The position numbers and the translations under genes were made by a program. The notes below the pieces were generated by a model. The model worked only from the letters and a program-made list of their open reading frames with translations. It searched no databases and was not told the DNA's origin. Positions 1 to 60,800 of a DNA stretch of 60,800 nucleotides are shown piece by piece. This DNA comes from Spirochaetes bacterium GWE1_32_154 (GTDB lineage Bacteria; Spirochaetota; GWE2-31-10). Where the stretch lies: NCBI GenBank assembly GCA_001829315.1, contig MIAY01000014.1:1-60800 (forward strand), read 5' to 3'. Position 1 is the stretch's first letter. Every line of letters begins with the position of its first letter.

Positions 1-66
1 AGTCATATTAACCCCTTTTGTTGTTTATACTATAAACATTTGTTTTGATAAAGTCTCCGGACTATC

Positions 67-510
67 ATGTCCGGTTCTTTATGGGGTCATTATAGTGACA
101 CGGTAAATTTAGCATCACGAATAGAAGGGTTAACAAAAATTTATAAAGTATTTATTATTATCACAGAAAACACATATAATGAATTATATGATTTGTCTAT
201 TTTTGATATTCGTGAAATTGACCTGGTAAAAGTCAAAGGTAAAACCCGGAACATCAAAATATTTGAAGTTTTTAATGGTGACAATAGAATTGTAAAAATT
301 CAAAAGAAAGAAACGAAAGAACTATTCACTGATGGATTAACCAAATACAGAGAAGGTAACTTTTCAGAATGTATATCAATTTTCAAAAAATGCAGAAAAT
401 TAGCACCAGGAGATACTTTACCAATTATTTATATTGAAAGATGCAATTATTTGCTTAATTATCCGCCAAGCAGTAAATGGGATGGTGTGAGTGAAATTAC
501 AATTAAATAA
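67..510 (+). CDS. Truncated class III adenylate/guanylate cyclase (C-terminal fragment)
   Basis: Class III cyclases make cAMP or cGMP. This 147-residue frame holds only the last third of the catalytic domain: the conserved DTVNLASRIEGLTK block at about residues 11-24, then the beta-strand region ending KVKGKTRNIKIFEV. A TPR-like tail of about 60 residues follows and ends in the Rc...PPsskWDGV pattern that closes many spirochaete-type cyclases. The metal-binding and substrate residues of the N-terminal two-thirds are absent. An in-frame stop lies at 46-48, and neither of the other plus frames encodes the missing part in the first 66 bases. Just before DTVN the usual dYTVIGDTVN is shortened to HYSDTVN, so homology seems to break exactly there. 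It is probably a gene remnant or a rearrangement or assembly junction; catalytic activity is not expected. Confidence 0.7.
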   Translation: MSGSLWGHYSDTVNLASRIEGLTKIYKVFIIITENTYNELYDLSIFDIREIDLVKVKGKTRNIKIFEVFNGDNRIVKIQKKETKELFTDGLTKYREGNFSECISIFKKCRKLAPGDTLPIIYIERCNYLLNYPPSSKWDGVSEITIK

Positions 511-525
511 TAAACGATGGAAGCT

Positions 526-1443
526 CTATGTTCTAAAAAAATCGATTGTATTACGCAGGCCTTTGTCAAACCCTGTAAGATTAATGGGTAAATCAGATAA
601 TTCACCAATTGACGCATACGAATATTTTATATCTCCTATTCGTGGTGCAACGTGAGTTATTTGAGATTTACTGTTTGATAATCTAATAATGATTTTTGCA
701 ATATCATTTATTGTTATAAATGTACCATAACCAATATTATACACACCAGATGGAAAATTCGTTGATAGATAAAAAAGATACAGTGCCAGGTCTTTTACAT
801 AAATAAAATCTCTAGTCTGTTCTCCATCCCCATAAATTGTTATCGGTTCATTTTTCAGGGCTTTTGAAATAAAAATAGGTATAGCAGCAGCATAACCGGA
901 ACCTAATCTCTGTCGTTCACCAAAAACATTGAAAAATCGTGGTATTATACCCTTCATCCCGAATCTGTCACAATAAGATTTTACATAATACTCACTGGAC
1001 AATTTTGATATCGCATAAGGAGAAGTTGGTTCAGGATAAAAAGTGGTTAATTTAGGGCATATTTCACTCATACCATACACGGCTGCTGAAGATGCAAAAA
1101 CTATTGTTTTAATAGTATTGGCTATCATAGATTCTAAGACATTTATGGTTCCAATAGTGTTGACAAGTTCTGTTTCTATTGGTTGTTTCATACTCTCAGG
1201 TACACTGATTTCTGCTGCAAAATGATAAACAGTTGTGCATCCCTTCATCGCATTTGTTAATAAATCGCGATCATTGATGTCGCCTTCAATAAATGTGTAA
1301 TTTGATATATTTTGTATATTCTCAAAAGTACCTGATTTCAAATTATCATAAAGTACTACTTCAAAACCTTTAGTTGAATATAATTCTGCAATATGAGACC
1401 CTATAAAACCCAATCCACCGGTTATAAATATTTTTTCTTTCAT
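526..1443 (-). CDS. NAD-dependent sugar-nucleotide epimerase/dehydratase (GalE-like SDR)
   Basis: This is a 305-residue extended short-chain dehydrogenase that acts on nucleotide sugars, most like the UDP-glucose/UDP-N-acetylglucosamine 4-epimerases. The Rossmann NAD motif G9xxG12xxG15 lies in TGGLGFIGSH. The catalytic site shows the serine pair in FASSAAVYG at about 117-124 and the Y143xxxK147 pair. RFFNVFGERQ and GDGEQTRDFIYVKDL are family-typical substrate-domain blocks. It is the last gene of a minus-strand envelope cluster, starting 8 bp after the end of lptB, which supports a role in supplying activated sugars for surface polysaccharide. The exact substrate cannot be read from the sequence. 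Confidence 0.88.
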   Translation of the reverse strand: MKEKIFITGGLGFIGSHIAELYSTKGFEVVLYDNLKSGTFENIQNISNYTFIEGDINDRDLLTNAMKGCTTVYHFAAEISVPESMKQPIETELVNTIGTINVLESMIANTIKTIVFASSAAVYGMSEICPKLTTFYPEPTSPYAISKLSSEYYVKSYCDRFGMKGIIPRFFNVFGERQRLGSGYAAAIPIFISKALKNEPITIYGDGEQTRDFIYVKDLALYLFYLSTNFPSGVYNIGYGTFITINDIAKIIIRLSNSKSQITHVAPRIGDIKYSYASIGELSDLPINLTGFDKGLRNTIDFFRT

Positions 1444-1451
1444 AGAGTATC

Positions 1452-2213
1452 CTAAAAAGTAAAATTTTCGCCTAAATATAATTTTCTTACCATAGGGTCA
1501 TTAACAAGTTCATCGGATGTACCGGTTCTGAATATATCACCTAGATTGATAATGTATGCTCTATCAGTTATACTTAATGTCTCACGTACATTGTGATCTG
1601 TTATTAAAACACCAATTCCTTTTTTTTTCAATTCCCGAATAATATGCTGAATATCAGCAACAGCAATCGGATCAACTCCGGCAAATGGCTCATCCATTAA
1701 TAAAAATTTAGGGTATAAAACTAATGCCCTTGCTATTTCTGTTCTTCTTCGTTCACCACCGGATAATGAATATGCTTTTTGATTTAATAATCGTGCAATT
1801 CCTAACTCTGTGACAGCTTCATCTTTCCGTCTTACTTTTTCCTCTTTCGATATATCTAAAACCTCTAAAACACAATCAATATTTTCACTAACAGTAAGTT
1901 TTCTAAATACAGAAGATTCCTGCGGTAAATAACTTATACCAACCCGCGCTCTTTTATACATTTGCATCTTTGAAATATTAAAACCATCCATTAAAATAGT
2001 ACCGGAAGTTGGTTTTATAAAACCGACAATCATATAAAAAATCGTTGTTTTCCCTGCCCCATTCGGACCTAACAAACCAACAACTTCTCCCTGATCCATT
2101 GCAAAGGATGCATTATTGACAGCAGTTTTGAAACCGAATTTTTTAACAAGTGATTGCACTTCAATCTTAGATTTTTGAATATTATCATTAAGTATCTCTT
2201 TATAAACATCCAT
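1452..2213 (-). CDS. lptB: LPS export ABC transporter ATP-binding protein LptB
   Basis: Cytoplasmic ATPase of the LptB2FG machine, which extracts lipopolysaccharide or a related glycolipid from the inner membrane. The 253-residue protein shows Walker A GPNGAGKT at 49-56, Q-loop QES near 98, signature LSGGE at 150-154, Walker B LLMDEP at 171-176 and the H-loop histidine at 207. DEPFAGVDPIAVADIQ and LITDHNVRETL are characteristic of LptB and separate it from the branched-chain amino-acid ATPases. About 20 extra N-terminal residues precede the usual start of the fold. The gene sits between a glycosyltransferase (33 bp upstream) and an epimerase, but lptA, lptC, lptF and lptG are not in this window. 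Confidence 0.9.
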   Translation of the reverse strand: MDVYKEILNDNIQKSKIEVQSLVKKFGFKTAVNNASFAMDQGEVVGLLGPNGAGKTTIFYMIVGFIKPTSGTILMDGFNISKMQMYKRARVGISYLPQESSVFRKLTVSENIDCVLEVLDISKEEKVRRKDEAVTELGIARLLNQKAYSLSGGERRRTEIARALVLYPKFLLMDEPFAGVDPIAVADIQHIIRELKKKGIGVLITDHNVRETLSITDRAYIINLGDIFRTGTSDELVNDPMVRKLYLGENFTF

Positions 2214-2246
2214 TATAAAATCCTATACGAATAAAATGAAATAACA

Positions 2247-3146
2247 TCATGTATCAAATTTAAATTTTTCTTTCTTCATTAATAAATAGAGTTTAAGAAC
2301 TGAATGTAGACTATGTTTATAAAGGAATAATCTTTTTTCTTTATCTGATTTAAAAAGTGATGAAGCATTATGATATTCTTTATGATAGACAACTAAACCA
2401 GGTGAATACACAAATTTTAAATGATCTTTCATTCTTCGATAATTAAGAAAATCTTCTTCAGAATACATAAACATTTCATTCCAAAAGACTGTAGGATATT
2501 TTTCCAAATATTTTTTTGAAAAAATAAGAGCAGAACCATGCAATGATAAATCTTCCTGTCTTATTTGATTATTAAGAATAAATTCTTCTTTATGACAATC
2601 TAAACCAAATTTATTCTTAAGAAACTTGTAAATTTCTAAAATTTTAAGAGCATCTAAATTGTAAAAATAATAAAATCGTAAGAAAACCATCTTAAAAATA
2701 TGTTTTCTTAGTGCATTATAACTATATAAATTAGCCCCATAAGGATTCTGATGAATTAAATTTATTGTGATAATATCGGGACCTAAAACATCAAAAAACG
2801 AAGTGTTATATTCCTGTTGGATTTTATCAAAAAAATCACTTTGTTTTATAACAGTATCATTATTTAATACACATAGAAATGACGGGTTATAAGTAATTTT
2901 TGCATAATCACACCCTATATTGTTGCCGGCAGAAAAACCAAGATTTTCACTATTCAAAATAACATCTATAATTGTATTATCCTTATATAAGGTAAGAAGA
3001 GACTCACCGGTTCCGTTATTAGAACCATTATCAACAACAATAATCTTATAGTTATCATTTTTCAGATTTTCAAGAATTGAATCAATACATTTTTTCGTAT
3101 CATCAATAGATTTATAATGTAATATAATAAACGCAATATTAATCAA
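2247..3146 (-). CDS. Family 2 glycosyltransferase
   Basis: A 299-residue GT-A fold glycosyltransferase, probably adding a sugar to a surface polysaccharide at the cytoplasmic face of the membrane. Residues 1-100 are the nucleotide-sugar binding half: IAFIILHYKS, IIVVDNGSNNG and ENLGFSAGNNIG, with the metal-binding NND at 95-97 as the DXD equivalent. Later, MYSEEDFLNYRRM supplies the acidic catalytic-base motif (ED). The overall pattern resembles rhamnosyltransferase-type members, but the donor and acceptor are unknown. No transmembrane anchor is evident. It is co-oriented with an RgpF-type gene 70 bp upstream and lptB 33 bp downstream, so an envelope-glycan operon is the natural reading. Confidence 0.87.
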   Translation of the reverse strand: MINIAFIILHYKSIDDTKKCIDSILENLKNDNYKIIVVDNGSNNGTGESLLTLYKDNTIIDVILNSENLGFSAGNNIGCDYAKITYNPSFLCVLNNDTVIKQSDFFDKIQQEYNTSFFDVLGPDIITINLIHQNPYGANLYSYNALRKHIFKMVFLRFYYFYNLDALKILEIYKFLKNKFGLDCHKEEFILNNQIRQEDLSLHGSALIFSKKYLEKYPTVFWNEMFMYSEEDFLNYRRMKDHLKFVYSPGLVVYHKEYHNASSLFKSDKEKRLFLYKHSLHSVLKLYLLMKKEKFKFDT

Positions 3147-3216
3147 AAATAATCACCTTAAATAATTTATTAGATTATATATAAATATTCAATTTGAGTC
3201 AAGTTGAATATTAGTT

Positions 3217-4953
3217 TTATATAGTTCTGAATGATGTTGTTTTTAATAATCGTCTTAGTAGTTGACCTCTTTTAGAACCATAGGGAAAAAGTTTTGCTAC
3301 AATTTTTTTGAAAAGGGGATTTTTCTGATGAATATACCAATTTTTTTTTACTTCAAACCCGGTTTGTACATATTTGTTTGCTTTAACAACTCTAAAGTCA
3401 AAACCTTGCGCCCATGCAATATAAACGGGTAATCGTTCAATTGCGTGAGGAACTGTAGACTCATTTGCAAGTGGCTCTTCGGGAAAATCAAATACTTTTA
3501 AATGGAGATTAAAAAGTGGCAGTAATGCAACTGGTTTATACCAGAATGAAAATCCATACGGCATTACCGGAATTTCACTATTTTTAAAAGAAATATTTTT
3601 TGGAAGCCCCATTGAATCCCATAATGATTGACAAATTTTTTGATTATTCCCCCACCCGCTAATTAAATGAACACTGGAAAAATAAAAAGGAATATCGGGT
3701 ATAATTACACCAACTGAACTGCACGTTGCAAAAATATTAAGTATATCTGTTGATGAGTTAATTAATGACTCTTTTATTTCGTTCATCCAGGATTTACCAA
3801 TCCATGAATCACCTGTTGGTGATCTTTTAGTATGAAAATGACCGACGATGTCATATTCATTGAGTTTACTTGAAATATGTAACCATGGAAAAATATCTCT
3901 TCCCCGATTTTCAACAAGTATTATTTCAAAATGTAAATTAGTTATAATCATAACTTTTTCTATCAAATCTTTTTTTAATTGAGAATCTGTTGTGATATAT
4001 AAATCGAAAGTAAAATTAACTCTTAAAATTACCGTAATTAATTCTTGAAACTCTTCAATATAGAAGGCATGAATATGAATCGCAATTTTTTGTGATATAG
4101 CGGATAGAGGTTTATTTTCAGAAACAATATGTAATTTATTAGAATATAATAGATTAATATCCGGAGGTAAAATAGAATTAAAATGGCTTTCTATTAGTTC
4201 AACTGAATATGAAGTTTTATTTTGTATATAATCTTTCAAATATTTTGGATTTGAATGCAGTAAAAAACTTTTAATTTTTATAAAAGGAACATTATTATCA
4301 ATAAGTATTTCAGGATAATGATTTGATACATTAGTTTCTTTTAAATTATACATATTTGCATCGAGCATTGTTCCACTTCTAAAACCGGTTTGCTCTAGTA
4401 ATACTGTTAGTTGTGTTTCATATTTTTGAATTATTTCAGATACATTCGTAAATGGTTGTATTTTTTTCCAGAATTTAATGAATACATCTGAAGAAACGAC
4501 ATTTTTTTTAAAACTCATGAAATAACTTTGAATATGTTCCGGAATTGCACCACCGGTTTCAGGCATGCCGTTTTTTGACTTTTTATTATTTGTTATACCC
4601 CAGAAATCAATGGTATTATCAGACTCCATTCGTTGAAATAATGTATCCAATTCGAATATAGGGCCAAAACAAGTATCGTTCATGATCGTTAATGTGTCAT
4701 AATATAGTAATGCGTCAAAACCTTTCTTCAAAATTGCTTCCTGCCATGCAGAAAAATCAAAACCTATGTTCTTACGAACAAAAACATCATCAGCAAGAGT
4801 ACCTAATGTTTCATAGTCATTTTGTGATAATGTACTATTTGAGATGACAACAATCTTTTCATAATACGAACGCATACATTGTAATGTAAATACGACATAA
4901 TCTGATAAAAGATGTACAGGATTATAATGAGTAAAAAATAATATTCTTTTCAT
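3217..4953 (-). CDS. RgpF-type rhamnan synthesis / glycan-processing protein
   Basis: A 578-residue protein of the RgpF (rhamnan synthesis F) family, associated with building rhamnose-containing cell-wall or surface glycans. The N-terminal half contains KNIGFDFSAWQEAI and LLYYDTLTIMNDTCFGP. The C-terminal half begins near residue 290 with IAIHIHAFY and carries the diagnostic ENRGRDIFPWL and GHFHTKRSP blocks. The two halves look like related glycosyltransferase-like modules. No signal peptide or membrane segment is visible. Immediately upstream lies a compound intergenic repeat, and downstream lie a family 2 glycosyltransferase and lptB. The biochemical step is not established from the sequence. 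Confidence 0.82.
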   Translation of the reverse strand: MKRILFFTHYNPVHLLSDYVVFTLQCMRSYYEKIVVISNSTLSQNDYETLGTLADDVFVRKNIGFDFSAWQEAILKKGFDALLYYDTLTIMNDTCFGPIFELDTLFQRMESDNTIDFWGITNNKKSKNGMPETGGAIPEHIQSYFMSFKKNVVSSDVFIKFWKKIQPFTNVSEIIQKYETQLTVLLEQTGFRSGTMLDANMYNLKETNVSNHYPEILIDNNVPFIKIKSFLLHSNPKYLKDYIQNKTSYSVELIESHFNSILPPDINLLYSNKLHIVSENKPLSAISQKIAIHIHAFYIEEFQELITVILRVNFTFDLYITTDSQLKKDLIEKVMIITNLHFEIILVENRGRDIFPWLHISSKLNEYDIVGHFHTKRSPTGDSWIGKSWMNEIKESLINSSTDILNIFATCSSVGVIIPDIPFYFSSVHLISGWGNNQKICQSLWDSMGLPKNISFKNSEIPVMPYGFSFWYKPVALLPLFNLHLKVFDFPEEPLANESTVPHAIERLPVYIAWAQGFDFRVVKANKYVQTGFEVKKNWYIHQKNPLFKKIVAKLFPYGSKRGQLLRRLLKTTSFRTI

Positions 4954-4986
4954 TCCCCCGCCCGTATATTAATAATGTATCGTATA

Positions 4987-5171
4987 GAGCCTCTTGCAAA
5001 AATACTTTTCTTTTCTCAAATTTTTGCATGAGGCTACTCTGGTTGCATGCCCGAGCAGTAATGTACCCATTACGACCAGGCTCTAACGCAATTTCATTGC
5101 GTATTGGCGGAAGCATAAAAAAAGTACTCTTTTTTTCATCAAGTACTCTTGATTTTGCAAAAGCCTCTATA
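4987..5171. repeat. Compound copy of a dispersed palindromic repeat
   Basis: The left unit at 4987-5035 is an imperfect palindrome, GAGCCTCTTGCAAAAATAC to TTTTTGCATGAGGCT. A second, degenerate unit at about 5118-5171 repeats the order AAGTACTCTTTTTTTC then GATTTTGCAAAAGCCTC. Between them is about 80 bp of noticeably GC-richer sequence with its own short inverted matches (TAATG...CATTA, CGCAAT...ATTGCG). Single-unit relatives occur at 21253, 33402, 40987 and 53914. Short open frames across this element on both strands look like repeat-derived shadows, not genes. Confidence 0.75.
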
Positions 5172-5180
5172 GATCAAATT

Positions 5181-5993
5181 TTACTTTTTACTCATTTCTT
5201 CAAGCTTAGTGATTACAATTTCCTGTAAGCATTTTCGAATATACTCATGTATTTTTCGAACATTCTCAGAGGTTGCCTTTTCTTCATATATAATTTTATT
5301 ATCTTGAATACGGTAATTACATATTTTAAAAATAAAAAAATTTGGATTTTCAGAACTAAAACCAATTACCTTAGCGGTAACTTTGATTCTGAGTCCTCTG
5401 AGCACAAGCGTAACATCATCAATAAAATCACCTTTAGTGAAATAGAACTTTATTTCTTCTGAAAGATTACATGAAAATGCAGTTGCAGATATATCTGATA
5501 TTTGAGCAACAAGCGGTTCATTCTTATTTTTTAAATAAAAATACGCTTTGCAATCACCTACAACTTTTGTACGAATAAATGCTCTTTTTCCCCGGGCCTC
5601 AAACATTGTAAGAATGTTTTTCATAATAGAAATAGAATCTTTTTGAACTGAAGAAAATTCAATAGTTGAAATATTATTTGCCAGGAATTTATTTTTAGTT
5701 TCCTCATCCATATTATCATATACAAATGCACCAAGCTGAACCATTTCACCGGATAGTTTCAATAAATCCTCAGCATATTTTATATATTCATCAACTTCTT
5801 TTTTATTTTTTATAGTAAGAAAAACAATATTTCTATTATTTTCAGGAATTAATCCAATAAGTTTATCTTTATATTCATAAGGAATCGAATAGGTTTCAAA
5901 CTCAAGTTCAATAAGTGAGTTAAAAATGATTGAAATAAAATTAGCAGGATCTACAAAGTAGATTTTAACTGTTATTACTGAATTTTTATCCAT
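5181..5993 (-). CDS. PilZ-type domain protein (possible c-di-GMP receptor)
   Basis: A 270-residue cytoplasmic protein. The N-terminal 120 residues form an alpha/beta region of unknown type (VFLTIKNKKEVDEYIKYAEDLL). From about residue 133 it resembles a PilZ domain: a basic RGKRAFIRT stretch in place of RxxxR and a QISDISATAFSC block in place of the D/NxSxxG motif, followed by beta-strand-rich sequence. The match is divergent, so c-di-GMP binding is plausible but unproven. It is separated from the downstream RgpF gene by a repeat of about 185 bp and lies divergent to the efflux operon. Other c-di-GMP-related genes (REC and PAS-GGDEF) lie near 38-41 kb. Confidence 0.6.
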   Translation of the reverse strand: MDKNSVITVKIYFVDPANFISIIFNSLIELEFETYSIPYEYKDKLIGLIPENNRNIVFLTIKNKKEVDEYIKYAEDLLKLSGEMVQLGAFVYDNMDEETKNKFLANNISTIEFSSVQKDSISIMKNILTMFEARGKRAFIRTKVVGDCKAYFYLKNKNEPLVAQISDISATAFSCNLSEEIKFYFTKGDFIDDVTLVLRGLRIKVTAKVIGFSSENPNFFIFKICNYRIQDNKIIYEEKATSENVRKIHEYIRKCLQEIVITKLEEMSKK

Positions 5994-6070
5994 ACTTCCC
6001 TCAATACAATTTAGTGTATTTTATCATACTTATTATTAAAAATCAAAAAAATTATCACATATTAAATCGA

Positions 6071-6092
6071 TGTTAATGATTGTTCGTTAACA
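6071..6092. promoter_or_regulatory. Palindromic operator 1 of the TetR-type regulator
   Basis: An imperfect 22-bp palindrome with half sites TGTTAATGA and TCGTTAACA, sharing the core TGATTGTTCGTTAA with operator 2, 85 bp downstream. It lies in the divergent intergenic region between the PilZ-type gene and the double-HTH TetR gene. Paired palindromes in front of a TetR gene are the usual sign of autoregulation; binding itself is inferred. Confidence 0.7.
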
Positions 6093-6127
6093 TTTGTAAT
6101 CATACTGTAAATTATCAGCGTTATTAT

Positions 6128-6156
6128 TTGATATATATATTATAAAGTATTATTAT
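6128..6156 (+). promoter_or_regulatory. Predicted sigma70-type promoter of the efflux operon
   Basis: A -35 hexamer TTGATA at 6128-6133 and a -10 hexamer TATTAT at 6151-6156 are separated by 17 bp. The -10 abuts operator 2, so bound repressor would cover the start site. The Shine-Dalgarno AAGGGA of the first gene lies 25 bp further on. Confidence 0.6.
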
Positions 6157-6177
6157 GTTAACGATTGTTCGTTAATA
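6156..6177. promoter_or_regulatory. Palindromic operator 2 of the TetR-type regulator
   Basis: Near-perfect palindrome with half sites TGTTAACGA and TTCGTTAA around a short centre. It overlaps the predicted -10 box and transcription start and ends 16 bp before the regulator's ATG. It is almost identical to operator 1 at 6071-6092. The position fits simple repression of the regulator-efflux operon. Confidence 0.75.
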
Positions 6178-6193
6178 ATATAAGGGAAAAATC

Positions 6194-7429
6194 ATGACGA
6201 AGACAAAAATTACAAAAGATATTATTGCAGACACTGCTTTTCGTGTTTGGGGTGAAACAGGTTTTCACAATATGAGTCTTACATTGTTAAGTGATGAATT
6301 GGGTATAACCAAAGCAGGTCTATACAGACATTTTAAAAATAAAGACTCACTTATTGATTATATGAGTCAGATTATAAAAGACTCAATATTTAACCAATTA
6401 TCTGATTTTATATCCATAGCAAATCGATTAGAAAATCCAATAGATTTATACATAGATTGTATGGTTAATTATTTTACCGATTTTCCCTATCGATTATTTT
6501 TTTACACAATTATTTTAACAAAAGGAATGATTTTTCATGATGAAAAAATGTTTGAATTACGAAATAAACAGACTAAAATTTTTGATAGCTATTTAAAAAA
6601 AACAGGCAATAAAATAGACTGTATTTCGTCTGAAAGATTATTATTTTATATTTCAACAGCTGTTATTTACTATTTAAGTTTTTCTTTTTTCTTAAAATTC
6701 GGCTTACATAAAGCTAAAGATATTACCTTAACAGAAACTGAAAAAATCATATTCAAAAAAGATTTAAAAAATATAATATTTTTTGGTTTCGCCAACGAAA
6801 AAAATATACCTTCTATCAATTTTTCAGACATTGAAAAAAAAAGTATTATTTTAAAAAAGGATATTCCGGAGAGATCAAAAATATTAAATGCTATTGCTTC
6901 ATTAGTTGCAGAAGACGGAATGTGGAATATAACTATTGATAAAATCGCAAAAAAAACAAAGATGGCCAAAAGTTCATTATATCTTTATTTTGCTAATAAA
7001 AATGAGATGATTGGTAATATGATTGAAAATGAATTTAAAAGTCTTAATGATATTTTTGACACTATTATTAATCAGTATGACAATTTTTATGAAAAGCTCT
7101 ACGCAAATATATGCGGAACATTCAGTCATTTTGAAAATGATTTAGAACACTTAAAGATTCTTAACTGGTTTCACTTTCAGGATGTCAATATACGTAAAAA
7201 AGATGAAGTTATTATTAAAAGGTATCAATTTATACTTGATATGATACATACTGGAAAAATAAAAAATTTTTCTGTTATCGATGTTTTTCCAATTATTTTT
7301 CTTAATGTCCAGATTTCAAAAGATGTTATGATTTATCAGGAACTCGGTAACACGATCAATTTTGAAAATAAAAGATTTTTATATACTATGTTTTTAAATG
7401 GTTTACAGGGGGGCAATTATGAAAAATAA
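6194..7429 (+). CDS. Tandem double-HTH TetR-family regulator of the efflux operon
   Basis: A 411-residue transcription factor in which two TetR units are joined. The first HTH is at about residues 8-53 (LLSDELGITKAGLYRHFKNK) and is followed by about 150 residues of helical ligand-binding-like sequence. The second HTH is at about 227-272 (IAKKTKMAKSSLYLYFANKN), again followed by helices. Ordinary TetR proteins are about 200 residues and bind as dimers; here one chain could form a pseudodimer. The Shine-Dalgarno AAGGGA supports the ATG at 6194. The gene ends inside the first codons of the TolC-like gene (11-nt overlap) and lies directly downstream of two matching palindromes, so it very probably represses its own efflux operon. 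Confidence 0.85.
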   Translation: MTKTKITKDIIADTAFRVWGETGFHNMSLTLLSDELGITKAGLYRHFKNKDSLIDYMSQIIKDSIFNQLSDFISIANRLENPIDLYIDCMVNYFTDFPYRLFFYTIILTKGMIFHDEKMFELRNKQTKIFDSYLKKTGNKIDCISSERLLFYISTAVIYYLSFSFFLKFGLHKAKDITLTETEKIIFKKDLKNIIFFGFANEKNIPSINFSDIEKKSIILKKDIPERSKILNAIASLVAEDGMWNITIDKIAKKTKMAKSSLYLYFANKNEMIGNMIENEFKSLNDIFDTIINQYDNFYEKLYANICGTFSHFENDLEHLKILNWFHFQDVNIRKKDEVIIKRYQFILDMIHTGKIKNFSVIDVFPIIFLNVQISKDVMIYQELGNTINFENKRFLYTMFLNGLQGGNYEK

Positions 7430-8813
7430 AATTGGCATTATAGTGGTTTTTGTATTATTATCGGCAACTTTCATGTACTCAAATGAAAAAAAGGAACTTG
7501 AAATTAATATTAATGATGCTGTAGATATTGCAATCACTAATAATATTGAGTTTAAAAGTAAACAAATTGATCAAAAAAGTAATGAATGGAAATTGTATAG
7601 CGTGTGGAATACATTTCTTCCATCAATTAGTTTATCAGGAAATTTAATTAAAAGTAATTTAAGTGAAGAAGACAGGACTACCAAAAGTCAGATTGTTATT
7701 CCTACAGGTCCCGGACAAGTAATAGTGCAAGGGTTTGAATATACCAGACCGGAATGGAGTGCAGGATTAGGGTTCAATCTATCATGGACATTTAATGCAG
7801 CAATGATATTTGGAGCATACCAAACCGGACTTGACTACCAGAAAGGTATTCTCGGTATAGAAGAGGCTAAAAAGAAACTTGCCAAAAATGTTAAACAAAC
7901 ATATTACGGATTAATGATTCAAGAAAAAGAACTTGAAATAAAGAGGGTTGAATTAAAATCAAAAGAAGAACGATATAAACAGGCACAGACTAATTTTAAA
8001 AATGGCTTAATTCCACGCTTACTGTTATTACGATCTCAAGTGGCATACGAAACGACTCTTCCAAGTTATACAGAAAAAGAAAATAATTATGCAAATAATT
8101 TAGCAATGTTTAAATTTTTATTAGGACTTGAAAGTGATACGGCATTAATTTTCAAAGATCCATTTGAAGCCGTTGAAAAGATCATTCCTGAAAGAGAAAA
8201 ACTCATCAATTTATTTGATAAAAATAATATTACACTACGAAATCTCTATATTGCAAAAGGAATGGTAAACAATGGAATGAATTCATACATCTCATCATTA
8301 ACGCCAAGTTTTCAATTATCGTATACTAATAATCCTGCATTTATGAAAGACCCGATGAAAGATGACTGGTTTTCTGATGTTGAAAATGACTGGAAAGATC
8401 AAGGTGGATCTTTACGATTATCAATGATTTTACCAATTTCTGACTGGATTCCATTCTCAAAAAATCAGGTTGGAATTATAGGTTCTGATTATGCAAATAA
8501 AAAAATGAATCAGGACATTAAAGCATTTCAAGCAGTTTCATATATTCAAATTGACAGCTCTCTTGGTAAATTGGAAAAAGCAATAAAAAACATTAATTCA
8601 GTTGAATTAAGCGTTCAAGTTGCTGAAGAAGCATACAAATTGGCACGGGATGAATTTAAACTGGGAACTAAAGAACTGCTTGACGTTCAGGATACTGAAT
8701 CAGATGTTATGAATTTCAAACTTATGAAATTATACGCTGAATATGAGTATATCAATAATTTAATTGAATTAGAATATCTTGTTAACACAAGTATGATAGA
8801 TATTTTAAAATAA
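7419..8813 (+). CDS. TolC-family outer-membrane efflux channel
   Basis: Outer-membrane exit duct for the RND pump encoded just downstream. I take the ATG at 7419 (MKNKIGIIVVFVLLSATFMYS, a clear signal peptide) because AGGGGGG sits 5 bp before it; an in-frame ATG at 7398 would add seven residues and has no such site. The mature protein of about 445 residues has the two-fold alpha-helical and beta-strand pattern of the family: DAVDIAITNNIEFKSKQ near the start, then helical blocks KKLAKNVKQTYYGLMIQEKELEIKRVEL and VQVAEEAYKLARDEFKLGTKELLDV, the second being the classic OEP repeat ending. It overlaps the regulator gene by 11 nt and is 12 bp from the adaptor gene, so the operon is tightly coupled. 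Confidence 0.88.
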   Translation: MKNKIGIIVVFVLLSATFMYSNEKKELEININDAVDIAITNNIEFKSKQIDQKSNEWKLYSVWNTFLPSISLSGNLIKSNLSEEDRTTKSQIVIPTGPGQVIVQGFEYTRPEWSAGLGFNLSWTFNAAMIFGAYQTGLDYQKGILGIEEAKKKLAKNVKQTYYGLMIQEKELEIKRVELKSKEERYKQAQTNFKNGLIPRLLLLRSQVAYETTLPSYTEKENNYANNLAMFKFLLGLESDTALIFKDPFEAVEKIIPEREKLINLFDKNNITLRNLYIAKGMVNNGMNSYISSLTPSFQLSYTNNPAFMKDPMKDDWFSDVENDWKDQGGSLRLSMILPISDWIPFSKNQVGIIGSDYANKKMNQDIKAFQAVSYIQIDSSLGKLEKAIKNINSVELSVQVAEEAYKLARDEFKLGTKELLDVQDTESDVMNFKLMKLYAEYEYINNLIELEYLVNTSMIDILK

Positions 8814-8825
8814 AAGGAGAAGAAT

Positions 8826-10142
8826 ATGTTTAATAAAAAAGCAATTATTTTTAGTATGATATTGATTATTATTGCAATATCAGGATGTAAAAAAAAGGAT
8901 GCAGCTAATAAAGATGAAGAAATACAAACTGTTTTTGCCGTAGATACAGTGAAAGCACTTAAAGGTGAAATTAATAATTACATTAAACTAAGCGGTGAGG
9001 TAAAAGCACGAAGAGAAGTTAAGGTCTATCCTGATCAAAGCGGAAAAATTGCAGTAATCAACACAAACCTTGGCGGCATGGTTACGAAAGGTCAGACTTT
9101 ATTACAAATTGATCCATCAAGACCCGGAATGATATATTCAAATAGTCCGGTTAATTCACCAATTAGTGGAACTGTAACAAACCTTCCTTTTAAAATCGGA
9201 GAAACGATTAATGTTCAAACGCCTGTAGCAAGTATAGGAAATCTTGATGATTTAGAAATAATTGCAAATGTATCTGAAAAATACATTTCAAAAATGAAAA
9301 AAGGTTTAAAAGTAATAATTGATGTTGATGCATATAAAGACATAACGTTTACCGGTGAAATTACTGAATTAAGCCCGGTTGTAGACCCCGCATCGCGAAT
9401 GCTTGAAACAAAAATTACTATTAACGAATCAAATCTTAAATTATTAAAACCCGGTATGTATGCAAATCTTAAAATAATCACTGAAACAAAAACCAATACG
9501 GTAAAAATACCTTCACAATCAATTATCAGACGATACGGTGATGTTTTTGTTTTTGTTACAAAAAATATTCCAACAGAGATTGATAATTTTACCTTACAGA
9601 ATAAATTAATAAAAGTTGTAAATGAGGAAAACCTTGCCTTTATTTTAGCTTATTTTCCAAAAAAACTTCCTGAGGAACTGAGACTTGATGTTTTTGAATA
9701 TCGACTACTGAAATCATTAAAAAATAAAGAAGATATTGATGCAATGAAAGCTATGTATACATTCAATAAAGAGAGTGAAACATATCAACTCAATAGAGAA
9801 ATATCCGACAGCTCTCAAATTGATACAGTCTGGAATATTTTGATTACTCTTAATTATAAATATGTAATCAATGCAAAATCGGGTGTAATCATAGCAGAAA
9901 CTGATGAAAAAAAATTACGGGATATATTAATTGATAATAAAATTATTGAAGAAACAACAAAATTTGCAGAAAAAAGAATTATTAAACCGGGCATTGAAAT
10001 TGATAATAAAACTGAAGTTAATAGCGGACTGAAACAAAATGAAGAAATTATATTCTATGGACAATCACTACTGGAAAATAATTCAAGAATCAGAATAATG
10101 AATACAGTTACCGTACTTACTAAAGAAGATATTATCAAATAA
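8826..10142 (+). CDS. RND efflux periplasmic adaptor (membrane fusion) lipoprotein, hairpin-less, with insertion
   Basis: A 438-residue adaptor linking the RND pump to the TolC-like channel. The signal peptide ends in a lipobox AISG-C21, so it is anchored as a lipoprotein. The two halves of the lipoyl domain (VKVYPDQSGKIAVINTNLGGMVTKGQ and SPISGTVTNLPFKIGETIN) are joined by only about 20 residues, leaving no room for the alpha-helical hairpin of AcrA-type adaptors. The Borrelia adaptor BesA is known to lack it too. The beta-barrel follows to about residue 245 (IPSQSIIRRYGDVFVFV). An insertion of about 125 residues (about 249-376) then precedes the membrane-proximal strand block IKPGIEIDNKTEVNSGLKQNEEI. 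The function of the insertion is unknown. The Shine-Dalgarno is AAAGGAG. Confidence 0.85.
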   Translation: MFNKKAIIFSMILIIIAISGCKKKDAANKDEEIQTVFAVDTVKALKGEINNYIKLSGEVKARREVKVYPDQSGKIAVINTNLGGMVTKGQTLLQIDPSRPGMIYSNSPVNSPISGTVTNLPFKIGETINVQTPVASIGNLDDLEIIANVSEKYISKMKKGLKVIIDVDAYKDITFTGEITELSPVVDPASRMLETKITINESNLKLLKPGMYANLKIITETKTNTVKIPSQSIIRRYGDVFVFVTKNIPTEIDNFTLQNKLIKVVNEENLAFILAYFPKKLPEELRLDVFEYRLLKSLKNKEDIDAMKAMYTFNKESETYQLNREISDSSQIDTVWNILITLNYKYVINAKSGVIIAETDEKKLRDILIDNKIIEETTKFAEKRIIKPGIEIDNKTEVNSGLKQNEEIIFYGQSLLENNSRIRIMNTVTVLTKEDIIK

Positions 10143-10151
10143 GGAGAAAAT

Positions 10152-13100
10152 ATGAGTTTATCTAAAACTATTGTAAATAGACCAACAACTATTTTTATAC
10201 TATTTCTTATTCTTGTTGGTATAGGATTTTATGCCAGTAGTGATTTAGCAATTGATTTATACCCGGATATCGATATACCGACTTTAGTACTTATTTGCGA
10301 TAGTAAAGGGAGCGGACCGGAAGAAATAGAAAAAAGAATTACCAGACCATTAGAAAGTGTATTGGGAAGCGTTTCAGGGATTAAAGAAATAACATCGACT
10401 TCATCAGATGGCGGGTGTACTCTTATTCTATCGTTTAATTATGGGACAAATATGTCCGAGGCAATTAATAACGTAAGAGATAAACTTGATTTAGTTAAAC
10501 GATATTTACCTGAAGAGGCATCAACTCCCTCAATATTTAAATTTGACCCTTCAGCAATTCCAATATTATATATTGCGATGCAAGGCAATAGAACACCGGA
10601 AGAATTACGAAAAATAGCAGAAGATTTTGTTGCTCCCCGACTGGAACAGGTTAATGGTGTCGCAACAGCCAGTATTGATGGTGGTAGAGCACGAATGATT
10701 AGAGTTGAAATTTCTCAGAACCGACTCAATGCTTATAATCTTACATTGAGTGAAATATCACAAATGCTTATGGGACAAAATGTTCAATTAAGTGCCGGTT
10801 CAATTACTGATGACAACAGAAACTATTTAATTCAAACTTCAGGTGAATATCAGAATATTGATCAGATAAAAAATACGATTGTTGCATACCGTGGAACAAA
10901 ACAAATTAAACTTGATGATATTGCTCATGTGTATGATGGTTTTGAAAAGGAAAGTTCAATTGTTTATTTAAATGGTGAGCCAACGGTTCAAATAATTGTC
11001 CAGAAACAATCAGGAAGTAACTCGGTTCAGACTGCGGATAATGTTTTAAAAATACTTCCAAAAATCGAAAAGGAATTACCAAAAGGGTTATCATTTAAAA
11101 TTGTATGGAATTCGACAGTAAGTATAAAAAAATCAATTGAAGAAGTATCAAATGCTGCCGTTTCAGGTGCTTTTCTTGCTATTCTTATTTTATTTCTTTT
11201 CTTAAGAGATATTCGTTCAGTTATAATTATTGGTGTTTCAATACCAATTTCAATTATCATAACATTAATGTTTATGTATATGTTTGGTTTGACACTTAAT
11301 ATGATGACACTGGCAGGTCTAGCCCTCGGTATAGGAATGCTTGTTGATAATTCAATTGTTATATTAGAAAACATTTTCAGGTATAGAGAAAAAGGTGCAA
11401 AACTGACAAGTGCTGCAATTATTGGAAGCCAGGAAATGATTAATGCGATTGTTGCATCAACATTAACAACTATTTGTGTTTTCATTCCAATGGTTATTTT
11501 TAAATCACAATTGGAAATCGTTGGTGAGTTAGTTGCGGCACTTTCATTTACCATTGTTATTTCATTAGCATCTTCTATTCTGGTTGCGGTATTACTCGTT
11601 CCGGTTTTAGCAAGCCATTATTTACCGATTCAATCAAAACTGGAAAAGAATTTACCTAAACCATTAAAAAAAATCGATACCTTTTTAGAAAACTTTTTTC
11701 TATCGCTGGATAATCTATACAAACGGGGGTTAACTTTTGTTTTAAACAAAAGAAAAATGACTTTGTTTGTTATATTAGCAAGCTTTATCGGATCACTTTT
11801 TTTAATACCGGTTGCAGGCTTTGAATTTATGCCCAAAGAAGACGGTGATGCCGTTGAAATTAACTTTGAATTACCGGTTGGAACGACCCTTGAAATGACT
11901 AAAGATGTTGCAAATCAATTAAAATTATTAGTTGAAAAAGATATACTTGGTTATACTAATATAGCGATATGGGCTGGTCTAAAAAGTTTCATGGGTTTTA
12001 TGGGAAATGCAGAACCGCATAAAGGCCGATTACAAATAACATTACCTGAATATGAACAAAGAATTGATAATGAAACTGAAATAAAAACAAAACTTAGAAA
12101 ATATTTTAATCTTTTTCCCAATGTTGTATTTCAGTTCTCTTCCGGTGGCGGTATGGGGGGAAGTTCAAGTCCTATTGACTATATAATAAAATCAAATGAT
12201 TTGGATAAAGCATGGAAAGTCGCTGAAAATATAAAAGAATTAATTAAGACCGAAGTTGATGGTGCAGCAGAACCTGATGTTGATATGAAAAGTGGTTTAC
12301 CGCAAATAGAAATATTTATTGACAGAGATAAAGCATATTCATTCGGGTTAAATATTTATTCAATAGCTAAAGAGATTCAGGCAAATATTGATGGAATCAA
12401 AGCATCTAAATTCCGGGATGGCGGTAACGAATACGATATTATTGTTATACTCGAAGAAACTGACAAAACATCCCTGCCCGATTTGGAGAAAATATTTGTT
12501 GTTAATCGAACGGGTGTTAGAATTCCATTATCAAACATCGCCCACCTGGAAAAGACAACCGGCCCTGTAAGTATTAAACGTGAAAATCAAATGAGAACAG
12601 TGCATGTTACTGCAGGATTAACTAAAGGTTCTAAACTTAATGTCGTCGTTTCTCAAATATCAAAACTGATTGATCAGAAAATACCAAAAGATGAAGATGT
12701 TATTATTACACTCGGTGGTGATTTCCAGGATCTTCAGGAACTGGGTAAAAAAGTTATGATAATTTTAATAATCTCAATATTCCTGGTATTTGGAGTTATG
12801 GCGAGTCAGTTTGAATCATTTTTAGATCCATTTATCATTATGTTTACTCTTCCATTAATGTTAGTCGGTGTATCAATTACCTATATTCTAACCGGTGAAC
12901 AATTTAGTATATTTACCGCCGTCGGGATGGTCGTCCTCTCGGGTGTCGTTGTTAATAACGGTATAATATTAGTTGATTATACCAATTTATTAAGAAAAAG
13001 AGGAAGGTCTATTAAAGATGCATGTATTGAAGCTGGAGGGAACCGTTTAAGACCTATTCTCATGACAACCCTGACAACTATTCTTGGTCTTTTCCCGATG

Positions 13101-13340
13101 GCATTTTCACAAGGACAGGGGTCAAGTTTAAGTCAGCCAATAGCAAAAACATTACTCGGCGGTTTAACATTCAGTACACTTTTTACTTTATTTTTAATCC
13201 CTGTAATTTACTCAATTTTCAATGAATTTTCTGATAAACGACATGCAAAAAAACAGATAAGAATTGAAAAAAAGCTGGAACTTAAAAGACAAAGAATATT
13301 GGATTTAAATGCAAACAAAGCTATGATACATCAGGAGTAA
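10152..13340 (+). CDS. RND-family inner-membrane efflux pump
   Basis: A 1062-residue proton-driven resistance-nodulation-division transporter. The usual twelve-helix plan is visible: TM1 near residues 12-30, a large periplasmic loop containing SVSGIKEITSTSSDGGC, then TM2-6. The TM4 proton-relay segment GIGMLVDNSIVILEN lies around residue 398. After a second periplasmic loop rich in glycine (FSSGGGMGGSSSP) come TM7-12, including VVVNNGIILVDYTN and RPILMTTLTTILGLFPMAF. Length and motifs are standard for HAE1/CusA-like pumps; the substrates cannot be read. It is preceded by AAGGAG and lies 9 bp after the adaptor gene and 3 bp before the PII-like gene. Confidence 0.93.
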   Translation: MSLSKTIVNRPTTIFILFLILVGIGFYASSDLAIDLYPDIDIPTLVLICDSKGSGPEEIEKRITRPLESVLGSVSGIKEITSTSSDGGCTLILSFNYGTNMSEAINNVRDKLDLVKRYLPEEASTPSIFKFDPSAIPILYIAMQGNRTPEELRKIAEDFVAPRLEQVNGVATASIDGGRARMIRVEISQNRLNAYNLTLSEISQMLMGQNVQLSAGSITDDNRNYLIQTSGEYQNIDQIKNTIVAYRGTKQIKLDDIAHVYDGFEKESSIVYLNGEPTVQIIVQKQSGSNSVQTADNVLKILPKIEKELPKGLSFKIVWNSTVSIKKSIEEVSNAAVSGAFLAILILFLFLRDIRSVIIIGVSIPISIIITLMFMYMFGLTLNMMTLAGLALGIGMLVDNSIVILENIFRYREKGAKLTSAAIIGSQEMINAIVASTLTTICVFIPMVIFKSQLEIVGELVAALSFTIVISLASSILVAVLLVPVLASHYLPIQSKLEKNLPKPLKKIDTFLENFFLSLDNLYKRGLTFVLNKRKMTLFVILASFIGSLFLIPVAGFEFMPKEDGDAVEINFELPVGTTLEMTKDVANQLKLLVEKDILGYTNIAIWAGLKSFMGFMGNAEPHKGRLQITLPEYEQRIDNETEIKTKLRKYFNLFPNVVFQFSSGGGMGGSSSPIDYIIKSNDLDKAWKVAENIKELIKTEVDGAAEPDVDMKSGLPQIEIFIDRDKAYSFGLNIYSIAKEIQANIDGIKASKFRDGGNEYDIIVILEETDKTSLPDLEKIFVVNRTGVRIPLSNIAHLEKTTGPVSIKRENQMRTVHVTAGLTKGSKLNVVVSQISKLIDQKIPKDEDVIITLGGDFQDLQELGKKVMIILIISIFLVFGVMASQFESFLDPFIIMFTLPLMLVGVSITYILTGEQFSIFTAVGMVVLSGVVVNNGIILVDYTNLLRKRGRSIKDACIEAGGNRLRPILMTTLTTILGLFPMAFSQGQGSSLSQPIAKTLLGGLTFSTLFTLFLIPVIYSIFNEFSDKRHAKKQIRIEKKLELKRQRILDLNANKAMIHQE

Positions 13341-13343
13341 AAT

Positions 13344-13634
13344 ATGAAAAGACTGGAAGTTATAGGTAATAAATCGATAGAAGAAGATCTTTTTGATTCT
13401 TTAGAAAAAAATAATGTTGTTTTTCACTATACAAAAATTCCTGTAGTTCATGGACAGGGAACGTCTGATCCTAAAATGGGTGATGGTACATGGCCGGAAG
13501 AAAATTTTATTTTAATAATTTATTGTGAGAATGATATAGCTGAAAAAATATTTGAAGTAGTCAAAGAGTTGAAAAAATATTTTCCGAATGAAGGTATTAA
13601 AGTTTTTGAAATGCAGGTTGATTGCTCTTTATAG
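13344..13634 (+). CDS. Small PII-like transporter-associated protein (PG0541 family)
   Basis: A 96-residue cytoplasmic protein, the last gene of the efflux operon. It starts 3 bp after the pump gene, with AGGAG overlapping the pump's stop region. The pattern FHYTKIPVVHGQGTSDPKMGDGTWPEENFILIIY matches the PG0541-type proteins encoded next to RND transporters, which have a ferredoxin-like, PII-like layout of two beta-alpha-beta units. A role in sensing or modulating the pump is inferred from conserved linkage only; I know of no established activity. There is no signal peptide or membrane segment. Confidence 0.72.
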   Translation: MKRLEVIGNKSIEEDLFDSLEKNNVVFHYTKIPVVHGQGTSDPKMGDGTWPEENFILIIYCENDIAEKIFEVVKELKKYFPNEGIKVFEMQVDCSL

Positions 13635-13654
13635 AGAGCGTCAATAATTAAGTT

Positions 13655-13687
13655 AAAGGGGGCGATATAAAAAATAGCCCCCTTTTT
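13655..13687 (+). terminator. Rho-independent terminator of the efflux operon
   Basis: Perfect 9-bp stem AAAGGGGGC / GCCCCCTTT with a 13-nt AT-rich loop, followed by T residues on the plus strand. It lies between convergent operons and could also act weakly on the minus strand, behind the substrate-binding lipoprotein gene. Confidence 0.85.
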
Positions 13688-13689
13688 CA

Positions 13690-14640
13690 TTATAATTGTG
13701 TAATTATTTCTTTTGCATCAAAAACAACTGATATTAGTTTAAGTTTATATAATTCTTCAATTGTTTCCTGATATAATTTTGTATCTAATATGCCCGCATC
13801 AGTATTTTCACCGTTTATTATTTCCAGTGTCTTTTGAAGAACTTCATTCCAATACATTTTATCATCTTCATTTAACGAACCAATTGTTTTATACGCAATA
13901 TCTATTGATTCCGGAATATTATTCGTTGTGAAAATAATTGATTCGGACAAAGCTTCATTAAATTGTTTTAATAATTTTCTCTTATTTTTTAGTTGTGTTT
14001 CACCTGTGATAAAAGATGCCCCAACCAGTTCAGAAATATCGGCAATTTTCCATTCAGTAATTTCATAATTTTTCATTCGTAGTTGAATAGGTTCATTATT
14101 ATAAAAACAAACTACAGCATCAACCTGATTTGATAATAAAGATGGGATTTGTGTATATCCAATACGAACAAGTTCGACTCTGTCGTCTAAATTGTAATGT
14201 GAAAGAAATTTCTTAGTTCCAATATACGATGTACCATATAATTCGGGTACTCCAATTTTCTTTCCGATAAGTCCCTCAGGTGTATTAATATTGTTTAATG
14301 ATACAATGCTTGTCGGGTATTTTTTATAATATTGAAAAATTGATTGTAATGAATACCCTTTATTGTGAGAAATTATAAGCTGATCAGCATCAGATAAAGC
14401 AATATCTGCTTTTGAACTCGTGAGTAAACCAAAGGTATCAAGTCCGAATCCATAGTTAATATTCAAATTGATACCATGTTTAGCAAAAATACCTTTTTCT
14501 ATACCAACATACAATGGAGTAAATTGTATATGAGGAATAAATCCAATAACCAGGTTTAAATCTTCCTGAGCTTTCTTTTTATCAGTACATCCGGTCATAA
14601 GTAAAATTAAAATCAATACCATAAACATAATTTTTTTCAT
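13690..14640 (-). CDS. ABC transporter substrate-binding lipoprotein (NMT1/ThiY/SsuA-like)
   Basis: A periplasmic solute-binding lipoprotein of the NMT1/THI5-like group (taurine, sulfonate, nitrate or thiamine-pyrimidine type). I place the start at 14640 (MKKIMFMVLILILLMTGC, lipobox LMTG-C) behind AAAGGATG; a frame-open ATG at 14676 would overlap the upstream gene and spoil the signal peptide. The mature part begins NLVIGFIPHIQFTPLYVGIEKGIFAKHGINL, the typical opening of the family, with SKADIALSDADQLI and the lobe-crossing NTPEGLIGKKIGVP. Its partner, a fused ATPase-permease, ends 10 bp upstream. The resemblance to pyrimidine-precursor binding proteins is suggestive, but there is no TPP riboswitch or thi gene nearby to confirm it. 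Confidence 0.8.
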   Translation of the reverse strand: MKKIMFMVLILILLMTGCTDKKKAQEDLNLVIGFIPHIQFTPLYVGIEKGIFAKHGINLNINYGFGLDTFGLLTSSKADIALSDADQLIISHNKGYSLQSIFQYYKKYPTSIVSLNNINTPEGLIGKKIGVPELYGTSYIGTKKFLSHYNLDDRVELVRIGYTQIPSLLSNQVDAVVCFYNNEPIQLRMKNYEITEWKIADISELVGASFITGETQLKNKRKLLKQFNEALSESIIFTTNNIPESIDIAYKTIGSLNEDDKMYWNEVLQKTLEIINGENTDAGILDTKLYQETIEELYKLKLISVVFDAKEIITQL

Positions 14641-14650
14641 ACAACATCCT

Positions 14651-16186
14651 TTAATGATTTTTAGAAACAATATCATATATTATAGAAGATATTGAATAAT
14701 AAACAAATCCTAAGATTACGAGATAGATAATTGGGACAAACATCATTTCATAGTCAATACTATTTTTTGCAGTATTAATAAGTGAACCAAGTCCTGTTGA
14801 TCCGGCCATAAATTCTCCAACTACTGCACCTATAACTGATAATGTTGATGATACTTTAACGCCGGTGATAATTTGTGGCAAGGCACCCGGTATTTCAATC
14901 TTCAATAACCTGTAAAAAATATCAGGTGAATAAATAGTTATAAGATCACGATATTTTTTCCTTGAATCTGTGAAAGCGGTAATATTATTTATAAGCATTG
15001 GAAAAAAGACAATAATAACTGAAATAACTATTTTAGGTGTTATCCCAAACCCGAACCAAGTGATTAAAATAGGTGCAATAGCAATTGACGGTATTGTATT
15101 TGAAGCAATAAGAGAAGGCATTAACCATTTATAAAGTACTTTATTTACTGATATTATATATCCTGTAATCAAAGTTATAAAAAAAGCTATAAAAAAACCT
15201 GTTAATGATTCAATCATTGTTGTAAAAAGATGAATAAAAATTGAACCGTCAATAAGTGTTGAAATAAATCGAATCAATACTGAATGGGGATAAGGAAAAT
15301 AAAAATCTGGTATCTTTCCTGTAAATTTAATTATGGATAACAAAAAAAATACAATAAGAAATTGTGAAAAAATAGCAGTGAATAAACCTCGACCTGATAT
15401 TTTTTTTTCTTTTTTTACAATAACCACAGCTGTATCATTCGATTTATCAGACCATTTTTCAGAAGTAATTGTCCGTATTGTTCGTTCTGACAATTGTTCC
15501 TGCTCCGATAAAATATATGCATCATTTGAATGACTCTCTTTTGATACAATTTCATGATGAATTATTGTTGCCGGCACATTACCCATAACAAAAATTTCAT
15601 CTGATAAGTAACAGGCTTCTTCAATTGAATGAGTAACTAATAGAATTGTGCAATTTGTTTTTATGCAGATATCATGTAATAGTATATTTAATCTTTCTCT
15701 TGAAATAATATCAAGCGATGAAAATGGCTCATCAAGTATAATTAATTCATTATGTTCAATAAGACCTCGTGCTAACTCAGCCCGTTTACACATTCCACCC
15801 GATAATTCTGATGGGAAATGACTTTCAAACCCTTTTAGACCGACTAAATCAATTATTTCTAAAACTTTTTGTTGTTGTTCGGCTTTTGAAATTTTTTCTT
15901 TTTTAATTGAATATGGTATTAAAACATTCTCTTGTAATGTAAGCCAGGGTAATAGAGAATTTTTTTGCAGAACCAGAGAAAATAATGGGTTAGTATACTC
16001 TAAAACACCGTTATCCTGATGTAACAAACCGGCAATTATGTTTAATAACGTAGTTTTGCCACACCCAGAAGGACCAATAAATGAAACAAAACTGCCTTTT
16101 AGTATTTTAAAATTGATTGAATCAAGAACACATCTATTATTGTAAGAAAATGAAATATCCTTCCCTTCTAATAATATAGTTTTCAT
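14651..16186 (-). CDS. Fused ABC transporter ATPase-permease (NitT/TauT type)
   Basis: A 511-residue single polypeptide containing both parts of an importer normally made as two proteins. Residues 1-215 are the ATPase: Walker A GPSGCGKT at 38-45, Q-loop LQKNSLLPW, signature LSGGM at 128-132, Walker B LIILDEP at 148-154 and H186. A linker of about 50 polar residues follows. From about 266 come six predicted membrane helices with the permease EAA-type loop (about 429-460, EIPGALPQIITGVK). The frame is continuous and each half is complete, so this is a gene fusion and not a frameshift. It starts 3 bp after sppA ends and precedes the binding lipoprotein by 10 bp. The likely substrate is a small organosulfur compound or pyrimidine. 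Confidence 0.87.
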   Translation of the reverse strand: MKTILLEGKDISFSYNNRCVLDSINFKILKGSFVSFIGPSGCGKTTLLNIIAGLLHQDNGVLEYTNPLFSLVLQKNSLLPWLTLQENVLIPYSIKKEKISKAEQQQKVLEIIDLVGLKGFESHFPSELSGGMCKRAELARGLIEHNELIILDEPFSSLDIISRERLNILLHDICIKTNCTILLVTHSIEEACYLSDEIFVMGNVPATIIHHEIVSKESHSNDAYILSEQEQLSERTIRTITSEKWSDKSNDTAVVIVKKEKKISGRGLFTAIFSQFLIVFFLLSIIKFTGKIPDFYFPYPHSVLIRFISTLIDGSIFIHLFTTMIESLTGFFIAFFITLITGYIISVNKVLYKWLMPSLIASNTIPSIAIAPILITWFGFGITPKIVISVIIVFFPMLINNITAFTDSRKKYRDLITIYSPDIFYRLLKIEIPGALPQIITGVKVSSTLSVIGAVVGEFMAGSTGLGSLINTAKNSIDYEMMFVPIIYLVILGFVYYSISSIIYDIVSKNH

Positions 16187-16189
16187 ACA

Positions 16190-17935
16190 TTACTCAATTA
16201 TTTCTGTAAAAGGTAAATATAATGCAGGTTTTTTTCCGTTTATTATATAAAAGCCGAATATATTTGATAATGATTGAATCTCCTTACTATTAAAATGAAT
16301 TGAAGACCATAAAGAGTTCATTGCCACACCCTGCCCTTCTTTTAAACGGTCAAATAATGATTTTGCAAGCGGATATTCTTCAATGACAATTTCACCCAAA
16401 TTCAAATCTTTTTTAATCAAATCTATCGTGTATTGTAACGTTCCTGTTTCATCCGTTAATTTATTTGTTACTGATTGACTTCCGCTCCAGATCTTTCCAT
16501 CTGCTATAGAACCAATTGTATCTTTGTCTATTTTTCTATGATTAATAACATGTGATGTGAAATCATTATAAATCATTGATGACATATTTTTCAATAATGC
16601 AACCTCTTCAATTGTCGGTGATCGGGATATATTATACAAATCATCATATTTATTTTTCTTAATAGTTTCAAAATTAACACCTACAGTATTTAATAATGAT
16701 GATACATCCATAAACATTGAAACAACACCAATTGAGCCGGTTATTGTATAAGCAGATGTAATAATTCTATCAGCTGCAAGACTGATATAATAACCGCCCG
16801 AAGCTGCATATTGCCCCATCGATACATACACTTTCTTTTTTTCTTTCAATTTTATTATTTGTTGTAACATTAATTCACTGGCTAATGCACTTCCGCCCGG
16901 TGAATTAACCCGTATTATAACCGCTTTAATTGAATCATTTCTAAGAATTCTCTCTATATCAGAATTGAATGATTTTGCACCTATTGTAGACCCGTTATAC
17001 AATTGATTTCCTGAAAAGTAATTATTTATTTCACCCTCAGCATACATAATTGCAATTTTATCACCTGTTTTTTTTGGAGATAAAATTCGCGAATAATCTA
17101 CAATAGAAACCAACTTTGGCTTAGCGTTAAAAAATAACTCTGAGAGCAAATCATCATAATTTTTTAGTCCGTCAATTAATCCAAATTCTAATGCTTTTGC
17201 AGGCGTCAGCATAACAGACTCACCTGACTGATATAATTGCTCTAATTTTTTTTTGTCAATATTTCGATTAACACTGATATCTGCAATTTTCTTATTATAA
17301 AGACTATTAAAAACCAGCGTATACTGGTTTTTTAATTCATCACTTATATTGCTTCTTGTATAATTTTCGCCGGTACCTTTAAATGTTCCGGTATGAATTA
17401 CATTAAAAGCAACTCCATATTTGTCAAATAGATTTTTGTAATATGGAATTGAAATTGAATATCCTGTCAGTGATAAATCTGCTGAATTTGTAGAAGGCAT
17501 ATAGATTGCATCAGAAACAGTAGATAAAAAGTAATTGTTATTATTTCCAGTAGAAAACCATGTAAATATTTTCTTACCTGATTTCTTGAAATCATTAAAA
17601 GCATACATTAATTCTTCTGCATGCACTGTTGATATTGAGACTAAATCACCATTTATAATAATACCTTCAATTTTATCATCAAATTTTGCTGCGTGAATAG
17701 ATTTTATAAGCTCGTAGAGTTGAATCTCACCACCATCATTAAAAATTTTATCTTTCGGTTGGGGCTTTTCAGTAATTGTTCCCGAAAAATCATATACTAA
17801 ATAACTTCCTTGTTTTATATCATTTACTACAGGTGCAAAGTGAATAAATAAAAAAACTAAACCTATTACCAGTATTGTAATACTGGTAAAAAAACCAAGA
17901 AAAAAAATACTGAAATTTTTAAAAAAATCTTTCAT
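16190..17935 (-). CDS. sppA: Signal peptide peptidase SppA, 67K type
   Basis: An inner-membrane serine protease that degrades signal peptides left after secretion. Of the 581 residues, about 8-33 form the N-terminal membrane anchor. Two SppA repeats follow, as in the long (E. coli-type) form. The catalytic lysine is expected at K186 in GTFKGTGENY and the nucleophile at S379 in YAASGGYYIS; the second repeat also shows RVNSPGGSALASELM. Their spacing is close to K209/S409 of the E. coli enzyme. A GAGG motif precedes the ATG. It lies 13 bp downstream of dnaB and 3 bp upstream of an ABC transporter gene, so it is probably part of a long polycistronic unit. Confidence 0.92.
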   Translation of the reverse strand: MKDFFKNFSIFFLGFFTSITILVIGLVFLFIHFAPVVNDIKQGSYLVYDFSGTITEKPQPKDKIFNDGGEIQLYELIKSIHAAKFDDKIEGIIINGDLVSISTVHAEELMYAFNDFKKSGKKIFTWFSTGNNNNYFLSTVSDAIYMPSTNSADLSLTGYSISIPYYKNLFDKYGVAFNVIHTGTFKGTGENYTRSNISDELKNQYTLVFNSLYNKKIADISVNRNIDKKKLEQLYQSGESVMLTPAKALEFGLIDGLKNYDDLLSELFFNAKPKLVSIVDYSRILSPKKTGDKIAIMYAEGEINNYFSGNQLYNGSTIGAKSFNSDIERILRNDSIKAVIIRVNSPGGSALASELMLQQIIKLKEKKKVYVSMGQYAASGGYYISLAADRIITSAYTITGSIGVVSMFMDVSSLLNTVGVNFETIKKNKYDDLYNISRSPTIEEVALLKNMSSMIYNDFTSHVINHRKIDKDTIGSIADGKIWSGSQSVTNKLTDETGTLQYTIDLIKKDLNLGEIVIEEYPLAKSLFDRLKEGQGVAMNSLWSSIHFNSKEIQSLSNIFGFYIINGKKPALYLPFTEIIE

Positions 17936-17948
17936 TATATAAACCTCT

Positions 17949-19316
17949 TTAATTTTCGTTGAAATCTTTTGTAGCCAATTGGAATTTTGTAAATGCTTTA
18001 ATAAAAACTAATTCAATAATATCAGTCGGACCATTTCTATTTTTTCCTATAATTAATTCTCGAGGTTCAGTTTCACCTGACTGTCCATCTTTAGACGCTT
18101 TTCTATGTAAAAACATAATAACATCGGCATCCTGTTCTATAGATCCGGAATCTTTAAGATCTGACATTTTAGGTTGTGAATCCTCACCTCTTGATTCAAC
18201 ATTTCGATTTAACTGGGCTAATGCAACAATTGGAATATCCAACTCTCTAGCAAGTGATTTTAATGACCTCGATATGTATGCAATTTGTTCGTGCCTTGGA
18301 ATTGATGAGTTTAACTCACTTCCAAAAGAAATAAGCTGAAGATAATCAATGAATAAAATATCAATATTATGTTCTCTTTTCATTTTTCTTGCTTTACTGC
18401 GTAACTCAAGAATTGAAATACTTGGTGTATCATCAAAAACAATTTTTGTTTCATAAAGGGTTTCAGCAACCTGGGATATTTTATTTCGATCCTGATTAGT
18501 TAACATGTTTTTTCTATATAATGTCTGGTTTACTTTAGCTTCACTGCACAACATACGAATCGATAGAGAATCAGTACTCATTTCACAACTAAAAAAACCC
18601 ACACTTTTTTTTGCTCGAAGAGCAATGTTCATTAATAAATTTAACGCGAATGCCGTTTTACCGACACTGGGTCTTGCTGCAATAATTATAAGTTCTGATT
18701 TTTGAAACCCGTCAGTTTTTTCATCAAGATCAAAAAAACCCGATGGAACACCTGACATTTCACCATCGTTATGCTGTTTATTGACAATCTTTGAAATTGC
18801 ATCACTGATAACTTCACTTATAACTTTTAATGATCCGGATGATAAATCCTGATTTATATCCATTATATTTTTTTCTGCCTGATCTAATAATATTTTCACA
18901 TCTTCAGGATCATCATACGATTGTGCAATTATGTCATTTGATATATATATAAGCTTTCTAAGCATTGATTTCTTTTTTACAATCTCAATATAATAGGAAA
19001 TATAAGCAGATGTCGGGAATTTATCAGTTAATGAAGAAATATACTCAGCCCCGCCTGCTTTATCGAGATTTTTTTCACTTTTTAATGTTTCTGTAATAGA
19101 AACGAGTTGAATCGGTTTGTTTTCATTCTTTAAATATTGGATTGTTTTAAAAATAATTTGATTTCTACTATCATAAAAATCATCCGAACGTAGAGTCGTT
19201 TCTGTCAATTTATCATAAGAATCTTCAAAAAGAATTAATGAGGATAAAACATATACTTCCGCTTCAAGATTAAATGGAATAGTTTGGCTTGGTTGTCGAT
19301 TTTTTAACTCACTCAC
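17949..19316 (-). CDS. dnaB: Replicative DNA helicase DnaB
   Basis: Hexameric 5'-3' helicase that unwinds DNA at the replication fork. The 455 residues comprise an N-terminal domain (PFNLEAEVYVLSSLIL, about 13-115), a linker, and a RecA-like C-terminal domain. Walker A ARPSVGKTA is at 214-222 and Walker B ILFIDYLQL near 330. Later come LKSLARELDIPIVALAQLNR, EDSQPKMSDLKDSGSIEQDADVI and the arginine-finger region KNRNGPTD. The start is GTG at 19314-19316, 6 bp after AGGA. A very strong hairpin separates it from rplI upstream, while sppA follows within 13 bp. Confidence 0.96.
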   Translation of the reverse strand: MSELKNRQPSQTIPFNLEAEVYVLSSLILFEDSYDKLTETTLRSDDFYDSRNQIIFKTIQYLKNENKPIQLVSITETLKSEKNLDKAGGAEYISSLTDKFPTSAYISYYIEIVKKKSMLRKLIYISNDIIAQSYDDPEDVKILLDQAEKNIMDINQDLSSGSLKVISEVISDAISKIVNKQHNDGEMSGVPSGFFDLDEKTDGFQKSELIIIAARPSVGKTAFALNLLMNIALRAKKSVGFFSCEMSTDSLSIRMLCSEAKVNQTLYRKNMLTNQDRNKISQVAETLYETKIVFDDTPSISILELRSKARKMKREHNIDILFIDYLQLISFGSELNSSIPRHEQIAYISRSLKSLARELDIPIVALAQLNRNVESRGEDSQPKMSDLKDSGSIEQDADVIMFLHRKASKDGQSGETEPRELIIGKNRNGPTDIIELVFIKAFTKFQLATKDFNEN

Positions 19317-19333
19317 ATCATATCCTACTTAAT

Positions 19334-19370
19334 AACACTACAGGACACATAAAATGTGTCCTGTAGTGTT
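19334..19370. other. Perfect 17-bp hairpin between rplI and dnaB
   Basis: AACACTACAGGACACAT is followed by a 3-nt AAA loop and the exact reverse complement. Neither strand has a U-tract after the stem, so it is not a canonical intrinsic terminator. In the mRNA it would form an unusually stable, long stem directly upstream of the dnaB ribosome binding site. RNase processing, attenuation between ribosomal-protein and helicase genes, or a protein-binding palindrome are all possible. Confidence 0.8.
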
Positions 19371-19385
19371 TAAATAAAAGAAAAA

Positions 19386-19922
19386 TTACTCAGCAGAGCC
19401 TGATTCTGTATCTTCATCTGATCTTTTCTTTTTCGTATTTTTTTGTCTTGTATCAGTTTTCTTTTCTTCTTGAACAGGTTCAACAATTAAATTCATTTCA
19501 GCATAAATATCATGGTAAAGATGAATAGAAACCTTATATTTACCAATAAGTTTTATATGATCTTTTAATTCAATTGATTTTTTATCAATTGAATAACCTT
19601 TTTTAGCTATTTCAGCAGCGATCTGAACATTTGTTACTGTACCATATAATCTGCCTTTATCTCCTGACGGAACTGACAAAGTAATTGTATCTGCTTCAAG
19701 TTTTTCTTTAAGTAAAGAAGCGTTTCCTTTTTTTTCTAATTTCTTTTTTTCAAGGATAGCTTTTCTTTTTTCGAAAAGATTTCTATTTTGCAATGTAAAA
19801 TCTAATGCAAAACCATTAGGTATAAGAAAGTTTCTTGCATAACCTCTTTTTACTTCCTTTACATCACCTTCTTCACCAAGATTTGTTATATCTTTTGCAA
19901 GTATAATTTTTGTTGTACTCAT
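19386..19922 (-). CDS. rplI: 50S ribosomal protein L9
   Basis: Structural protein of the large ribosomal subunit. Residues 1-50 show the L9 signature (KIILAKDITNLGEEGDVKEVKRGYARNFLIPNGFAL), followed by the long connecting helix and the C-terminal domain with GRLYGTVTNVQIAAEI. At 178 residues it is about 30 longer than usual because of a charged tail (KKTDTRQKNTKKKRSDEDTESGSAE) without known function. It follows rpsR at 14 bp. Confidence 0.97.
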   Translation of the reverse strand: MSTTKIILAKDITNLGEEGDVKEVKRGYARNFLIPNGFALDFTLQNRNLFEKRKAILEKKKLEKKGNASLLKEKLEADTITLSVPSGDKGRLYGTVTNVQIAAEIAKKGYSIDKKSIELKDHIKLIGKYKVSIHLYHDIYAEMNLIVEPVQEEKKTDTRQKNTKKKRSDEDTESGSAE

Positions 19923-19936
19923 TACTCCCCCTTTAA

Positions 19937-20251
19937 TTAATTCTTAACATACGGTAAAAGAGCAACAGCTCTTGCAACTTTAATAGCGTTTGCAAGTTCT
20001 CTTTGATGTTTTGCACAATTTCCGCTAATTCTTCTAGGGATTATTTTTCCACCCTCAGTAATAAATCTTTTTAAGACATCAATTTCTTTATAGTTTATTT
20101 TAAGATTTTTTACTGAACAAAATCTACAAACTTTTTTTCTTAAATAAACTTTTCTTTTTGACTTTGAAGGATCATCATTCATTCTGTCCTTATTATTCAT
20201 TCCGCCTTTGTTGCCTCTGTCGGAAAAACTATCATTTCTATCATCTGACAT
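19937..20251 (-). CDS. rpsR: 30S ribosomal protein S18
   Basis: Small-subunit protein that pairs with S6 on the ribosome. The conserved core starts near residue 37 ([21 protein letters not shown]) and continues with [35 protein letters not shown]. The CxxC pair with the later C-x-x-H indicates the zinc-binding form. About 33 extra N-terminal residues are rich in D, N, R and K and look disordered. Flanked by ssb (11 bp) and rplI (14 bp). Confidence 0.96.
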
Positions 20252-20262
20252 ATTTTACTCCT

Positions 20263-20817
20263 TTAAAATGGTATATCATCATCACTATCAAAATTTCTTC
20301 CTGAAGGATAATCTTCACCTGAATTACTAAAGTTAGAGTCTCCCCATGGATCAGGAATGAAATCAGCTGCTTTTTGAACAGGTTGCTGACTAACCGGTTT
20401 TGAAACTGTATTAGTTTGAGCAGGTTGCTGCGTATTTACAGTATTATTTTGATAACTTGATGATTGAGGTTGCGATGCACTATTTGATTGAGTTAAAAAT
20501 TGAACACTACTCGCAACAATTTCAATTTTAGATCGTGCCTGATTAGTTGCCTGATCGTTCCATCTGTTTTGTCTTAAATTACCTTCAATAGATACCTGAC
20601 TACCTTTTTTTAAGTATTTTTCACAATTAACAGCCTGATTTCCCCAAACCACGATATCAAAAAAATTAGTATAATCTTTCCACTCGTTATTTTGTTTAAA
20701 TTTTTCACCATTAGCAATTGAAAATCTTGCAACAGGAGTTCCACTCGGTGTATATCGTATTTCAGGGTCTCTTACAAGACGACCAATGAGAACTACAAGG
20801 TTCATATCTCTAGACAT
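20263..20817 (-). CDS. ssb: Single-stranded DNA-binding protein
   Basis: Protects single-stranded DNA and recruits replication and repair proteins. The OB-fold occupies residues 1-110 (MNLVVLIGRLVRDPEIRYTPSGTPVARFSIANG; FFDIVVWGNQAVNCEKYLKKGSQVSIEGNLRQNRW). A Q/S/N-rich linker of about 55 residues follows, and then the acidic partner-binding tip DSDDDIPF. Length 184. It begins one base after the end of rpsF, inside the S6-S18 ribosomal protein operon, the classic arrangement. Confidence 0.97.
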   Translation of the reverse strand: MSRDMNLVVLIGRLVRDPEIRYTPSGTPVARFSIANGEKFKQNNEWKDYTNFFDIVVWGNQAVNCEKYLKKGSQVSIEGNLRQNRWNDQATNQARSKIEIVASSVQFLTQSNSASQPQSSSYQNNTVNTQQPAQTNTVSKPVSQQPVQKAADFIPDPWGDSNFSNSGEDYPSGRNFDSDDDIPF

Positions 20818-20818
20818 A

Positions 20819-21100
20819 TTACTCTTCCGCGTTTAAATTTATGTATCTTAAGACACATTTAGAAATCTTAAAAAGTTTTTGAACATCCAAAAGCTTTTTT
20901 GAATCAGCTTCAATGTTTAGAAGGTAATAATGCCCTCTTTTTTTTCTGTTAATTTCATATGCAAGATCTTTCATCCCCATATCTTTTTCTTCAGTAATTT
21001 TAACATCACTGTTTTTGAGTGTCGTATAAAGAAACTCCTTGCACTGGTCAAACGCAAGTTCATCCTCATCAAACACAATCATCATTTCATACTTTGTCAT
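20819..21100 (-). CDS. rpsF: 30S ribosomal protein S6
   Basis: Small-subunit protein that dimerises with S18. The 93 residues match the family throughout: MTKYEMMIVFDEDEL, EKDMGMKDLAYEINRKKRGHYYLLNIEAD and LFKISKCVLRYI. A plausible AAGGGGG Shine-Dalgarno precedes the ATG. It is the first gene of a long minus-strand transcription unit reaching at least to dnaB. Confidence 0.96.
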   Translation of the reverse strand: MTKYEMMIVFDEDELAFDQCKEFLYTTLKNSDVKITEEKDMGMKDLAYEINRKKRGHYYLLNIEADSKKLLDVQKLFKISKCVLRYINLNAEE

Positions 21101-21161
21101 TTTTCCCCCTTATGGACTATAATCGGGTTATTACACCAAGAGGCAGTAATAATCGTATCGT

Positions 21162-21190
21162 TTTCTACCATAATGATAATAATTTGTCAA
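21162..21190 (-). promoter_or_regulatory. Predicted sigma70-type promoter of the rpsF operon
   Basis: On the minus strand, TTGACA (21190-21185) and TAGAAA (21167-21162) are separated by exactly 17 bp, leaving a leader of about 55 nt before the rpsF ATG. The -35 is perfect and the -10 matches four of six positions. Confidence 0.6.
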
Positions 21191-21252
21191 TTAAGCATTA
21201 GAAAAGACTTATAAATAATTTTGAACTATTTTTCGGGGTATATATACCAGCA

Positions 21253-21300
21253 GAACCTCTTGCAAAAGTTTTAATAAAAAGAAAATTTTTGAAAGAGGCT
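21253..21300. repeat. Dispersed palindromic repeat, single unit
   Basis: A degenerate copy of the roughly 48-bp imperfect palindrome: left arm AACCTCTTGCAAAAGTTTT, AT-rich centre, right arm AAAATTTTTGAAAGAGGCT. It lies between the rpsF promoter and the stop of the cheX-like gene. It is related to copies at 4987, 33402, 40987 and 53914. Confidence 0.65.
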
Positions 21301-21315
21301 TTTATACTATGAAAA

Positions 21316-21777
21316 CTAACCTTCTTTGATCGCGATATTAACTTCGATTGTTCCAAATCGTGACGTTAAATTAACTGAAATAGTTTTCAACTTAACAAAA
21401 CTGATTGAAAAATCTTTTCCTATAATAATTGTTGGGGGGGTTATATGAAGAACTTTATCATTACCTGATAACTGAATTGTCGTTCTTCCTGTTATAATAT
21501 TTGCCATTTCTGCAATTGAAGATTCAATAAAATCGGCATCTATATTAGCAGTTTTTGGAGCCATAGCTGCAGCAATCCTTTGTGCTGTATGCCCTTTTAA
21601 ACTATAAACAACCTGCCCCTGTATAAAACCTGTAATCCCGACAATGATAGAAATCTCATTTGAAGGTGTAGGATCTTCTTTAAGACTCAAATTTGTTCTT
21701 TCAAGTTTAATACTTGCCATTTGTTCAAAGACATCTATAGCATTAGAAATAAAAGGATTTATCCATTCTGATTTCAT
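21316..21777 (-). CDS. cheX: CheX-like CheY-P phosphatase
   Basis: CheX proteins dephosphorylate CheY-P or related receivers. The 153-residue protein begins INPFISNAIDVFEQM and contains the diagnostic ExxN catalytic pair E90 and N93 in IAEMANIITGRTT, within the helix that inserts into the receiver active site. The second half is beta-rich and ends FGTIEVNIAIKEG. No chemotaxis operon is adjacent, so the partner receiver may be elsewhere. The RBS is GGAG before the ATG. Confidence 0.82.
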   Translation of the reverse strand: MKSEWINPFISNAIDVFEQMASIKLERTNLSLKEDPTPSNEISIIVGITGFIQGQVVYSLKGHTAQRIAAAMAPKTANIDADFIESSIAEMANIITGRTTIQLSGNDKVLHITPPTIIIGKDFSISFVKLKTISVNLTSRFGTIEVNIAIKEG

Positions 21778-21901
21778 TATACTCTCCTTTGAGTATCAAA
21801 ACTAATATTAATTGAATTATACCCATTAGCATTAACAATGTCAATTAGAATTAAGAACTTTAGTAGTTTCACATACAAATCAAACTATTACAGAGAACTC
21901 A

Positions 21902-23104
21902 CTATTTAACATTCTTTTTATAAACAATCCCGATTTTAATATCACTAATAAAAACAGTCTCATTACCCGCATCATATTTAATATTCAGATCATTATTCGT
22001 ATTAAACAGATAGAAATTTGTATCATAATTTACATCCATAACAATTAATCCATACTGAAAAGATAATCCTAAATCTTTTTGTTTATTAAATAATGTAAAA
22101 CCAAATCGCGGTGTAACAGGAAATAAATAGTTATATTTATTATAATCATTTGAAACCTGAATATTAATAACACCTTGTAAAGGTAAGGACTCATTCCAAA
22201 GCTGAGGTGGATATAATGAAAAACCTCCGGATATTAATAATCGACCATCTAAAGCAATAAAGTCAATATCAAACGTCAAACCGAATGTCAATAGAAAAAC
22301 ATTAACATTTAATTCATTGTACTTTGAATATTTATTATAAATAATAAATAAATTTTCAAAACCAGTATATACTGAAAATATTTCTCTATATCCGAAAAAA
22401 TACCCTGCTTTCGTTTTTGAATAACTAAAAAATCTGTCATATTCAAAAATAATTGGAACTATCATTTCAAGAAAAACGCCATGAAAATTCAGATTAAATT
22501 TATTTGCATATTCAAATCGAAAAAATGGAGCAAAACTATCACGCCAGCGATTTCTTGGTGATGAAATATCAAAATTGTATGAGTAGGTTTGACTTTTGGT
22601 AAAAAAACCCATTCCGCCATAAGATGCACCGATAGAAAATAAAATTCTGTACTCAGGATTGCTTTTTTTTAAGATCTGACTTTGAATATTAACAATTTTT
22701 TGTGGAATATCATTTGTTGATTTTTTTATTTTTGGTTCAATTGAAACTAATTGATTTAACGAAACACGAATTGAATGAAGAAAATCACTTTTTATTGGTA
22801 TAGTGTAACTAACATCATTTAATCTCGACTTAATTTTATTATAAAGAGTAAAATTAATTAGAATAACATCACCATCTGAAATGTATCCGGTTTTTATTAA
22901 AAAATCAAATTTATTTGATTTTTCATTAACTACAATATCACCACGATTTTGGACAAAAATCTGTATCATATCAAATATCAAATCTTTCAAATAATCTTCG
23001 GATACAATCATACTGTTATTTTCAATTGTTTCTATTTTATAATTAAACGAACAAATAGTAACGGTTGATAATAAAAGAACAAAAAGAACCAGATATTTTT
23101 TCAT
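21902..23104 (-). CDS. Secreted protein of unknown function, probable outer-membrane beta-barrel
   Basis: I do not recognise this 400-residue protein. Residues 1-20 are a signal peptide (MKKYLVLFVLLLSTVTICSF). Residues about 30-130 resemble the N-terminal domain of TolB-type proteins: a DFLIKTGYISDGDVILINFTLYNK pattern, then a helix ending in SLNQLVSIEPK. From about 160 on, the sequence is dominated by alternating aromatic and polar strands (GASYGGMGFF, FRFEYANKFNLNFHGVF, ISGGFSLYPP, FGFTLFNKQKDLGLSFQYGLIV) consistent with a beta-barrel. Its ATG overlaps the stop of the similarly built upstream gene by 4 nt, so the two are translationally coupled. The barrel and TolB-N readings are inference. 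Confidence 0.65.
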   Translation of the reverse strand: MKKYLVLFVLLLSTVTICSFNYKIETIENNSMIVSEDYLKDLIFDMIQIFVQNRGDIVVNEKSNKFDFLIKTGYISDGDVILINFTLYNKIKSRLNDVSYTIPIKSDFLHSIRVSLNQLVSIEPKIKKSTNDIPQKIVNIQSQILKKSNPEYRILFSIGASYGGMGFFTKSQTYSYNFDISSPRNRWRDSFAPFFRFEYANKFNLNFHGVFLEMIVPIIFEYDRFFSYSKTKAGYFFGYREIFSVYTGFENLFIIYNKYSKYNELNVNVFLLTFGLTFDIDFIALDGRLLISGGFSLYPPQLWNESLPLQGVINIQVSNDYNKYNYLFPVTPRFGFTLFNKQKDLGLSFQYGLIVMDVNYDTNFYLFNTNNDLNIKYDAGNETVFISDIKIGIVYKKNVK

Positions 23105-24336
23105 TTTTTACTCCGTTCAATCTTCCATCCGATACCTGTTTGAATTTGTAAAATTGTTGATGGTTTAGAATTATTATTTTCAGAGTTTTTTAAATCATAA
23201 TTAATGAGAAAAAAAGGTAACGAAATATCAAAAAATAAATTTTTATAGAATACATATTTAAATGAAGGCTTTAAGTAAAAAGGAAAAAAAGATGAAGGAT
23301 AAATTGATGTAAAATAATCAATAGAAAAATAGGAACCAAAATCAACTGACAGTAAAATATTTGTATCCGGTTTAAACAGAAAGTTAAAATACAGCATAAT
23401 AATTGAATAAGGCATTTTATTATAACAAATATTTTCATTTAATTTTTTTGTTGCATACAAATTGGTCAATAGATAATTAGTGCCAAATCCGAAACCAAAT
23501 AACTCATTCTTATTTAAAACTCCAACTGACAATTCAAATCTAAAATCAGTAATAAAACTAAATGAATCATAATTATTTTTTATTACCTTTAAATAATTAT
23601 TTTTATCTTCGATATTGTCTGTAAATAGAAATGAAAAAACAATTGAATTTTTTATATATAATCTATATATTTTGAATAAAAACTCATTTGATACAATAGG
23701 CCCTGCTCCTATATAATACGGATAACTATCATTTAATTCTCTAACAAGAAAACCAGTATCAAAAGTATAATTCAGAAAAAAAAATGAATTATTTCGAAGA
23801 ATATTTTTTTTAGATGTTTTTAATTTTTCTAAATCAAATAAACTAAAGACAGGAAATTGAGAAATTATAAATTTCTCAATTTCTGAACTGATTATATTCA
23901 TATCTTGTATAATACTATCCGGATTAAAATTGAGTATTGTATAGCGGGTTCTATTGTTTAAAATATCATTAGCAATAATTGATATTTTGTATGAAGTTAT
24001 TTCATTAATTATTGAGATATCAATAGAACCGGAAATTTTTGTTAAATTATAAAAATCAGCTATTTTATAGGGATCATTAAGATTATAATTTTCTAAATAT
24101 TTTTTATAACTACTTTCTTCAATAAATGATATTTTTTTTTCTGTTGAAAGTTTCTTTAAAACTAGTCTTACAATAAAATCAATATTTTTTTCGATAGTAT
24201 TTTCAAATTTCACATCAGGACTATAATACATTATTTTCTGAGGCATAACAGAATTAATGGTAACCTCACTTGAAAATAAAGGATTGACGAAAATAACTAA
24301 AAAAAATAGAAACAACGTTTTGTATTTATTAAACAT
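23101..24336 (-). CDS. Secreted protein of unknown function, probable outer-membrane beta-barrel (partner of downstream gene)
   Basis: A 411-residue protein not recognised as a named family. Residues 1-22 form a signal peptide (LFLFFLVIFVNPLFSS). The region of about 30-165 has the layout of a TolB-N-like domain: IDFIVRLVLKKLS, then KISGSIDISIINEITSYKISIIAND followed by a helix. The rest is strand-rich with many aromatic residues (FFFLNYTFDTGFLV, FSFITDFRFELSVGVLN, LLSVDFGSYFSI, YVFYKNLFFDISLPFFLI), as in small outer-membrane barrels. It shares this two-part design with the next gene, which it overlaps by 4 nt. It is preceded by a terminator and by about 75 bp without genes. Confidence 0.65.
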   Translation of the reverse strand: MFNKYKTLFLFFLVIFVNPLFSSEVTINSVMPQKIMYYSPDVKFENTIEKNIDFIVRLVLKKLSTEKKISFIEESSYKKYLENYNLNDPYKIADFYNLTKISGSIDISIINEITSYKISIIANDILNNRTRYTILNFNPDSIIQDMNIISSEIEKFIISQFPVFSLFDLEKLKTSKKNILRNNSFFFLNYTFDTGFLVRELNDSYPYYIGAGPIVSNEFLFKIYRLYIKNSIVFSFLFTDNIEDKNNYLKVIKNNYDSFSFITDFRFELSVGVLNKNELFGFGFGTNYLLTNLYATKKLNENICYNKMPYSIIMLYFNFLFKPDTNILLSVDFGSYFSIDYFTSIYPSSFFPFYLKPSFKYVFYKNLFFDISLPFFLINYDLKNSENNNSKPSTILQIQTGIGWKIERSKK

Positions 24337-24369
24337 AGTTTGATTATAACGTAAATAAATAAATTATGC

Positions 24370-24406
24370 AAAAAAAAAACCTCTTACAAAATAATAAGAG
24401 GTTTTT
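24370..24406 (-). terminator. Rho-independent terminator of the pheST-TPR operon
   Basis: On the minus strand, AACCTCTTA pairs with TAAGAGGTT around an 8-nt loop, followed by a run of at least eight T. It lies directly behind the PH-like gene and separates the pheS operon from the secreted-protein pair. Confidence 0.85.
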
Positions 24407-24411
24407 AAAAA

Positions 24412-24768
24412 TTATTTTTTTCTAAATAAATTTATGACATCAACTAAAAGATGCATTTCATCATTTGGTATTGAACCGGGAGTTATATTTAACTCTTCAT
24501 TTTTCTTATTTACTACAATCATTTTATAAATATATTTTTCTTTATCAATCTCTCTGAATAAAATATCTTTTACATCGACTAAAGGTATTTTATTTACATT
24601 TGTTGCAGTGTATATATAAAGGCTGTCCTGAGTACAAACAATTCCTTTATTGCCCGTTAAAAACATTGTATCATCATAAAACGCTACAATTCTATCATTG
24701 TCATTATAAATACCTTTTTCCTTTAGTTTTGCTATGATTTTTTCCGGTAAAGTATCTGAGTAAAACAT
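24412..24768 (-). CDS. Small PH-like (YokE/bPH-type) domain protein
   Basis: A 118-residue cytoplasmic protein with no signal peptide. The strand pattern RIVAFYDDTMFLTGNKGIVCTQDSLYIYT, followed by VNKIPLVDVKDILF and a closing helix (EMHLLVDVINLF), resembles bacterial pleckstrin-homology-like domains. The precise family is uncertain and no activity can be assigned. It is the last gene of the pheS-pheT-TPR operon, 23 bp after the TPR gene, and is followed immediately by a strong terminator. Confidence 0.55.
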   Translation of the reverse strand: MFYSDTLPEKIIAKLKEKGIYNDNDRIVAFYDDTMFLTGNKGIVCTQDSLYIYTATNVNKIPLVDVKDILFREIDKEKYIYKMIVVNKKNEELNITPGSIPNDEMHLLVDVINLFRKK

Positions 24769-24791
24769 AATACACCCCTTGTATAGTTAAA

Positions 24792-25895
24792 TTAGATAGA
24801 TTCCTTATTGCTTTTGATAAAATCGAGTAATTCTTTAGCTTTTAAATCATTTTTATCAAATTCAAGAATTATTTCACAATATTTCATTGCTTCCTTAACA
24901 TTTCCCCTTTTATAGGATAAAAAAGCAAGATTATAATAAATTGAAAGGTCATCAGGATTATATCGTAAAGCTCTTGAGAATGCAAGCTCGGATTGATTAA
25001 AATCTTTAATATTCATATAATTTAAACCAAGTTCATTATATAAATCAGCAGTGGTTTCATTATATTTTAAAGCTTCTTTTATTTCTACAATTGCTTCATT
25101 ATATTTTTCTGTTTTTCGTAACGCCAAACCTTTCAAATAATAACCATTCCAAATTCGCGGATATTTTTCAATAAAACGATTTAAATACCCTATAGCATCT
25201 TCATCTTTATCCGATTGTATTAAATCATACGCTGATTTATAATAATCATCAAAAACACCTAACTTTTCAATATCATCAATAGCTTTAATAACTTCTTCTT
25301 TTCGCTCACTATCATCTGTTTCTTTAACAAAATCTTTAAAAAACTCTAAAGATTTTTCATAATTTTCCCTGGCAAAATAAAATCTGCCTAAATAATACAG
25401 TGCCTTATCAGTTTTATTATCTATTTTTTCAATCTCTTTAAAATATCCATACGCAATTTCTTCCATTTGCTGAGCTTCAGCATCTCTTCCTTTTTGAAAT
25501 AAATGCTGAGAATATTCATCATAACAGACTGCAACATTGAGATTATGATCAATTGAATCAGGATTTAATGATAAAAGCCCCCGATAAATATCAATGGCAT
25601 CAATATAATCTTCATTATTTTCAGCTTCAAACGCTGCAGAAGTCAATAAACCGTCAACATCAGGTTTTACCGTATAAATAAAGTCTCTATAATAATCTAA
25701 GTGTTCATTATTAGGGTCTTCTTTTAAAATCTTTAACATCCCCATAATAATATTATCAGGTGTAATATCTTCAGGAGAAAAACTGTTATTTTTTGTCGAT
25801 AAAACCGGTAATGGAATATCATCTCTAACAAGAAATTCATTTATATGATAATCAACTTTTCCTTCCATAGATACAAAAAATACATCGTCTAACAT
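24792..25895 (-). CDS. Tetratricopeptide-repeat protein
   Basis: A 367-residue cytoplasmic protein (no signal peptide). From about residue 90 it consists of TPR helices: NEDYIDAIDIYRGLLSLNPDS, ALYYLGRFYFARENYEKSLEFFKDF, NGYYLKGLALRKTEKYNEAIVEIKEAL, ADLYNELGLNYMNIKDFNQSELAFSRAL and LSIYYNLAFLSYKRGNVKEAMKYCEIIL. The first 90 residues are not repeat-like. TPRs mediate protein contacts; the partner is unknown. It starts 3 bp after pheT ends, so it is co-transcribed with the phenylalanyl-tRNA synthetase genes, probably without a functional link. Confidence 0.85.
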   Translation of the reverse strand: MLDDVFFVSMEGKVDYHINEFLVRDDIPLPVLSTKNNSFSPEDITPDNIIMGMLKILKEDPNNEHLDYYRDFIYTVKPDVDGLLTSAAFEAENNEDYIDAIDIYRGLLSLNPDSIDHNLNVAVCYDEYSQHLFQKGRDAEAQQMEEIAYGYFKEIEKIDNKTDKALYYLGRFYFARENYEKSLEFFKDFVKETDDSERKEEVIKAIDDIEKLGVFDDYYKSAYDLIQSDKDEDAIGYLNRFIEKYPRIWNGYYLKGLALRKTEKYNEAIVEIKEALKYNETTADLYNELGLNYMNIKDFNQSELAFSRALRYNPDDLSIYYNLAFLSYKRGNVKEAMKYCEIILEFDKNDLKAKELLDFIKSNKESI

Positions 25896-25898
25896 TAT

Positions 25899-28289
25899 TT
25901 ACCTCAATTTAGCGTTTAATTTCGATTCTAAATTATTTAAAATCATTTTCGTAGCAGTTTCTATTTCAGCATCGGTTAGTGTAGATACGATTTTATTATA
26001 GACAAGTTTGATCGCAAGGGAATAATAACCTTTTTCAATTGCATTGCCTTTATAAATATCAAAAATGGTAACTTCACGTAAAATTTCAGTATCTGTTCCC
26101 TTAACCGTTTTTATAATATCTTCAGCTTTTATATCGTCTTTCACAACTATTGCTAAATCTCTTTCAGAAGAAGGAAACTTTGGTACTTGAACAAATGAAG
26201 AAATAACTTTTGAATTATCGAATATCATTTTTGTATCAATTTCAGCAATAAATACATTATCTTCAATATCAAAATTTTCTGCAACCGAAGGATGGAGTTT
26301 ACCCATAACGCCAACTTTCTTATTTTGTATGATTATATCAGCTTGTTGATAAGGCTGTAAATAACATTCTATTGACGGAACAAATGAAGCTTCTATACTA
26401 TAACTATCTAATATAGAATCAATTATGCCTTTTAAATCAAAAAAATCATATTTAACTTCTTCATTACAATGTCCCTTTTCAAATTTATTACCGGTTAGTA
26501 TTATTCCTAATTTTTTTTGTTCAATCGGTAAAATATCATTAGTCGGAATACTGATATTTCCTATTTCATACAATGAAAAAGATCTATTTTGTCGTGTTAC
26601 ATTAAATGACGCAGTTCGTATTAACCCCGGAATAAGGGAAGAACGCATTGATGACCAGTCCTCAGTTAACGGTACTTCTAAGGTAACGACATTTCGTAGC
26701 GGATGATTTTCAGGTAATATCATTTTATCAAACAATGATTTACCGACAAAACTAAAATTCATTACTTCATTACAACCTGATTCAATCATAAGAGAATGGA
26801 GTTTTCTTTCCTGATTCTGAAGAGTTGTTCGTACACCTGATTTAATACTTGGAAATAATGTAGGTTTAATATTATTATATCCATAGATTCGAGCAACTTC
26901 TTCTGTAATATCCTCTCGAATAGAAACATCATTTCGAGCAGATGGTACGGTAACAACAAGGTTATCATTATCAGAAACAGCTTTAAAATCAAGCTTTGAC
27001 AATAAATCAATGATTTCTTTGCTTGTCAATGAAGTACCTAATTTTTTATTGATCCAACCGGTCGTCGTTGAAATAACTTTTTTTTGAAATGGTACCGGAT
27101 ACACATCAATAATATCTTTTGAGATAGTCCCAATTTGTAATAGATCAAAAAAATGCAGTGCCCTTTTTAAACCGCTGTCAACATTTTCTCTATCAATTTC
27201 TCTTTCAAACCTGTATGATGACTCTGAGCGTAACCCAAGTCTTCTTGAGCACTTTCTGATAGTAACCGGATTAAAAAATGCAGCTTCAAGAAAAATATTT
27301 TTCGTAGTATCAGTTACCTCACTTATTTGACCACCCATAATTCCACCAAGACAATGACCTTTTGCAGAATCAGCAATAACAATATCCTGTTTTTCAAGTT
27401 GTCTTTCAATACCATCTAATGTAACCATTTTTTCATCTTGGTTTGCATCTCGAACAATTATTTTTTTATCAGTTATTTTATCAAGATCGAAGGCATGAAG
27501 CGGTTGATTCATCTCAAATAACACGATATTTGTTATATCAACAACATTATTTATAGGTCGTATACCAGCTTTAACAAGTTTTAATTGCATCCATAAAGGT
27601 GATGGTTTTATTACAACATTTTTAATTACAGCTCCGGTATATCGATAACAATTCGGGCTGACAACACTAACCGATATATCATTAGTAACACTGCTTTCTG
27701 ACGACTTATATGAGTAGTTAATTTCTTTTAAGTTTGAATTAAAACGAGCTTTTATATCAGTTGCAATTCCTTTCATTCCAAGACAATCACCACGATTTGA
27801 AGTTAATTCAATATCAATAAGCGTATCTTCAAATGGAAGTAAATCATAATAATATATCCCATTTTCAGTTGTATCATCAAGATAAATCGGTTCTTCAGAT
27901 TTAAAATGAAAACCTAATTCTTCCCAGCCGATAAACATACCTTCACTATCAACATTTTTTAATTTTGACTTTTTAATAATAAAATCAGAAGTTATTTTTA
28001 CACCTTCCAAAGCTACAAGTAGTTTATCACCAACTTTTACATTGGAAAGATTGGTGACAATTTGTTTCGTACCAAACGATCCTGCATCAACAGTCGTAAC
28101 AAAAAGTTTATCAGCTTCGGGATGTTTTATTTTTGTAAGTATTGTACATGAAACAATATCCTGATGACCTATACCTGTTTTTTTAACGGCTTCCACTTCC
28201 AGTCCATTTGCAGGGATACCTTCTAAAAGCAACTCTTCCTGAACATTTATATCTGTAATTTCTTTTAACCAATTAACTGAGACTATCAT
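25899..28289 (-). CDS. pheT: Phenylalanyl-tRNA synthetase beta subunit
   Basis: The beta subunit of the alpha2-beta2 enzyme that charges tRNA-Phe. The 796 residues have the full bacterial architecture: N-terminal MIVSVNWLKEI, the OB-fold tRNA-binding insert (about 40-150, CTILTKIKHPEADKLFVTTVDAG), the B3/B4 editing region (RPINNVVDITNIVLFEMNQPLHAFDLDKI), B5 (STTTGWINKKLGTSLTSKEI), the catalytic-like core and the C-terminal anticodon-binding ferredoxin-like domain (PKFPSSERDLAIVVKDDI). It follows pheS at 16 bp. No oddities were seen. Confidence 0.96.
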   Translation of the reverse strand: MIVSVNWLKEITDINVQEELLLEGIPANGLEVEAVKKTGIGHQDIVSCTILTKIKHPEADKLFVTTVDAGSFGTKQIVTNLSNVKVGDKLLVALEGVKITSDFIIKKSKLKNVDSEGMFIGWEELGFHFKSEEPIYLDDTTENGIYYYDLLPFEDTLIDIELTSNRGDCLGMKGIATDIKARFNSNLKEINYSYKSSESSVTNDISVSVVSPNCYRYTGAVIKNVVIKPSPLWMQLKLVKAGIRPINNVVDITNIVLFEMNQPLHAFDLDKITDKKIIVRDANQDEKMVTLDGIERQLEKQDIVIADSAKGHCLGGIMGGQISEVTDTTKNIFLEAAFFNPVTIRKCSRRLGLRSESSYRFEREIDRENVDSGLKRALHFFDLLQIGTISKDIIDVYPVPFQKKVISTTTGWINKKLGTSLTSKEIIDLLSKLDFKAVSDNDNLVVTVPSARNDVSIREDITEEVARIYGYNNIKPTLFPSIKSGVRTTLQNQERKLHSLMIESGCNEVMNFSFVGKSLFDKMILPENHPLRNVVTLEVPLTEDWSSMRSSLIPGLIRTASFNVTRQNRSFSLYEIGNISIPTNDILPIEQKKLGIILTGNKFEKGHCNEEVKYDFFDLKGIIDSILDSYSIEASFVPSIECYLQPYQQADIIIQNKKVGVMGKLHPSVAENFDIEDNVFIAEIDTKMIFDNSKVISSFVQVPKFPSSERDLAIVVKDDIKAEDIIKTVKGTDTEILREVTIFDIYKGNAIEKGYYSLAIKLVYNKIVSTLTDAEIETATKMILNNLESKLNAKLR

Positions 28290-28305
28290 TATTGTTCTCC
28301 AAATT

Positions 28306-29331
28306 TTAATTAAATTGTTTTAAAAATCGAATGTCATTTTCAAAAAAATATCGAATATCATTAACACGATATTTCAATGCAGTAATTCGATCCAACCCCA
28401 TTCCAAAAGCAAACCCTGTATATATTTCAGGATCATACCCCGACATACGAAGTACATTAGGATGAACTGCCCCTGCTCCAAGCACTTCCAACCATCCAGT
28501 ATGTTTACAAAAGCCACAACCTTTACCGTCACAAAAAATACAGGTTACATCAACTTCTGCTGATGGTTCTGTAAAAGGAAAAAAAGAAGGTCTGACTCTA
28601 ATTTTTTTTGTTTCTCCGAATAATTTTTTCGCAAAAATCTCCAAAGTACCTATTAAATCAGAAAACTGAACATCTTTATCAACAATTAAACCTTCAACCT
28701 GATGAAATTGAGGTGAATGAGTCGGATCAATTGCATCTCTTCTATAAACCCTTCCCGGGCAAATAATCCGAACAGGTTCCGGATGCATTTTATTCATTGT
28801 TCTAATCTGAACAGGAGATGTATGTGTTCTAAAAAGAATATCCTTATTAACATACAAAGTATCTTGAGAATCTCGAGCAGGATGATCATCCTGAAAGTTA
28901 AGTGCTTTAAATGTGTTAAAATCAGTATCAATTTCCGGTCCTTCTTCAATGCTAAATCCAAGACCTAAAAAAATCTCTTCAATTTCTTCAAGCACCTTTC
29001 GTAAAGGATGTTTGCTCCCTTTATTACCTCTTCTACCAGGAAGAGTTATATCAATTTTTTCATTAAGAAAAAGTGTATTTAATTCTTTGTTTTTAATATT
29101 TGAAATAGTTTCGTCAAGAATTTGCTCAATACTATTTTTTGCTTCATTAACCAAAGCACCTGCCTTCGGTCTGTCTTCTACCGACAAAGAGCCAAGAGTT
29201 TTGAGTACAGATGTTAATTCACCTTTTTTACCTAAGAAATTAACTCTAATTTCTTCTAATTCCTTAGTAGAAAGAGCTTTTGAAATCAATTCGATTGCTG
29301 TAGCCTTAATTTTATCAATATTTTCAATCAT
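28306..29331 (-). CDS. pheS: Phenylalanyl-tRNA synthetase alpha subunit
   Basis: The catalytic subunit of phenylalanyl-tRNA synthetase. The 341 residues show an N-terminal coiled coil (about 1-90, with VNFLGKKGELTSVLKTLG) and then the class II core. Motif 2 is around FRTHTSPVQIRTM / VYRRDAIDPTHSPQFHQVEGL and motif 3 is GFAFGMGLDRITAL. FTEPSAEVDVTCIFCDGKGCGFCKHTGW contains the CxxC insertion seen in many bacteria. The length is typical. A good promoter lies upstream; no T-box or leader peptide is evident in the short leader. Confidence 0.97.
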   Translation of the reverse strand: MIENIDKIKATAIELISKALSTKELEEIRVNFLGKKGELTSVLKTLGSLSVEDRPKAGALVNEAKNSIEQILDETISNIKNKELNTLFLNEKIDITLPGRRGNKGSKHPLRKVLEEIEEIFLGLGFSIEEGPEIDTDFNTFKALNFQDDHPARDSQDTLYVNKDILFRTHTSPVQIRTMNKMHPEPVRIICPGRVYRRDAIDPTHSPQFHQVEGLIVDKDVQFSDLIGTLEIFAKKLFGETKKIRVRPSFFPFTEPSAEVDVTCIFCDGKGCGFCKHTGWLEVLGAGAVHPNVLRMSGYDPEIYTGFAFGMGLDRITALKYRVNDIRYFFENDIRFLKQFN

Positions 29332-29379
29332 AAAGATAACCCCATTTATGCACTTTAAATTATTTAAAATAATGCGGTT

Positions 29380-29407
29380 AATATATAAGATAAGAGTAAA
29401 TTGTCAA
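29380..29407 (-). promoter_or_regulatory. Predicted sigma70-type promoter of pheST
   Basis: On the minus strand, TTGACA (29407-29402) and TATATT (29385-29380) are separated by 16 bp, giving a leader of about 40 nt before the pheS ATG. The leader is too short for a T-box. On the plus strand a TTGACA at 29425-29430 may serve the divergent Smr gene, but its -10 is unclear. Confidence 0.6.
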
Positions 29408-29459
29408 GGTATTTGTTTTGTTATTTGACATTTAATGGTAAATATAATAATTATATTAA

Positions 29460-29831
29460 ATGAAATCATTTGAAGACATTTTTACGAAATGGGAAAAAAA
29501 CAATACAATTCATTATTCAACTAAAGAAACTGATTTAGATACACATACTATTCTTAATCAAAAATCAAAAGAAGATTTAGTAATTGATTTACATGGATTA
29601 ACTGAAAATGAAGCAATTTCGACATTACGTTCTTTTATTGCTTCCATTAAAAAGGGCAGTAATCGAAAAATTAGAATTATTCATGGTGCCGGGCATCATT
29701 CAAAAAATAATAAACCAATATTAAAACAAGCTGTTCGTTCATATTTAGAATTTTGTGATTCAGTCACGTATTTTAGACCCGGCAGAATAGGAGAAGGCAG
29801 TCATGGTGTTACCATTGCAATTATTAAGTAA
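29460..29831 (+). CDS. Stand-alone Smr domain protein
   Basis: A 123-residue protein whose C-terminal 80 residues form an Smr domain, the nuclease-type module also found at the end of MutS2. The markers are VIDLHGLTENEAISTLRSFI (the LDxHG motif at about residues 42-47) and IRIIHGAGHHSKNN (the HGxG motif at about 77-80), ending GEGSHGVTIAII. The family includes DNA and RNA endonucleases; which activity applies here cannot be read. No Shine-Dalgarno precedes the ATG at 29460, so it may be leaderless. Its 3' end overlaps the next gene by 29 nt. Confidence 0.82.
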   Translation: MKSFEDIFTKWEKNNTIHYSTKETDLDTHTILNQKSKEDLVIDLHGLTENEAISTLRSFIASIKKGSNRKIRIIHGAGHHSKNNKPILKQAVRSYLEFCDSVTYFRPGRIGEGSHGVTIAIIK

Positions 29832-30705
29832 AGTTTTAATTCCTTTAATTCTTTTATCATCGTGTATATCAATGAAGTCTGAAAATGAATTATCAAAAGA
29901 ATATTACAATTTAGGAAATGAATTTTTAGAATTAAAAAATTTTGACAAAGCATCAAATCTTTATGAAAAATCATTATCGTATGATAAATCTAATTTTCAA
30001 GCAAAAATCAATTTAATCATCGCACTACAAGGTAAAAAAAATTATGATTCTGCTGAATTATTAATCAAAAAAGAATATACAACATCATTAAATACTAAAA
30101 ATAAAAATTTATTGTTATTATTAGGAAAAAACTTTTTTTTAAAAAAAGAATTTGAAAAATCAAATGATCTTTTTTTCAATTACATCAATATATATCCTGA
30201 TGATAAGATTGGATATTTTAATGTTGGGTTGAATTATTTAAATTTACGTGATTTCCAGAATGCCCATGATTATTTTCTCAAATCATATTCAAAAGATCCC
30301 AATTTTATACCATCACTTTATAACATTACAAATTATTACTTTGAAAATAACCTTTATTCCGAATCAATTCCATATATAACTGAATTAGTTTTAAAAGACA
30401 GTAATAATGACAAAGTTCATTTTATGTATTCCAAAATATTATACGAACTCAATGAAATGCAAAAAGCAAAAGAATCAATTTTAAAGGCCATTGAACTAAA
30501 CAAAGAATCAAATGTATATGAAATATACGCAGCAAGAATATATGCTAAAGGCTTTAATGACAAGAAGAACACACTTTTTCACATAGAAAACGCATTAAAA
30601 AAAGGATATAAAACATCAGATTTAAGTGAAATAAAAGATTTTTCAACTCTCAGAGAACAATTTAGAGATGAATATAATGAAATAATAAAAAAAGAGTTTA
30701 ATTAA
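29803..30705 (+). CDS. TPR-containing lipoprotein
   Basis: A 300-residue lipoprotein. The signal peptide MVLPLQLLSKVLIPLILLSSC has its lipidated cysteine at residue 21. The mature part is built of tetratricopeptide repeats: EYYNLGNEFLELKNFDKASNLYEKSL, IGYFNVGLNYLNLRDFQNAHDYFLKSY, IPSLYNITNYYFENNLYSESI and KVHFMYSKILYELNEMQKAKESIL. It is probably a scaffold on the periplasmic face of a membrane. Translation starts inside the Smr gene (29-nt overlap) behind GAAGG, so expression is coupled. No function beyond protein binding can be stated. Confidence 0.8.
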   Translation: MVLPLQLLSKVLIPLILLSSCISMKSENELSKEYYNLGNEFLELKNFDKASNLYEKSLSYDKSNFQAKINLIIALQGKKNYDSAELLIKKEYTTSLNTKNKNLLLLLGKNFFLKKEFEKSNDLFFNYINIYPDDKIGYFNVGLNYLNLRDFQNAHDYFLKSYSKDPNFIPSLYNITNYYFENNLYSESIPYITELVLKDSNNDKVHFMYSKILYELNEMQKAKESILKAIELNKESNVYEIYAARIYAKGFNDKKNTLFHIENALKKGYKTSDLSEIKDFSTLREQFRDEYNEIIKKEFN

Positions 30706-30795
30706 TTGATATAATGTTAAATATGTATTAAAATTGTTAAGTGATCAGGAAATAATCCGAGAATAATAATAACAAGCAACATAAGAGAGAATATT

Positions 30796-32025
30796 ATGAG
30801 TAATGAACTTCAACTGGAAGTTGTCAAATTTAACAAAGGTGCCTATATAACAATAGAAGGTAAATCTTCTAATGGATTATTTTATATAATAAGAACTGGT
30901 AATGTAACCTTATCAAAGGACGTTTCAGATAACCAGGCAGAAGCATTAAATCCGGGTGATTTTTTTGGTGTTGTTTCTGCAATGTCAGGTCATAATTATA
31001 TAGAAACCACTATTGCACTCACTGATGTTTCGTTAATAGTTGTCACTAAAAATCAATTTCCATTATTAATTCAAAAAAACAACCCCATTGCTATGAAAAT
31101 TATTTTATCATTTTCCAGAAAATTAAGAGAACTTGATAAATCTATTACAGAATTATCTCTGAAATCTGTTTCTATTCCGTTTGAAGATACAGTCAATTTA
31201 TATAGTCTTGGTGAATTTTATTTAAATGCAAAGCAATACAATCAGGCTTTTTATGCTTTTTATCGATTCATTCAATATTGTCCTGATAATGATTTAGTAG
31301 CCAATGCGAAACAATATTTACAACAAATTAAACCGCAGGCTAAAGCTGTTTTTCTTGAACCGAAACCAGAGGAATTTAAAAGAGTTTATCCTGATAATAC
31401 TATTATTTGTTGTGAACATGAACCGGGAAATGAATTGTATATACTTCAAAAAGGTAAAGTTAAAATTACTAAAATGATAGATAATAAAGAAGTTTTACTA
31501 GCAGTATTAAAAGAAGGCGATATTTTTGGTGAAATGTCGTTATTAGAAAATAAACCTCGATCAGCATCTGCAATTGCATACGAAGAAACTATGTTAATGG
31601 CAGTTAATAAAGAAAATTTTAAAAATATGATTTCAACTCAACCTCAGCTTGTTACAAAATTAATTTCTTTATTAGCTGATAGAACATGGGTCGTTTACAG
31701 ACAATTATCAAATCTTAAATTATCGAGTAAAATTGGGCGATTTTACGATATGTTATTAATACAACTTGAAAAAAATAAATTAGATATTAATCCAAAAAAC
31801 CCTTATACCTTTGAATTTGGTACAAAAGAACTTATTAATATGGTAGGCTTAACGAATGATGAGGGAAGTTTAATTATTCAGGAAATCTTTCAAAATAGAA
31901 AGTTTCAATTAAAAGATAATAAAATTTATGTAGCGGAAATTGATGAAATCAGAAAACAAGTTGAATATTATAAAAAGATGGAAATGCTGAAAGAAAAAAG
32001 AAAATCAGCACATAATAATTTTTAA
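30796..32025 (+). CDS. Protein with two cyclic-nucleotide-binding domains (Crp-like)
   Basis: A 409-residue cytoplasmic protein. cNBD1 spans about 8-115 but its phosphate-binding cassette (FFGVVSAMSGHNYIETT) lacks the Glu and Arg needed for cyclic nucleotides. A helical TPR-like linker spans about 128-180 (YSLGEFYLNAKQYNQAFYAFYRFI). cNBD2 spans about 190-300 and has an intact cassette, FGEMSLLENKPRSASA, with E246 and R255. The C-terminus from about 305 (LSSKIGRFYDMLLIQL, FEFGTKELINMVGLT) resembles a degenerate Crp winged helix. It could be a cAMP-responsive regulator or a non-DNA-binding sensor. The RBS is AGAGAG before the ATG. Confidence 0.82.
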   Translation: MSNELQLEVVKFNKGAYITIEGKSSNGLFYIIRTGNVTLSKDVSDNQAEALNPGDFFGVVSAMSGHNYIETTIALTDVSLIVVTKNQFPLLIQKNNPIAMKIILSFSRKLRELDKSITELSLKSVSIPFEDTVNLYSLGEFYLNAKQYNQAFYAFYRFIQYCPDNDLVANAKQYLQQIKPQAKAVFLEPKPEEFKRVYPDNTIICCEHEPGNELYILQKGKVKITKMIDNKEVLLAVLKEGDIFGEMSLLENKPRSASAIAYEETMLMAVNKENFKNMISTQPQLVTKLISLLADRTWVVYRQLSNLKLSSKIGRFYDMLLIQLEKNKLDINPKNPYTFEFGTKELINMVGLTNDEGSLIIQEIFQNRKFQLKDNKIYVAEIDEIRKQVEYYKKMEMLKEKRKSAHNNF

Positions 32026-32035
32026 ATTAGATTAA

Positions 32036-32071
32036 TAAAAAAAGAAGCATTAAAAAATGCTTCTTTTTTTA
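32036..32071. terminator. Bidirectional Rho-independent terminator
   Basis: The A-rich left arm AAAAAAGAAGCATT and its complement AATGCTTCTTTTTT flank a 4-nt loop. It lies between convergent genes (the cNBD protein and a lipoprotein), and both strands show a U-tract, so it can end both transcripts. Confidence 0.85.
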
Positions 32072-32091
32072 TTGTAATAAGTAAAATATTT

Positions 32092-32556
32092 CTATTCTTT
32101 TTTCGGTGTAATTTTCTTACCGGCACTTTCTCTTTCTTCCCGGACATGATAAGGATCAAAATACGCTTCAGTTTCATCAATCTTAGCAATAAGTGATTTA
32201 GCAAGAATAATAAACTTTTCATTTTCAATTATTTCTCCCTCTTTTGTAAGAGTTTGATAAATAGAAAAAACATTATCGAAGTATTTTCGTGCTGTTGAAT
32301 AAGCTTTAATACTAAAATAATTATAAGCAATTAAATAATTTACCATAACCGCTTCAGTATCAGGAAATTTTTTTTGAATCTCTAATAAATTATTTATTGC
32401 AGTAGAATATCGTTGCCTTGAAGTATTTTTTTGAACCTCTAATAAATAATTATCGAAAGTCCAGTCGGATTTATTACTTTTATTATTTCCCAATGTCAAA
32501 CACGATGTTAACACCATTAATAGAAACAGATAGATACCGATTTTTTTAAATTGCAT
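32092..32556 (-). CDS. Small TPR-like lipoprotein
   Basis: A 154-residue lipoprotein: MQFKKIGIYLFLLMVLTSC carries a clear lipobox with Cys19. Residues about 35-125 form TPR-like helix pairs (RQRYSTAINNLLEIQKKFPDTEAVMVNYLIAYNYFSIKAYSTARKYFDNVF), resembling outer-membrane assembly lipoproteins of the YfiO type in general layout only. The tail is short and charged. It is encoded 10 bp after a second lipoprotein gene, so the two probably act together. The function is unknown. Confidence 0.75.
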   Translation of the reverse strand: MQFKKIGIYLFLLMVLTSCLTLGNNKSNKSDWTFDNYLLEVQKNTSRQRYSTAINNLLEIQKKFPDTEAVMVNYLIAYNYFSIKAYSTARKYFDNVFSIYQTLTKEGEIIENEKFIILAKSLIAKIDETEAYFDPYHVREERESAGKKITPKKE

Positions 32557-32566
32557 TAGAACCCCT

Positions 32567-33295
32567 TTATTTCTCTTTTTTACTCGTAAATACTTTAGTT
32601 ATAAAAGTAGTAAATTCTCTAATAAACACCGTATTAATTTGAGATAATCTTAAAATCTCAAGCGGATAATCATAATTGGTTTTTAATATATAATTTTTAC
32701 TGAAATTTGCAATTACTTTTTCATTATAATTGATTATTTTTACATCATATCTTATTTTAGTATCTCTATTAAGAATTAAATTATATTCACCTTCTTCATA
32801 ATCACGAATTCTAATATCAATTAATAAATCATCTGCTGATGACATGTCAATTTTATCTCTAAACAATTCAATAGAAAAATTTTTGTTTTTAAATTCAATG
32901 AAAAAAGTTTTTTCTATATTTTCACGAACTTTATCAAACATCTTTGTATAAAATAGTATTTTATCTTTATCTTTTAAATATAATTTTTCTTTTGCAAACC
33001 TTACGATATCAGATGATACATCATGTACTATATCAGATGTTATATCCGGATTATTATTTCTCACAATATCAGAAGTCCCGTCTTGTATTGATTTCTGAAC
33101 TAAATCTGTTGTATTTTCAATTATGGTAGTAAGAAGAAATAACCCGTTAACCGTTGTATATTCATCATAACTAACCTGAATAATTATTCTTGGCGGAACA
33201 TTAACTTTCTCAAGGATTTGTTTTTTATTTGTCACACAAGAAGTTGTTAAAAACAATAGAACAAATCCAACAGCATATATTATTTTTTTTAGCAT
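32567..33295 (-). CDS. Lipoprotein of unknown function
   Basis: A 242-residue protein I do not recognise. The signal peptide MLKKIIYAVGFVLLFLTTSC ends in a lipobox (Cys20). Residues about 73-97 contain three spaced copies of (T/S)SDIV, mirrored by short DNA repeats (ATATCAG). The C-terminal half is beta-rich (LLIDIRIRDYEEGEYNLIL, KIRYDVKIINYNEKVIANFSKNYIL) and could be an LPS- or lipid-binding-like or LpoB-like fold, but that is conjecture. It is co-transcribed with the TPR-like lipoprotein 10 bp downstream and lies divergent to the giant activase-type gene. Confidence 0.7.
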   Translation of the reverse strand: MLKKIIYAVGFVLLFLTTSCVTNKKQILEKVNVPPRIIIQVSYDEYTTVNGLFLLTTIIENTTDLVQKSIQDGTSDIVRNNNPDITSDIVHDVSSDIVRFAKEKLYLKDKDKILFYTKMFDKVRENIEKTFFIEFKNKNFSIELFRDKIDMSSADDLLIDIRIRDYEEGEYNLILNRDTKIRYDVKIINYNEKVIANFSKNYILKTNYDYPLEILRLSQINTVFIREFTTFITKVFTSKKEK

Positions 33296-33401
33296 TTTTA
33301 CTACTATTCCTAATTGGGTAAAATATTATTTACTATACTATTTTTCAAATAAAAATAAAAGAGATTGGACATTTATTTTACATTAAGTTATATTCTATTC
33401 T

Positions 33402-33443
33402 GCCACTTGTAAAAATAATAAGTATAACATTTTTGCAAGTGGC
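33402..33443. repeat. Dispersed palindromic repeat, single unit
   Basis: GCCACTTGTAAAAATAATA on the left and ACATTTTTGCAAGTGGC on the right form an imperfect hairpin. The outer stem carries a compensating change relative to other copies (CCACTTG/CAAGTGG instead of CCTCTTG/CAAGAGG), which keeps the pairing. It sits between divergent genes, so it cannot be a terminator there. Confidence 0.7.
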
Positions 33444-33472
33444 TCTACTATATTTTTTATTGGGAGATTTAA

Positions 33473-36400
33473 ATGAGATCACTTGGTATCTGTCTTGGAG
33501 CCTCAACGATATCATCCGTTGAACTTGTAAAAGACGAAAATGGTAAAGTTCAAATGGAAAAAGTTATATCGAGATCGCATGATGGTAATGCAAAACAAAC
33601 TTTTATTGATATACTTACTGAAATAAAACCTGAAAGATTCGATAAAATTACTGTTACAGGTAGAAAGTTCAGAGAAAATGTAAATTTATCACAAATTACA
33701 GAACCTGAAGCTATTGAATATTCATTAGAATATCTTAACCTTGATAACTCTGAATATAATGTATTAGTTTCTGCAGGTGGTGAATCGGTATTAGTGTATG
33801 AACTTGATAGAGACCACAAAATCACACAAGTTCACATGGGTAATAAATGTGCATCAGGAACCGGAGAATTCTTTTTACAGCAAATACGAAGAATGAACCT
33901 GACCGTTGAAGAAGCCATTAAAGCAGCTGAAGGTCAACATCCCCATAAAATTGCTGGAAGATGTTCTGTTTTTTGTAAATCAGATTGTACTCATGCTTTA
34001 AATATCGGAGAACCTAAAGGTGCTGTTGTTTCGGGCTTATGTAAAATGATTTCCGGTAAAATTACCGAGCTATTATCAACAATAGAACCTAAAAATGTAA
34101 TAATTGCAGGTGGGATTGCAAAAAATAAAATTGTAACTGATTTCTTAAGAAAAGAAGTTAATAAGTTATTAGTCCCTGAACAGGCATATTATTTTGAAGC
34201 ACTTGGAGCTGCATTATATGGAATAACTCATGAAACTAAAAAATACCCGGGTATTGATACAGTATACTCAACAGGCGTAAGTTCATTTGAATTTCTAAAA
34301 AAACTTTCAGAATATGAAAATCTTGTAACCTTTAAAACGGTAGCTCATGGCAAACCGGAAGATGGTATAACCGCAGTTCTTGGAGTGGATGTAGGTTCAA
34401 CAACAACAAAGGCTGTATTAATAAATAAAGCTAATGATCAAATTATTGCAAATACGTATTTAAGAACCAACGGTAATCCTGTTGAAGCTGCAAGAAATTG
34501 TTATAAAGAAATAAAAAAACAGTTAAATGGTAAAAATGTTACCATTGAAGCGTTAAGTACAACCGGATCAGGTCGTCAAATTGTCGGACTTCATGCGTTT
34601 ACCGAATGTGTAATCAATGAAATAATCTGTCATGCAACTGCAAGTGTTTACTTTGATAGTGAAGTTGATACAATTTATGAAATTGGTGGTCAGGATGCAA
34701 AATATACTTATTTAGTTGATGGTGTACCTGCTGATTATGCAATGAATGAGGCGTGTTCTGCAGGAACCGGTAGTTTCCTTGAAGAATCTGCATTAGAATC
34801 ACTTGGTATTAAAATGGAAGACATAGCAGATATTGCACTAAAAGCGATTGTTCCTCCAAACTTTAATGATCAATGTGCCGCATTTATCAGTTCTGATATA
34901 AAAGTTGCTGCTCAGGAAGGTATTGATAGAGAAGAAATAGTTGCAGGACTTGTTTATTCTATTTGTATGAATTATACAAACCGTGTACGGGGTAATAGAA
35001 AAACCGGTGATAAAGTTTTTATGCAAGGCGGTGTTTGTTATAATAAAGCCGTTCCGATTGCAATGGCAGCGTTAACCGGTAAACAAATTATTGTTCCGCC
35101 TGATCCGGGGTTAATGGGTGCTTTTGGTGCTGCTTTAGAAGCTAAGAAAAGACTCAACCATAATCTTTTAGAAAAAACGGATGTAAATTTAGATGTTTTA
35201 ATAGCAAGAGATGTTACCTATGCAAAGTCATTTAAATGTGCTGGCGGTTCAGAACAATGCGATCGCGGATGTGAAGTAATGACAATTGTTATTGATGGAA
35301 AAACATATCCATTCGGTGGTTCTTGTAATAAATATTATAATCTTATTCATAAAGTTAAATTTAATGAAGACAAATTAGATCTTGTTGCTCAAAGAGAACG
35401 AATGATTTTTGAAAAATATGCTCCAAAAATAGAACTTCCTGAGAATGCTAAAGTTATTGGAATTAATCGAAGTTTTTATACAAATACTTATTTTCCATTA
35501 TACTATACATTCTTTACCAGATTGGGTTTTAAAGTTATATATTCTGATGTATCAATACCGGAAGGAGAAGAAAAAGCCTTAGCGCCATTTTGTTACCCGA
35601 TGATTTTAGCACATGGTTTCTTTAAAGATTTATTAAATATGAATCCAGACTATATATTTATGCCTCATCTTGTTCAACTTGAAACAGAAGGTTCATGTAA
35701 TCATTTACCTGAGCAAATCGGATACAGAAAAAGTTGTGTTTTTAATCAGGGTGAACCTTATACCTTAAAAACTGCTTTTAGAGATGAATTAAAAGATAAA
35801 AACATTAAAATGCTTGTTCCTATTTTTGACTTTTCAAGAGGTATTGATAAAGATGAAGATGCAATTATAAATTTTGCAGTTAAAGAATTCGGCTTATCAA
35901 AATCTGATGTAAAAAAAGCATTTGCCGAAGCATTAAAGCAACAAAGAGACTTTTTCAAAGAGACAAAACAACTGGGAAGAGCTGTTCTTGAAGATTTGAA
36001 AAATAATCCTGATAAGATTGCAGTTGTTTTATTTGGAAGACCATATAACGCATTTACAGAAAAAGCAAATATGAGTATACCACGAAAATTTTCTTCACGG
36101 GGAATTGAAGTAATACCGTATGATTTCCTTGATTTTGAAGATGAGGAATTTGATGCGTTTATGCATTGGGCAATGGGTGAAACAGTATTAAAAGGTGCTC
36201 AGGTAATAAAAAAACATCCTCAGCTTTTTGCAACTTTTATCACTAACTTCAGTTGCGGACCGGATTCATTCCTTGTCGAATTATTCAGAGATGAAATGGA
36301 AGGAAAACCATCATTGACACTTGAGCTTGATTCACATAGTGCAGATGCAGGAATTAATACACGAATTGAGGCATTTTTAGATGTTGTTAATTTTTACAGA

Positions 36401-37870
36401 TCCTTATTTAAAGAACAAAAAATAAAATTAATTGAGAACAAGAAAGACAAAAAAGTAACAATTGAAGAACCAAGTGATTTTGTTCCTGCACGAATTGTAG
36501 GTGATGGTTTTAAAGCTAAGATACATTTATCCGATGGTAAAACGGTGATTAAAGCAAAATCAGATAAATATACGTTCTTATTTCCTTCTCTTTCTCATTA
36601 TGTTATAGGACCTGCAAACGAATATCTTAATAAAATTGGCGTAAAAGGGAAAATTTCACCTCAAACTACTCAGGAATCAATAAAATTAGGACGATCCCAA
36701 ACATCAAGTAAAGAGTGTTTACCTATGGCAATGATGCTCGGTAATTTAATGACATACATTAAAGAGGAACGAAAACCTGATGAAATAATTGTATTGCTTC
36801 ATGCAACTGATACTTCACCATGTCGTCTGGAACAATACTACAACACATTCAATAGTTATGTAAAAAGACATAAAGTACGGGATTTTGCAATTTTCAGACT
36901 TGATGACAGAAAAGGCTATGCAGGTTTTGGTACGGGTTTACTATTAACATTATTTAAATCTTTTGTTTTAGGTGATGTATTTGAAACAATTAAACATGCA
37001 ATGTTAGTTATTGCTGAGGATAAAGAATCGGCACTTGCAATTTTTGAAGAAGAATTTGTTAAAATTATGGATAATTTTGGTGGTAGAGACAGCGTATCCA
37101 TGTTTAAAAGATTCGAAATGGCTGCTGAAAGATTTTCAAAGATTCCTCGAAAAAGTAATATTGAAGATGCAAAGTTTGTTACCTTAACCGGTGAAATCTA
37201 TGTAAGAAATGATAGATTTGCACGAAGAAATATCGAAGGACATCTTGCTGACAGAGGTTTTATTACACAGATTGTTCCATTTATGGAAGTTTTATTTTAT
37301 ATTGATTATTGTATGCAAAATGATTTGACAGAAATCAATGTCAATGTATTTATGAAAATCTACTTTTTCTTTAAATCATTTTTCCAGGGACAAATTGATA
37401 AAAAAATTAAAGATATTTTTGCACATTCAGGTTTTTATAAACCGGTATACATCAATATAAAAGATGTTATGGATGCATCACGATTAATTGTAAGCCCCAA
37501 ATTACGAGGTGAAGTACCAATTACAACCGGTGCTGCATTAAAATACATTTTAGACGGATCATGTGGTGCCATTTCAATCGGACCTTTTGCCTGTCTACCA
37601 TCACGAATGGTAGAAAGTTTATTAAAAACAAACATGAATTTAGTTCATAAAATAGCAATTCATGGCAAGAGACCTTTGTATGAAGAACTTGATAAAATGA
37701 ATGTTACGAACTTACCATTTCTATCAATTGAAACAGATGGAAATCCTTTTACACAGGTAACTCAAGCACAACTTGAAATATTCTGTTTACAAGCAGGTAG
37801 AATGCATGAAAAAATTAGTGCTGCCAAGAAAATATTAAAAGAAAAAGGAATAAATCCTGATAAACATTAG
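33473..37870 (+). CDS. Giant 2-hydroxyacyl-CoA dehydratase activase-type protein (duplicated ASKHA plus dehydratase-like domains)
   Basis: A 1465-residue protein of the BcrA/BadF-type family found in anaerobes. Two ASKHA ATPase modules come first. Module 1 (about 1-265) has HMGNKCASGTGEF with C126 and a Cys-rich segment C164/C168/C172. Module 2 (about 302-570) has GVDVGSTTTKAV, NEACSAGTGSFLEE (C428) and NDQCAAF (C468), the classic ligands of the dimer-bridging [4Fe-4S] cluster. A Cys-rich link (CAGGSEQCDRGC) near 590, a DUF2229-like region (about 640-850) and a C-terminal dehydratase-subunit-like half follow. Activases pass one electron to 2-hydroxyacyl-CoA dehydratases at the cost of ATP; the target of these giant fused forms is unknown to me. 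No dehydratase subunit genes lie nearby. Confidence 0.88.
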   Translation: MRSLGICLGASTISSVELVKDENGKVQMEKVISRSHDGNAKQTFIDILTEIKPERFDKITVTGRKFRENVNLSQITEPEAIEYSLEYLNLDNSEYNVLVSAGGESVLVYELDRDHKITQVHMGNKCASGTGEFFLQQIRRMNLTVEEAIKAAEGQHPHKIAGRCSVFCKSDCTHALNIGEPKGAVVSGLCKMISGKITELLSTIEPKNVIIAGGIAKNKIVTDFLRKEVNKLLVPEQAYYFEALGAALYGITHETKKYPGIDTVYSTGVSSFEFLKKLSEYENLVTFKTVAHGKPEDGITAVLGVDVGSTTTKAVLINKANDQIIANTYLRTNGNPVEAARNCYKEIKKQLNGKNVTIEALSTTGSGRQIVGLHAFTECVINEIICHATASVYFDSEVDTIYEIGGQDAKYTYLVDGVPADYAMNEACSAGTGSFLEESALESLGIKMEDIADIALKAIVPPNFNDQCAAFISSDIKVAAQEGIDREEIVAGLVYSICMNYTNRVRGNRKTGDKVFMQGGVCYNKAVPIAMAALTGKQIIVPPDPGLMGAFGAALEAKKRLNHNLLEKTDVNLDVLIARDVTYAKSFKCAGGSEQCDRGCEVMTIVIDGKTYPFGGSCNKYYNLIHKVKFNEDKLDLVAQRERMIFEKYAPKIELPENAKVIGINRSFYTNTYFPLYYTFFTRLGFKVIYSDVSIPEGEEKALAPFCYPMILAHGFFKDLLNMNPDYIFMPHLVQLETEGSCNHLPEQIGYRKSCVFNQGEPYTLKTAFRDELKDKNIKMLVPIFDFSRGIDKDEDAIINFAVKEFGLSKSDVKKAFAEALKQQRDFFKETKQLGRAVLEDLKNNPDKIAVVLFGRPYNAFTEKANMSIPRKFSSRGIEVIPYDFLDFEDEEFDAFMHWAMGETVLKGAQVIKKHPQLFATFITNFSCGPDSFLVELFRDEMEGKPSLTLELDSHSADAGINTRIEAFLDVVNFYRSLFKEQKIKLIENKKDKKVTIEEPSDFVPARIVGDGFKAKIHLSDGKTVIKAKSDKYTFLFPSLSHYVIGPANEYLNKIGVKGKISPQTTQESIKLGRSQTSSKECLPMAMMLGNLMTYIKEERKPDEIIVLLHATDTSPCRLEQYYNTFNSYVKRHKVRDFAIFRLDDRKGYAGFGTGLLLTLFKSFVLGDVFETIKHAMLVIAEDKESALAIFEEEFVKIMDNFGGRDSVSMFKRFEMAAERFSKIPRKSNIEDAKFVTLTGEIYVRNDRFARRNIEGHLADRGFITQIVPFMEVLFYIDYCMQNDLTEINVNVFMKIYFFFKSFFQGQIDKKIKDIFAHSGFYKPVYINIKDVMDASRLIVSPKLRGEVPITTGAALKYILDGSCGAISIGPFACLPSRMVESLLKTNMNLVHKIAIHGKRPLYEELDKMNVTNLPFLSIETDGNPFTQVTQAQLEIFCLQAGRMHEKISAAKKILKEKGINPDKH

Positions 37871-37874
37871 GATT

Positions 37875-37910
37875 AAAAAAAGCTCTTGCATTTTTGCAAG
37901 AGCTTTTTTT
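37875..37910 (+). terminator. Rho-independent terminator sharing the dispersed-repeat core
   Basis: GCTCTTGCA and TGCAAGAGC form a perfect 9-bp stem around TTTT, flanked by A7 and T7. It directly follows the activase-type gene and is a canonical terminator, yet its arms match the core of the dispersed intergenic palindromes. Confidence 0.88.
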
Positions 37911-37948
37911 CTACTGTCTTTGTCAAAAAAAACTACTGGAGACTTGAA

Positions 37949-38221
37949 ATGTTTACAAACGGATCAATATTTGAATTTATAATGCTACTTTGTTTTGGTA
38001 TATCATGGCCGGTAACTATTATTAAAACATTAAAAAGTAAAACGGTTAAAGGTGTTTCTCCTTTATTTTATTTTTTAATATTTATCGGTTATGCTTCAGG
38101 TTCAATTTATAAATTATTTTTTAACTTTAATTATGTTGTATTTCTCTATATACTTAACTTGATAGCTGTCAGTCTTCAAATATTTTTATATTATTTTTAT
38201 CATTTAAAGGAAAAAGTTTAA
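37949..38221 (+). CDS. SemiSWEET/PQ-loop-like small membrane protein
   Basis: A 90-residue integral membrane protein with three predicted helices. The start at 37949 follows GGAG and gives MFTNGSIFEFIMLLCFGISW; a longer open frame from 37886 would begin inside the terminator hairpin and is rejected. The first helix carries SWPVTIIKTLKSKTVKGVSPLF, the PQ-loop-like signature where WP replaces PQ, as in many SemiSWEET-like proteins. SemiSWEETs dimerise to move sugars; this subgroup may transport other small molecules. Its stop overlaps the convergent GGDEF gene by 4 nt (TTAA). Confidence 0.75.
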   Translation: MFTNGSIFEFIMLLCFGISWPVTIIKTLKSKTVKGVSPLFYFLIFIGYASGSIYKLFFNFNYVVFLYILNLIAVSLQIFLYYFYHLKEKV

Positions 38222-40506
38222 CGAATCTTTTTTTTCTGCTTAATATGGTACATAGCTTCATCTGCTTTTCTTAATAGTTCTTCATACGAAGTTGGAAAAC
38301 GCGGGTCATAAATTGAAACACCAAAACTTAATTGAATTTTATAGGGCAACTCAGTTTCAGCATTCATTTTGTTTGTTATATCAGTTAATCGTGAAGAAAG
38401 TGATGTTTCAGTATCATCAGATGATTCTAGAACTAATGCAACAAATTCATCCCCGCCAAATCGTGAGACAATATCAGAATCACGAAAAGTGGCATTTAGT
38501 ATATCTTTTGTCTTAATTAATGCTTTATCACCTAATTCATGACCATATTTATCATTGATTATTTTCATATTATCCATATCAATAAAAAATAAAAAGAGTT
38601 TTTTCATTGTTCGATTTGAAATTTTTATCTGTTGAAGAGCTAATGTTTTGAATCCTCTACGATTATATACCCCTGTTAACTCATCATACAATGCCAATTC
38701 ATTTAATTGTAACATTAAAATATCTAACTCAGTAACATCACGTGAATTAAGTACAATTGAATCTAAATTATCTTTTACAACAGTCCCTTTTGTTTCATAT
38801 GTTTTATAATTATTAAAAAAATCTTTTATTCTGTATTTTATAGTAAACTGAGAATCATGATCAGTCATCAGTTTTGACATTGACTGATAAAACAAAAATT
38901 TATCTTCAGGATGAATAAGATCAAGATATGAAGTTCCCTCTATAGTAGCCGGGTCATAACCAAGATTTTTTTTTACAGATGAACTAATATATAAAATATT
39001 TGCGTTTAATGATAATAAGGCAATAATATCTGAACCATTTTCCAATAATGTTCTAAAACGTTGTTCATTATTTTTTAATGTTTCCTCCATCATTTTTCGT
39101 TCTGTAATGTCAAGAATAATTCCGTCCTGATTAATTAATTCTCCATTTTGAAAAGTAGAACTGCATGTATTTAAAATCCATCGTAAACTTCCATCTTTTT
39201 TTATTATCCGATGTTCAATTTTAAATGCTTTTTCAGAATTAGCGATATTACTGAAAAAATCATTAACTTTATCTTTATCTTCAAAATATATCATTTTCTT
39301 CCATAGCTCAGAATCATTCATATAATTAAGCGGGGTATATCCTGTTATATCGACACATTTTGGACTATGATATGTAGAAACGGCTTCCCCATTTTCGAAT
39401 TTAACACTATATATATACTCATTAATATTATTAATTATTTTATTAAATCGTGCTTCACTTTCTTTATAGTAAAACATATTAAAAACTATACCATTATAGA
39501 TGTTTTTGCCATCATGATTCTGTTTATAAAAAAAACATAATGACGGAATAATAATGCCCTTATTATTCACTAGCTCAAGTTCAAGTAATACAGAATGTTT
39601 TGTCTGAAATTCTTTTCTTAAATAATTAGTTGTTTTTTCTTTATTAGTTGATAATAAATTGTAAAAATTTTCATTTTGAATTAACTCTTTTTTTTCATAA
39701 CCTATAAAATTATCAGTAAGATACTCAAATTGTATTATTTTTCCTGATGGTGTAAATGAAAACTCTAAAGCAGGAATGTTCAAATCCTTAAATGAAGAAT
39801 TAGACAGACTCGATTTTTTTTGATCTAAAAAAGACATAATACGACCATGTATTAATACAATATTCTTTTTCCATTTTCTTTTTATAGGAATAAAAGTCAT
39901 AGCCAATGATATTATTTTCCCATTTAATCCATATTCTTTAATAATTCCAAACCACGGTTTATCTAAATATATATCATTTATAATTGTATTAATTAAATAG
40001 CTTGAATTTAAGTCTTTATTGATTACACTTTTATTTTTTAATTTATTTTTATTGAATTTCTTATTATAATAACTGTTTGATTTTAAAATAGTAAAGTTTG
40101 TATCAGTAATAATATATATATTATTATCATATTTTTTTTCAAGGAAAAAATCTACGAGATCATTACCATCCCCGTAACCAATTTCATTATAATGTTTTGT
40201 TAATAATGCCCTGCAATTAATTAGTAATACCTCATCATCAATTAAATATCCGTAAACACGAGGATCTTGAATAAGAACAGTAATTACATTACTGTCATAT
40301 TGAGGAAGAATAACAATTAAGTCACAATGATTATAATCTTTTGAATGAAGTGAATACCATTCATAATGTGTAATAATAAGGTTGGTATCATTTTCATTTG
40401 GAGATAATTTAGAAACAACAGTATAATAATTATTATTAATTATAAAATCATTTATTACAGAATTAATTTTATTATCAAAAATATTTATTATTTTGTATTT
40501 TTTCAT
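38218..40506 (-). CDS. PAS-GGDEF diguanylate cyclase
   Basis: A 762-residue cytoplasmic protein that should make cyclic di-GMP. Residues 1-120 look like a degenerate receiver-like domain without a clear acceptor Asp. Then come three to four PAS-type sensor domains: a weak one near 135-235, one near 245-355, a clear PAS-PAC near 360-480 ending DGIILDITERKMMEETL, and another near 481-605 ending VLNSRDVTELD. The GGDEF domain follows from about 610 (LALYDELTGVYNRRGF), with active-site motif GGDEF at 684-688 and an intact inhibitory site RDSD (R675, D678). No transmembrane helices are seen. A single-domain receiver gene lies 14 bp upstream. Confidence 0.88.
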   Translation of the reverse strand: MKKYKIINIFDNKINSVINDFIINNNYYTVVSKLSPNENDTNLIITHYEWYSLHSKDYNHCDLIVILPQYDSNVITVLIQDPRVYGYLIDDEVLLINCRALLTKHYNEIGYGDGNDLVDFFLEKKYDNNIYIITDTNFTILKSNSYYNKKFNKNKLKNKSVINKDLNSSYLINTIINDIYLDKPWFGIIKEYGLNGKIISLAMTFIPIKRKWKKNIVLIHGRIMSFLDQKKSSLSNSSFKDLNIPALEFSFTPSGKIIQFEYLTDNFIGYEKKELIQNENFYNLLSTNKEKTTNYLRKEFQTKHSVLLELELVNNKGIIIPSLCFFYKQNHDGKNIYNGIVFNMFYYKESEARFNKIINNINEYIYSVKFENGEAVSTYHSPKCVDITGYTPLNYMNDSELWKKMIYFEDKDKVNDFFSNIANSEKAFKIEHRIIKKDGSLRWILNTCSSTFQNGELINQDGIILDITERKMMEETLKNNEQRFRTLLENGSDIIALLSLNANILYISSSVKKNLGYDPATIEGTSYLDLIHPEDKFLFYQSMSKLMTDHDSQFTIKYRIKDFFNNYKTYETKGTVVKDNLDSIVLNSRDVTELDILMLQLNELALYDELTGVYNRRGFKTLALQQIKISNRTMKKLFLFFIDMDNMKIINDKYGHELGDKALIKTKDILNATFRDSDIVSRFGGDEFVALVLESSDDTETSLSSRLTDITNKMNAETELPYKIQLSFGVSIYDPRFPTSYEELLRKADEAMYHIKQKKKIR

Positions 40507-40520
40507 TACCTGCCTGATAT

Positions 40521-40910
40521 TTATTTATTTAAAATTGACTGTACAGTCGATTCTATTTTATCATTTGAAACACCTTTAACAAGAAAGCCTTTAGCCCCTA
40601 AAATAAGAGCTTTTTTTATATACTCTTCTTTTGGTGATGCTGTCAGTACAATTATTTTAACATTTTTATTAATTAATAATAACTCCTGAATTGTATCAAA
40701 TGTATCGATTTCTTTTCCTAGATCTTCGTCAAAAGCTTTCATTCCAAGTATATCAAGTATCACTAACTCAGGTCTTTTTTCTTTGAAAATTTTAATAGCT
40801 TCTGAACAATTTTTAGCCATTCCTACCACTTCATGACCATAACTTGATAATACCAGATTTAAATTATGTTGTACTGTTATCATATCATCTGCAATTAAAA
40901 CTTTTGCCAT
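40521..40910 (-). CDS. Single-domain response regulator (CheY-like receiver)
   Basis: A 129-residue receiver domain with no output domain. I start at 40910 (MAKVLIADDM) behind AAAGGAT; a 19-residue longer frame has no Shine-Dalgarno and is not receiver-like. Key residues are the acidic pair D8/D9, the phosphoacceptor D53 in LVILDILGM, T90 and K112 (FLVKGV). A slightly longer than usual loop follows D53 (KAFDEDLGKEIDTFDT). It is followed at 14 bp by the PAS-GGDEF gene, so it probably relays a histidine-kinase signal to c-di-GMP synthesis. The kinase is not in the window. Confidence 0.87.
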   Translation of the reverse strand: MAKVLIADDMITVQHNLNLVLSSYGHEVVGMAKNCSEAIKIFKEKRPELVILDILGMKAFDEDLGKEIDTFDTIQELLLINKNVKIIVLTASPKEEYIKKALILGAKGFLVKGVSNDKIESTVQSILNK

Positions 40911-40986
40911 AATAATATCCTTTAAGAAAATATAACCAATCATAATACGAAGTATCATTTTTTTCAAGTAAATTCTACAATTAGAT

Positions 40987-41034
40987 GAGCTTCTTGCAAA
41001 AATACTCTTTTTATTTCGATTTTTTGCAAGAGCC
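40987..41034. repeat. Dispersed palindromic repeat, best-preserved unit
   Basis: GAGCTTCTTGCAAAAATAC on the left, AT-rich centre, ATTTTTTGCAAGAGCC on the right. It ends exactly one base before the stop codon of the zinc-ribbon gene. Its order of motifs matches the copy at 53914-53958 in reverse orientation almost base for base. Confidence 0.75.
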
Positions 41035-41391
41035 TTAGATAAAATTAAAATGTTTAAGAAAAAATATTAGTATACTACCTGTTGCCACTAGCAAAATAAT
41101 AAATAATAAAGGAAAATAATGTGCAATAAAATCATCTGCTTCATAAGGGGAATCATCAGATATTGTTGTTAATTTTTTTTTAGTAATTTTTTTTGATTTA
41201 AGATTAATTTTCAGATTTCTGTTTTTCCCGCAGCGGGGACATCGATCATTTTTAAAACTTGCCGGAATACCTGTATATTTACAGAAAGGACACCGGATAT
41301 TACCTAACTTTGCACCGCATTTATGACATACTGTTGCTTCTTTATCTACTTCAACACCGCATTTTCCACAAATAAACATTACTTCGTTCAT
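41035..41391 (-). CDS. Zinc-ribbon protein with C-terminal membrane anchor
   Basis: A 118-residue protein. Two zinc ribbons are visible: C8xxC11...C22xxC25 (ICGKCGVEVDKEATVCHKCGAKLG) and C34xxC37...C51xxC54 (CPFCKYTGIPASFKNDRCPRCG). A basic segment (LKSKKITKKKL) and one transmembrane helix near the C-terminus (FPLLFIILLVATGSILIFFL) follow. The function is unknown; such proteins often act as membrane-tethered adaptors. It lies between the riboflavin operon and the receiver/GGDEF pair, and its stop codon abuts a dispersed repeat. Confidence 0.75.
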   Translation of the reverse strand: MNEVMFICGKCGVEVDKEATVCHKCGAKLGNIRCPFCKYTGIPASFKNDRCPRCGKNRNLKINLKSKKITKKKLTTISDDSPYEADDFIAHYFPLLFIILLVATGSILIFFLKHFNFI

Positions 41392-41413
41392 GCAATATCC
41401 TTACTATGATAGC

Positions 41414-41452
41414 TTCCTGCAGTGTGACTTTACTGAAGTCTCATTGCAGGAA
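41414..41452. other. Nested hairpin downstream of ribH
   Basis: The outer stem TTCCTGCA/TGCAGGAA encloses an inner stem GACTT/AAGTC. It has no U-tract on either strand. It lies between the ribH stop and the start of the zinc-ribbon gene, so it may end or process the rib transcript. The outer arms resemble the CTTGCA core of the dispersed repeats, but the rest differs. Confidence 0.5.
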
Positions 41453-41463
41453 TATTAATCATA

Positions 41464-41934
41464 TCAGATATTTGCAATATTTTCAACAACATCTATCATT
41501 TCGATAGCAGTTAGTGCTGCTTCAAAACCTTTATTTCCACCTTTTGCTCCAGATCTGACTTCAGCCTGCTCTATTGTATCAGTTGTTAATACACCGAATA
41601 TATTTGGAATACCGGTTTGCATGCTAACATGGGCAAGTCCTTTTGATACTTCAGATGCAACAAAATCAAAATGAGGTGTTTCACCCCGTATAACAGCACC
41701 AAGAGCGATAACAGCACTGTATTTACCTGATTGTGATAATTTCTGACAGGCTAACGGGATTTCAAATGCTCCGGGAACCTTAACGATTGTTATAGATTCA
41801 TCTTTGTAATCATGTCGCCGTAAACAGTCAATTGCCCCCTCTAATAGTCTTTCAGTGATAAAACTGTTAAATCGTGCAATAACAATTCCGATACTTCGAT
41901 TTCCTTTCGTAAATGTACCTTCAATTATTTTCAT
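41464..41934 (-). CDS. ribH: 6,7-dimethyl-8-ribityllumazine synthase
   Basis: Condenses 5-amino-6-ribitylamino-uracil with 3,4-dihydroxy-2-butanone 4-phosphate, the penultimate step to riboflavin. I choose ATG at 41934 (MKIIEGTFTKGNRSIGIVIARFNSFI) because TTGGAGG lies just before it; a TTG at 41946 is part of that very Shine-Dalgarno. Signatures: VPGAFEIPLACQKL, ALGAVIRGETPHFDFVASEVSKGL (with the catalytic His) and PNIFGVLTTDTIEQA, then RSGAKGGNKGFEAA. The length of 156 is typical. It overlaps ribBA by 14 nt and is the last gene of the rib operon. Confidence 0.96.
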   Translation of the reverse strand: MKIIEGTFTKGNRSIGIVIARFNSFITERLLEGAIDCLRRHDYKDESITIVKVPGAFEIPLACQKLSQSGKYSAVIALGAVIRGETPHFDFVASEVSKGLAHVSMQTGIPNIFGVLTTDTIEQAEVRSGAKGGNKGFEAALTAIEMIDVVENIANI

Positions 41935-43138
41935 TGTAACCTCCAATAGTATGTCCCATTTTATTTTTTTTTGTTGATAAATATTTTTTATTTTCTTCTC
42001 TCATTGTATAATGTGGAATCACTTGTTTGACAGTAAATCCATGCATTTTTAAACAATTCATTTTATTTGGATTACCGGTTAAAAGATTAATTGTTTGTCC
42101 TTCATAACGCTGATCTTTTAAAATCCAGGCAGCTTGATGATAGTCCCTCTCATCATCATCAAAACCAAGTTTTATATTAGCTTCTACCGTATCAAGATTC
42201 TCATTCTGCTGTAAATTATATGCTTTTATTTTTTCACCTAACCCGATTCCCCGTCCTTCCTGCCGTAAATATACAATTGCTCCTTTTCCCTCTTTTTGTA
42301 TAATTGAAAGAGCTTCATCAAGTTGATCCCGGCAATCGCAGGATTTGGAATGGAATATATCACCGGTAAAACATTCGGAATGAATTCGAAGTATTCCTTT
42401 TGTATAATCACCCTGGCTCAAAAACACATGTTCTCTACCATTCGTTAAATCTTTGTATATAGAAATATCAAATTCACCAAACTCTGTTTTGAGTTTTGCA
42501 GAACTTTCTTTTTTCACTGACTGAGTATGTAATAATGTATACGTTATCATTTCTTTTATTGTACAATACGGAAGATTGTGTTCTTGAGAAAATAAAAATG
42601 CTTCATCCTTATCACACATTGCACCATTTTTCCCGACTAATTCACATATTAATGCAGCTTCCTGTAACCCTGCCCAGCGTGTAAGTGCAACGGCAGCTTC
42701 AGTATGTCCATGTCTTTCCATAAGCAGTTTTTCACGTGCAATAATCGGAAAAAGATGCCCCGGTGTTATAAAATCTTTGAAAACCGTATTTTTATCAGCA
42801 ATTTTTCTCGATGTTAATGCCCTTTCCAAAGGTGAAATACCTGTTTTACATAAACAACTGTCAACCGATATAGTAAATGCTGTAGAATGAGGATCTTTTT
42901 TATTCGTCCCCATCAAAGAAAACCCTTTAGAATCAGCTATTTCTTTTGATATTGCACAACACAACAGCCCCTTCCCTCGGGTAATAATAAAATCAATTGT
43001 TTTTTCGTCAGCACATTCAGCAGCCATTATTAAATCTGCTTCATTTTCTCTTTTTTCATCATCAAATACAACAACAATTCCACCTTTTTTAAAGGCATCA
43101 ATAACTTTTTCAACTCTTTTTAACTCATCATTATTCAT
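41921..43138 (-). CDS. ribBA: Bifunctional 3,4-dihydroxy-2-butanone-4-phosphate synthase / GTP cyclohydrolase II
   Basis: Carries two riboflavin-pathway activities in one chain. Residues 1-200 are RibB (FDDEKRENEADLIMAAE acid loop, TPGHLFPIIA, RHGHTEAAVALTRWAGL). From about 205 comes RibA, with HSECFTGDIFHSKSCDCRDQL supplying the zinc cysteines, YLRQEGRGIGL, and LLTGNPNKMNCLKMHGF. The start at 43138 (MNNDELKRV) is preceded by GGGGGGAT; an ATG-like extension to 43171 lies inside ribE and is not needed. It overlaps ribE by 8 nt and ribH by 14 nt. Both halves look complete. Confidence 0.96.
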   Translation of the reverse strand: MNNDELKRVEKVIDAFKKGGIVVVFDDEKRENEADLIMAAECADEKTIDFIITRGKGLLCCAISKEIADSKGFSLMGTNKKDPHSTAFTISVDSCLCKTGISPLERALTSRKIADKNTVFKDFITPGHLFPIIAREKLLMERHGHTEAAVALTRWAGLQEAALICELVGKNGAMCDKDEAFLFSQEHNLPYCTIKEMITYTLLHTQSVKKESSAKLKTEFGEFDISIYKDLTNGREHVFLSQGDYTKGILRIHSECFTGDIFHSKSCDCRDQLDEALSIIQKEGKGAIVYLRQEGRGIGLGEKIKAYNLQQNENLDTVEANIKLGFDDDERDYHQAAWILKDQRYEGQTINLLTGNPNKMNCLKMHGFTVKQVIPHYTMREENKKYLSTKKNKMGHTIGGYNENN

Positions 43139-43733
43139 ATGATCCCCCCTGATTATACTTTTTAGAATCAATTATATATCGAGCCAGTATATCAACCTCA
43201 AGATTAACCGGATCACCGGTTTTTCCTGTTTCTAAATTGGTATTTTTATAAGTATGAGGTATTACTGTTACAAAAAAACTCGATGAGTTTCTTTTAGAAA
43301 CAGTTAATGAAACCCCATTAACAGTAATTGAACCTTTAGGTACAATATATTGACTTATTGATTTACTTATTAATATTTCAATATCAAAATCATTTCCGGT
43401 TTTTTTAATATCAATAATTTTCCCGACTTCATCAACATGACCGGTTACGATATGCCCGCCTAACCTGTCCGAAACTTTCATAGCCCGCTCTACATTAACA
43501 CAACTCCCGGCATGAACATTTCTATAATTAAGCATTGTCCGTTCAGTAGTTGTATGTGAAACATGGAATGTAATCGTATTAGTAACTATTTTTTCAACTG
43601 TCAGACATGAACCATTAACCGCTACAGAATCACCAATTTTTAAATCACTTAGTATACTATCTGCTTGAATGATTAATGCTGTATTTGTAAAAGATATTAT
43701 TTTCCCTTTTTCTTCTATAATTCCAGTGAATAT
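43131..43733 (-). CDS. ribE: Riboflavin synthase alpha chain, apparently starting at ATA
   Basis: Dismutates two 6,7-dimethyl-8-ribityllumazine molecules to riboflavin. Both barrels are present: IFTGIIEEKGKI and VNGSCLTVEKI, then RAMKVSDRLGGHIVTGHVDEVGKI and VNGVSLTVSKR. The universally conserved opening MFTGII is encoded here from ATA at 43733-43731, 7 bp after AAAGGAGGG. Reading upstream in frame reaches TAA in eleven codons with no ATG, GTG or TTG, and none occurs downstream until residue 67, an ATG inside the first barrel. The product from 43733 has the normal length of 200 residues. So either a rare AUA start is used, helped by coupling to ribD (19-nt overlap), or the base is a sequence error. 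Confidence 0.85.
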   Translation of the reverse strand: MFTGIIEEKGKIISFTNTALIIQADSILSDLKIGDSVAVNGSCLTVEKIVTNTITFHVSHTTTERTMLNYRNVHAGSCVNVERAMKVSDRLGGHIVTGHVDEVGKIIDIKKTGNDFDIEILISKSISQYIVPKGSITVNGVSLTVSKRNSSSFFVTVIPHTYKNTNLETGKTGDPVNLEVDILARYIIDSKKYNQGGSYE

Positions 43734-44731
43734 TTTAAGTCCCTCCTTTCTAATATCAACAAAAGATTATTATCAATTACCTGAGAATCTTTTATTAAAA
43801 ACTCATTTAATTGTCCGATTGCCTCATTGGTTGTGGTATTACAAATATTAATACCTTTCCCCATAAATGACGGTTTATAAAAAAGGTATAATTGATCGAC
43901 TAAATTATTTTCTAGAAACCATGTATAAACACCTGATCCACCTTCAACAAGTATTGAATCAATACTATTTTCATTACATTTTTGTAAAAATGTTTCTGAT
44001 GAGTTACTAAGTTCATTGTTGATTATTATTTCATTTGATAGTTGTTCTGCTGTATTGGAAAAAACAATTTTATGTATAGTTTTGTGTTCATATCCGGGTA
44101 ATCGGCAATTAAGACGGGGTTTATCTATTTGAAATGTTTTACCGCCGACTGCAATTGCATTAATTCGACTTCGTATTTTCTGCACAATTGCTCTTGATTT
44201 TTCATTGGATATCCATTTTGAATCATTTGACTGAGTCGCTATTTTTCCATCCAGAGTCATAGCTGCTTTCATTATAATAAATGGTCTTTTATACTGCTTA
44301 TTAAAAAAATAAATGGTATTTATTTGATCACATTCATTTTTCAATATTCCTGAAATTACTTCAATTCCATTTGATAAAAGAATCTGATCAGATATATCTT
44401 TTACCCGTTCATCAATGTCAGATGAACCATAAATAACTGTTTTAATTCCTGATTGAATAATAATATCAGTACAAGGAGGTGTTTTCCCGTGATGACAACA
44501 TGGTTGGAGCGTTGAATAAAGAGTTGCCCCCTGCAACTTTTCAGGTGATGCTTTTTTAATTGCATCCCTTTCAGCATGATCTTCTCCGGCTTTTGCATGA
44601 AACCCGGTAGAAATAATTATACCATCTTTAACAATAACAGCACCGACCGCGGGATTAGGATTTGTAAAACCAAGACCTTTTTGTGCTTCAAGAATTGCTA
44701 AAGACATATAGTATGTGTGATTTAATGTCAC
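43715..44731 (-). CDS. ribD: Riboflavin biosynthesis deaminase/reductase RibD
   Basis: A bifunctional enzyme converting the GTP cyclohydrolase II product towards 5-amino-6-ribitylamino-uracil phosphate. Residues 1-145 are the zinc deaminase: LGFTNPNPAVGAVIV, H-A-E in GEDHAERDA and PCCHHGKTPPC. From about 146 is the reductase (RPFIIMKAAMTLDGKIATQSNDSKWIS; ILVEGGSGVYTWFLENNLVD). Length 338. The start is GTG at 44731, placing HTYYMSLAI at the usual N-terminus; GGGGGAG just before it is the ribosome binding site and can be masked by a CCCCT stretch downstream of the FMN riboswitch. It is the first gene of the operon and its stop lies within ribE. Confidence 0.95.
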   Translation of the reverse strand: MTLNHTYYMSLAILEAQKGLGFTNPNPAVGAVIVKDGIIISTGFHAKAGEDHAERDAIKKASPEKLQGATLYSTLQPCCHHGKTPPCTDIIIQSGIKTVIYGSSDIDERVKDISDQILLSNGIEVISGILKNECDQINTIYFFNKQYKRPFIIMKAAMTLDGKIATQSNDSKWISNEKSRAIVQKIRSRINAIAVGGKTFQIDKPRLNCRLPGYEHKTIHKIVFSNTAEQLSNEIIINNELSNSSETFLQKCNENSIDSILVEGGSGVYTWFLENNLVDQLYLFYKPSFMGKGINICNTTTNEAIGQLNEFLIKDSQVIDNNLLLILERRDLKYSLEL

Positions 44732-44732
44732 T

Positions 44733-44765
44733 CCACTCCCCCTTTTTTAATATCAGGGGAAATGG
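44733..44765 (-). promoter_or_regulatory. Putative ribosome-binding-site sequestering hairpin (riboswitch expression platform)
   Basis: In the transcript, CCA-TTT-CCCCT can pair with AGGGG-GAG-TGG around an A/T-rich loop, burying the GGGGGAG Shine-Dalgarno of ribD. Placed between the FMN aptamer and the GTG start, it suggests that FMN represses translation initiation. An alternative short AGTCA/TGACT hairpin with a T-run sits between this and the aptamer. Confidence 0.5.
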
Positions 44766-44812
44766 AACACTGCTATTGAAGTCAAAAAAAAATGACTATA
44801 GAATTGTGTTCG

Positions 44813-44922
44813 CCTTCTTTCATCCAGACTATACTGTCGGCACCTGAATTACACAGGTTCATGCGTTAAAATAACGCTCGCGGGCTTTACCGCCGGTGGG
44901 GAATCACGCCCCGCCCTGAAGG
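44813..44922 (-). ncRNA. FMN riboswitch (RFN element)
   Basis: On the minus strand, the closing stem CCTTC (44922-44918) pairs with GAAGG (44817-44813). Between them lie the conserved blocks in order: AGGGCGGGG, ATTCCCCACCGGCGGTAAAG, CCCGCGAGCG, then CCTGTGTAATTCAGG and TGCCGACAGTATAGTCTGGATG. This is the standard RFN layout. It controls the downstream ribD-ribE-ribBA-ribH operon in response to flavin mononucleotide. Confidence 0.97.
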
Positions 44923-44930
44923 ATATAATA

Positions 44931-44959
44931 AAAATAACATAGTTTTATTATATTGTAAA
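44931..44959 (-). promoter_or_regulatory. Predicted promoter of the riboflavin operon
   Basis: Minus-strand TTTACA (44959-44954) and TATTTT (44936-44931) lie 17 bp apart, so transcription would begin a few bases before the aptamer's closing stem. The fit with the riboswitch boundary supports the call. Confidence 0.55.
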
Positions 44960-44962
44960 GAG

Positions 44963-44996
44963 AAAAAAGAGCCGAATTACAACCGGCTCTTTTTTA
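44963..44996 (-). terminator. Rho-independent terminator of the giant lipoprotein gene
   Basis: AAAAAAGAGCC and GGCTCTTTTTT form a stem with an 11-nt loop, giving a U-tract on the minus strand just after the giant gene's stop at 45018. It sits only 4 bp upstream of the rib promoter's -35 box, insulating the two units. Confidence 0.85.
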
Positions 44997-45017
44997 AGTT
45001 TGATTTTAATTAAATTA

Positions 45018-48000
45018 TTAATTGGATAATTCAGGTAAAAGTCTTATGTATTCAATACCTCCATTTGTATAGCCACTAACCGGCATTCCATCAGTCCCGA
45101 TACCGATATTGAATCGGTTAGAATCAGAATCATTAATTATTGTTGGTAAAGTCTGACACTCCCATGTACCGGTAAATTTACCTGATGAGTCAGTACCATG
45201 ACCTCTTGATCCGTTAAGCCATGCTATTTTACCTGAACGATTTATTCCTTTATATGCAATGTATGGCACATCACTTGTATTTACTGTCACAGTAATTTTA
45301 TCACCAACATCAAAATAACTGTCAACCAGATACTTTTCAACCTGACTTGAGTTACTATCGTAGGCAGGCATATAAATATATCTTAAATCACCGTTATTAT
45401 TATCATAATACGCAATATGAATATGATTTTGACTATCGACTGCCATATCAACAAACTCACCGCCGTATCCCGAATCAAGAACAGTATCAGTACCGGACGA
45501 ATTCTTATGACTTACCCATGTACCTGAATTTACCGGAGTAGTATTATACTTAAATCGTAGCCCGCCTGTACCACTTGCATCATAATATACAATCATTGCA
45601 GTATTTCCGTCAGTAGTAGATGCTACGGCACTGAAATTTCCTGTATAGGTACTTTCGATTATTTGCTGTCCCGGAGGAGTCTTACCGGAATTATTATTAG
45701 CAGCAAACCGTAAATCTGTATCATCATATTCAGGAAATGTTCCATCCTCCTCATATTGTGCTAAATTTGTATAAAGAGCGGTTCCTGCATTATTAATCCT
45801 GCCACCTGTAACATCATCTATTACCGCATTTGTCCCTACATTAAAAGTTCTAAAAATAATTCTGTTCTCCAGTTTATCATAGAAACTTACAAAAACTTTT
45901 GTCGTATCAGTCGTACCATTCATATACATATCAGGATGCTGATAACGGTCAAGTACACTTGTTACTGTCGGGTGAGAAAGATTATCAAGCCATAACTGAT
46001 TATCATTAAATCTGTATGACCACGAGTTCCAGCCTGTTCCAGGTACATCGTAATAGAAAGAGGTGAGTAAGCCACCCTTGTCACCGGAATTATTATCACC
46101 GTTATTACCATTAACAACATTAATATCATATAGGATTCCATGATTTCCTGAGCTGTTAAATCCTATGGATGTATAAGTGAACAAGTCCCAGTTTTCATAT
46201 ACTTTTTTCTCCGTTGTACCATCATAATACAATGCAATACCCCAACCGCCCGCATTATTTGCATAAGCAAATGCCGGATTATTACTATTCATTTTCATCG
46301 AAGGATACACCGCATTGTTAGCAAGTGCCACTGTTTGGCGAAGTTTATTTATATTCCATACTGACAGATATCTATCATCATATACAGTCAGATGTGCAGA
46401 TGAATTTTCACTATTTGACACCCTTTCTGCATTAATATTATTAATACTTGGTATTCCATTGGTAAATACGGACAGATATCCGCTCCCGGCAGTCTGTACT
46501 ATTGTCTTGAATGATGTTTTGTTCGCTGCAAGAGTGTTAAAAGCAAGTCCTGTACCGACTTTTCCGGCATTATATGCATCAATGTCTTTACTGATTCTTA
46601 CATCACCTGAAGCACCTCCACTTATTACCGGATTCAAATTAAACCCATTAACAGTAACCTGTTCGTAAGTAGCATTTATCGTATCAATGAGTACAGGGTA
46701 TTTTCCTGATGCACTTCGGGCAAAGTCCTTTGCAAATGCAGCTGTTAACGATGTTGTTATTTCAGTTATATACGGCACAACATCAAGCATCTTCCTTACC
46801 GATTTCTGATATCCGCTATTCGGACTTGCCGCACTGAATACCGGTGTCGTAGCTTGTTCATCGGAGTACGTCGCTAAATCCACCTCATTTCCAGCCCAGT
46901 CAATTGCTGAAAATTCAAGTGTATTTGCAAGTCTGGCGACATTCGTTACCTGGGCAGTATTAATCTCTAAGCGTAATCTAAGCTTGTCCGCATCTGAAGC
47001 CAGTGACTTTGACTCTTCAAAAGCTGCCCAGTACCCTGTGTCATCAATATTATTTGCAGTTCCACCATTATAGTCACTAAACGTCCAGACACCGGCAGCA
47101 CTTCGTGTTGCAAGTGTCTTCCATGTGCTGATACCAGATAAAGTTGTACATTGCACCCGGATCTCTTTCAGTAAATAGTTATCAAACGCATTTACATAGA
47201 ACTTCACGACTCCTGATACATCGTCTGCAGTGCCATTGGCAGTAAGACCGGTGTCCACATGTCCTTTTGCAACTGTAGCTGTAACAAAATCTGTATCCTT
47301 CAATTTTTCAAGCCATACATGCGGTCTTTGATTGTCCACGATAAAGTATTTCTTAAGATTTATCTCAATGGCATCAGCGTCCTGTTTTACCAGTGACCGG
47401 TATTCATACTCTCCGTCGGTGAGACTTGTAAAAGTATTTGTTCCACCGACAGTGTTTGCGTGAACAGATGTTGAATAACTCTGAGTCGTTTCTGCGATGA
47501 CTCCACCGTCAGACTGTTTACTGCCTGAAATATACAGATCGGCATCTGAAAAACCGTCCGTATCATAGATATCAGTTGCAAATGCAATCTGATTTGAACC
47601 ATTATTTCGCATCAGGAAGATTTCCCCTGCTGATGAAACTTTCGGATACAATCCAGTAAAAGTAGCATAATTAAGTCCGCTTCCCTGAGCTATAGTCACT
47701 CCGCCTGTTGCAGAAAATGAGTTATATACCGGTGGCTGAGTATCTTTTACGACACTTACTGTTGTAACAGATTTATTTTTTGCTTTATCAATTGCAGTAA
47801 CCCTGACAGAATCAAATGTATACGAAGCTGTATTTAACCACCAGTTTTCCCAGTTGCCGGCGGTCACTCCGATTGTATCTGTTTTTACTACAGAAGCCCC
47901 GTTTAACACTTCAACTGTTACAGGAGTAGTCCCCTCTAGTCCACTGCCTGAACCATCATTTGCTGTACCATATACTCTGAAATCACCTGCAACTTTCTTT

Positions 48001-51000
48001 GCAGCAGCAGGTTTTGTTACTGCAACAACAGGTATTGCATTGTCTATAAATAACTTCTGATATGCTGTAGTTATAACACCGGTAATATCACGGGTTTCAA
48101 CGATAAGATAATAGTTTCCTGCAAAACCGATAAGTGACTTTTCCCCCAATGTCCAGTCATAATTCCCGGTACCTGTACCGGTTCCCCCGGTTACTGACCA
48201 GGTTGCCTGAATTGTCTCATCAGTCAAATCACTATCCCCGTCATCGCTATAGAGAACTACCAGTACGCGGTTTATACCCGGAGCTGAATCACCGGCCTTA
48301 CTATCCGCATTCCGTCCTGACATAGTGAGTTTATTTCCTATAGAAAGCCTTGTATCCGGTGCAGTTAATGAAGAAGAGTTCTCAGTTGCACTATCGGCAG
48401 TATTTTCTTTTGCTTTCCATTTAATAAGAGTCTGTGCTATATTTATCACCGGCGGAAATTCTGCAAACATTACCTCTTTAAAAGTGTATGACTTATTTCC
48501 CGCATTATCAATAGCCTCAACACAGAGTAGTTTTTTACCGTCAGTAGGATTCACCGTATACTTTGTCTTTAATCCGTAGTATTTTTCGCTATTTTTATCA
48601 TAGTTCCAGTCATATATATCATCAACCTTCCAATTACTCGGGGTATACATATATGCTTTTGTCCAGTAGTCCGGAGTATCATCACCATCCGGTACAGGGA
48701 AAGGTGAACCGAATACAGCACTTGTATCAGTTAATGAACTGCCAAGGTCATCAGGAATTGTGACTTTATGTGTACCGGAAATTACTGATGCTGTAAGAGT
48801 TCCTATTCCGGCAGCATTATACGACGGGTTATCATCAGGACCGTTTCTATTATTCCAGAAATAAAGATTCACATAACGGATACCTGAACCATTGTCGCTT
48901 GCATTTCCTCCAATATAAGGTTTTGTTTTTGACAAATCATCATTCACAACATCCGGGTCATTTGTTCCCCATGCAACTACACTCACATCAGGAGTTGTAT
49001 TATCAATGTTCATCATTACCGTTGCAACGGTCTCATACGGAGCCGGAGAAGAATTATTATCTGTGGCACGGATTTTAATAATGCTGTTAGCCGGAAGATA
49101 TTGTGTTTCGATATTAACAAAAAACCACGTGTATCCGTTTTCATGATTGGTTTTATATGCATATTTCGATATATCTGTTACGGTAAATGTAGAGCCGTTT
49201 CCATCAGTATAAGCGGCATCCCATGAAGAACCACCGTCATAACTTATTTCCACAAGAGTTATATGCCCGGCATCACTGTCTTTTGCCTTGAATATCATAC
49301 GATAATAATCAGAACGGTTATTATCAGCATCGCCATTTTCAAAAATACTAAATGTATTTTCTTTCAATAAAGTATTCCAACCGAATTTATTTCGCGGACT
49401 GTCTATATAGTACATATCAAGGTTTGTTGATATATTATCCCAATACAGGTCGTCTTTTACATTTGACACTATAGAACCGAACTGATCGTACAAAACAAAC
49501 CCTGTTAATGAATCAATATCCTTATCAGGGTCTTCATTAGATGGTGATAATATCTCTATTATTGGTTGTTTACTAGCTACAATAAAATATGACGGAGTCC
49601 CATCTTCTATTCTACCAGTCGGATATGCTGCATTCACCTGATAATCAGTAATTCTCGGAATTACCCGGTAATAATTTGTATCATGAGCAATAAGACCAGT
49701 TACTTTGAATGTCCAATTTAATGTACCTGTAACCGTTGTCCAGTTTAGCTTTGTTGTCCATACCGTACCATTCCACTGCTCAATTTTCACTTCAACGGCT
49801 TTAACACCATCATCATCTTCTGCTGTACCTGTCATTAAAAAACCAGTACTTACCATGGTCATCGCAGAAATATCAGGAATCACCGTTGAACCTGTATATC
49901 CCGGATTCGTCACATTACCAAGCGGACGGTCAAGATCCTGATTAATATTGATAATCTGCTGGGCAACACCGATATTTCCAAGTGTATCAACTGCAGCAAC
50001 AAGAAGTTTATAGTTACTTACTGATGTACCTGTTATAATAGTTGAATTAAAATCATGACTCCACGAAGTTTTCGGTGTCATTTTTAACCATTTATTAATG
50101 ATTGCAGTTGACATACTGTTTCCATCTATTGCAACCTCAGTACTTACGTCAGGAGTAGTTGTTTCATCAAAATACCCAATGTACATACTCTTCACAAGTG
50201 AACCTGCATCACTGCACGAACCGGAAAGTCTCTCAGTACCATTAATCGTAATACCCGAAACGGGGGAAGTTATTGTCACTACCGGCTTATCATTATCAAC
50301 AACTATAGTTCTTGTCATACGCATAGACTCTTCAGGAGTTGGCGCTTTATCATTAATACAGTACGCTTCAAAATTAATATAGCGGACATTTGCATCACTG
50401 TAATCTGCCGTATTAAAACCGACACTATAACTTACCGTTTCATCATCTACAGGATCATAAGTAACCCAGCCACTGTCTTTTATTGACGTATTTATACGGT
50501 ATTTGATAATGGTAACTTTCTTTGTCCCGCCACCGGATGCGTCAAGAGCTATGGTTACTGCATCCTTATAAGTACCGCTTACATTATCTCCGGTTATTGC
50601 ACCAATTGCCAGATACGGATTATCTGAAGTGGACACATTGATAGTTTTTTCTGTTTTGGTTCCCGGCTTTCCATTTTTGTCAATCGGAAGTATCGCAAAA
50701 TAATAGTTTCCTGTCGCACTTCCCGTTAATGGTACTTTCTTCTGCCATGGTGCAATCATCGGCGAATTTGCTATAGTATCATACCCGCTCCATGCTGTAT
50801 AATCAGCCGGTGTCGTAGCAGTACCCACATAATAGTAGATTCTACTCACTCCGTCATCATCAAAACACATTCCCGCAGCAGTGTACCCCGGGAATGCCTG
50901 ATTCGTCACTGACGACATATCTGTCTTCGGAGTATCAGCTGATTGCTGAACTCTGAAGTACCCCGTATCAGTTATCACACTGTTCCCTGCAAAATCGAAA

Positions 51001-53786
51001 GACTCTAAGGCAACAAGATAATTACTGTTATCTGAAAGTGTTGTTGTATCAATGGTAAATGTATAGTTAGACGGCGTACTTCCGGCTAATGTATCCGCCG
51101 GTTTTTCAAAAACCGGAATTCCTGCAATCATCGTAATCGAATTCGTATACACTTCCGATGTTCCGTCTTTTAAAAGTCGTAAGTGCAAACTCTTCAGTTT
51201 ATAATTATCATTCGCACTTCCTTTTAAAGAAATTGTCTGATTCTGAAGAAACTGTAAGTCATTAATATTACTTTCCGAAAGCCCTGCTAAACCTGCTAAT
51301 GTACTTTTTAATGTCGGTATCGCAATTGACAAACCGTCAGGAGCCGTTGTATCTGATACGATAAATATTCTGTCATATCCCTTATTACTCTGATCGTCAT
51401 ACGCGGTTATCTCAAAGTTCTTTTCACCTTCAGATAGTCCGGTAAACTCAGCACTCCAAGAAGCCCCGGAAAGCACTGCGTTCTTTACAAGTCCTGTTTC
51501 ATTACATTTCACTTCGACTTTCGTAATAACTCCGGTTACGCCATCCTTGCGTAAATCGCTTGCAGTCCCGGTTAATGTAACAGCATCTTTCACATAATCA
51601 CCGTTGGTATGCGATATCACATTCACCACAGGAATATTTCTATCGCCGGTTACACGGCGACTTTCCTTGGTTGAGTTTCCTTCGCTGTCAGTAACGGTTA
51701 AGGTAAATTCCTTTTCGGTATATCCGCCGACTTCTTCTATAGTAAACGCACGCTCGAAACTTCGCATATATCTATTTGTCGCAGAAACAAGTGTATTCTC
51801 TGCTGATAGACCACTACCCGGTGTTAAATCCCAACTTGAAGGACTTATAGATGCATTGTTTAATGTAATAGTTACCTTTGCAACATTCACATTATCATAT
51901 ACTTTGCCTGAAAAAGCAAATGTACTACCGACAAACTCATCGACTATAGGAGTGAGTATCTCTATCAAAGGAGAGTCCGAGTCCCCGATTAATGTCACAG
52001 TCGTTATTGACGGGGGATTTCCTTCATTATCAGTTGCACTAATCTCAAACTTTTTATTCGTATAACCACCTATTTCACTTACCGGCAGTAATATATTCCA
52101 GTTTTTCTCTGTTACAGAACCAGTCAGAATGACGTCTCCATTATCAGAAGTCCAGCTTTTATCACCTTCAACCCAGCGGACTGTTACTGATCTGACATTT
52201 GTATTATCCCGTGCCGTCCCCGATAGTACAAGGTTCGCCCCCGCCCCCATAAACGAACCATTTGCATGTGATGTTACAGCAATATCCGGAGCGGTATTAT
52301 CCCCGGTAAAAAACATACGCATCATAGTATAATTATTTTCATTATCATACACAATCCATGTTACTGTCTTATCAGTGTAGCCGGCGAGTTCAGCGATCTT
52401 TGTTGTATACGAGAAGTTCCGTATGTAAATCTTTTTTTCCTCATTATAAACCGGTTCTATTAATGAAGAAGTGATATCAAGTTCCTTGAGGAATGAGATT
52501 TTCGAAGACTCTGCTTTAAGTATAAGTTTAACCGGAAGTACATTATCCGTACAGTATCCGGCAAATGTTACATCCTCGCCAAGAAACTGATTATCGATAT
52601 GCGAAGTGACTATAACAACAGGATCGTTCTGATCGGCAACCATAAAACTCAATCCATCAGACTCTGCTTTCCCAATGCCGAAAGAATCAATACTCTGCAC
52701 ATATATCATGTATGAACCCGGAGATACAGGTGCATGACAGCTCCATGTATAAAGTCGCGGTTTATCAACTGATTTATCAATAACAACTACAACACTGTCA
52801 GGTTGTATATCTGATGTCGTATCTGCCACAAGCCAACCGGTGTATGGTCCGGGTTTAAGCCCTTCACGAATTATTTTTATATATATTTTTGATATTCCAT
52901 CATCATCAAACGAATTTCCCGAAATAACAGATTCAGGAGATATTTTATCACCTTCTTTTACCGAATTAAACACGACCCTCGGAATATCCATACCCTGATC
53001 TACATATATCCAGCCAAGAGTTTGTGTTTTGGAAATATTCTCATTTCCAGCCATATCCTGAGTTACCATTTTTATTTTGAATTTCCCCTCAGTTTCAGTA
53101 AGTTCTCGGGAATTTATTTTAAAAGTCCACATAAGAGGATTACCATCAGCAATTGTAGTATCAGGAATTATATCCTTATCTATCTGCACTTCTTTGACCG
53201 GTAAAGGATCAATATCATTAAAAATTTGCAACTTCGTAAATTGTAATGTAAAATTATCATCTATATACCCTTTAATGATAAAATTATTATTTATAAAATA
53301 ATCAATATTCAAAAAATCATTTCTATCAGGGAATATAGAAGAAAATGATTTTATTGAATCTTCTGTAAGTAATTGAGGTTCATTAATATGTACCGTTGGC
53401 AATTCAACATCAATAAATAAAAAAAGTCTGGTACTTTCATAATTTCCCGATTTATCAACAGCTGTAATTTCAAATGTTTTATCACCAAAACCTATTTGTT
53501 CAGAGATAAAATCAATTGACCAATTATCTTCACTAATAACTGCAGGATAGGATGTAGAACTACCTTTAATAAGTATATTCACGCTTTTAACCAAAACATT
53601 ATCAGTACATTTACCCGAAATTGTAAAACCCAAACCAACAAAATCCCCATTTAAATGAGAAGTTACAGAAATTTTTGGTCTTTCTGTATCAACTGCATTT
53701 CCAACACCCACAAAAGGATTTTGGGAACACCCCAAAAGCAAATAAGTAAAGAAAACGAAAACTAATAACTTGATACTTTTACACAT
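45018..53786 (-). CDS. Giant (2922-residue) surface lipoprotein with tandem Ig-like domains
   Basis: The signal peptide MCKSIKLLVFVFFTYLLLGC gives lipidated Cys20, so it is anchored in a membrane, probably the outer one and possibly surface-exposed. From about residue 35 come tandem Ig-like beta-sandwich units with a recurring opening (VTSHxNGxFxG...SGxxxDNxxV) and closing (GGYTxKxFxIxxxDxxGN). At least five adjacent copies are visible in the first 850 residues, with more diverged ones later (SPVSGITINGTERLSGSCSDAG). The last 500 residues change character to propeller-like strands (HIAYYDNNNGDLRYIYMP, PYIAYKGINRSGKIAWL, MPVSGYTNGGIEYI). No catalytic motif is recognised. Adhesion or a surface layer role is inference. 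Its G+C is higher than that of its neighbours through most of the gene, except the 5' end. Confidence 0.85.
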   Translation of the reverse strand: MCKSIKLLVFVFFTYLLLGCSQNPFVGVGNAVDTERPKISVTSHLNGDFVGLGFTISGKCTDNVLVKSVNILIKGSSTSYPAVISEDNWSIDFISEQIGFGDKTFEITAVDKSGNYESTRLFLFIDVELPTVHINEPQLLTEDSIKSFSSIFPDRNDFLNIDYFINNNFIIKGYIDDNFTLQFTKLQIFNDIDPLPVKEVQIDKDIIPDTTIADGNPLMWTFKINSRELTETEGKFKIKMVTQDMAGNENISKTQTLGWIYVDQGMDIPRVVFNSVKEGDKISPESVISGNSFDDDGISKIYIKIIREGLKPGPYTGWLVADTTSDIQPDSVVVVIDKSVDKPRLYTWSCHAPVSPGSYMIYVQSIDSFGIGKAESDGLSFMVADQNDPVVIVTSHIDNQFLGEDVTFAGYCTDNVLPVKLILKAESSKISFLKELDITSSLIEPVYNEEKKIYIRNFSYTTKIAELAGYTDKTVTWIVYDNENNYTMMRMFFTGDNTAPDIAVTSHANGSFMGAGANLVLSGTARDNTNVRSVTVRWVEGDKSWTSDNGDVILTGSVTEKNWNILLPVSEIGGYTNKKFEISATDNEGNPPSITTVTLIGDSDSPLIEILTPIVDEFVGSTFAFSGKVYDNVNVAKVTITLNNASISPSSWDLTPGSGLSAENTLVSATNRYMRSFERAFTIEEVGGYTEKEFTLTVTDSEGNSTKESRRVTGDRNIPVVNVISHTNGDYVKDAVTLTGTASDLRKDGVTGVITKVEVKCNETGLVKNAVLSGASWSAEFTGLSEGEKNFEITAYDDQSNKGYDRIFIVSDTTAPDGLSIAIPTLKSTLAGLAGLSESNINDLQFLQNQTISLKGSANDNYKLKSLHLRLLKDGTSEVYTNSITMIAGIPVFEKPADTLAGSTPSNYTFTIDTTTLSDNSNYLVALESFDFAGNSVITDTGYFRVQQSADTPKTDMSSVTNQAFPGYTAAGMCFDDDGVSRIYYYVGTATTPADYTAWSGYDTIANSPMIAPWQKKVPLTGSATGNYYFAILPIDKNGKPGTKTEKTINVSTSDNPYLAIGAITGDNVSGTYKDAVTIALDASGGGTKKVTIIKYRINTSIKDSGWVTYDPVDDETVSYSVGFNTADYSDANVRYINFEAYCINDKAPTPEESMRMTRTIVVDNDKPVVTITSPVSGITINGTERLSGSCSDAGSLVKSMYIGYFDETTTPDVSTEVAIDGNSMSTAIINKWLKMTPKTSWSHDFNSTIITGTSVSNYKLLVAAVDTLGNIGVAQQIININQDLDRPLGNVTNPGYTGSTVIPDISAMTMVSTGFLMTGTAEDDDGVKAVEVKIEQWNGTVWTTKLNWTTVTGTLNWTFKVTGLIAHDTNYYRVIPRITDYQVNAAYPTGRIEDGTPSYFIVASKQPIIEILSPSNEDPDKDIDSLTGFVLYDQFGSIVSNVKDDLYWDNISTNLDMYYIDSPRNKFGWNTLLKENTFSIFENGDADNNRSDYYRMIFKAKDSDAGHITLVEISYDGGSSWDAAYTDGNGSTFTVTDISKYAYKTNHENGYTWFFVNIETQYLPANSIIKIRATDNNSSPAPYETVATVMMNIDNTTPDVSVVAWGTNDPDVVNDDLSKTKPYIGGNASDNGSGIRYVNLYFWNNRNGPDDNPSYNAAGIGTLTASVISGTHKVTIPDDLGSSLTDTSAVFGSPFPVPDGDDTPDYWTKAYMYTPSNWKVDDIYDWNYDKNSEKYYGLKTKYTVNPTDGKKLLCVEAIDNAGNKSYTFKEVMFAEFPPVINIAQTLIKWKAKENTADSATENSSSLTAPDTRLSIGNKLTMSGRNADSKAGDSAPGINRVLVVLYSDDGDSDLTDETIQATWSVTGGTGTGTGNYDWTLGEKSLIGFAGNYYLIVETRDITGVITTAYQKLFIDNAIPVVAVTKPAAAKKVAGDFRVYGTANDGSGSGLEGTTPVTVEVLNGASVVKTDTIGVTAGNWENWWLNTASYTFDSVRVTAIDKAKNKSVTTVSVVKDTQPPVYNSFSATGGVTIAQGSGLNYATFTGLYPKVSSAGEIFLMRNNGSNQIAFATDIYDTDGFSDADLYISGSKQSDGGVIAETTQSYSTSVHANTVGGTNTFTSLTDGEYEYRSLVKQDADAIEINLKKYFIVDNQRPHVWLEKLKDTDFVTATVAKGHVDTGLTANGTADDVSGVVKFYVNAFDNYLLKEIRVQCTTLSGISTWKTLATRSAAGVWTFSDYNGGTANNIDDTGYWAAFEESKSLASDADKLRLRLEINTAQVTNVARLANTLEFSAIDWAGNEVDLATYSDEQATTPVFSAASPNSGYQKSVRKMLDVVPYITEITTSLTAAFAKDFARSASGKYPVLIDTINATYEQVTVNGFNLNPVISGGASGDVRISKDIDAYNAGKVGTGLAFNTLAANKTSFKTIVQTAGSGYLSVFTNGIPSINNINAERVSNSENSSAHLTVYDDRYLSVWNINKLRQTVALANNAVYPSMKMNSNNPAFAYANNAGGWGIALYYDGTTEKKVYENWDLFTYTSIGFNSSGNHGILYDINVVNGNNGDNNSGDKGGLLTSFYYDVPGTGWNSWSYRFNDNQLWLDNLSHPTVTSVLDRYQHPDMYMNGTTDTTKVFVSFYDKLENRIIFRTFNVGTNAVIDDVTGGRINNAGTALYTNLAQYEEDGTFPEYDDTDLRFAANNNSGKTPPGQQIIESTYTGNFSAVASTTDGNTAMIVYYDASGTGGLRFKYNTTPVNSGTWVSHKNSSGTDTVLDSGYGGEFVDMAVDSQNHIHIAYYDNNNGDLRYIYMPAYDSNSSQVEKYLVDSYFDVGDKITVTVNTSDVPYIAYKGINRSGKIAWLNGSRGHGTDSSGKFTGTWECQTLPTIINDSDSNRFNIGIGTDGMPVSGYTNGGIEYIRLLPELSN

Positions 53787-53913
53787 TTTTCAATCCTTTT
53801 TTTTATATTTTACCCGAATATATTTTAACCGATATAATTCATAAATCAAGTAATTTTTAATTTTTTCTATATTTTGAGGTTTTTATATAATTTAAAGTAA
53901 AACAGATCATCGA

Positions 53914-53958
53914 GGCTCTTGCAGGATTTGAGATAAAAAGTATTTTTGTAAGAAGCTC
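53914..53958. repeat. Dispersed palindromic repeat, inverted unit
   Basis: Read on the minus strand it is GAGCTTCTTACAAAAATAC, then TTTTTATCTCAAATCC, then TGCAAGAGCC, matching the copy at 40987-41034 in order. It lies between the divergent giant lipoprotein gene and asd, so it is not a terminator. The rest of 53787-54059 holds the asd promoter and no other feature I can see. Confidence 0.75.
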
Positions 53959-53998
53959 TATTCATTTGATTTTCAATATGTCATTTTAATAAATATCA

Positions 53999-54027
53999 TT
54001 GATAAAAATACAATAATATACTATAAA
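53999..54027 (+). promoter_or_regulatory. Predicted sigma70-type promoter of asd-lysA
   Basis: TTGATA (53999-54004) and TATAAA (54022-54027) are separated by 17 bp. The asd ATG follows after about 30 nt with a CGGAG ribosome binding site. Confidence 0.62.
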
Positions 54028-54059
54028 TAAAAAAAATATTTCTTATACCGGAGTTCAAT

Positions 54060-55106
54060 ATGAGTAAAATAAAAGTTGGTGTATTAGGTGCTACAGGAAC
54101 TGTTGGTCAAAAATTTATAACAATCCTAAAAGATCACCCTTTCTTCGAGTTAACTGATTTAGTTGCTTCTGACAGAAGCAAAGGCAAAACATATAAAGAA
54201 GCTACTTCATGGAAACAGGATTCTGATATACCTGAAAAAATCGCATCTATGACAGTAAAAACTTATCAGGATCAACTTGAGGCTAAATTATTCTTCTCAG
54301 GGCTTGACTCATCAGTTGCCGGTGAAGTAGAAACATATCTTGCAGAAAAAGGTTGTGGTATTATATCAAATTCTAAAAACCATAGAATGGATGATAATGT
54401 TCCAATCGCGATTCCTGAAATTAATAGTGAACATCTTAATTTAATTAATGATCAGAAAACAAAAGGTTTTATAGTTACCAATTCAAATTGCTCAACTATG
54501 TTTCTTGCAATAGCTCTTGCTCCGCTTCATAAAAAATTTATAATTGAAAAATTAATTGTTTCAACTATGCAGGCAGTCAGTGGTGCCGGATACCCCGGTG
54601 TACCATCACTTGATATACTTGGAAATGTTGTTCCATATATTGGTGATGAAGAGGAAAAAGTTGAAACAGAATTAAATAAAATGTTAGGTGAATATAAAAA
54701 CGGTAAAATCATCAACGCAGACTTTATAGTAAGTGCTCATTGTAATAGAGTTCCAGTCATTGATGGACATACAGAAACATTAAGTATTAAATTTAAAAAT
54801 AAACCATCAGTTGCAGATGTAAAAAAGACACTGCAGGATTTTAGAGCAGAAAGTCAGAATCTTGATTTACCGATGTCGCCTGAAAAAGTTATTCGAGTAT
54901 TAGAAGAAGATAACAGACCGCAACCAAGACTTGATGCAAATAAAGATAAAGGTATGAGTACATTTGTAGGCAGAATTAGAGAATGTAAAATATTCGATAT
55001 AAAGATGGTTGTTATGGGACACAATACTATTCGAGGTGCTGCCGGCGCGGCTGTTTTAAATGCAGAATATATGTATAAAAAAGGTTTGCTCAGTAAATTA
55101 AATTAA
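54060..55106 (+). CDS. asd: Aspartate-semialdehyde dehydrogenase
   Basis: Reduces aspartyl phosphate to aspartate semialdehyde with NADPH, the branch point to lysine/diaminopimelate, threonine and methionine. The 348-residue protein has the NADP motif GATGTVGQ at 10-17 and the catalytic C144 in TNSNCSTM. MQAVSGAGYPGVPSLDILGNVVPYI and SAHCNRVPVIDGHTE are typical of the archaeal/fungal-type branch. It is followed by a terminator and then lysA, consistent with diaminopimelate and lysine synthesis. Confidence 0.95.
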   Translation: MSKIKVGVLGATGTVGQKFITILKDHPFFELTDLVASDRSKGKTYKEATSWKQDSDIPEKIASMTVKTYQDQLEAKLFFSGLDSSVAGEVETYLAEKGCGIISNSKNHRMDDNVPIAIPEINSEHLNLINDQKTKGFIVTNSNCSTMFLAIALAPLHKKFIIEKLIVSTMQAVSGAGYPGVPSLDILGNVVPYIGDEEEKVETELNKMLGEYKNGKIINADFIVSAHCNRVPVIDGHTETLSIKFKNKPSVADVKKTLQDFRAESQNLDLPMSPEKVIRVLEEDNRPQPRLDANKDKGMSTFVGRIRECKIFDIKMVVMGHNTIRGAAGAAVLNAEYMYKKGLLSKLN

Positions 55107-55111
55107 TATCC

Positions 55112-55139
55112 AAGCCGTGTTTTTTCACGGCTTTTTTTT
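55112..55139 (+). terminator. Rho-independent terminator or attenuator between asd and lysA
   Basis: AAGCCGTG and CACGGCTT form an 8-bp stem around TTTTTT, followed by a T-run. It lies between asd and lysA, so some read-through or a separate lysA promoter is needed. Confidence 0.85.
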
Positions 55140-55158
55140 AACAAAAAGGGAGAATAAA

Positions 55159-56400
55159 ATGATAGAAAAAAAAGTGCCATTTACACTGCAACAGATAAAT
55201 GAATTAACAAAAAAATATCCTACTCCATTTTATATTTATGATGAAAAAGCAATTGTAGAAAATGTTCAAAAATTTATTAAAGCATTTTCATGGGCACCTG
55301 ATTTTAAAAATTATTTTGCAGTTAAAGCAAATCCCAATCCGCAAATTGTTAAACTTTTAAAAAATCAAGGTTTGGGTGCAGATTGCAGTTCATTAGCTGA
55401 ATTATTAATTTCAGAAAAAATTGGAATAACGGGTGAAAATATTATGTTCACTTCAAATGACACCCCTGCAAATGAATTTGTAAAAGCTAAAGAACTTGGG
55501 GCAATAATAAATCTCGATGATATATCACACATTGATTTTCTTGAAAAAAGTGCCGGCATTCCTGAATTAGTTTGTTTTCGATACAATCCTGGTCCATTAC
55601 GAGCAGGAAATGCATTAATCGGTAATCCTGAAGAAGCTAAATACGGGTTTACCCGTGATCAACTTTTTGAAGGATATGACATTTTGAAGAAAAAAGGTGT
55701 AAAAAGATTTGGACTTCACACTATGGTTGCATCAAATGAATTAAATCCTGAGTATTTCATCGAAACAGGTAGAATGCTTTTTGAATTGGCCGTTGAAATA
55801 AAAAACAAACTAAATATCAAACTTGAATTTGTCAATTTAGGAGGCGGAATTGGTATACCATATAAACCGGAACAAGTCGCAGTTGACCTGGAAAAAGTTT
55901 CAAACGGAATACAAGCACACTACAATAATTATATCAAAACTAATAATCTTGACCCTTTAAAGATATTCTTTGAATGTGGTAGAGTAATTCTAGGCCCTTA
56001 TGGATATTTGGTCTCCAGAGTTTTACATAAAAAAAATACATACAAAAACTATATCGGTTTAGATAGCTGTATGGCAAATCTTATGAGACCGGCTTTGTAT
56101 GGTGCTTATCATCACATTACGGTTTTAGGAAAAGATACCAACCCATTAACTAATAAATATGATGTAACAGGTTCATTATGTGAGAATAATGATAAATTTG
56201 CAGTTGATAGAATATTACCCGAAATTGAAATAAATGACACTATAGTTATTCACGATGCCGGAGCTCATGGTTATGCCATGGGATTCAACTACAACGGGAA
56301 GTTAAGAAGTGCCGAATTCCTCATGAACAAAGAGGGCAATTTTCAAATCATCAGAAGGGCAGAAACCATGGAAGATTACTTTTCCACTATGATATTTTGA
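55159..56400 (+). CDS. lysA: Diaminopimelate decarboxylase
   Basis: A fold III pyridoxal-phosphate enzyme that makes L-lysine from meso-diaminopimelate. I start at 55159 (MIEKKVPFTL) behind AAGGGAG; a longer frame from 55117 would begin inside the terminator. The PLP lysine is K56 in YFAVKANPN. Other signatures are NLGGGIGIPY, ECGRVILGPYGYLV and the substrate-site block LCENNDKF, which stands in place of the usual CESGD, so specificity within the family is slightly uncertain. HDAGAHGYAMGFNYNG supplies the conserved active-site tyrosine region. The length of 413 is normal. Confidence 0.9.
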   Translation: MIEKKVPFTLQQINELTKKYPTPFYIYDEKAIVENVQKFIKAFSWAPDFKNYFAVKANPNPQIVKLLKNQGLGADCSSLAELLISEKIGITGENIMFTSNDTPANEFVKAKELGAIINLDDISHIDFLEKSAGIPELVCFRYNPGPLRAGNALIGNPEEAKYGFTRDQLFEGYDILKKKGVKRFGLHTMVASNELNPEYFIETGRMLFELAVEIKNKLNIKLEFVNLGGGIGIPYKPEQVAVDLEKVSNGIQAHYNNYIKTNNLDPLKIFFECGRVILGPYGYLVSRVLHKKNTYKNYIGLDSCMANLMRPALYGAYHHITVLGKDTNPLTNKYDVTGSLCENNDKFAVDRILPEIEINDTIVIHDAGAHGYAMGFNYNGKLRSAEFLMNKEGNFQIIRRAETMEDYFSTMIF

Positions 56401-56401
56401 C

Positions 56402-56436
56402 AAAAAACAGGGATAATTGCTTATCCCTGTTTTTTA
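56402..56436. terminator. Bidirectional Rho-independent terminator
   Basis: AAAAAACAGGGATAA and its exact complement flank TTGC. With A- and T-runs on either side it serves lysA on the plus strand and the convergent orphan gene on the minus strand. Confidence 0.88.
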
Positions 56437-56453
56437 TTATCCTGTACCTTATT

Positions 56454-57017
56454 TTAACTAATTAAATTTGCAGAAATAAAAATATGATTACTATAATCTA
56501 AAACTATTGTTTCATTTAATAATGTATAACCATTACTAAACAACTCAATAGCAAGTCTATTTTTTGATTGGAAATAATTCTCTTTCAATAAATCATTTAA
56601 TAGAATCTCCTGTCGCAATATAGTTCGTTTTACTATTTCAATAAAATTAAAATTAAGATTAGATTCTTCAAAAACGACACGATTAAAAGACAGCATACTA
56701 AATACAATTTTAAGGAATAATCCTTTTCCAATCCATTTTCCGATTTCATGAAAATCAGGATCTATGGATAATTCCAACCCCAATTCATGTTTTACTTTCC
56801 AGAACCATTTTTTAAACAATTCTGAATTTTCATATTTAATAATCATACTCGGAGCAATAGTTAAACCAAACTCACTCACCATATATGCATATATTTCAGC
56901 AAAAAGCATTAAAACCTTACTGCCATGTTCTTCAGCAAGATCTCCATATAATTGACTACAGTAACAGATATCTGTTTGACACTTATAATATTGTAATAAA
57001 TCACCATTATCTTTCAT
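56454..57017 (-). CDS. Hypothetical protein (187 residues)
   Basis: I do not recognise this protein. It is predicted cytoplasmic, without signal peptide or membrane helix, and mainly alpha-helical. The N-terminus carries a short cysteine cluster (YYKCQTDICYCSQLY). The middle contains W-rich helices (LFKKWFWKVKHELGLEL; HEIGKWIGKGLF) and the C-terminal 40 residues are strand-like. It is convergent with lysA and stands alone, separated from ptsI by about 160 bp of AT-rich DNA. Codon use is AT-rich like its neighbours. Confidence 0.6.
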   Translation of the reverse strand: MKDNGDLLQYYKCQTDICYCSQLYGDLAEEHGSKVLMLFAEIYAYMVSEFGLTIAPSMIIKYENSELFKKWFWKVKHELGLELSIDPDFHEIGKWIGKGLFLKIVFSMLSFNRVVFEESNLNFNFIEIVKRTILRQEILLNDLLKENYFQSKNRLAIELFSNGYTLLNETIVLDYSNHIFISANLIS

Positions 57018-57209
57018 ACTATATCACCATAAAAAATCAATAATTAATTAGAAAAATTATTAGAATAAAAATACATCTTTTAAATATAAAAATCAACCAT
57101 TTAAAACACAATATTTGTAAAATTGTTTTATTTTTAAAATAATGAAAATCTAATTGCTTGCATAAAATTCAATTTAATGATAAAATGTAAAAAAAATATG
57201 GGTTGTTAC

Positions 57210-58949
57210 ATGGAAATATATCAAGGTTTGGCTGCTTCTCCCGGAATAGCAATTGGAGAAGTCTTTATTTATAATCAAAAACTTCATATACCGAATTTTT
57301 CAATATCTGATTATCAGGTTGAATTTGAAATTGATAGATTTTACAATGCTCTTCGAAAGACGAAAGAAGAGTATTTAAAACTACAACAAAAATTAATTGA
57401 AGAAATGAGTGAAGATCAGGGAAAGATTCTTGAAGCCCACATATTAATGACTGAAGATAAAGCATTAATACAGGAAGTAGTTGATAAATTAAGAGCAGAA
57501 AAGAAAAATCTTGAGTCGATTATTTTTAACGTTGTTGATACTTTATCTAAAAAGTTTTTGCAAATGGAAGATGAGTATTTTAGAGACAGAGCAATTGATA
57601 TTATAGATTTCGGTAAAAAAATCATTCAAATATTACTTTCTCAAAAAAACATATCACTTTCTGATATTAATAAAAACGTTATTATTATATCAACTGATTT
57701 ATCTGTTAGTGATACTGCAAGTATGAATAAAACTCATGTTTTAGGTTTTGTTAGTGAACTTGGAGGAAAAACATCCCATTCTGCTATTATTGCACGTTCT
57801 CTTGGAATACCGGCTATACTTGGTATTAAAGACATTACTCATCAATCATCTATTGGTTATTTATGTATCATTGATGGTTATTCCGGAACTTTTATATTAA
57901 ATCCTGATAATGAAACCATTGAAAAATATCGTGTTCTTAAACAAAAGTATGAAGAAAAAGAAAGTGAATTCCTTTTATTAAGGGAATTACCATCGATTAC
58001 TTTAGATAATAAAAAAATACTGTTAAAAGCTAATATTGAAATACCGGAACAGGAAATCGAATCTGTTCAAAAATACGGTGCAGAAGGAGTCGGGCTTTAC
58101 AGATCAGAATTTCTTTACTTATCCAAAAAAAGAAAAGTATTGCCAACTGAAGAACAACAATTTTCAGCATATAAATTTATTCTTGAGAAATTCCCTAATG
58201 ATATTGTTACTATAAGAACTCTCGATCTTGGGGGAGATAAAGTATTAGAAGATTTATATTCAAAGGAGCCAAATCCTAACCTTGGATGGAGAGCGATTCG
58301 TTTTTGCCTGGCAAATCCTGAAATATTTAAAACTCAATTAAGAGCATTATATAGATCTTCTGTGTATGGAAATCTTCAAATAATGTTGCCAATGATTTCA
58401 AATATTGATGAAATTGAAAAAACAAAAACGTTGATTAAAGAAGTAATATCTGAACTACAAAATGACAAACTTCCATATAAAGAAAATATTCCTTTGGGGA
58501 TTATGATTGAAACCCCAGCAGCCGCGTTACTTTCTGATGAATTAGGTAAAATTGTTGATTTTTTCAGCATAGGTTCAAATGATTTAATTCAATATGTATT
58601 AGCATGCGATAGAGGTAATGAAAAAATCGCCTATTTATACGAACCTCTCCATCCGGCAATTTTAAAATTGATTAAATTAACAATTGATAATGCACATAAA
58701 AATAATATTAAAGTCAGTATTTGTGGAGAAATGGGAGCTGATGTTTTAAACGCATTAGTATTAATTGGTCTTGGTATTGATGAAATATCTTTATCACCAA
58801 TAAAATTATTAGAAATCAAAAAAATGATAAGAAATATTAACTATTCTGAAATAAAAAAAATAGCTGAACAAACACTAGGAATGTCTAACCAAAAAAGTGT
58901 AATCGAATTAATTTCAAATTGGACAAATAATAACTTAAAAAAAGAGTAA
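57210..58949 (+). CDS. ptsI: Phosphoenolpyruvate-protein phosphotransferase (PTS enzyme I)
   Basis: Transfers phosphate from PEP to HPr. I prefer the ATG at 57210 (MEIYQGLAASPGIAIGEVF): it gives the usual N-terminus, a length of 579, and places the active-site histidine at H190 (GGKTSHSAIIARSLGIP), where the family has H189. The frame is open from an ATG at 57177, but neither start has a strong Shine-Dalgarno. The PEP-binding barrel shows GVGLYRSEFLYL, RTLDLGGDK, MLPMISNIDEI, GSNDLIQYVLACDRGN and the C-terminal cysteine in SICGEMGAD. No PTS permease is nearby, so a regulatory PTS is possible. der follows 4 bp later. Confidence 0.93.
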   Translation: MEIYQGLAASPGIAIGEVFIYNQKLHIPNFSISDYQVEFEIDRFYNALRKTKEEYLKLQQKLIEEMSEDQGKILEAHILMTEDKALIQEVVDKLRAEKKNLESIIFNVVDTLSKKFLQMEDEYFRDRAIDIIDFGKKIIQILLSQKNISLSDINKNVIIISTDLSVSDTASMNKTHVLGFVSELGGKTSHSAIIARSLGIPAILGIKDITHQSSIGYLCIIDGYSGTFILNPDNETIEKYRVLKQKYEEKESEFLLLRELPSITLDNKKILLKANIEIPEQEIESVQKYGAEGVGLYRSEFLYLSKKRKVLPTEEQQFSAYKFILEKFPNDIVTIRTLDLGGDKVLEDLYSKEPNPNLGWRAIRFCLANPEIFKTQLRALYRSSVYGNLQIMLPMISNIDEIEKTKTLIKEVISELQNDKLPYKENIPLGIMIETPAAALLSDELGKIVDFFSIGSNDLIQYVLACDRGNEKIAYLYEPLHPAILKLIKLTIDNAHKNNIKVSICGEMGADVLNALVLIGLGIDEISLSPIKLLEIKKMIRNINYSEIKKIAEQTLGMSNQKSVIELISNWTNNNLKKE

Positions 58950-58953
58950 TCAA

Positions 58954-60303
58954 ATGAGAAAAATAACTATTTCTATTCTAGGTCGACCTAATGTAGGTAA
59001 ATCGACTTTATTTAATAGGTTAATTGGGAACAGAAGAGCAATAATTGATGGGACTCCGGGAGTTACCCGTGATGTAATTCGAGCTGAATTTAGTATTGAT
59101 GATTTAAAAATTACTTTACAGGATACAGGTGGTTTAACTGATGAAGGGGATTTTCTTAATCCATTAATTCAGAAAAAATCATTAGAAGCTTTAAAACAAT
59201 CTGATATTGTAATCTTTATGGTAGAAGCACGAAATATTCTACCAATAGAAGAGGAATTTATTAAACTATTACGAAAAGCAGATAAAGATACAATAATAAT
59301 AATGAATAAAAGTGATAGCCCTGACAAGGATATATTTGTTCATGATTTTCATAAATATGGCCTTGGCGAACCCTTACCTATTTCCGCATCACACAATCGA
59401 AATATTGATGAATTGTTAGAAATACTAACTGAAAAAATTAAAGAACTTACGATAAATGATGTTAAAGAGGAAATTGTACCTGTTGAAGAAGATATTCAAG
59501 CTGCTGAGCGTTTAAAAGAAATTAAAATAGCAATTGTAGGAAAGCCAAATGTTGGTAAATCTTCTCTATTAAATAAAATTACAGGTGTAGACAGAAGTAT
59601 TGTTTCAAATATACCCGGAACTACAAGAGATATTATTGATGAAAATCTTGATTATAAAGGATATAAATTAACTTTCTTAGATACTGCCGGAATTAGACGA
59701 AAATCAAGAGTTGTTGAAGATATTGAATATTATTCTGTAAATAGAAGTATTAAAGCAATAATTGAAGCCGATGTAACCCTTTTAGTTATTGATTCATTGG
59801 AAGATATTTCAGTACAGGATAAAAAAATAACCGATCAAATTGTTAAAAATGGTAAAGGATTAATTGTAATATATAATAAAATTGATTTATTTGAAGAAAA
59901 TTTTGACAAATCTATCAATGAAAAGAAAGAAAATTTCAGCTTTAACTTTCCGCAAATTAGTTATGCACCAATGATTGCTACATCTGCACTATCAGGAAAA
60001 GGAATTCATACTGTATTAGAAACTATTATTAATATAAAAAAGAATCTCAATAGAAAATTATCAACATCAGAATTAAATAACTTTATTCAGGAAGTAATAA
60101 GAAAATATACCCCCTCATCAAAACAAGGTGTATTAAGAATATTTTATGGCGTTCAAACATCAGTTTCGCCGGTTGAATTTAAATTCTTTTTGAATAAAAC
60201 CTCACTAATGAATGAAAGTTATAAAAGTTATATGAGTAATAAATTAAGGCAATATTTTAAATTTGATGGAGTTCCTTTTAAAATAGTTTATAAAAATAAA
60301 TAA
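58954..60303 (+). CDS. der: Ribosome assembly GTPase Der (EngA)
   Basis: An essential GTPase with two G domains in tandem that acts in 50S subunit maturation. In the 449 residues, G1 of domain 1 is GRPNVGKST at 10-18 with DTGG as G3 and NKSD as G4. Domain 2 has GKPNVGKSS at 196-204, DTAGIRRKSRV and NKID. The C-terminal KH-like domain begins near 355 (NRKLSTSELNNFIQEVIRKYTPSS). Length and motif order are standard. It is co-transcribed with ptsI. Confidence 0.96.
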   Translation: MRKITISILGRPNVGKSTLFNRLIGNRRAIIDGTPGVTRDVIRAEFSIDDLKITLQDTGGLTDEGDFLNPLIQKKSLEALKQSDIVIFMVEARNILPIEEEFIKLLRKADKDTIIIMNKSDSPDKDIFVHDFHKYGLGEPLPISASHNRNIDELLEILTEKIKELTINDVKEEIVPVEEDIQAAERLKEIKIAIVGKPNVGKSSLLNKITGVDRSIVSNIPGTTRDIIDENLDYKGYKLTFLDTAGIRRKSRVVEDIEYYSVNRSIKAIIEADVTLLVIDSLEDISVQDKKITDQIVKNGKGLIVIYNKIDLFEENFDKSINEKKENFSFNFPQISYAPMIATSALSGKGIHTVLETIINIKKNLNRKLSTSELNNFIQEVIRKYTPSSKQGVLRIFYGVQTSVSPVEFKFFLNKTSLMNESYKSYMSNKLRQYFKFDGVPFKIVYKNK

Positions 60304-60305
60304 AT

Positions 60306-60335
60306 AAAAAAAAGCCACAAATGTGGCTTTTTTTT
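60306..60335. terminator. Bidirectional Rho-independent terminator
   Basis: GCCACA and TGTGGC pair around AA, flanked by A8 on the left and T8 on the right. It lies between convergent der and a small minus-strand gene and fits both. Confidence 0.88.
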
Positions 60336-60352
60336 ATTAATAACAATGAGCA

Positions 60353-60520
60353 TTATTTTTTAGTAATGTTTAAAAAATTTTTTCTTTCTAAAAGCTCTTT
60401 AGCATATTTAGAAGTAAGTCCACCCATAGAAGTTTTTGTTTTTTCAATCGCTTTATCTAATTCTTCCACAGTCATTTTATTAATCTTTTTATTCTTTTCT
60501 TCAGTAGTATTTTCTGACAT
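60353..60520 (-). CDS. Small hypothetical protein (55 residues)
   Basis: A short gene on the minus strand: MSENTTEEKNKKINKMTVEE at the start, a helical middle (ELDKAIEKTKTSMGGLTSKY) and an ending AKELLERKNFLNITKK. GAGGTG precedes the ATG at good spacing and a terminator follows the stop, which together support a real gene. It is highly charged, probably a soluble helical protein. The function is unknown. Confidence 0.55.
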   Translation of the reverse strand: MSENTTEEKNKKINKMTVEELDKAIEKTKTSMGGLTSKYAKELLERKNFLNITKK

Positions 60521-60589
60521 TTTTCACCTCAAATAAATTTTATCAAACAATTTATAACATATTTTTTTATTTTTTTAAATAGTTTTTTA

Positions 60590-60799
60590 TTAATATTTAA
60601 TAATTTTTATACTATCTTTATTGAGCCAGCCATATAATAGATCGTCAATTTTGACCTGTACAAAATCTCCTTCTATTTTTTCTATGGTAACTTTCTTACC
60701 TTCATCGATAGTAGAAATTATTGTATCTAGATATGGTGAAAGAAATAAATCAGCAGATTTAGTAGCAGTTATTATTCCTTTAGTATTATAAAATCTAAA
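60590..60799 (-). CDS. C-terminal part of an SH3b-like domain protein (5' end beyond the window)
   Basis: The minus-strand frame is open from the window's right edge to TAA at 60592-60590 (69 residues visible). The pattern TKSADLFLSPYLDTIISTIDEGKKVTIEKIEGDFVQVKIDDLLYGWLNKDSIKII has the spacing of a bacterial SH3 domain (two-strand turn, glycine-tryptophan near the end). Such domains often close periplasmic TPR or BatE-like proteins. The rest cannot be seen. Confidence 0.6.
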   Translation of the reverse strand, partial: FRFYNTKGIITATKSADLFLSPYLDTIISTIDEGKKVTIEKIEGDFVQVKIDDLLYGWLNKDSIKIIKY

Positions 60800-60800
60800 A

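Follow-up and report, generated by a model that had tools for sequence, protein, structure and literature searches.

The giant gene of the window, the whole 60,800-nt stretch of Spirochaetes bacterium GWE1_32_154 DNA analysed here, is likely to encode a surface stalk with an exchangeable tip, in which an inherited Ig-like stalk carries a C-terminal head obtained from another lineage through recombination at the motif DVVPYIT (hereafter the seam). Exchange of the head is well supported. The closest known members of the head family reside on unrelated stalks in other families of Spirochaetota, indicating that the head was placed by recombination at DVVPYIT after those lineages split.

Organisation of the giant lipoprotein

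The gene lies on the minus strand, which was absent from the initial annotation, and the description given there of a single gene encoding a lipidated chain of repeated Ig-like units is borne out by the 2922-residue ORF, its lipobox (LLLGC, with Cys20 as the predicted lipidated residue), its matches to Pfam Big_7 and its Ig-like units (Table 1). Cys20 is invariant in an N-terminal alignment of 10 rows, with N23, G27, G29, D33 and P37 of the tether likewise invariant in 10/10 rows. An HMM trained on the family identifies 14 Ig-like units at E<0.01 (18 rows including weaker ones), with the run spanning residues 35–1390 nearly gap-free, and Big_7 (PF17957) matches five stretches (E 6e-11; 43.2 bits compared with a curated cut-off of 24.1), with little else returned by the Pfam search. 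A PDB sequence search with the whole protein returned nothing up to E 0.1, and PADLOC and PHROGs gave no match to it. Self-alignment of the gene at the DNA level, suggested earlier as a check on the repeats, revealed no long repeats, only two-copy matches of 20–29 nt.

Table 1. Features of the giant lipoprotein gene, in window coordinates.
Feature	Position	Strand	Basis
Giant lipoprotein gene, 2922 aa	45018..53786	minus	ORF with ATG start; homologues found
Signal peptide and lipobox, residues 1-20, lipidated Cys20 (predicted)	53727..53786	minus	sequence
Tether SQNPFVGVGNAVDTERP, residues 21-37	53676..53726	minus	10-row alignment
Low-GC3 5' segment, codons 1-183 (GC3 0.148)	53238..53786	minus	GC3 change point
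First Ig-like run, residues 35-1390, 12 units (1 weak)	49617..53684	minus	family HMM; Pfam Big_7
Most conserved body segment, residues 1398-1800	48387..49595	minus	identity to relatives
Two further Ig-like units, residues 1804-2012	47751..48377	minus	family HMM
Last Ig-like unit ahead of the seam, residues 2179-2305	46872..47252	minus	family HMM
Seam DVVPYIT, residues 2335-2341, DNA GATGTTGTGCCGTATATAACT	46764..46784	minus	best-relative switch, DNA pattern, silent-site conservation
Exchangeable head, residues 2335-2922	45021..46784	minus	identities, trees, AU tests
Predicted beta-propeller of the head, residues ~2537-2922	45021..46178	minus	AlphaFold2 strands and fold matches
Terminator-like hairpin GAGCCG..CGGCTC and T-run, 3' of the stop codon	44963..44989	minus	read by eye

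The body segment 1398–1800 is 42–45% identical to that of five relatives (AlphaFold2 pLDDT of 41), was found in the phylum search in G000, G001, G005 and G008 only, and overall was found only in the window's own order and a contig of ADurb.Bin193. This 15.8-kb contig (L076, MWCQ01000029.1), from a Firmicutes-labelled bin, holds one ORF (2–15532, at least 5177 residues) with 32 Ig-like units and 56–65% identity to spirochaete proteins; it almost certainly comes from a spirochaete and was misbinned.

Lipidation at Cys20 would tether the protein to the outer membrane, with the Ig-like units, at least 14 in number, and the order-specific conserved segment forming a long stalk, and with the head, made up of a small beta domain and then a propeller, binding a surface ligand, for instance a glycan. 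The stalk would have been inherited within the window's own order, whilst exchange of the head would keep the reading frame and the anchor and alter what the cell binds. The likeness to surface adhesins remarked upon in the initial annotation holds, and we infer surface exposure.

On one side of the gene lie the riboflavin genes ribD, ribE, ribBA and ribH, with ribD the next gene downstream, and on the other aspartate-semialdehyde dehydrogenase (asd) and a PLP-dependent decarboxylase. In the relatives, ribD and asd are located on separate contigs or too close to contig ends to show the insertion site. An FMN riboswitch (RF00050, 109 bits; 44808–44927, minus strand) is situated between the 3' end of the giant gene and the ribD operon.

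Change of ancestry at the seam

Comparison of the protein with its relatives in tiles of 150 residues reveals that tiles up to residue ~2300 best match G001, G003, G005, G008, the ADurb.Bin193 contig and paralogues from the same genome, at ~30–47% identity, and that tiles from residue 2301 best match G255 (family f52), G443 (f31), G193 (f42), and G468 and G125 (both f19), at 39–60%. A search with the whole protein yields 58% identity to G255 over residues 2319–2921, the heads of these two proteins being 55.9% identical over 608 residues compared with 23% for their bodies. The reverse is observed for the five body relatives, with identities of 34–37% for the bodies (~1300 residues before the seam) and 25–28% for the heads. 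For comparison, Der, a housekeeping GTPase, shows 58% identity between the window genome and G001 and 41% between the window genome and G255. As no donor closer than 58% was found, the exchange is either old or involved an unsampled donor. A similar disparity is seen between G443 and G193, which share heads of 88.9% identity on bodies of 33.2%.

In a careful tree of 31 heads, the heads of the window and G255 are paired at 100/100, and both the own order and f19 are scattered, requiring seven changes each compared with 7.2 for shuffled labels. A quick tree of 28 heads gives the window and G255 pairing only 41% SH-aLRT, with a six-row clade including G443, G193, G468 and G125 recovered at 100%. 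A topology that places the heads of all six related bodies together as one clade is rejected (lnL 946.6 lower, p-AU 9e-43), as is one that unites the window and G001 heads (lnL 284.3 lower, p 1e-73). Descent of the whole gene by vertical inheritance alone is ruled out by the head tree.

The boundary is sharpest at the DNA level between G008 and ADurb.Bin193, where 59–60 of the 60 bases in each block are identical over the stretch 420–60 nt ahead of the seam, and 53/60 in the last block, falling to 29/60 in the first block from the seam onwards and to 13–24/60 in the next four, with an exact match of 17 nt at the seam itself. The two stop codons are followed by a terminator hairpin of 31 nt that is 100% identical, and between G005 and ADurb.Bin193, whose heads are unlike, the 263 nt after the stop codon are 97.3% identical. 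Identical copies of the 31-nt terminator after the heads of G005, G008 and ADurb.Bin193 are found at L025 14762, L026 minus 6045 and L076 15551, with another copy at L120 550, in the locus of G005. Elsewhere, a 72% DNA alignment between G003 contig 18 and G205 (f19) starts 2 nt ahead of the seam and runs through to the stop codon, and those of G181 with G287 and G164 with G208 start at most 6 nt from the seam and end at most ~5 nt from the stop codon. Among the 56 head pairs that can be aligned as DNA, the alignment starts at most 30 nt from the seam in 13 and 30–150 nt after it in none; against exchange at the seam, however, it starts more than 30 nt after the seam in 29/56 and reaches into the body in 13/56.

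The seam motif was found in 79 of the 83 proteins tried, with these 79 forming the set for the GC3 and codon counts at the seam. Comparison of the 900 codons before the seam with the head reveals a jump in GC3 of |z|≥5 in 11/79 and |z|≥4 in 14/79 genes, compared with 0/79 and 2/79 respectively when the 900 codons are instead halved as a control. The clearest step, from 0.67 to 0.31, occurs in G262, with its change point 7 codons after the seam. Counting against this, only 9 of the 22 strong change points in the 79 genes fall within 60 codons of the seam, and the step at the seam of the window gene is itself weak (GC3 0.313 to 0.255, z −2.4), with the best local change point 307 codons beyond it. 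A second cluster of strong change points lies 121–165 codons after the seam in four proteins, perhaps marking a joint where the small beta domain meets the propeller.

Conservation at the seam extends to silent sites, with GTG used for the second Val in 40/79 genes (12.8 expected from each gene's own codon usage) and CCG for the Pro in 54/79 (26.6 expected on the same basis). These are the two largest silent-site excesses among 96 conserved degenerate head columns, with z values of 8.8 and 6.9, which are not probabilities as the sequences are related, compared with a median of 1.5 and a maximum of 5.4 for the remaining columns. Furthermore, GTGCCGTAT is present at 22/79 seams (2.6 expected), in host genes ranging in GC3 from 0.22 to 0.61, and encodes VPY elsewhere in the seam-bearing ORFs in only 1 of 27 instances. 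A DNA pattern search of the window's own genome located two perfect seams, each within a known gene, plus a single match with three mismatches. No silent store of heads is evident in this genome, with head-profile matches only in contigs C14, C11 and C28.

Head exchange is widespread among members of this protein family, with tips apparently swapped at this one short stretch of DNA in many families of spirochaetes, and homologous recombination anchored on the seam is the route we infer. In a phylum-wide exchange of cassettes, complete heads, each starting with the DVVPY codons and ending at the stop codon, would be traded between families via the seam GTGCCGTAT, its silent sites kept for recombination as a homology anchor or recombinase site; with no silent store found in the window's own genome, the donors would be other cells. 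This is a tentative proposal that we think somewhat doubtful.

Base composition and codon usage

The hand counts of G+C in the initial annotation (20, 23, 31 and 22 within the gene and 18 in the activase gene) are all correct, and the uneven composition and AT-rich start described there are apparent as a GC3 of 0.148 over codons 1–183 and 0.299 thereafter. This is the single strong GC3 change point inside the gene, and was reached by 3/5000 plain and 0/2000 amino-acid-preserving permutations. Overall, the GC3 of the gene is 0.289, compared with 0.193 expected for its protein under window codon usage and pooled values of 0.182 for the other genes of the window and 0.192 for the rest of the contig. 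The mean of 245 ORFs sampled on nine other contigs is 0.227 (sd 0.043), with 18 of these reaching 0.289, and the residual GC3 of the gene given GC12 has a z of +1.1 against the other contigs and +2.9 against its own. The contrast in GC3 is partly due to an unusually AT-rich neighbourhood. The whole 138-kb contig C14 has a GC3 of ~0.19, compared with 0.207–0.275 in most other sampled contigs, the exception being C16, which carries ribosomal genes, at 0.154.

As the ribosomal operon has a GC3 of 0.154, the high GC3 of the giant gene does not reflect translational optimisation, and translational selection was ruled out since the ribosomal genes go the opposite way. A high GC3 as a family-wide trait in this genome was also ruled out, as the paralogues are ordinary, with six paralogous ORFs giving GC3 z values between −0.96 and +0.57. 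By codon likelihood, every interior part of the gene is nearest its own genome, the ranking being the GC-richer contig C2 (15 ORFs), then the other contigs of the genome, ahead of each of ten sampled relatives. Together with the homologues in the own order, this rules out a foreign origin of the whole interior.

The initial annotation regarded the gene as a mosaic in which repeat DNA, either acquired or under different selection, follows a local signal-peptide end. The gene is indeed a mosaic, but its joint is located near the 3' end, at residue 2335 (window 46784), and not behind the signal peptide. The proposed junction behind a local end draws on the rise in GC3 at codon 183, which adjoins residue 191, the point at which collinearity with G001 is lost until residue 787; this is possibly a second joint. 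Nevertheless, the N-terminal and stalk tiles both best match the own order, the codon usage of the interior, the supposedly acquired part, fits its own genome best of 11, and the six paralogous ORFs have ordinary GC3, and relatives likewise combine the lipobox with the tether NPFxGVG..VD and the Ig stalk. The codon fit and this co-occurrence leave a local front joined to foreign repeats unsupported, and we consider it very unlikely. Ancient paralogy, in which early head and body combinations, loss and fast evolution of bodies would mimic swapping without any exchange, is in keeping with the several paralogues carried by some genomes (G003 has four head-bearing ORFs) and with the many heads that are 25–30% alike, as expected of old paralogues. 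It would, however, leave unexplained the near-identical body DNA, unrelated heads and identical post-stop sequence of G008 and ADurb.Bin193, the 89% identical heads on 33% identical bodies of G443 and G193, which belong to different families, and the composition steps at the seam, all of which need recombination after the lineages split, making paralogy an improbable account. As the sharpest pair, G008 and ADurb.Bin193, are metagenome bins, one of them mislabelled, contigs falsely joined at a conserved motif were also considered; yet seam-bounded sharing of heads is also present between genomes of one or a few large contigs, such as G164, G287, G181 and G193, and an exact match of 17 nt at the seam is short for an assembly overlap, such that an artefact is extremely unlikely.

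Role of the head and distribution of the family

The AlphaFold2 model of residues 2290–2922 has a mean pLDDT of 49.4, with values of 70–87 over much of model residues 430–570. Fold comparison of this low-confidence model returns both sialidases and fucose lectins (AAL, AFL, PLL and RSL types) at VIA-align Z ~18–21, such that the propeller-like end of the initial annotation agrees with the folds of six-bladed lectins and sialidases, but on a model whose mean confidence is low. Pfam, NCBIfam and PDB sequence searches gave no match to the head, and its profile matched no PDB chain up to E 1.

A toxin or enzyme in the position of the head, either a polymorphic effector like that of CdiA or a sialidase, would share with CdiA the logic of C-terminal exchange at a short motif and would account for the sialidases among the fold matches. 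In GH33-type sialidases the propeller bears Asp-boxes and catalytic arginines that are conserved. In contrast, no Arg column of the head propeller is conserved in at least 8 of 11 rows, and the head has no Asp-box, the sole Asp-box of the protein lying outside it at residue 1515, which argues against the head being a sialidase. Additionally, all heads examined are homologous rather than differing toxin folds, and there is no common downstream gene as an immunity candidate, the downstream gene being ribD here and no neighbour being common to the 21 proteins looked at, of which the 18 that could be assessed comprise 12 followed by an ORF and 6 lacking one within reach. We therefore regard a toxin or enzyme as unlikely. 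By analogy and from the predicted fold, the head would be a ligand-binding tip, most likely for glycans, although the chance of glycans in particular is about even.

Tandem Ig-like domains are also found in the Leptospira Lig proteins, which are spirochaete surface lipoproteins with repeats of the Big_2 type; unlike these, the giant lipoprotein matches Big_7, and differs in size, tether and head. RTX adhesins such as FrhA and the Marinomonas ice adhesin carry their ligand-binding domains, some of them sugar-binding, at a distance from the cell on a very long series of Ig-like extenders, with the ligand-binding region being the most varied part (PMC10865825). Whilst RTX adhesins are anchored by plugging a type I export channel, the giant lipoprotein would be lipid-anchored, with its head at the extreme C-terminus; it has a lipobox of its own, and RTX repeats and a type I secretion signal gave no Pfam match up to E 1. 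The CdiA effectors, with interchangeable receptor-binding and toxin regions, are homologous long proteins that exchange a region at a sharp boundary, altering recognition (PMC5371414). The giant lipoprotein resembles them in the exchange of a region at a sharp sequence boundary, but lacks a common downstream gene and has heads that are all homologous, with no Pfam match up to E 1 to two-partner secretion or FHA domains. The glycan-binding adhesin BPP43_05035 of Brachyspira pilosicoli is likewise a spirochaete lipoprotein, and its ligand-binding part is a six-bladed propeller of sialidase-related fold that binds host N-glycans, with no sialidase or esterase activity detected (PMC11444514); the propeller of the giant lipoprotein is a predicted one. 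BPP43_05035 differs from the giant lipoprotein in having 463 residues, no Ig stalk and no reported exchange of heads.

Giant Ig-stalk adhesins, the modular exchange of CdiA and the variable ligand regions of RTX adhesins are already known. The apparent novelty lies in a stalk family that spans the spirochaetes and whose homologous heads pass between families at a single short seam with conserved silent sites, and among the open-licence titles listed none describes this family or head exchange in spirochaetes. If true, ~1/5 to 1/3 of the searched genomes of the phylum would carry a large class of surface protein whose tip is changed via one gene segment, which would account for quick changes of attachment partners, phage sensitivity or recognition. 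The seam would be directly testable, and different ligands would be expected for heads that share a body lineage.

Homologues in other phyla, for which the initial annotation had proposed a search, include none equally good, with five loci recovered in 84,980 species, among them one partial Ig match of 26% labelled Fibrobacteres and one Firmicutes-labelled contig. In the phylum of the Fibrobacteres-labelled locus, taken as a control, the head profile matches 7/100 genomes, all matches being partial and propeller-only (best 4e-22). Within Spirochaetota, the N-terminal profile (residues 1–375, comprising the lipobox, the tether NPFxGxG..D and the first Ig units) matches 109/296 genomes and the C-terminal (head) profile 89/296. 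The giant gene shares the hallmarks of the family, having a lipobox, the NPFxGxG..D tether and then an Ig unit, and a head of the kind that occupies the C-terminal ~525–750 residues and opens with D[VI]VPYI[TS]. Further members in its own genome lie on contigs 11, 25 and 28, some of them in a row. Among the strongest rows, the N- and C-terminal modules are found together in 59 of 95 C-terminal ORFs, from 43 genomes, with these two-module ORFs ranging from 1552 to 5448 residues in length.
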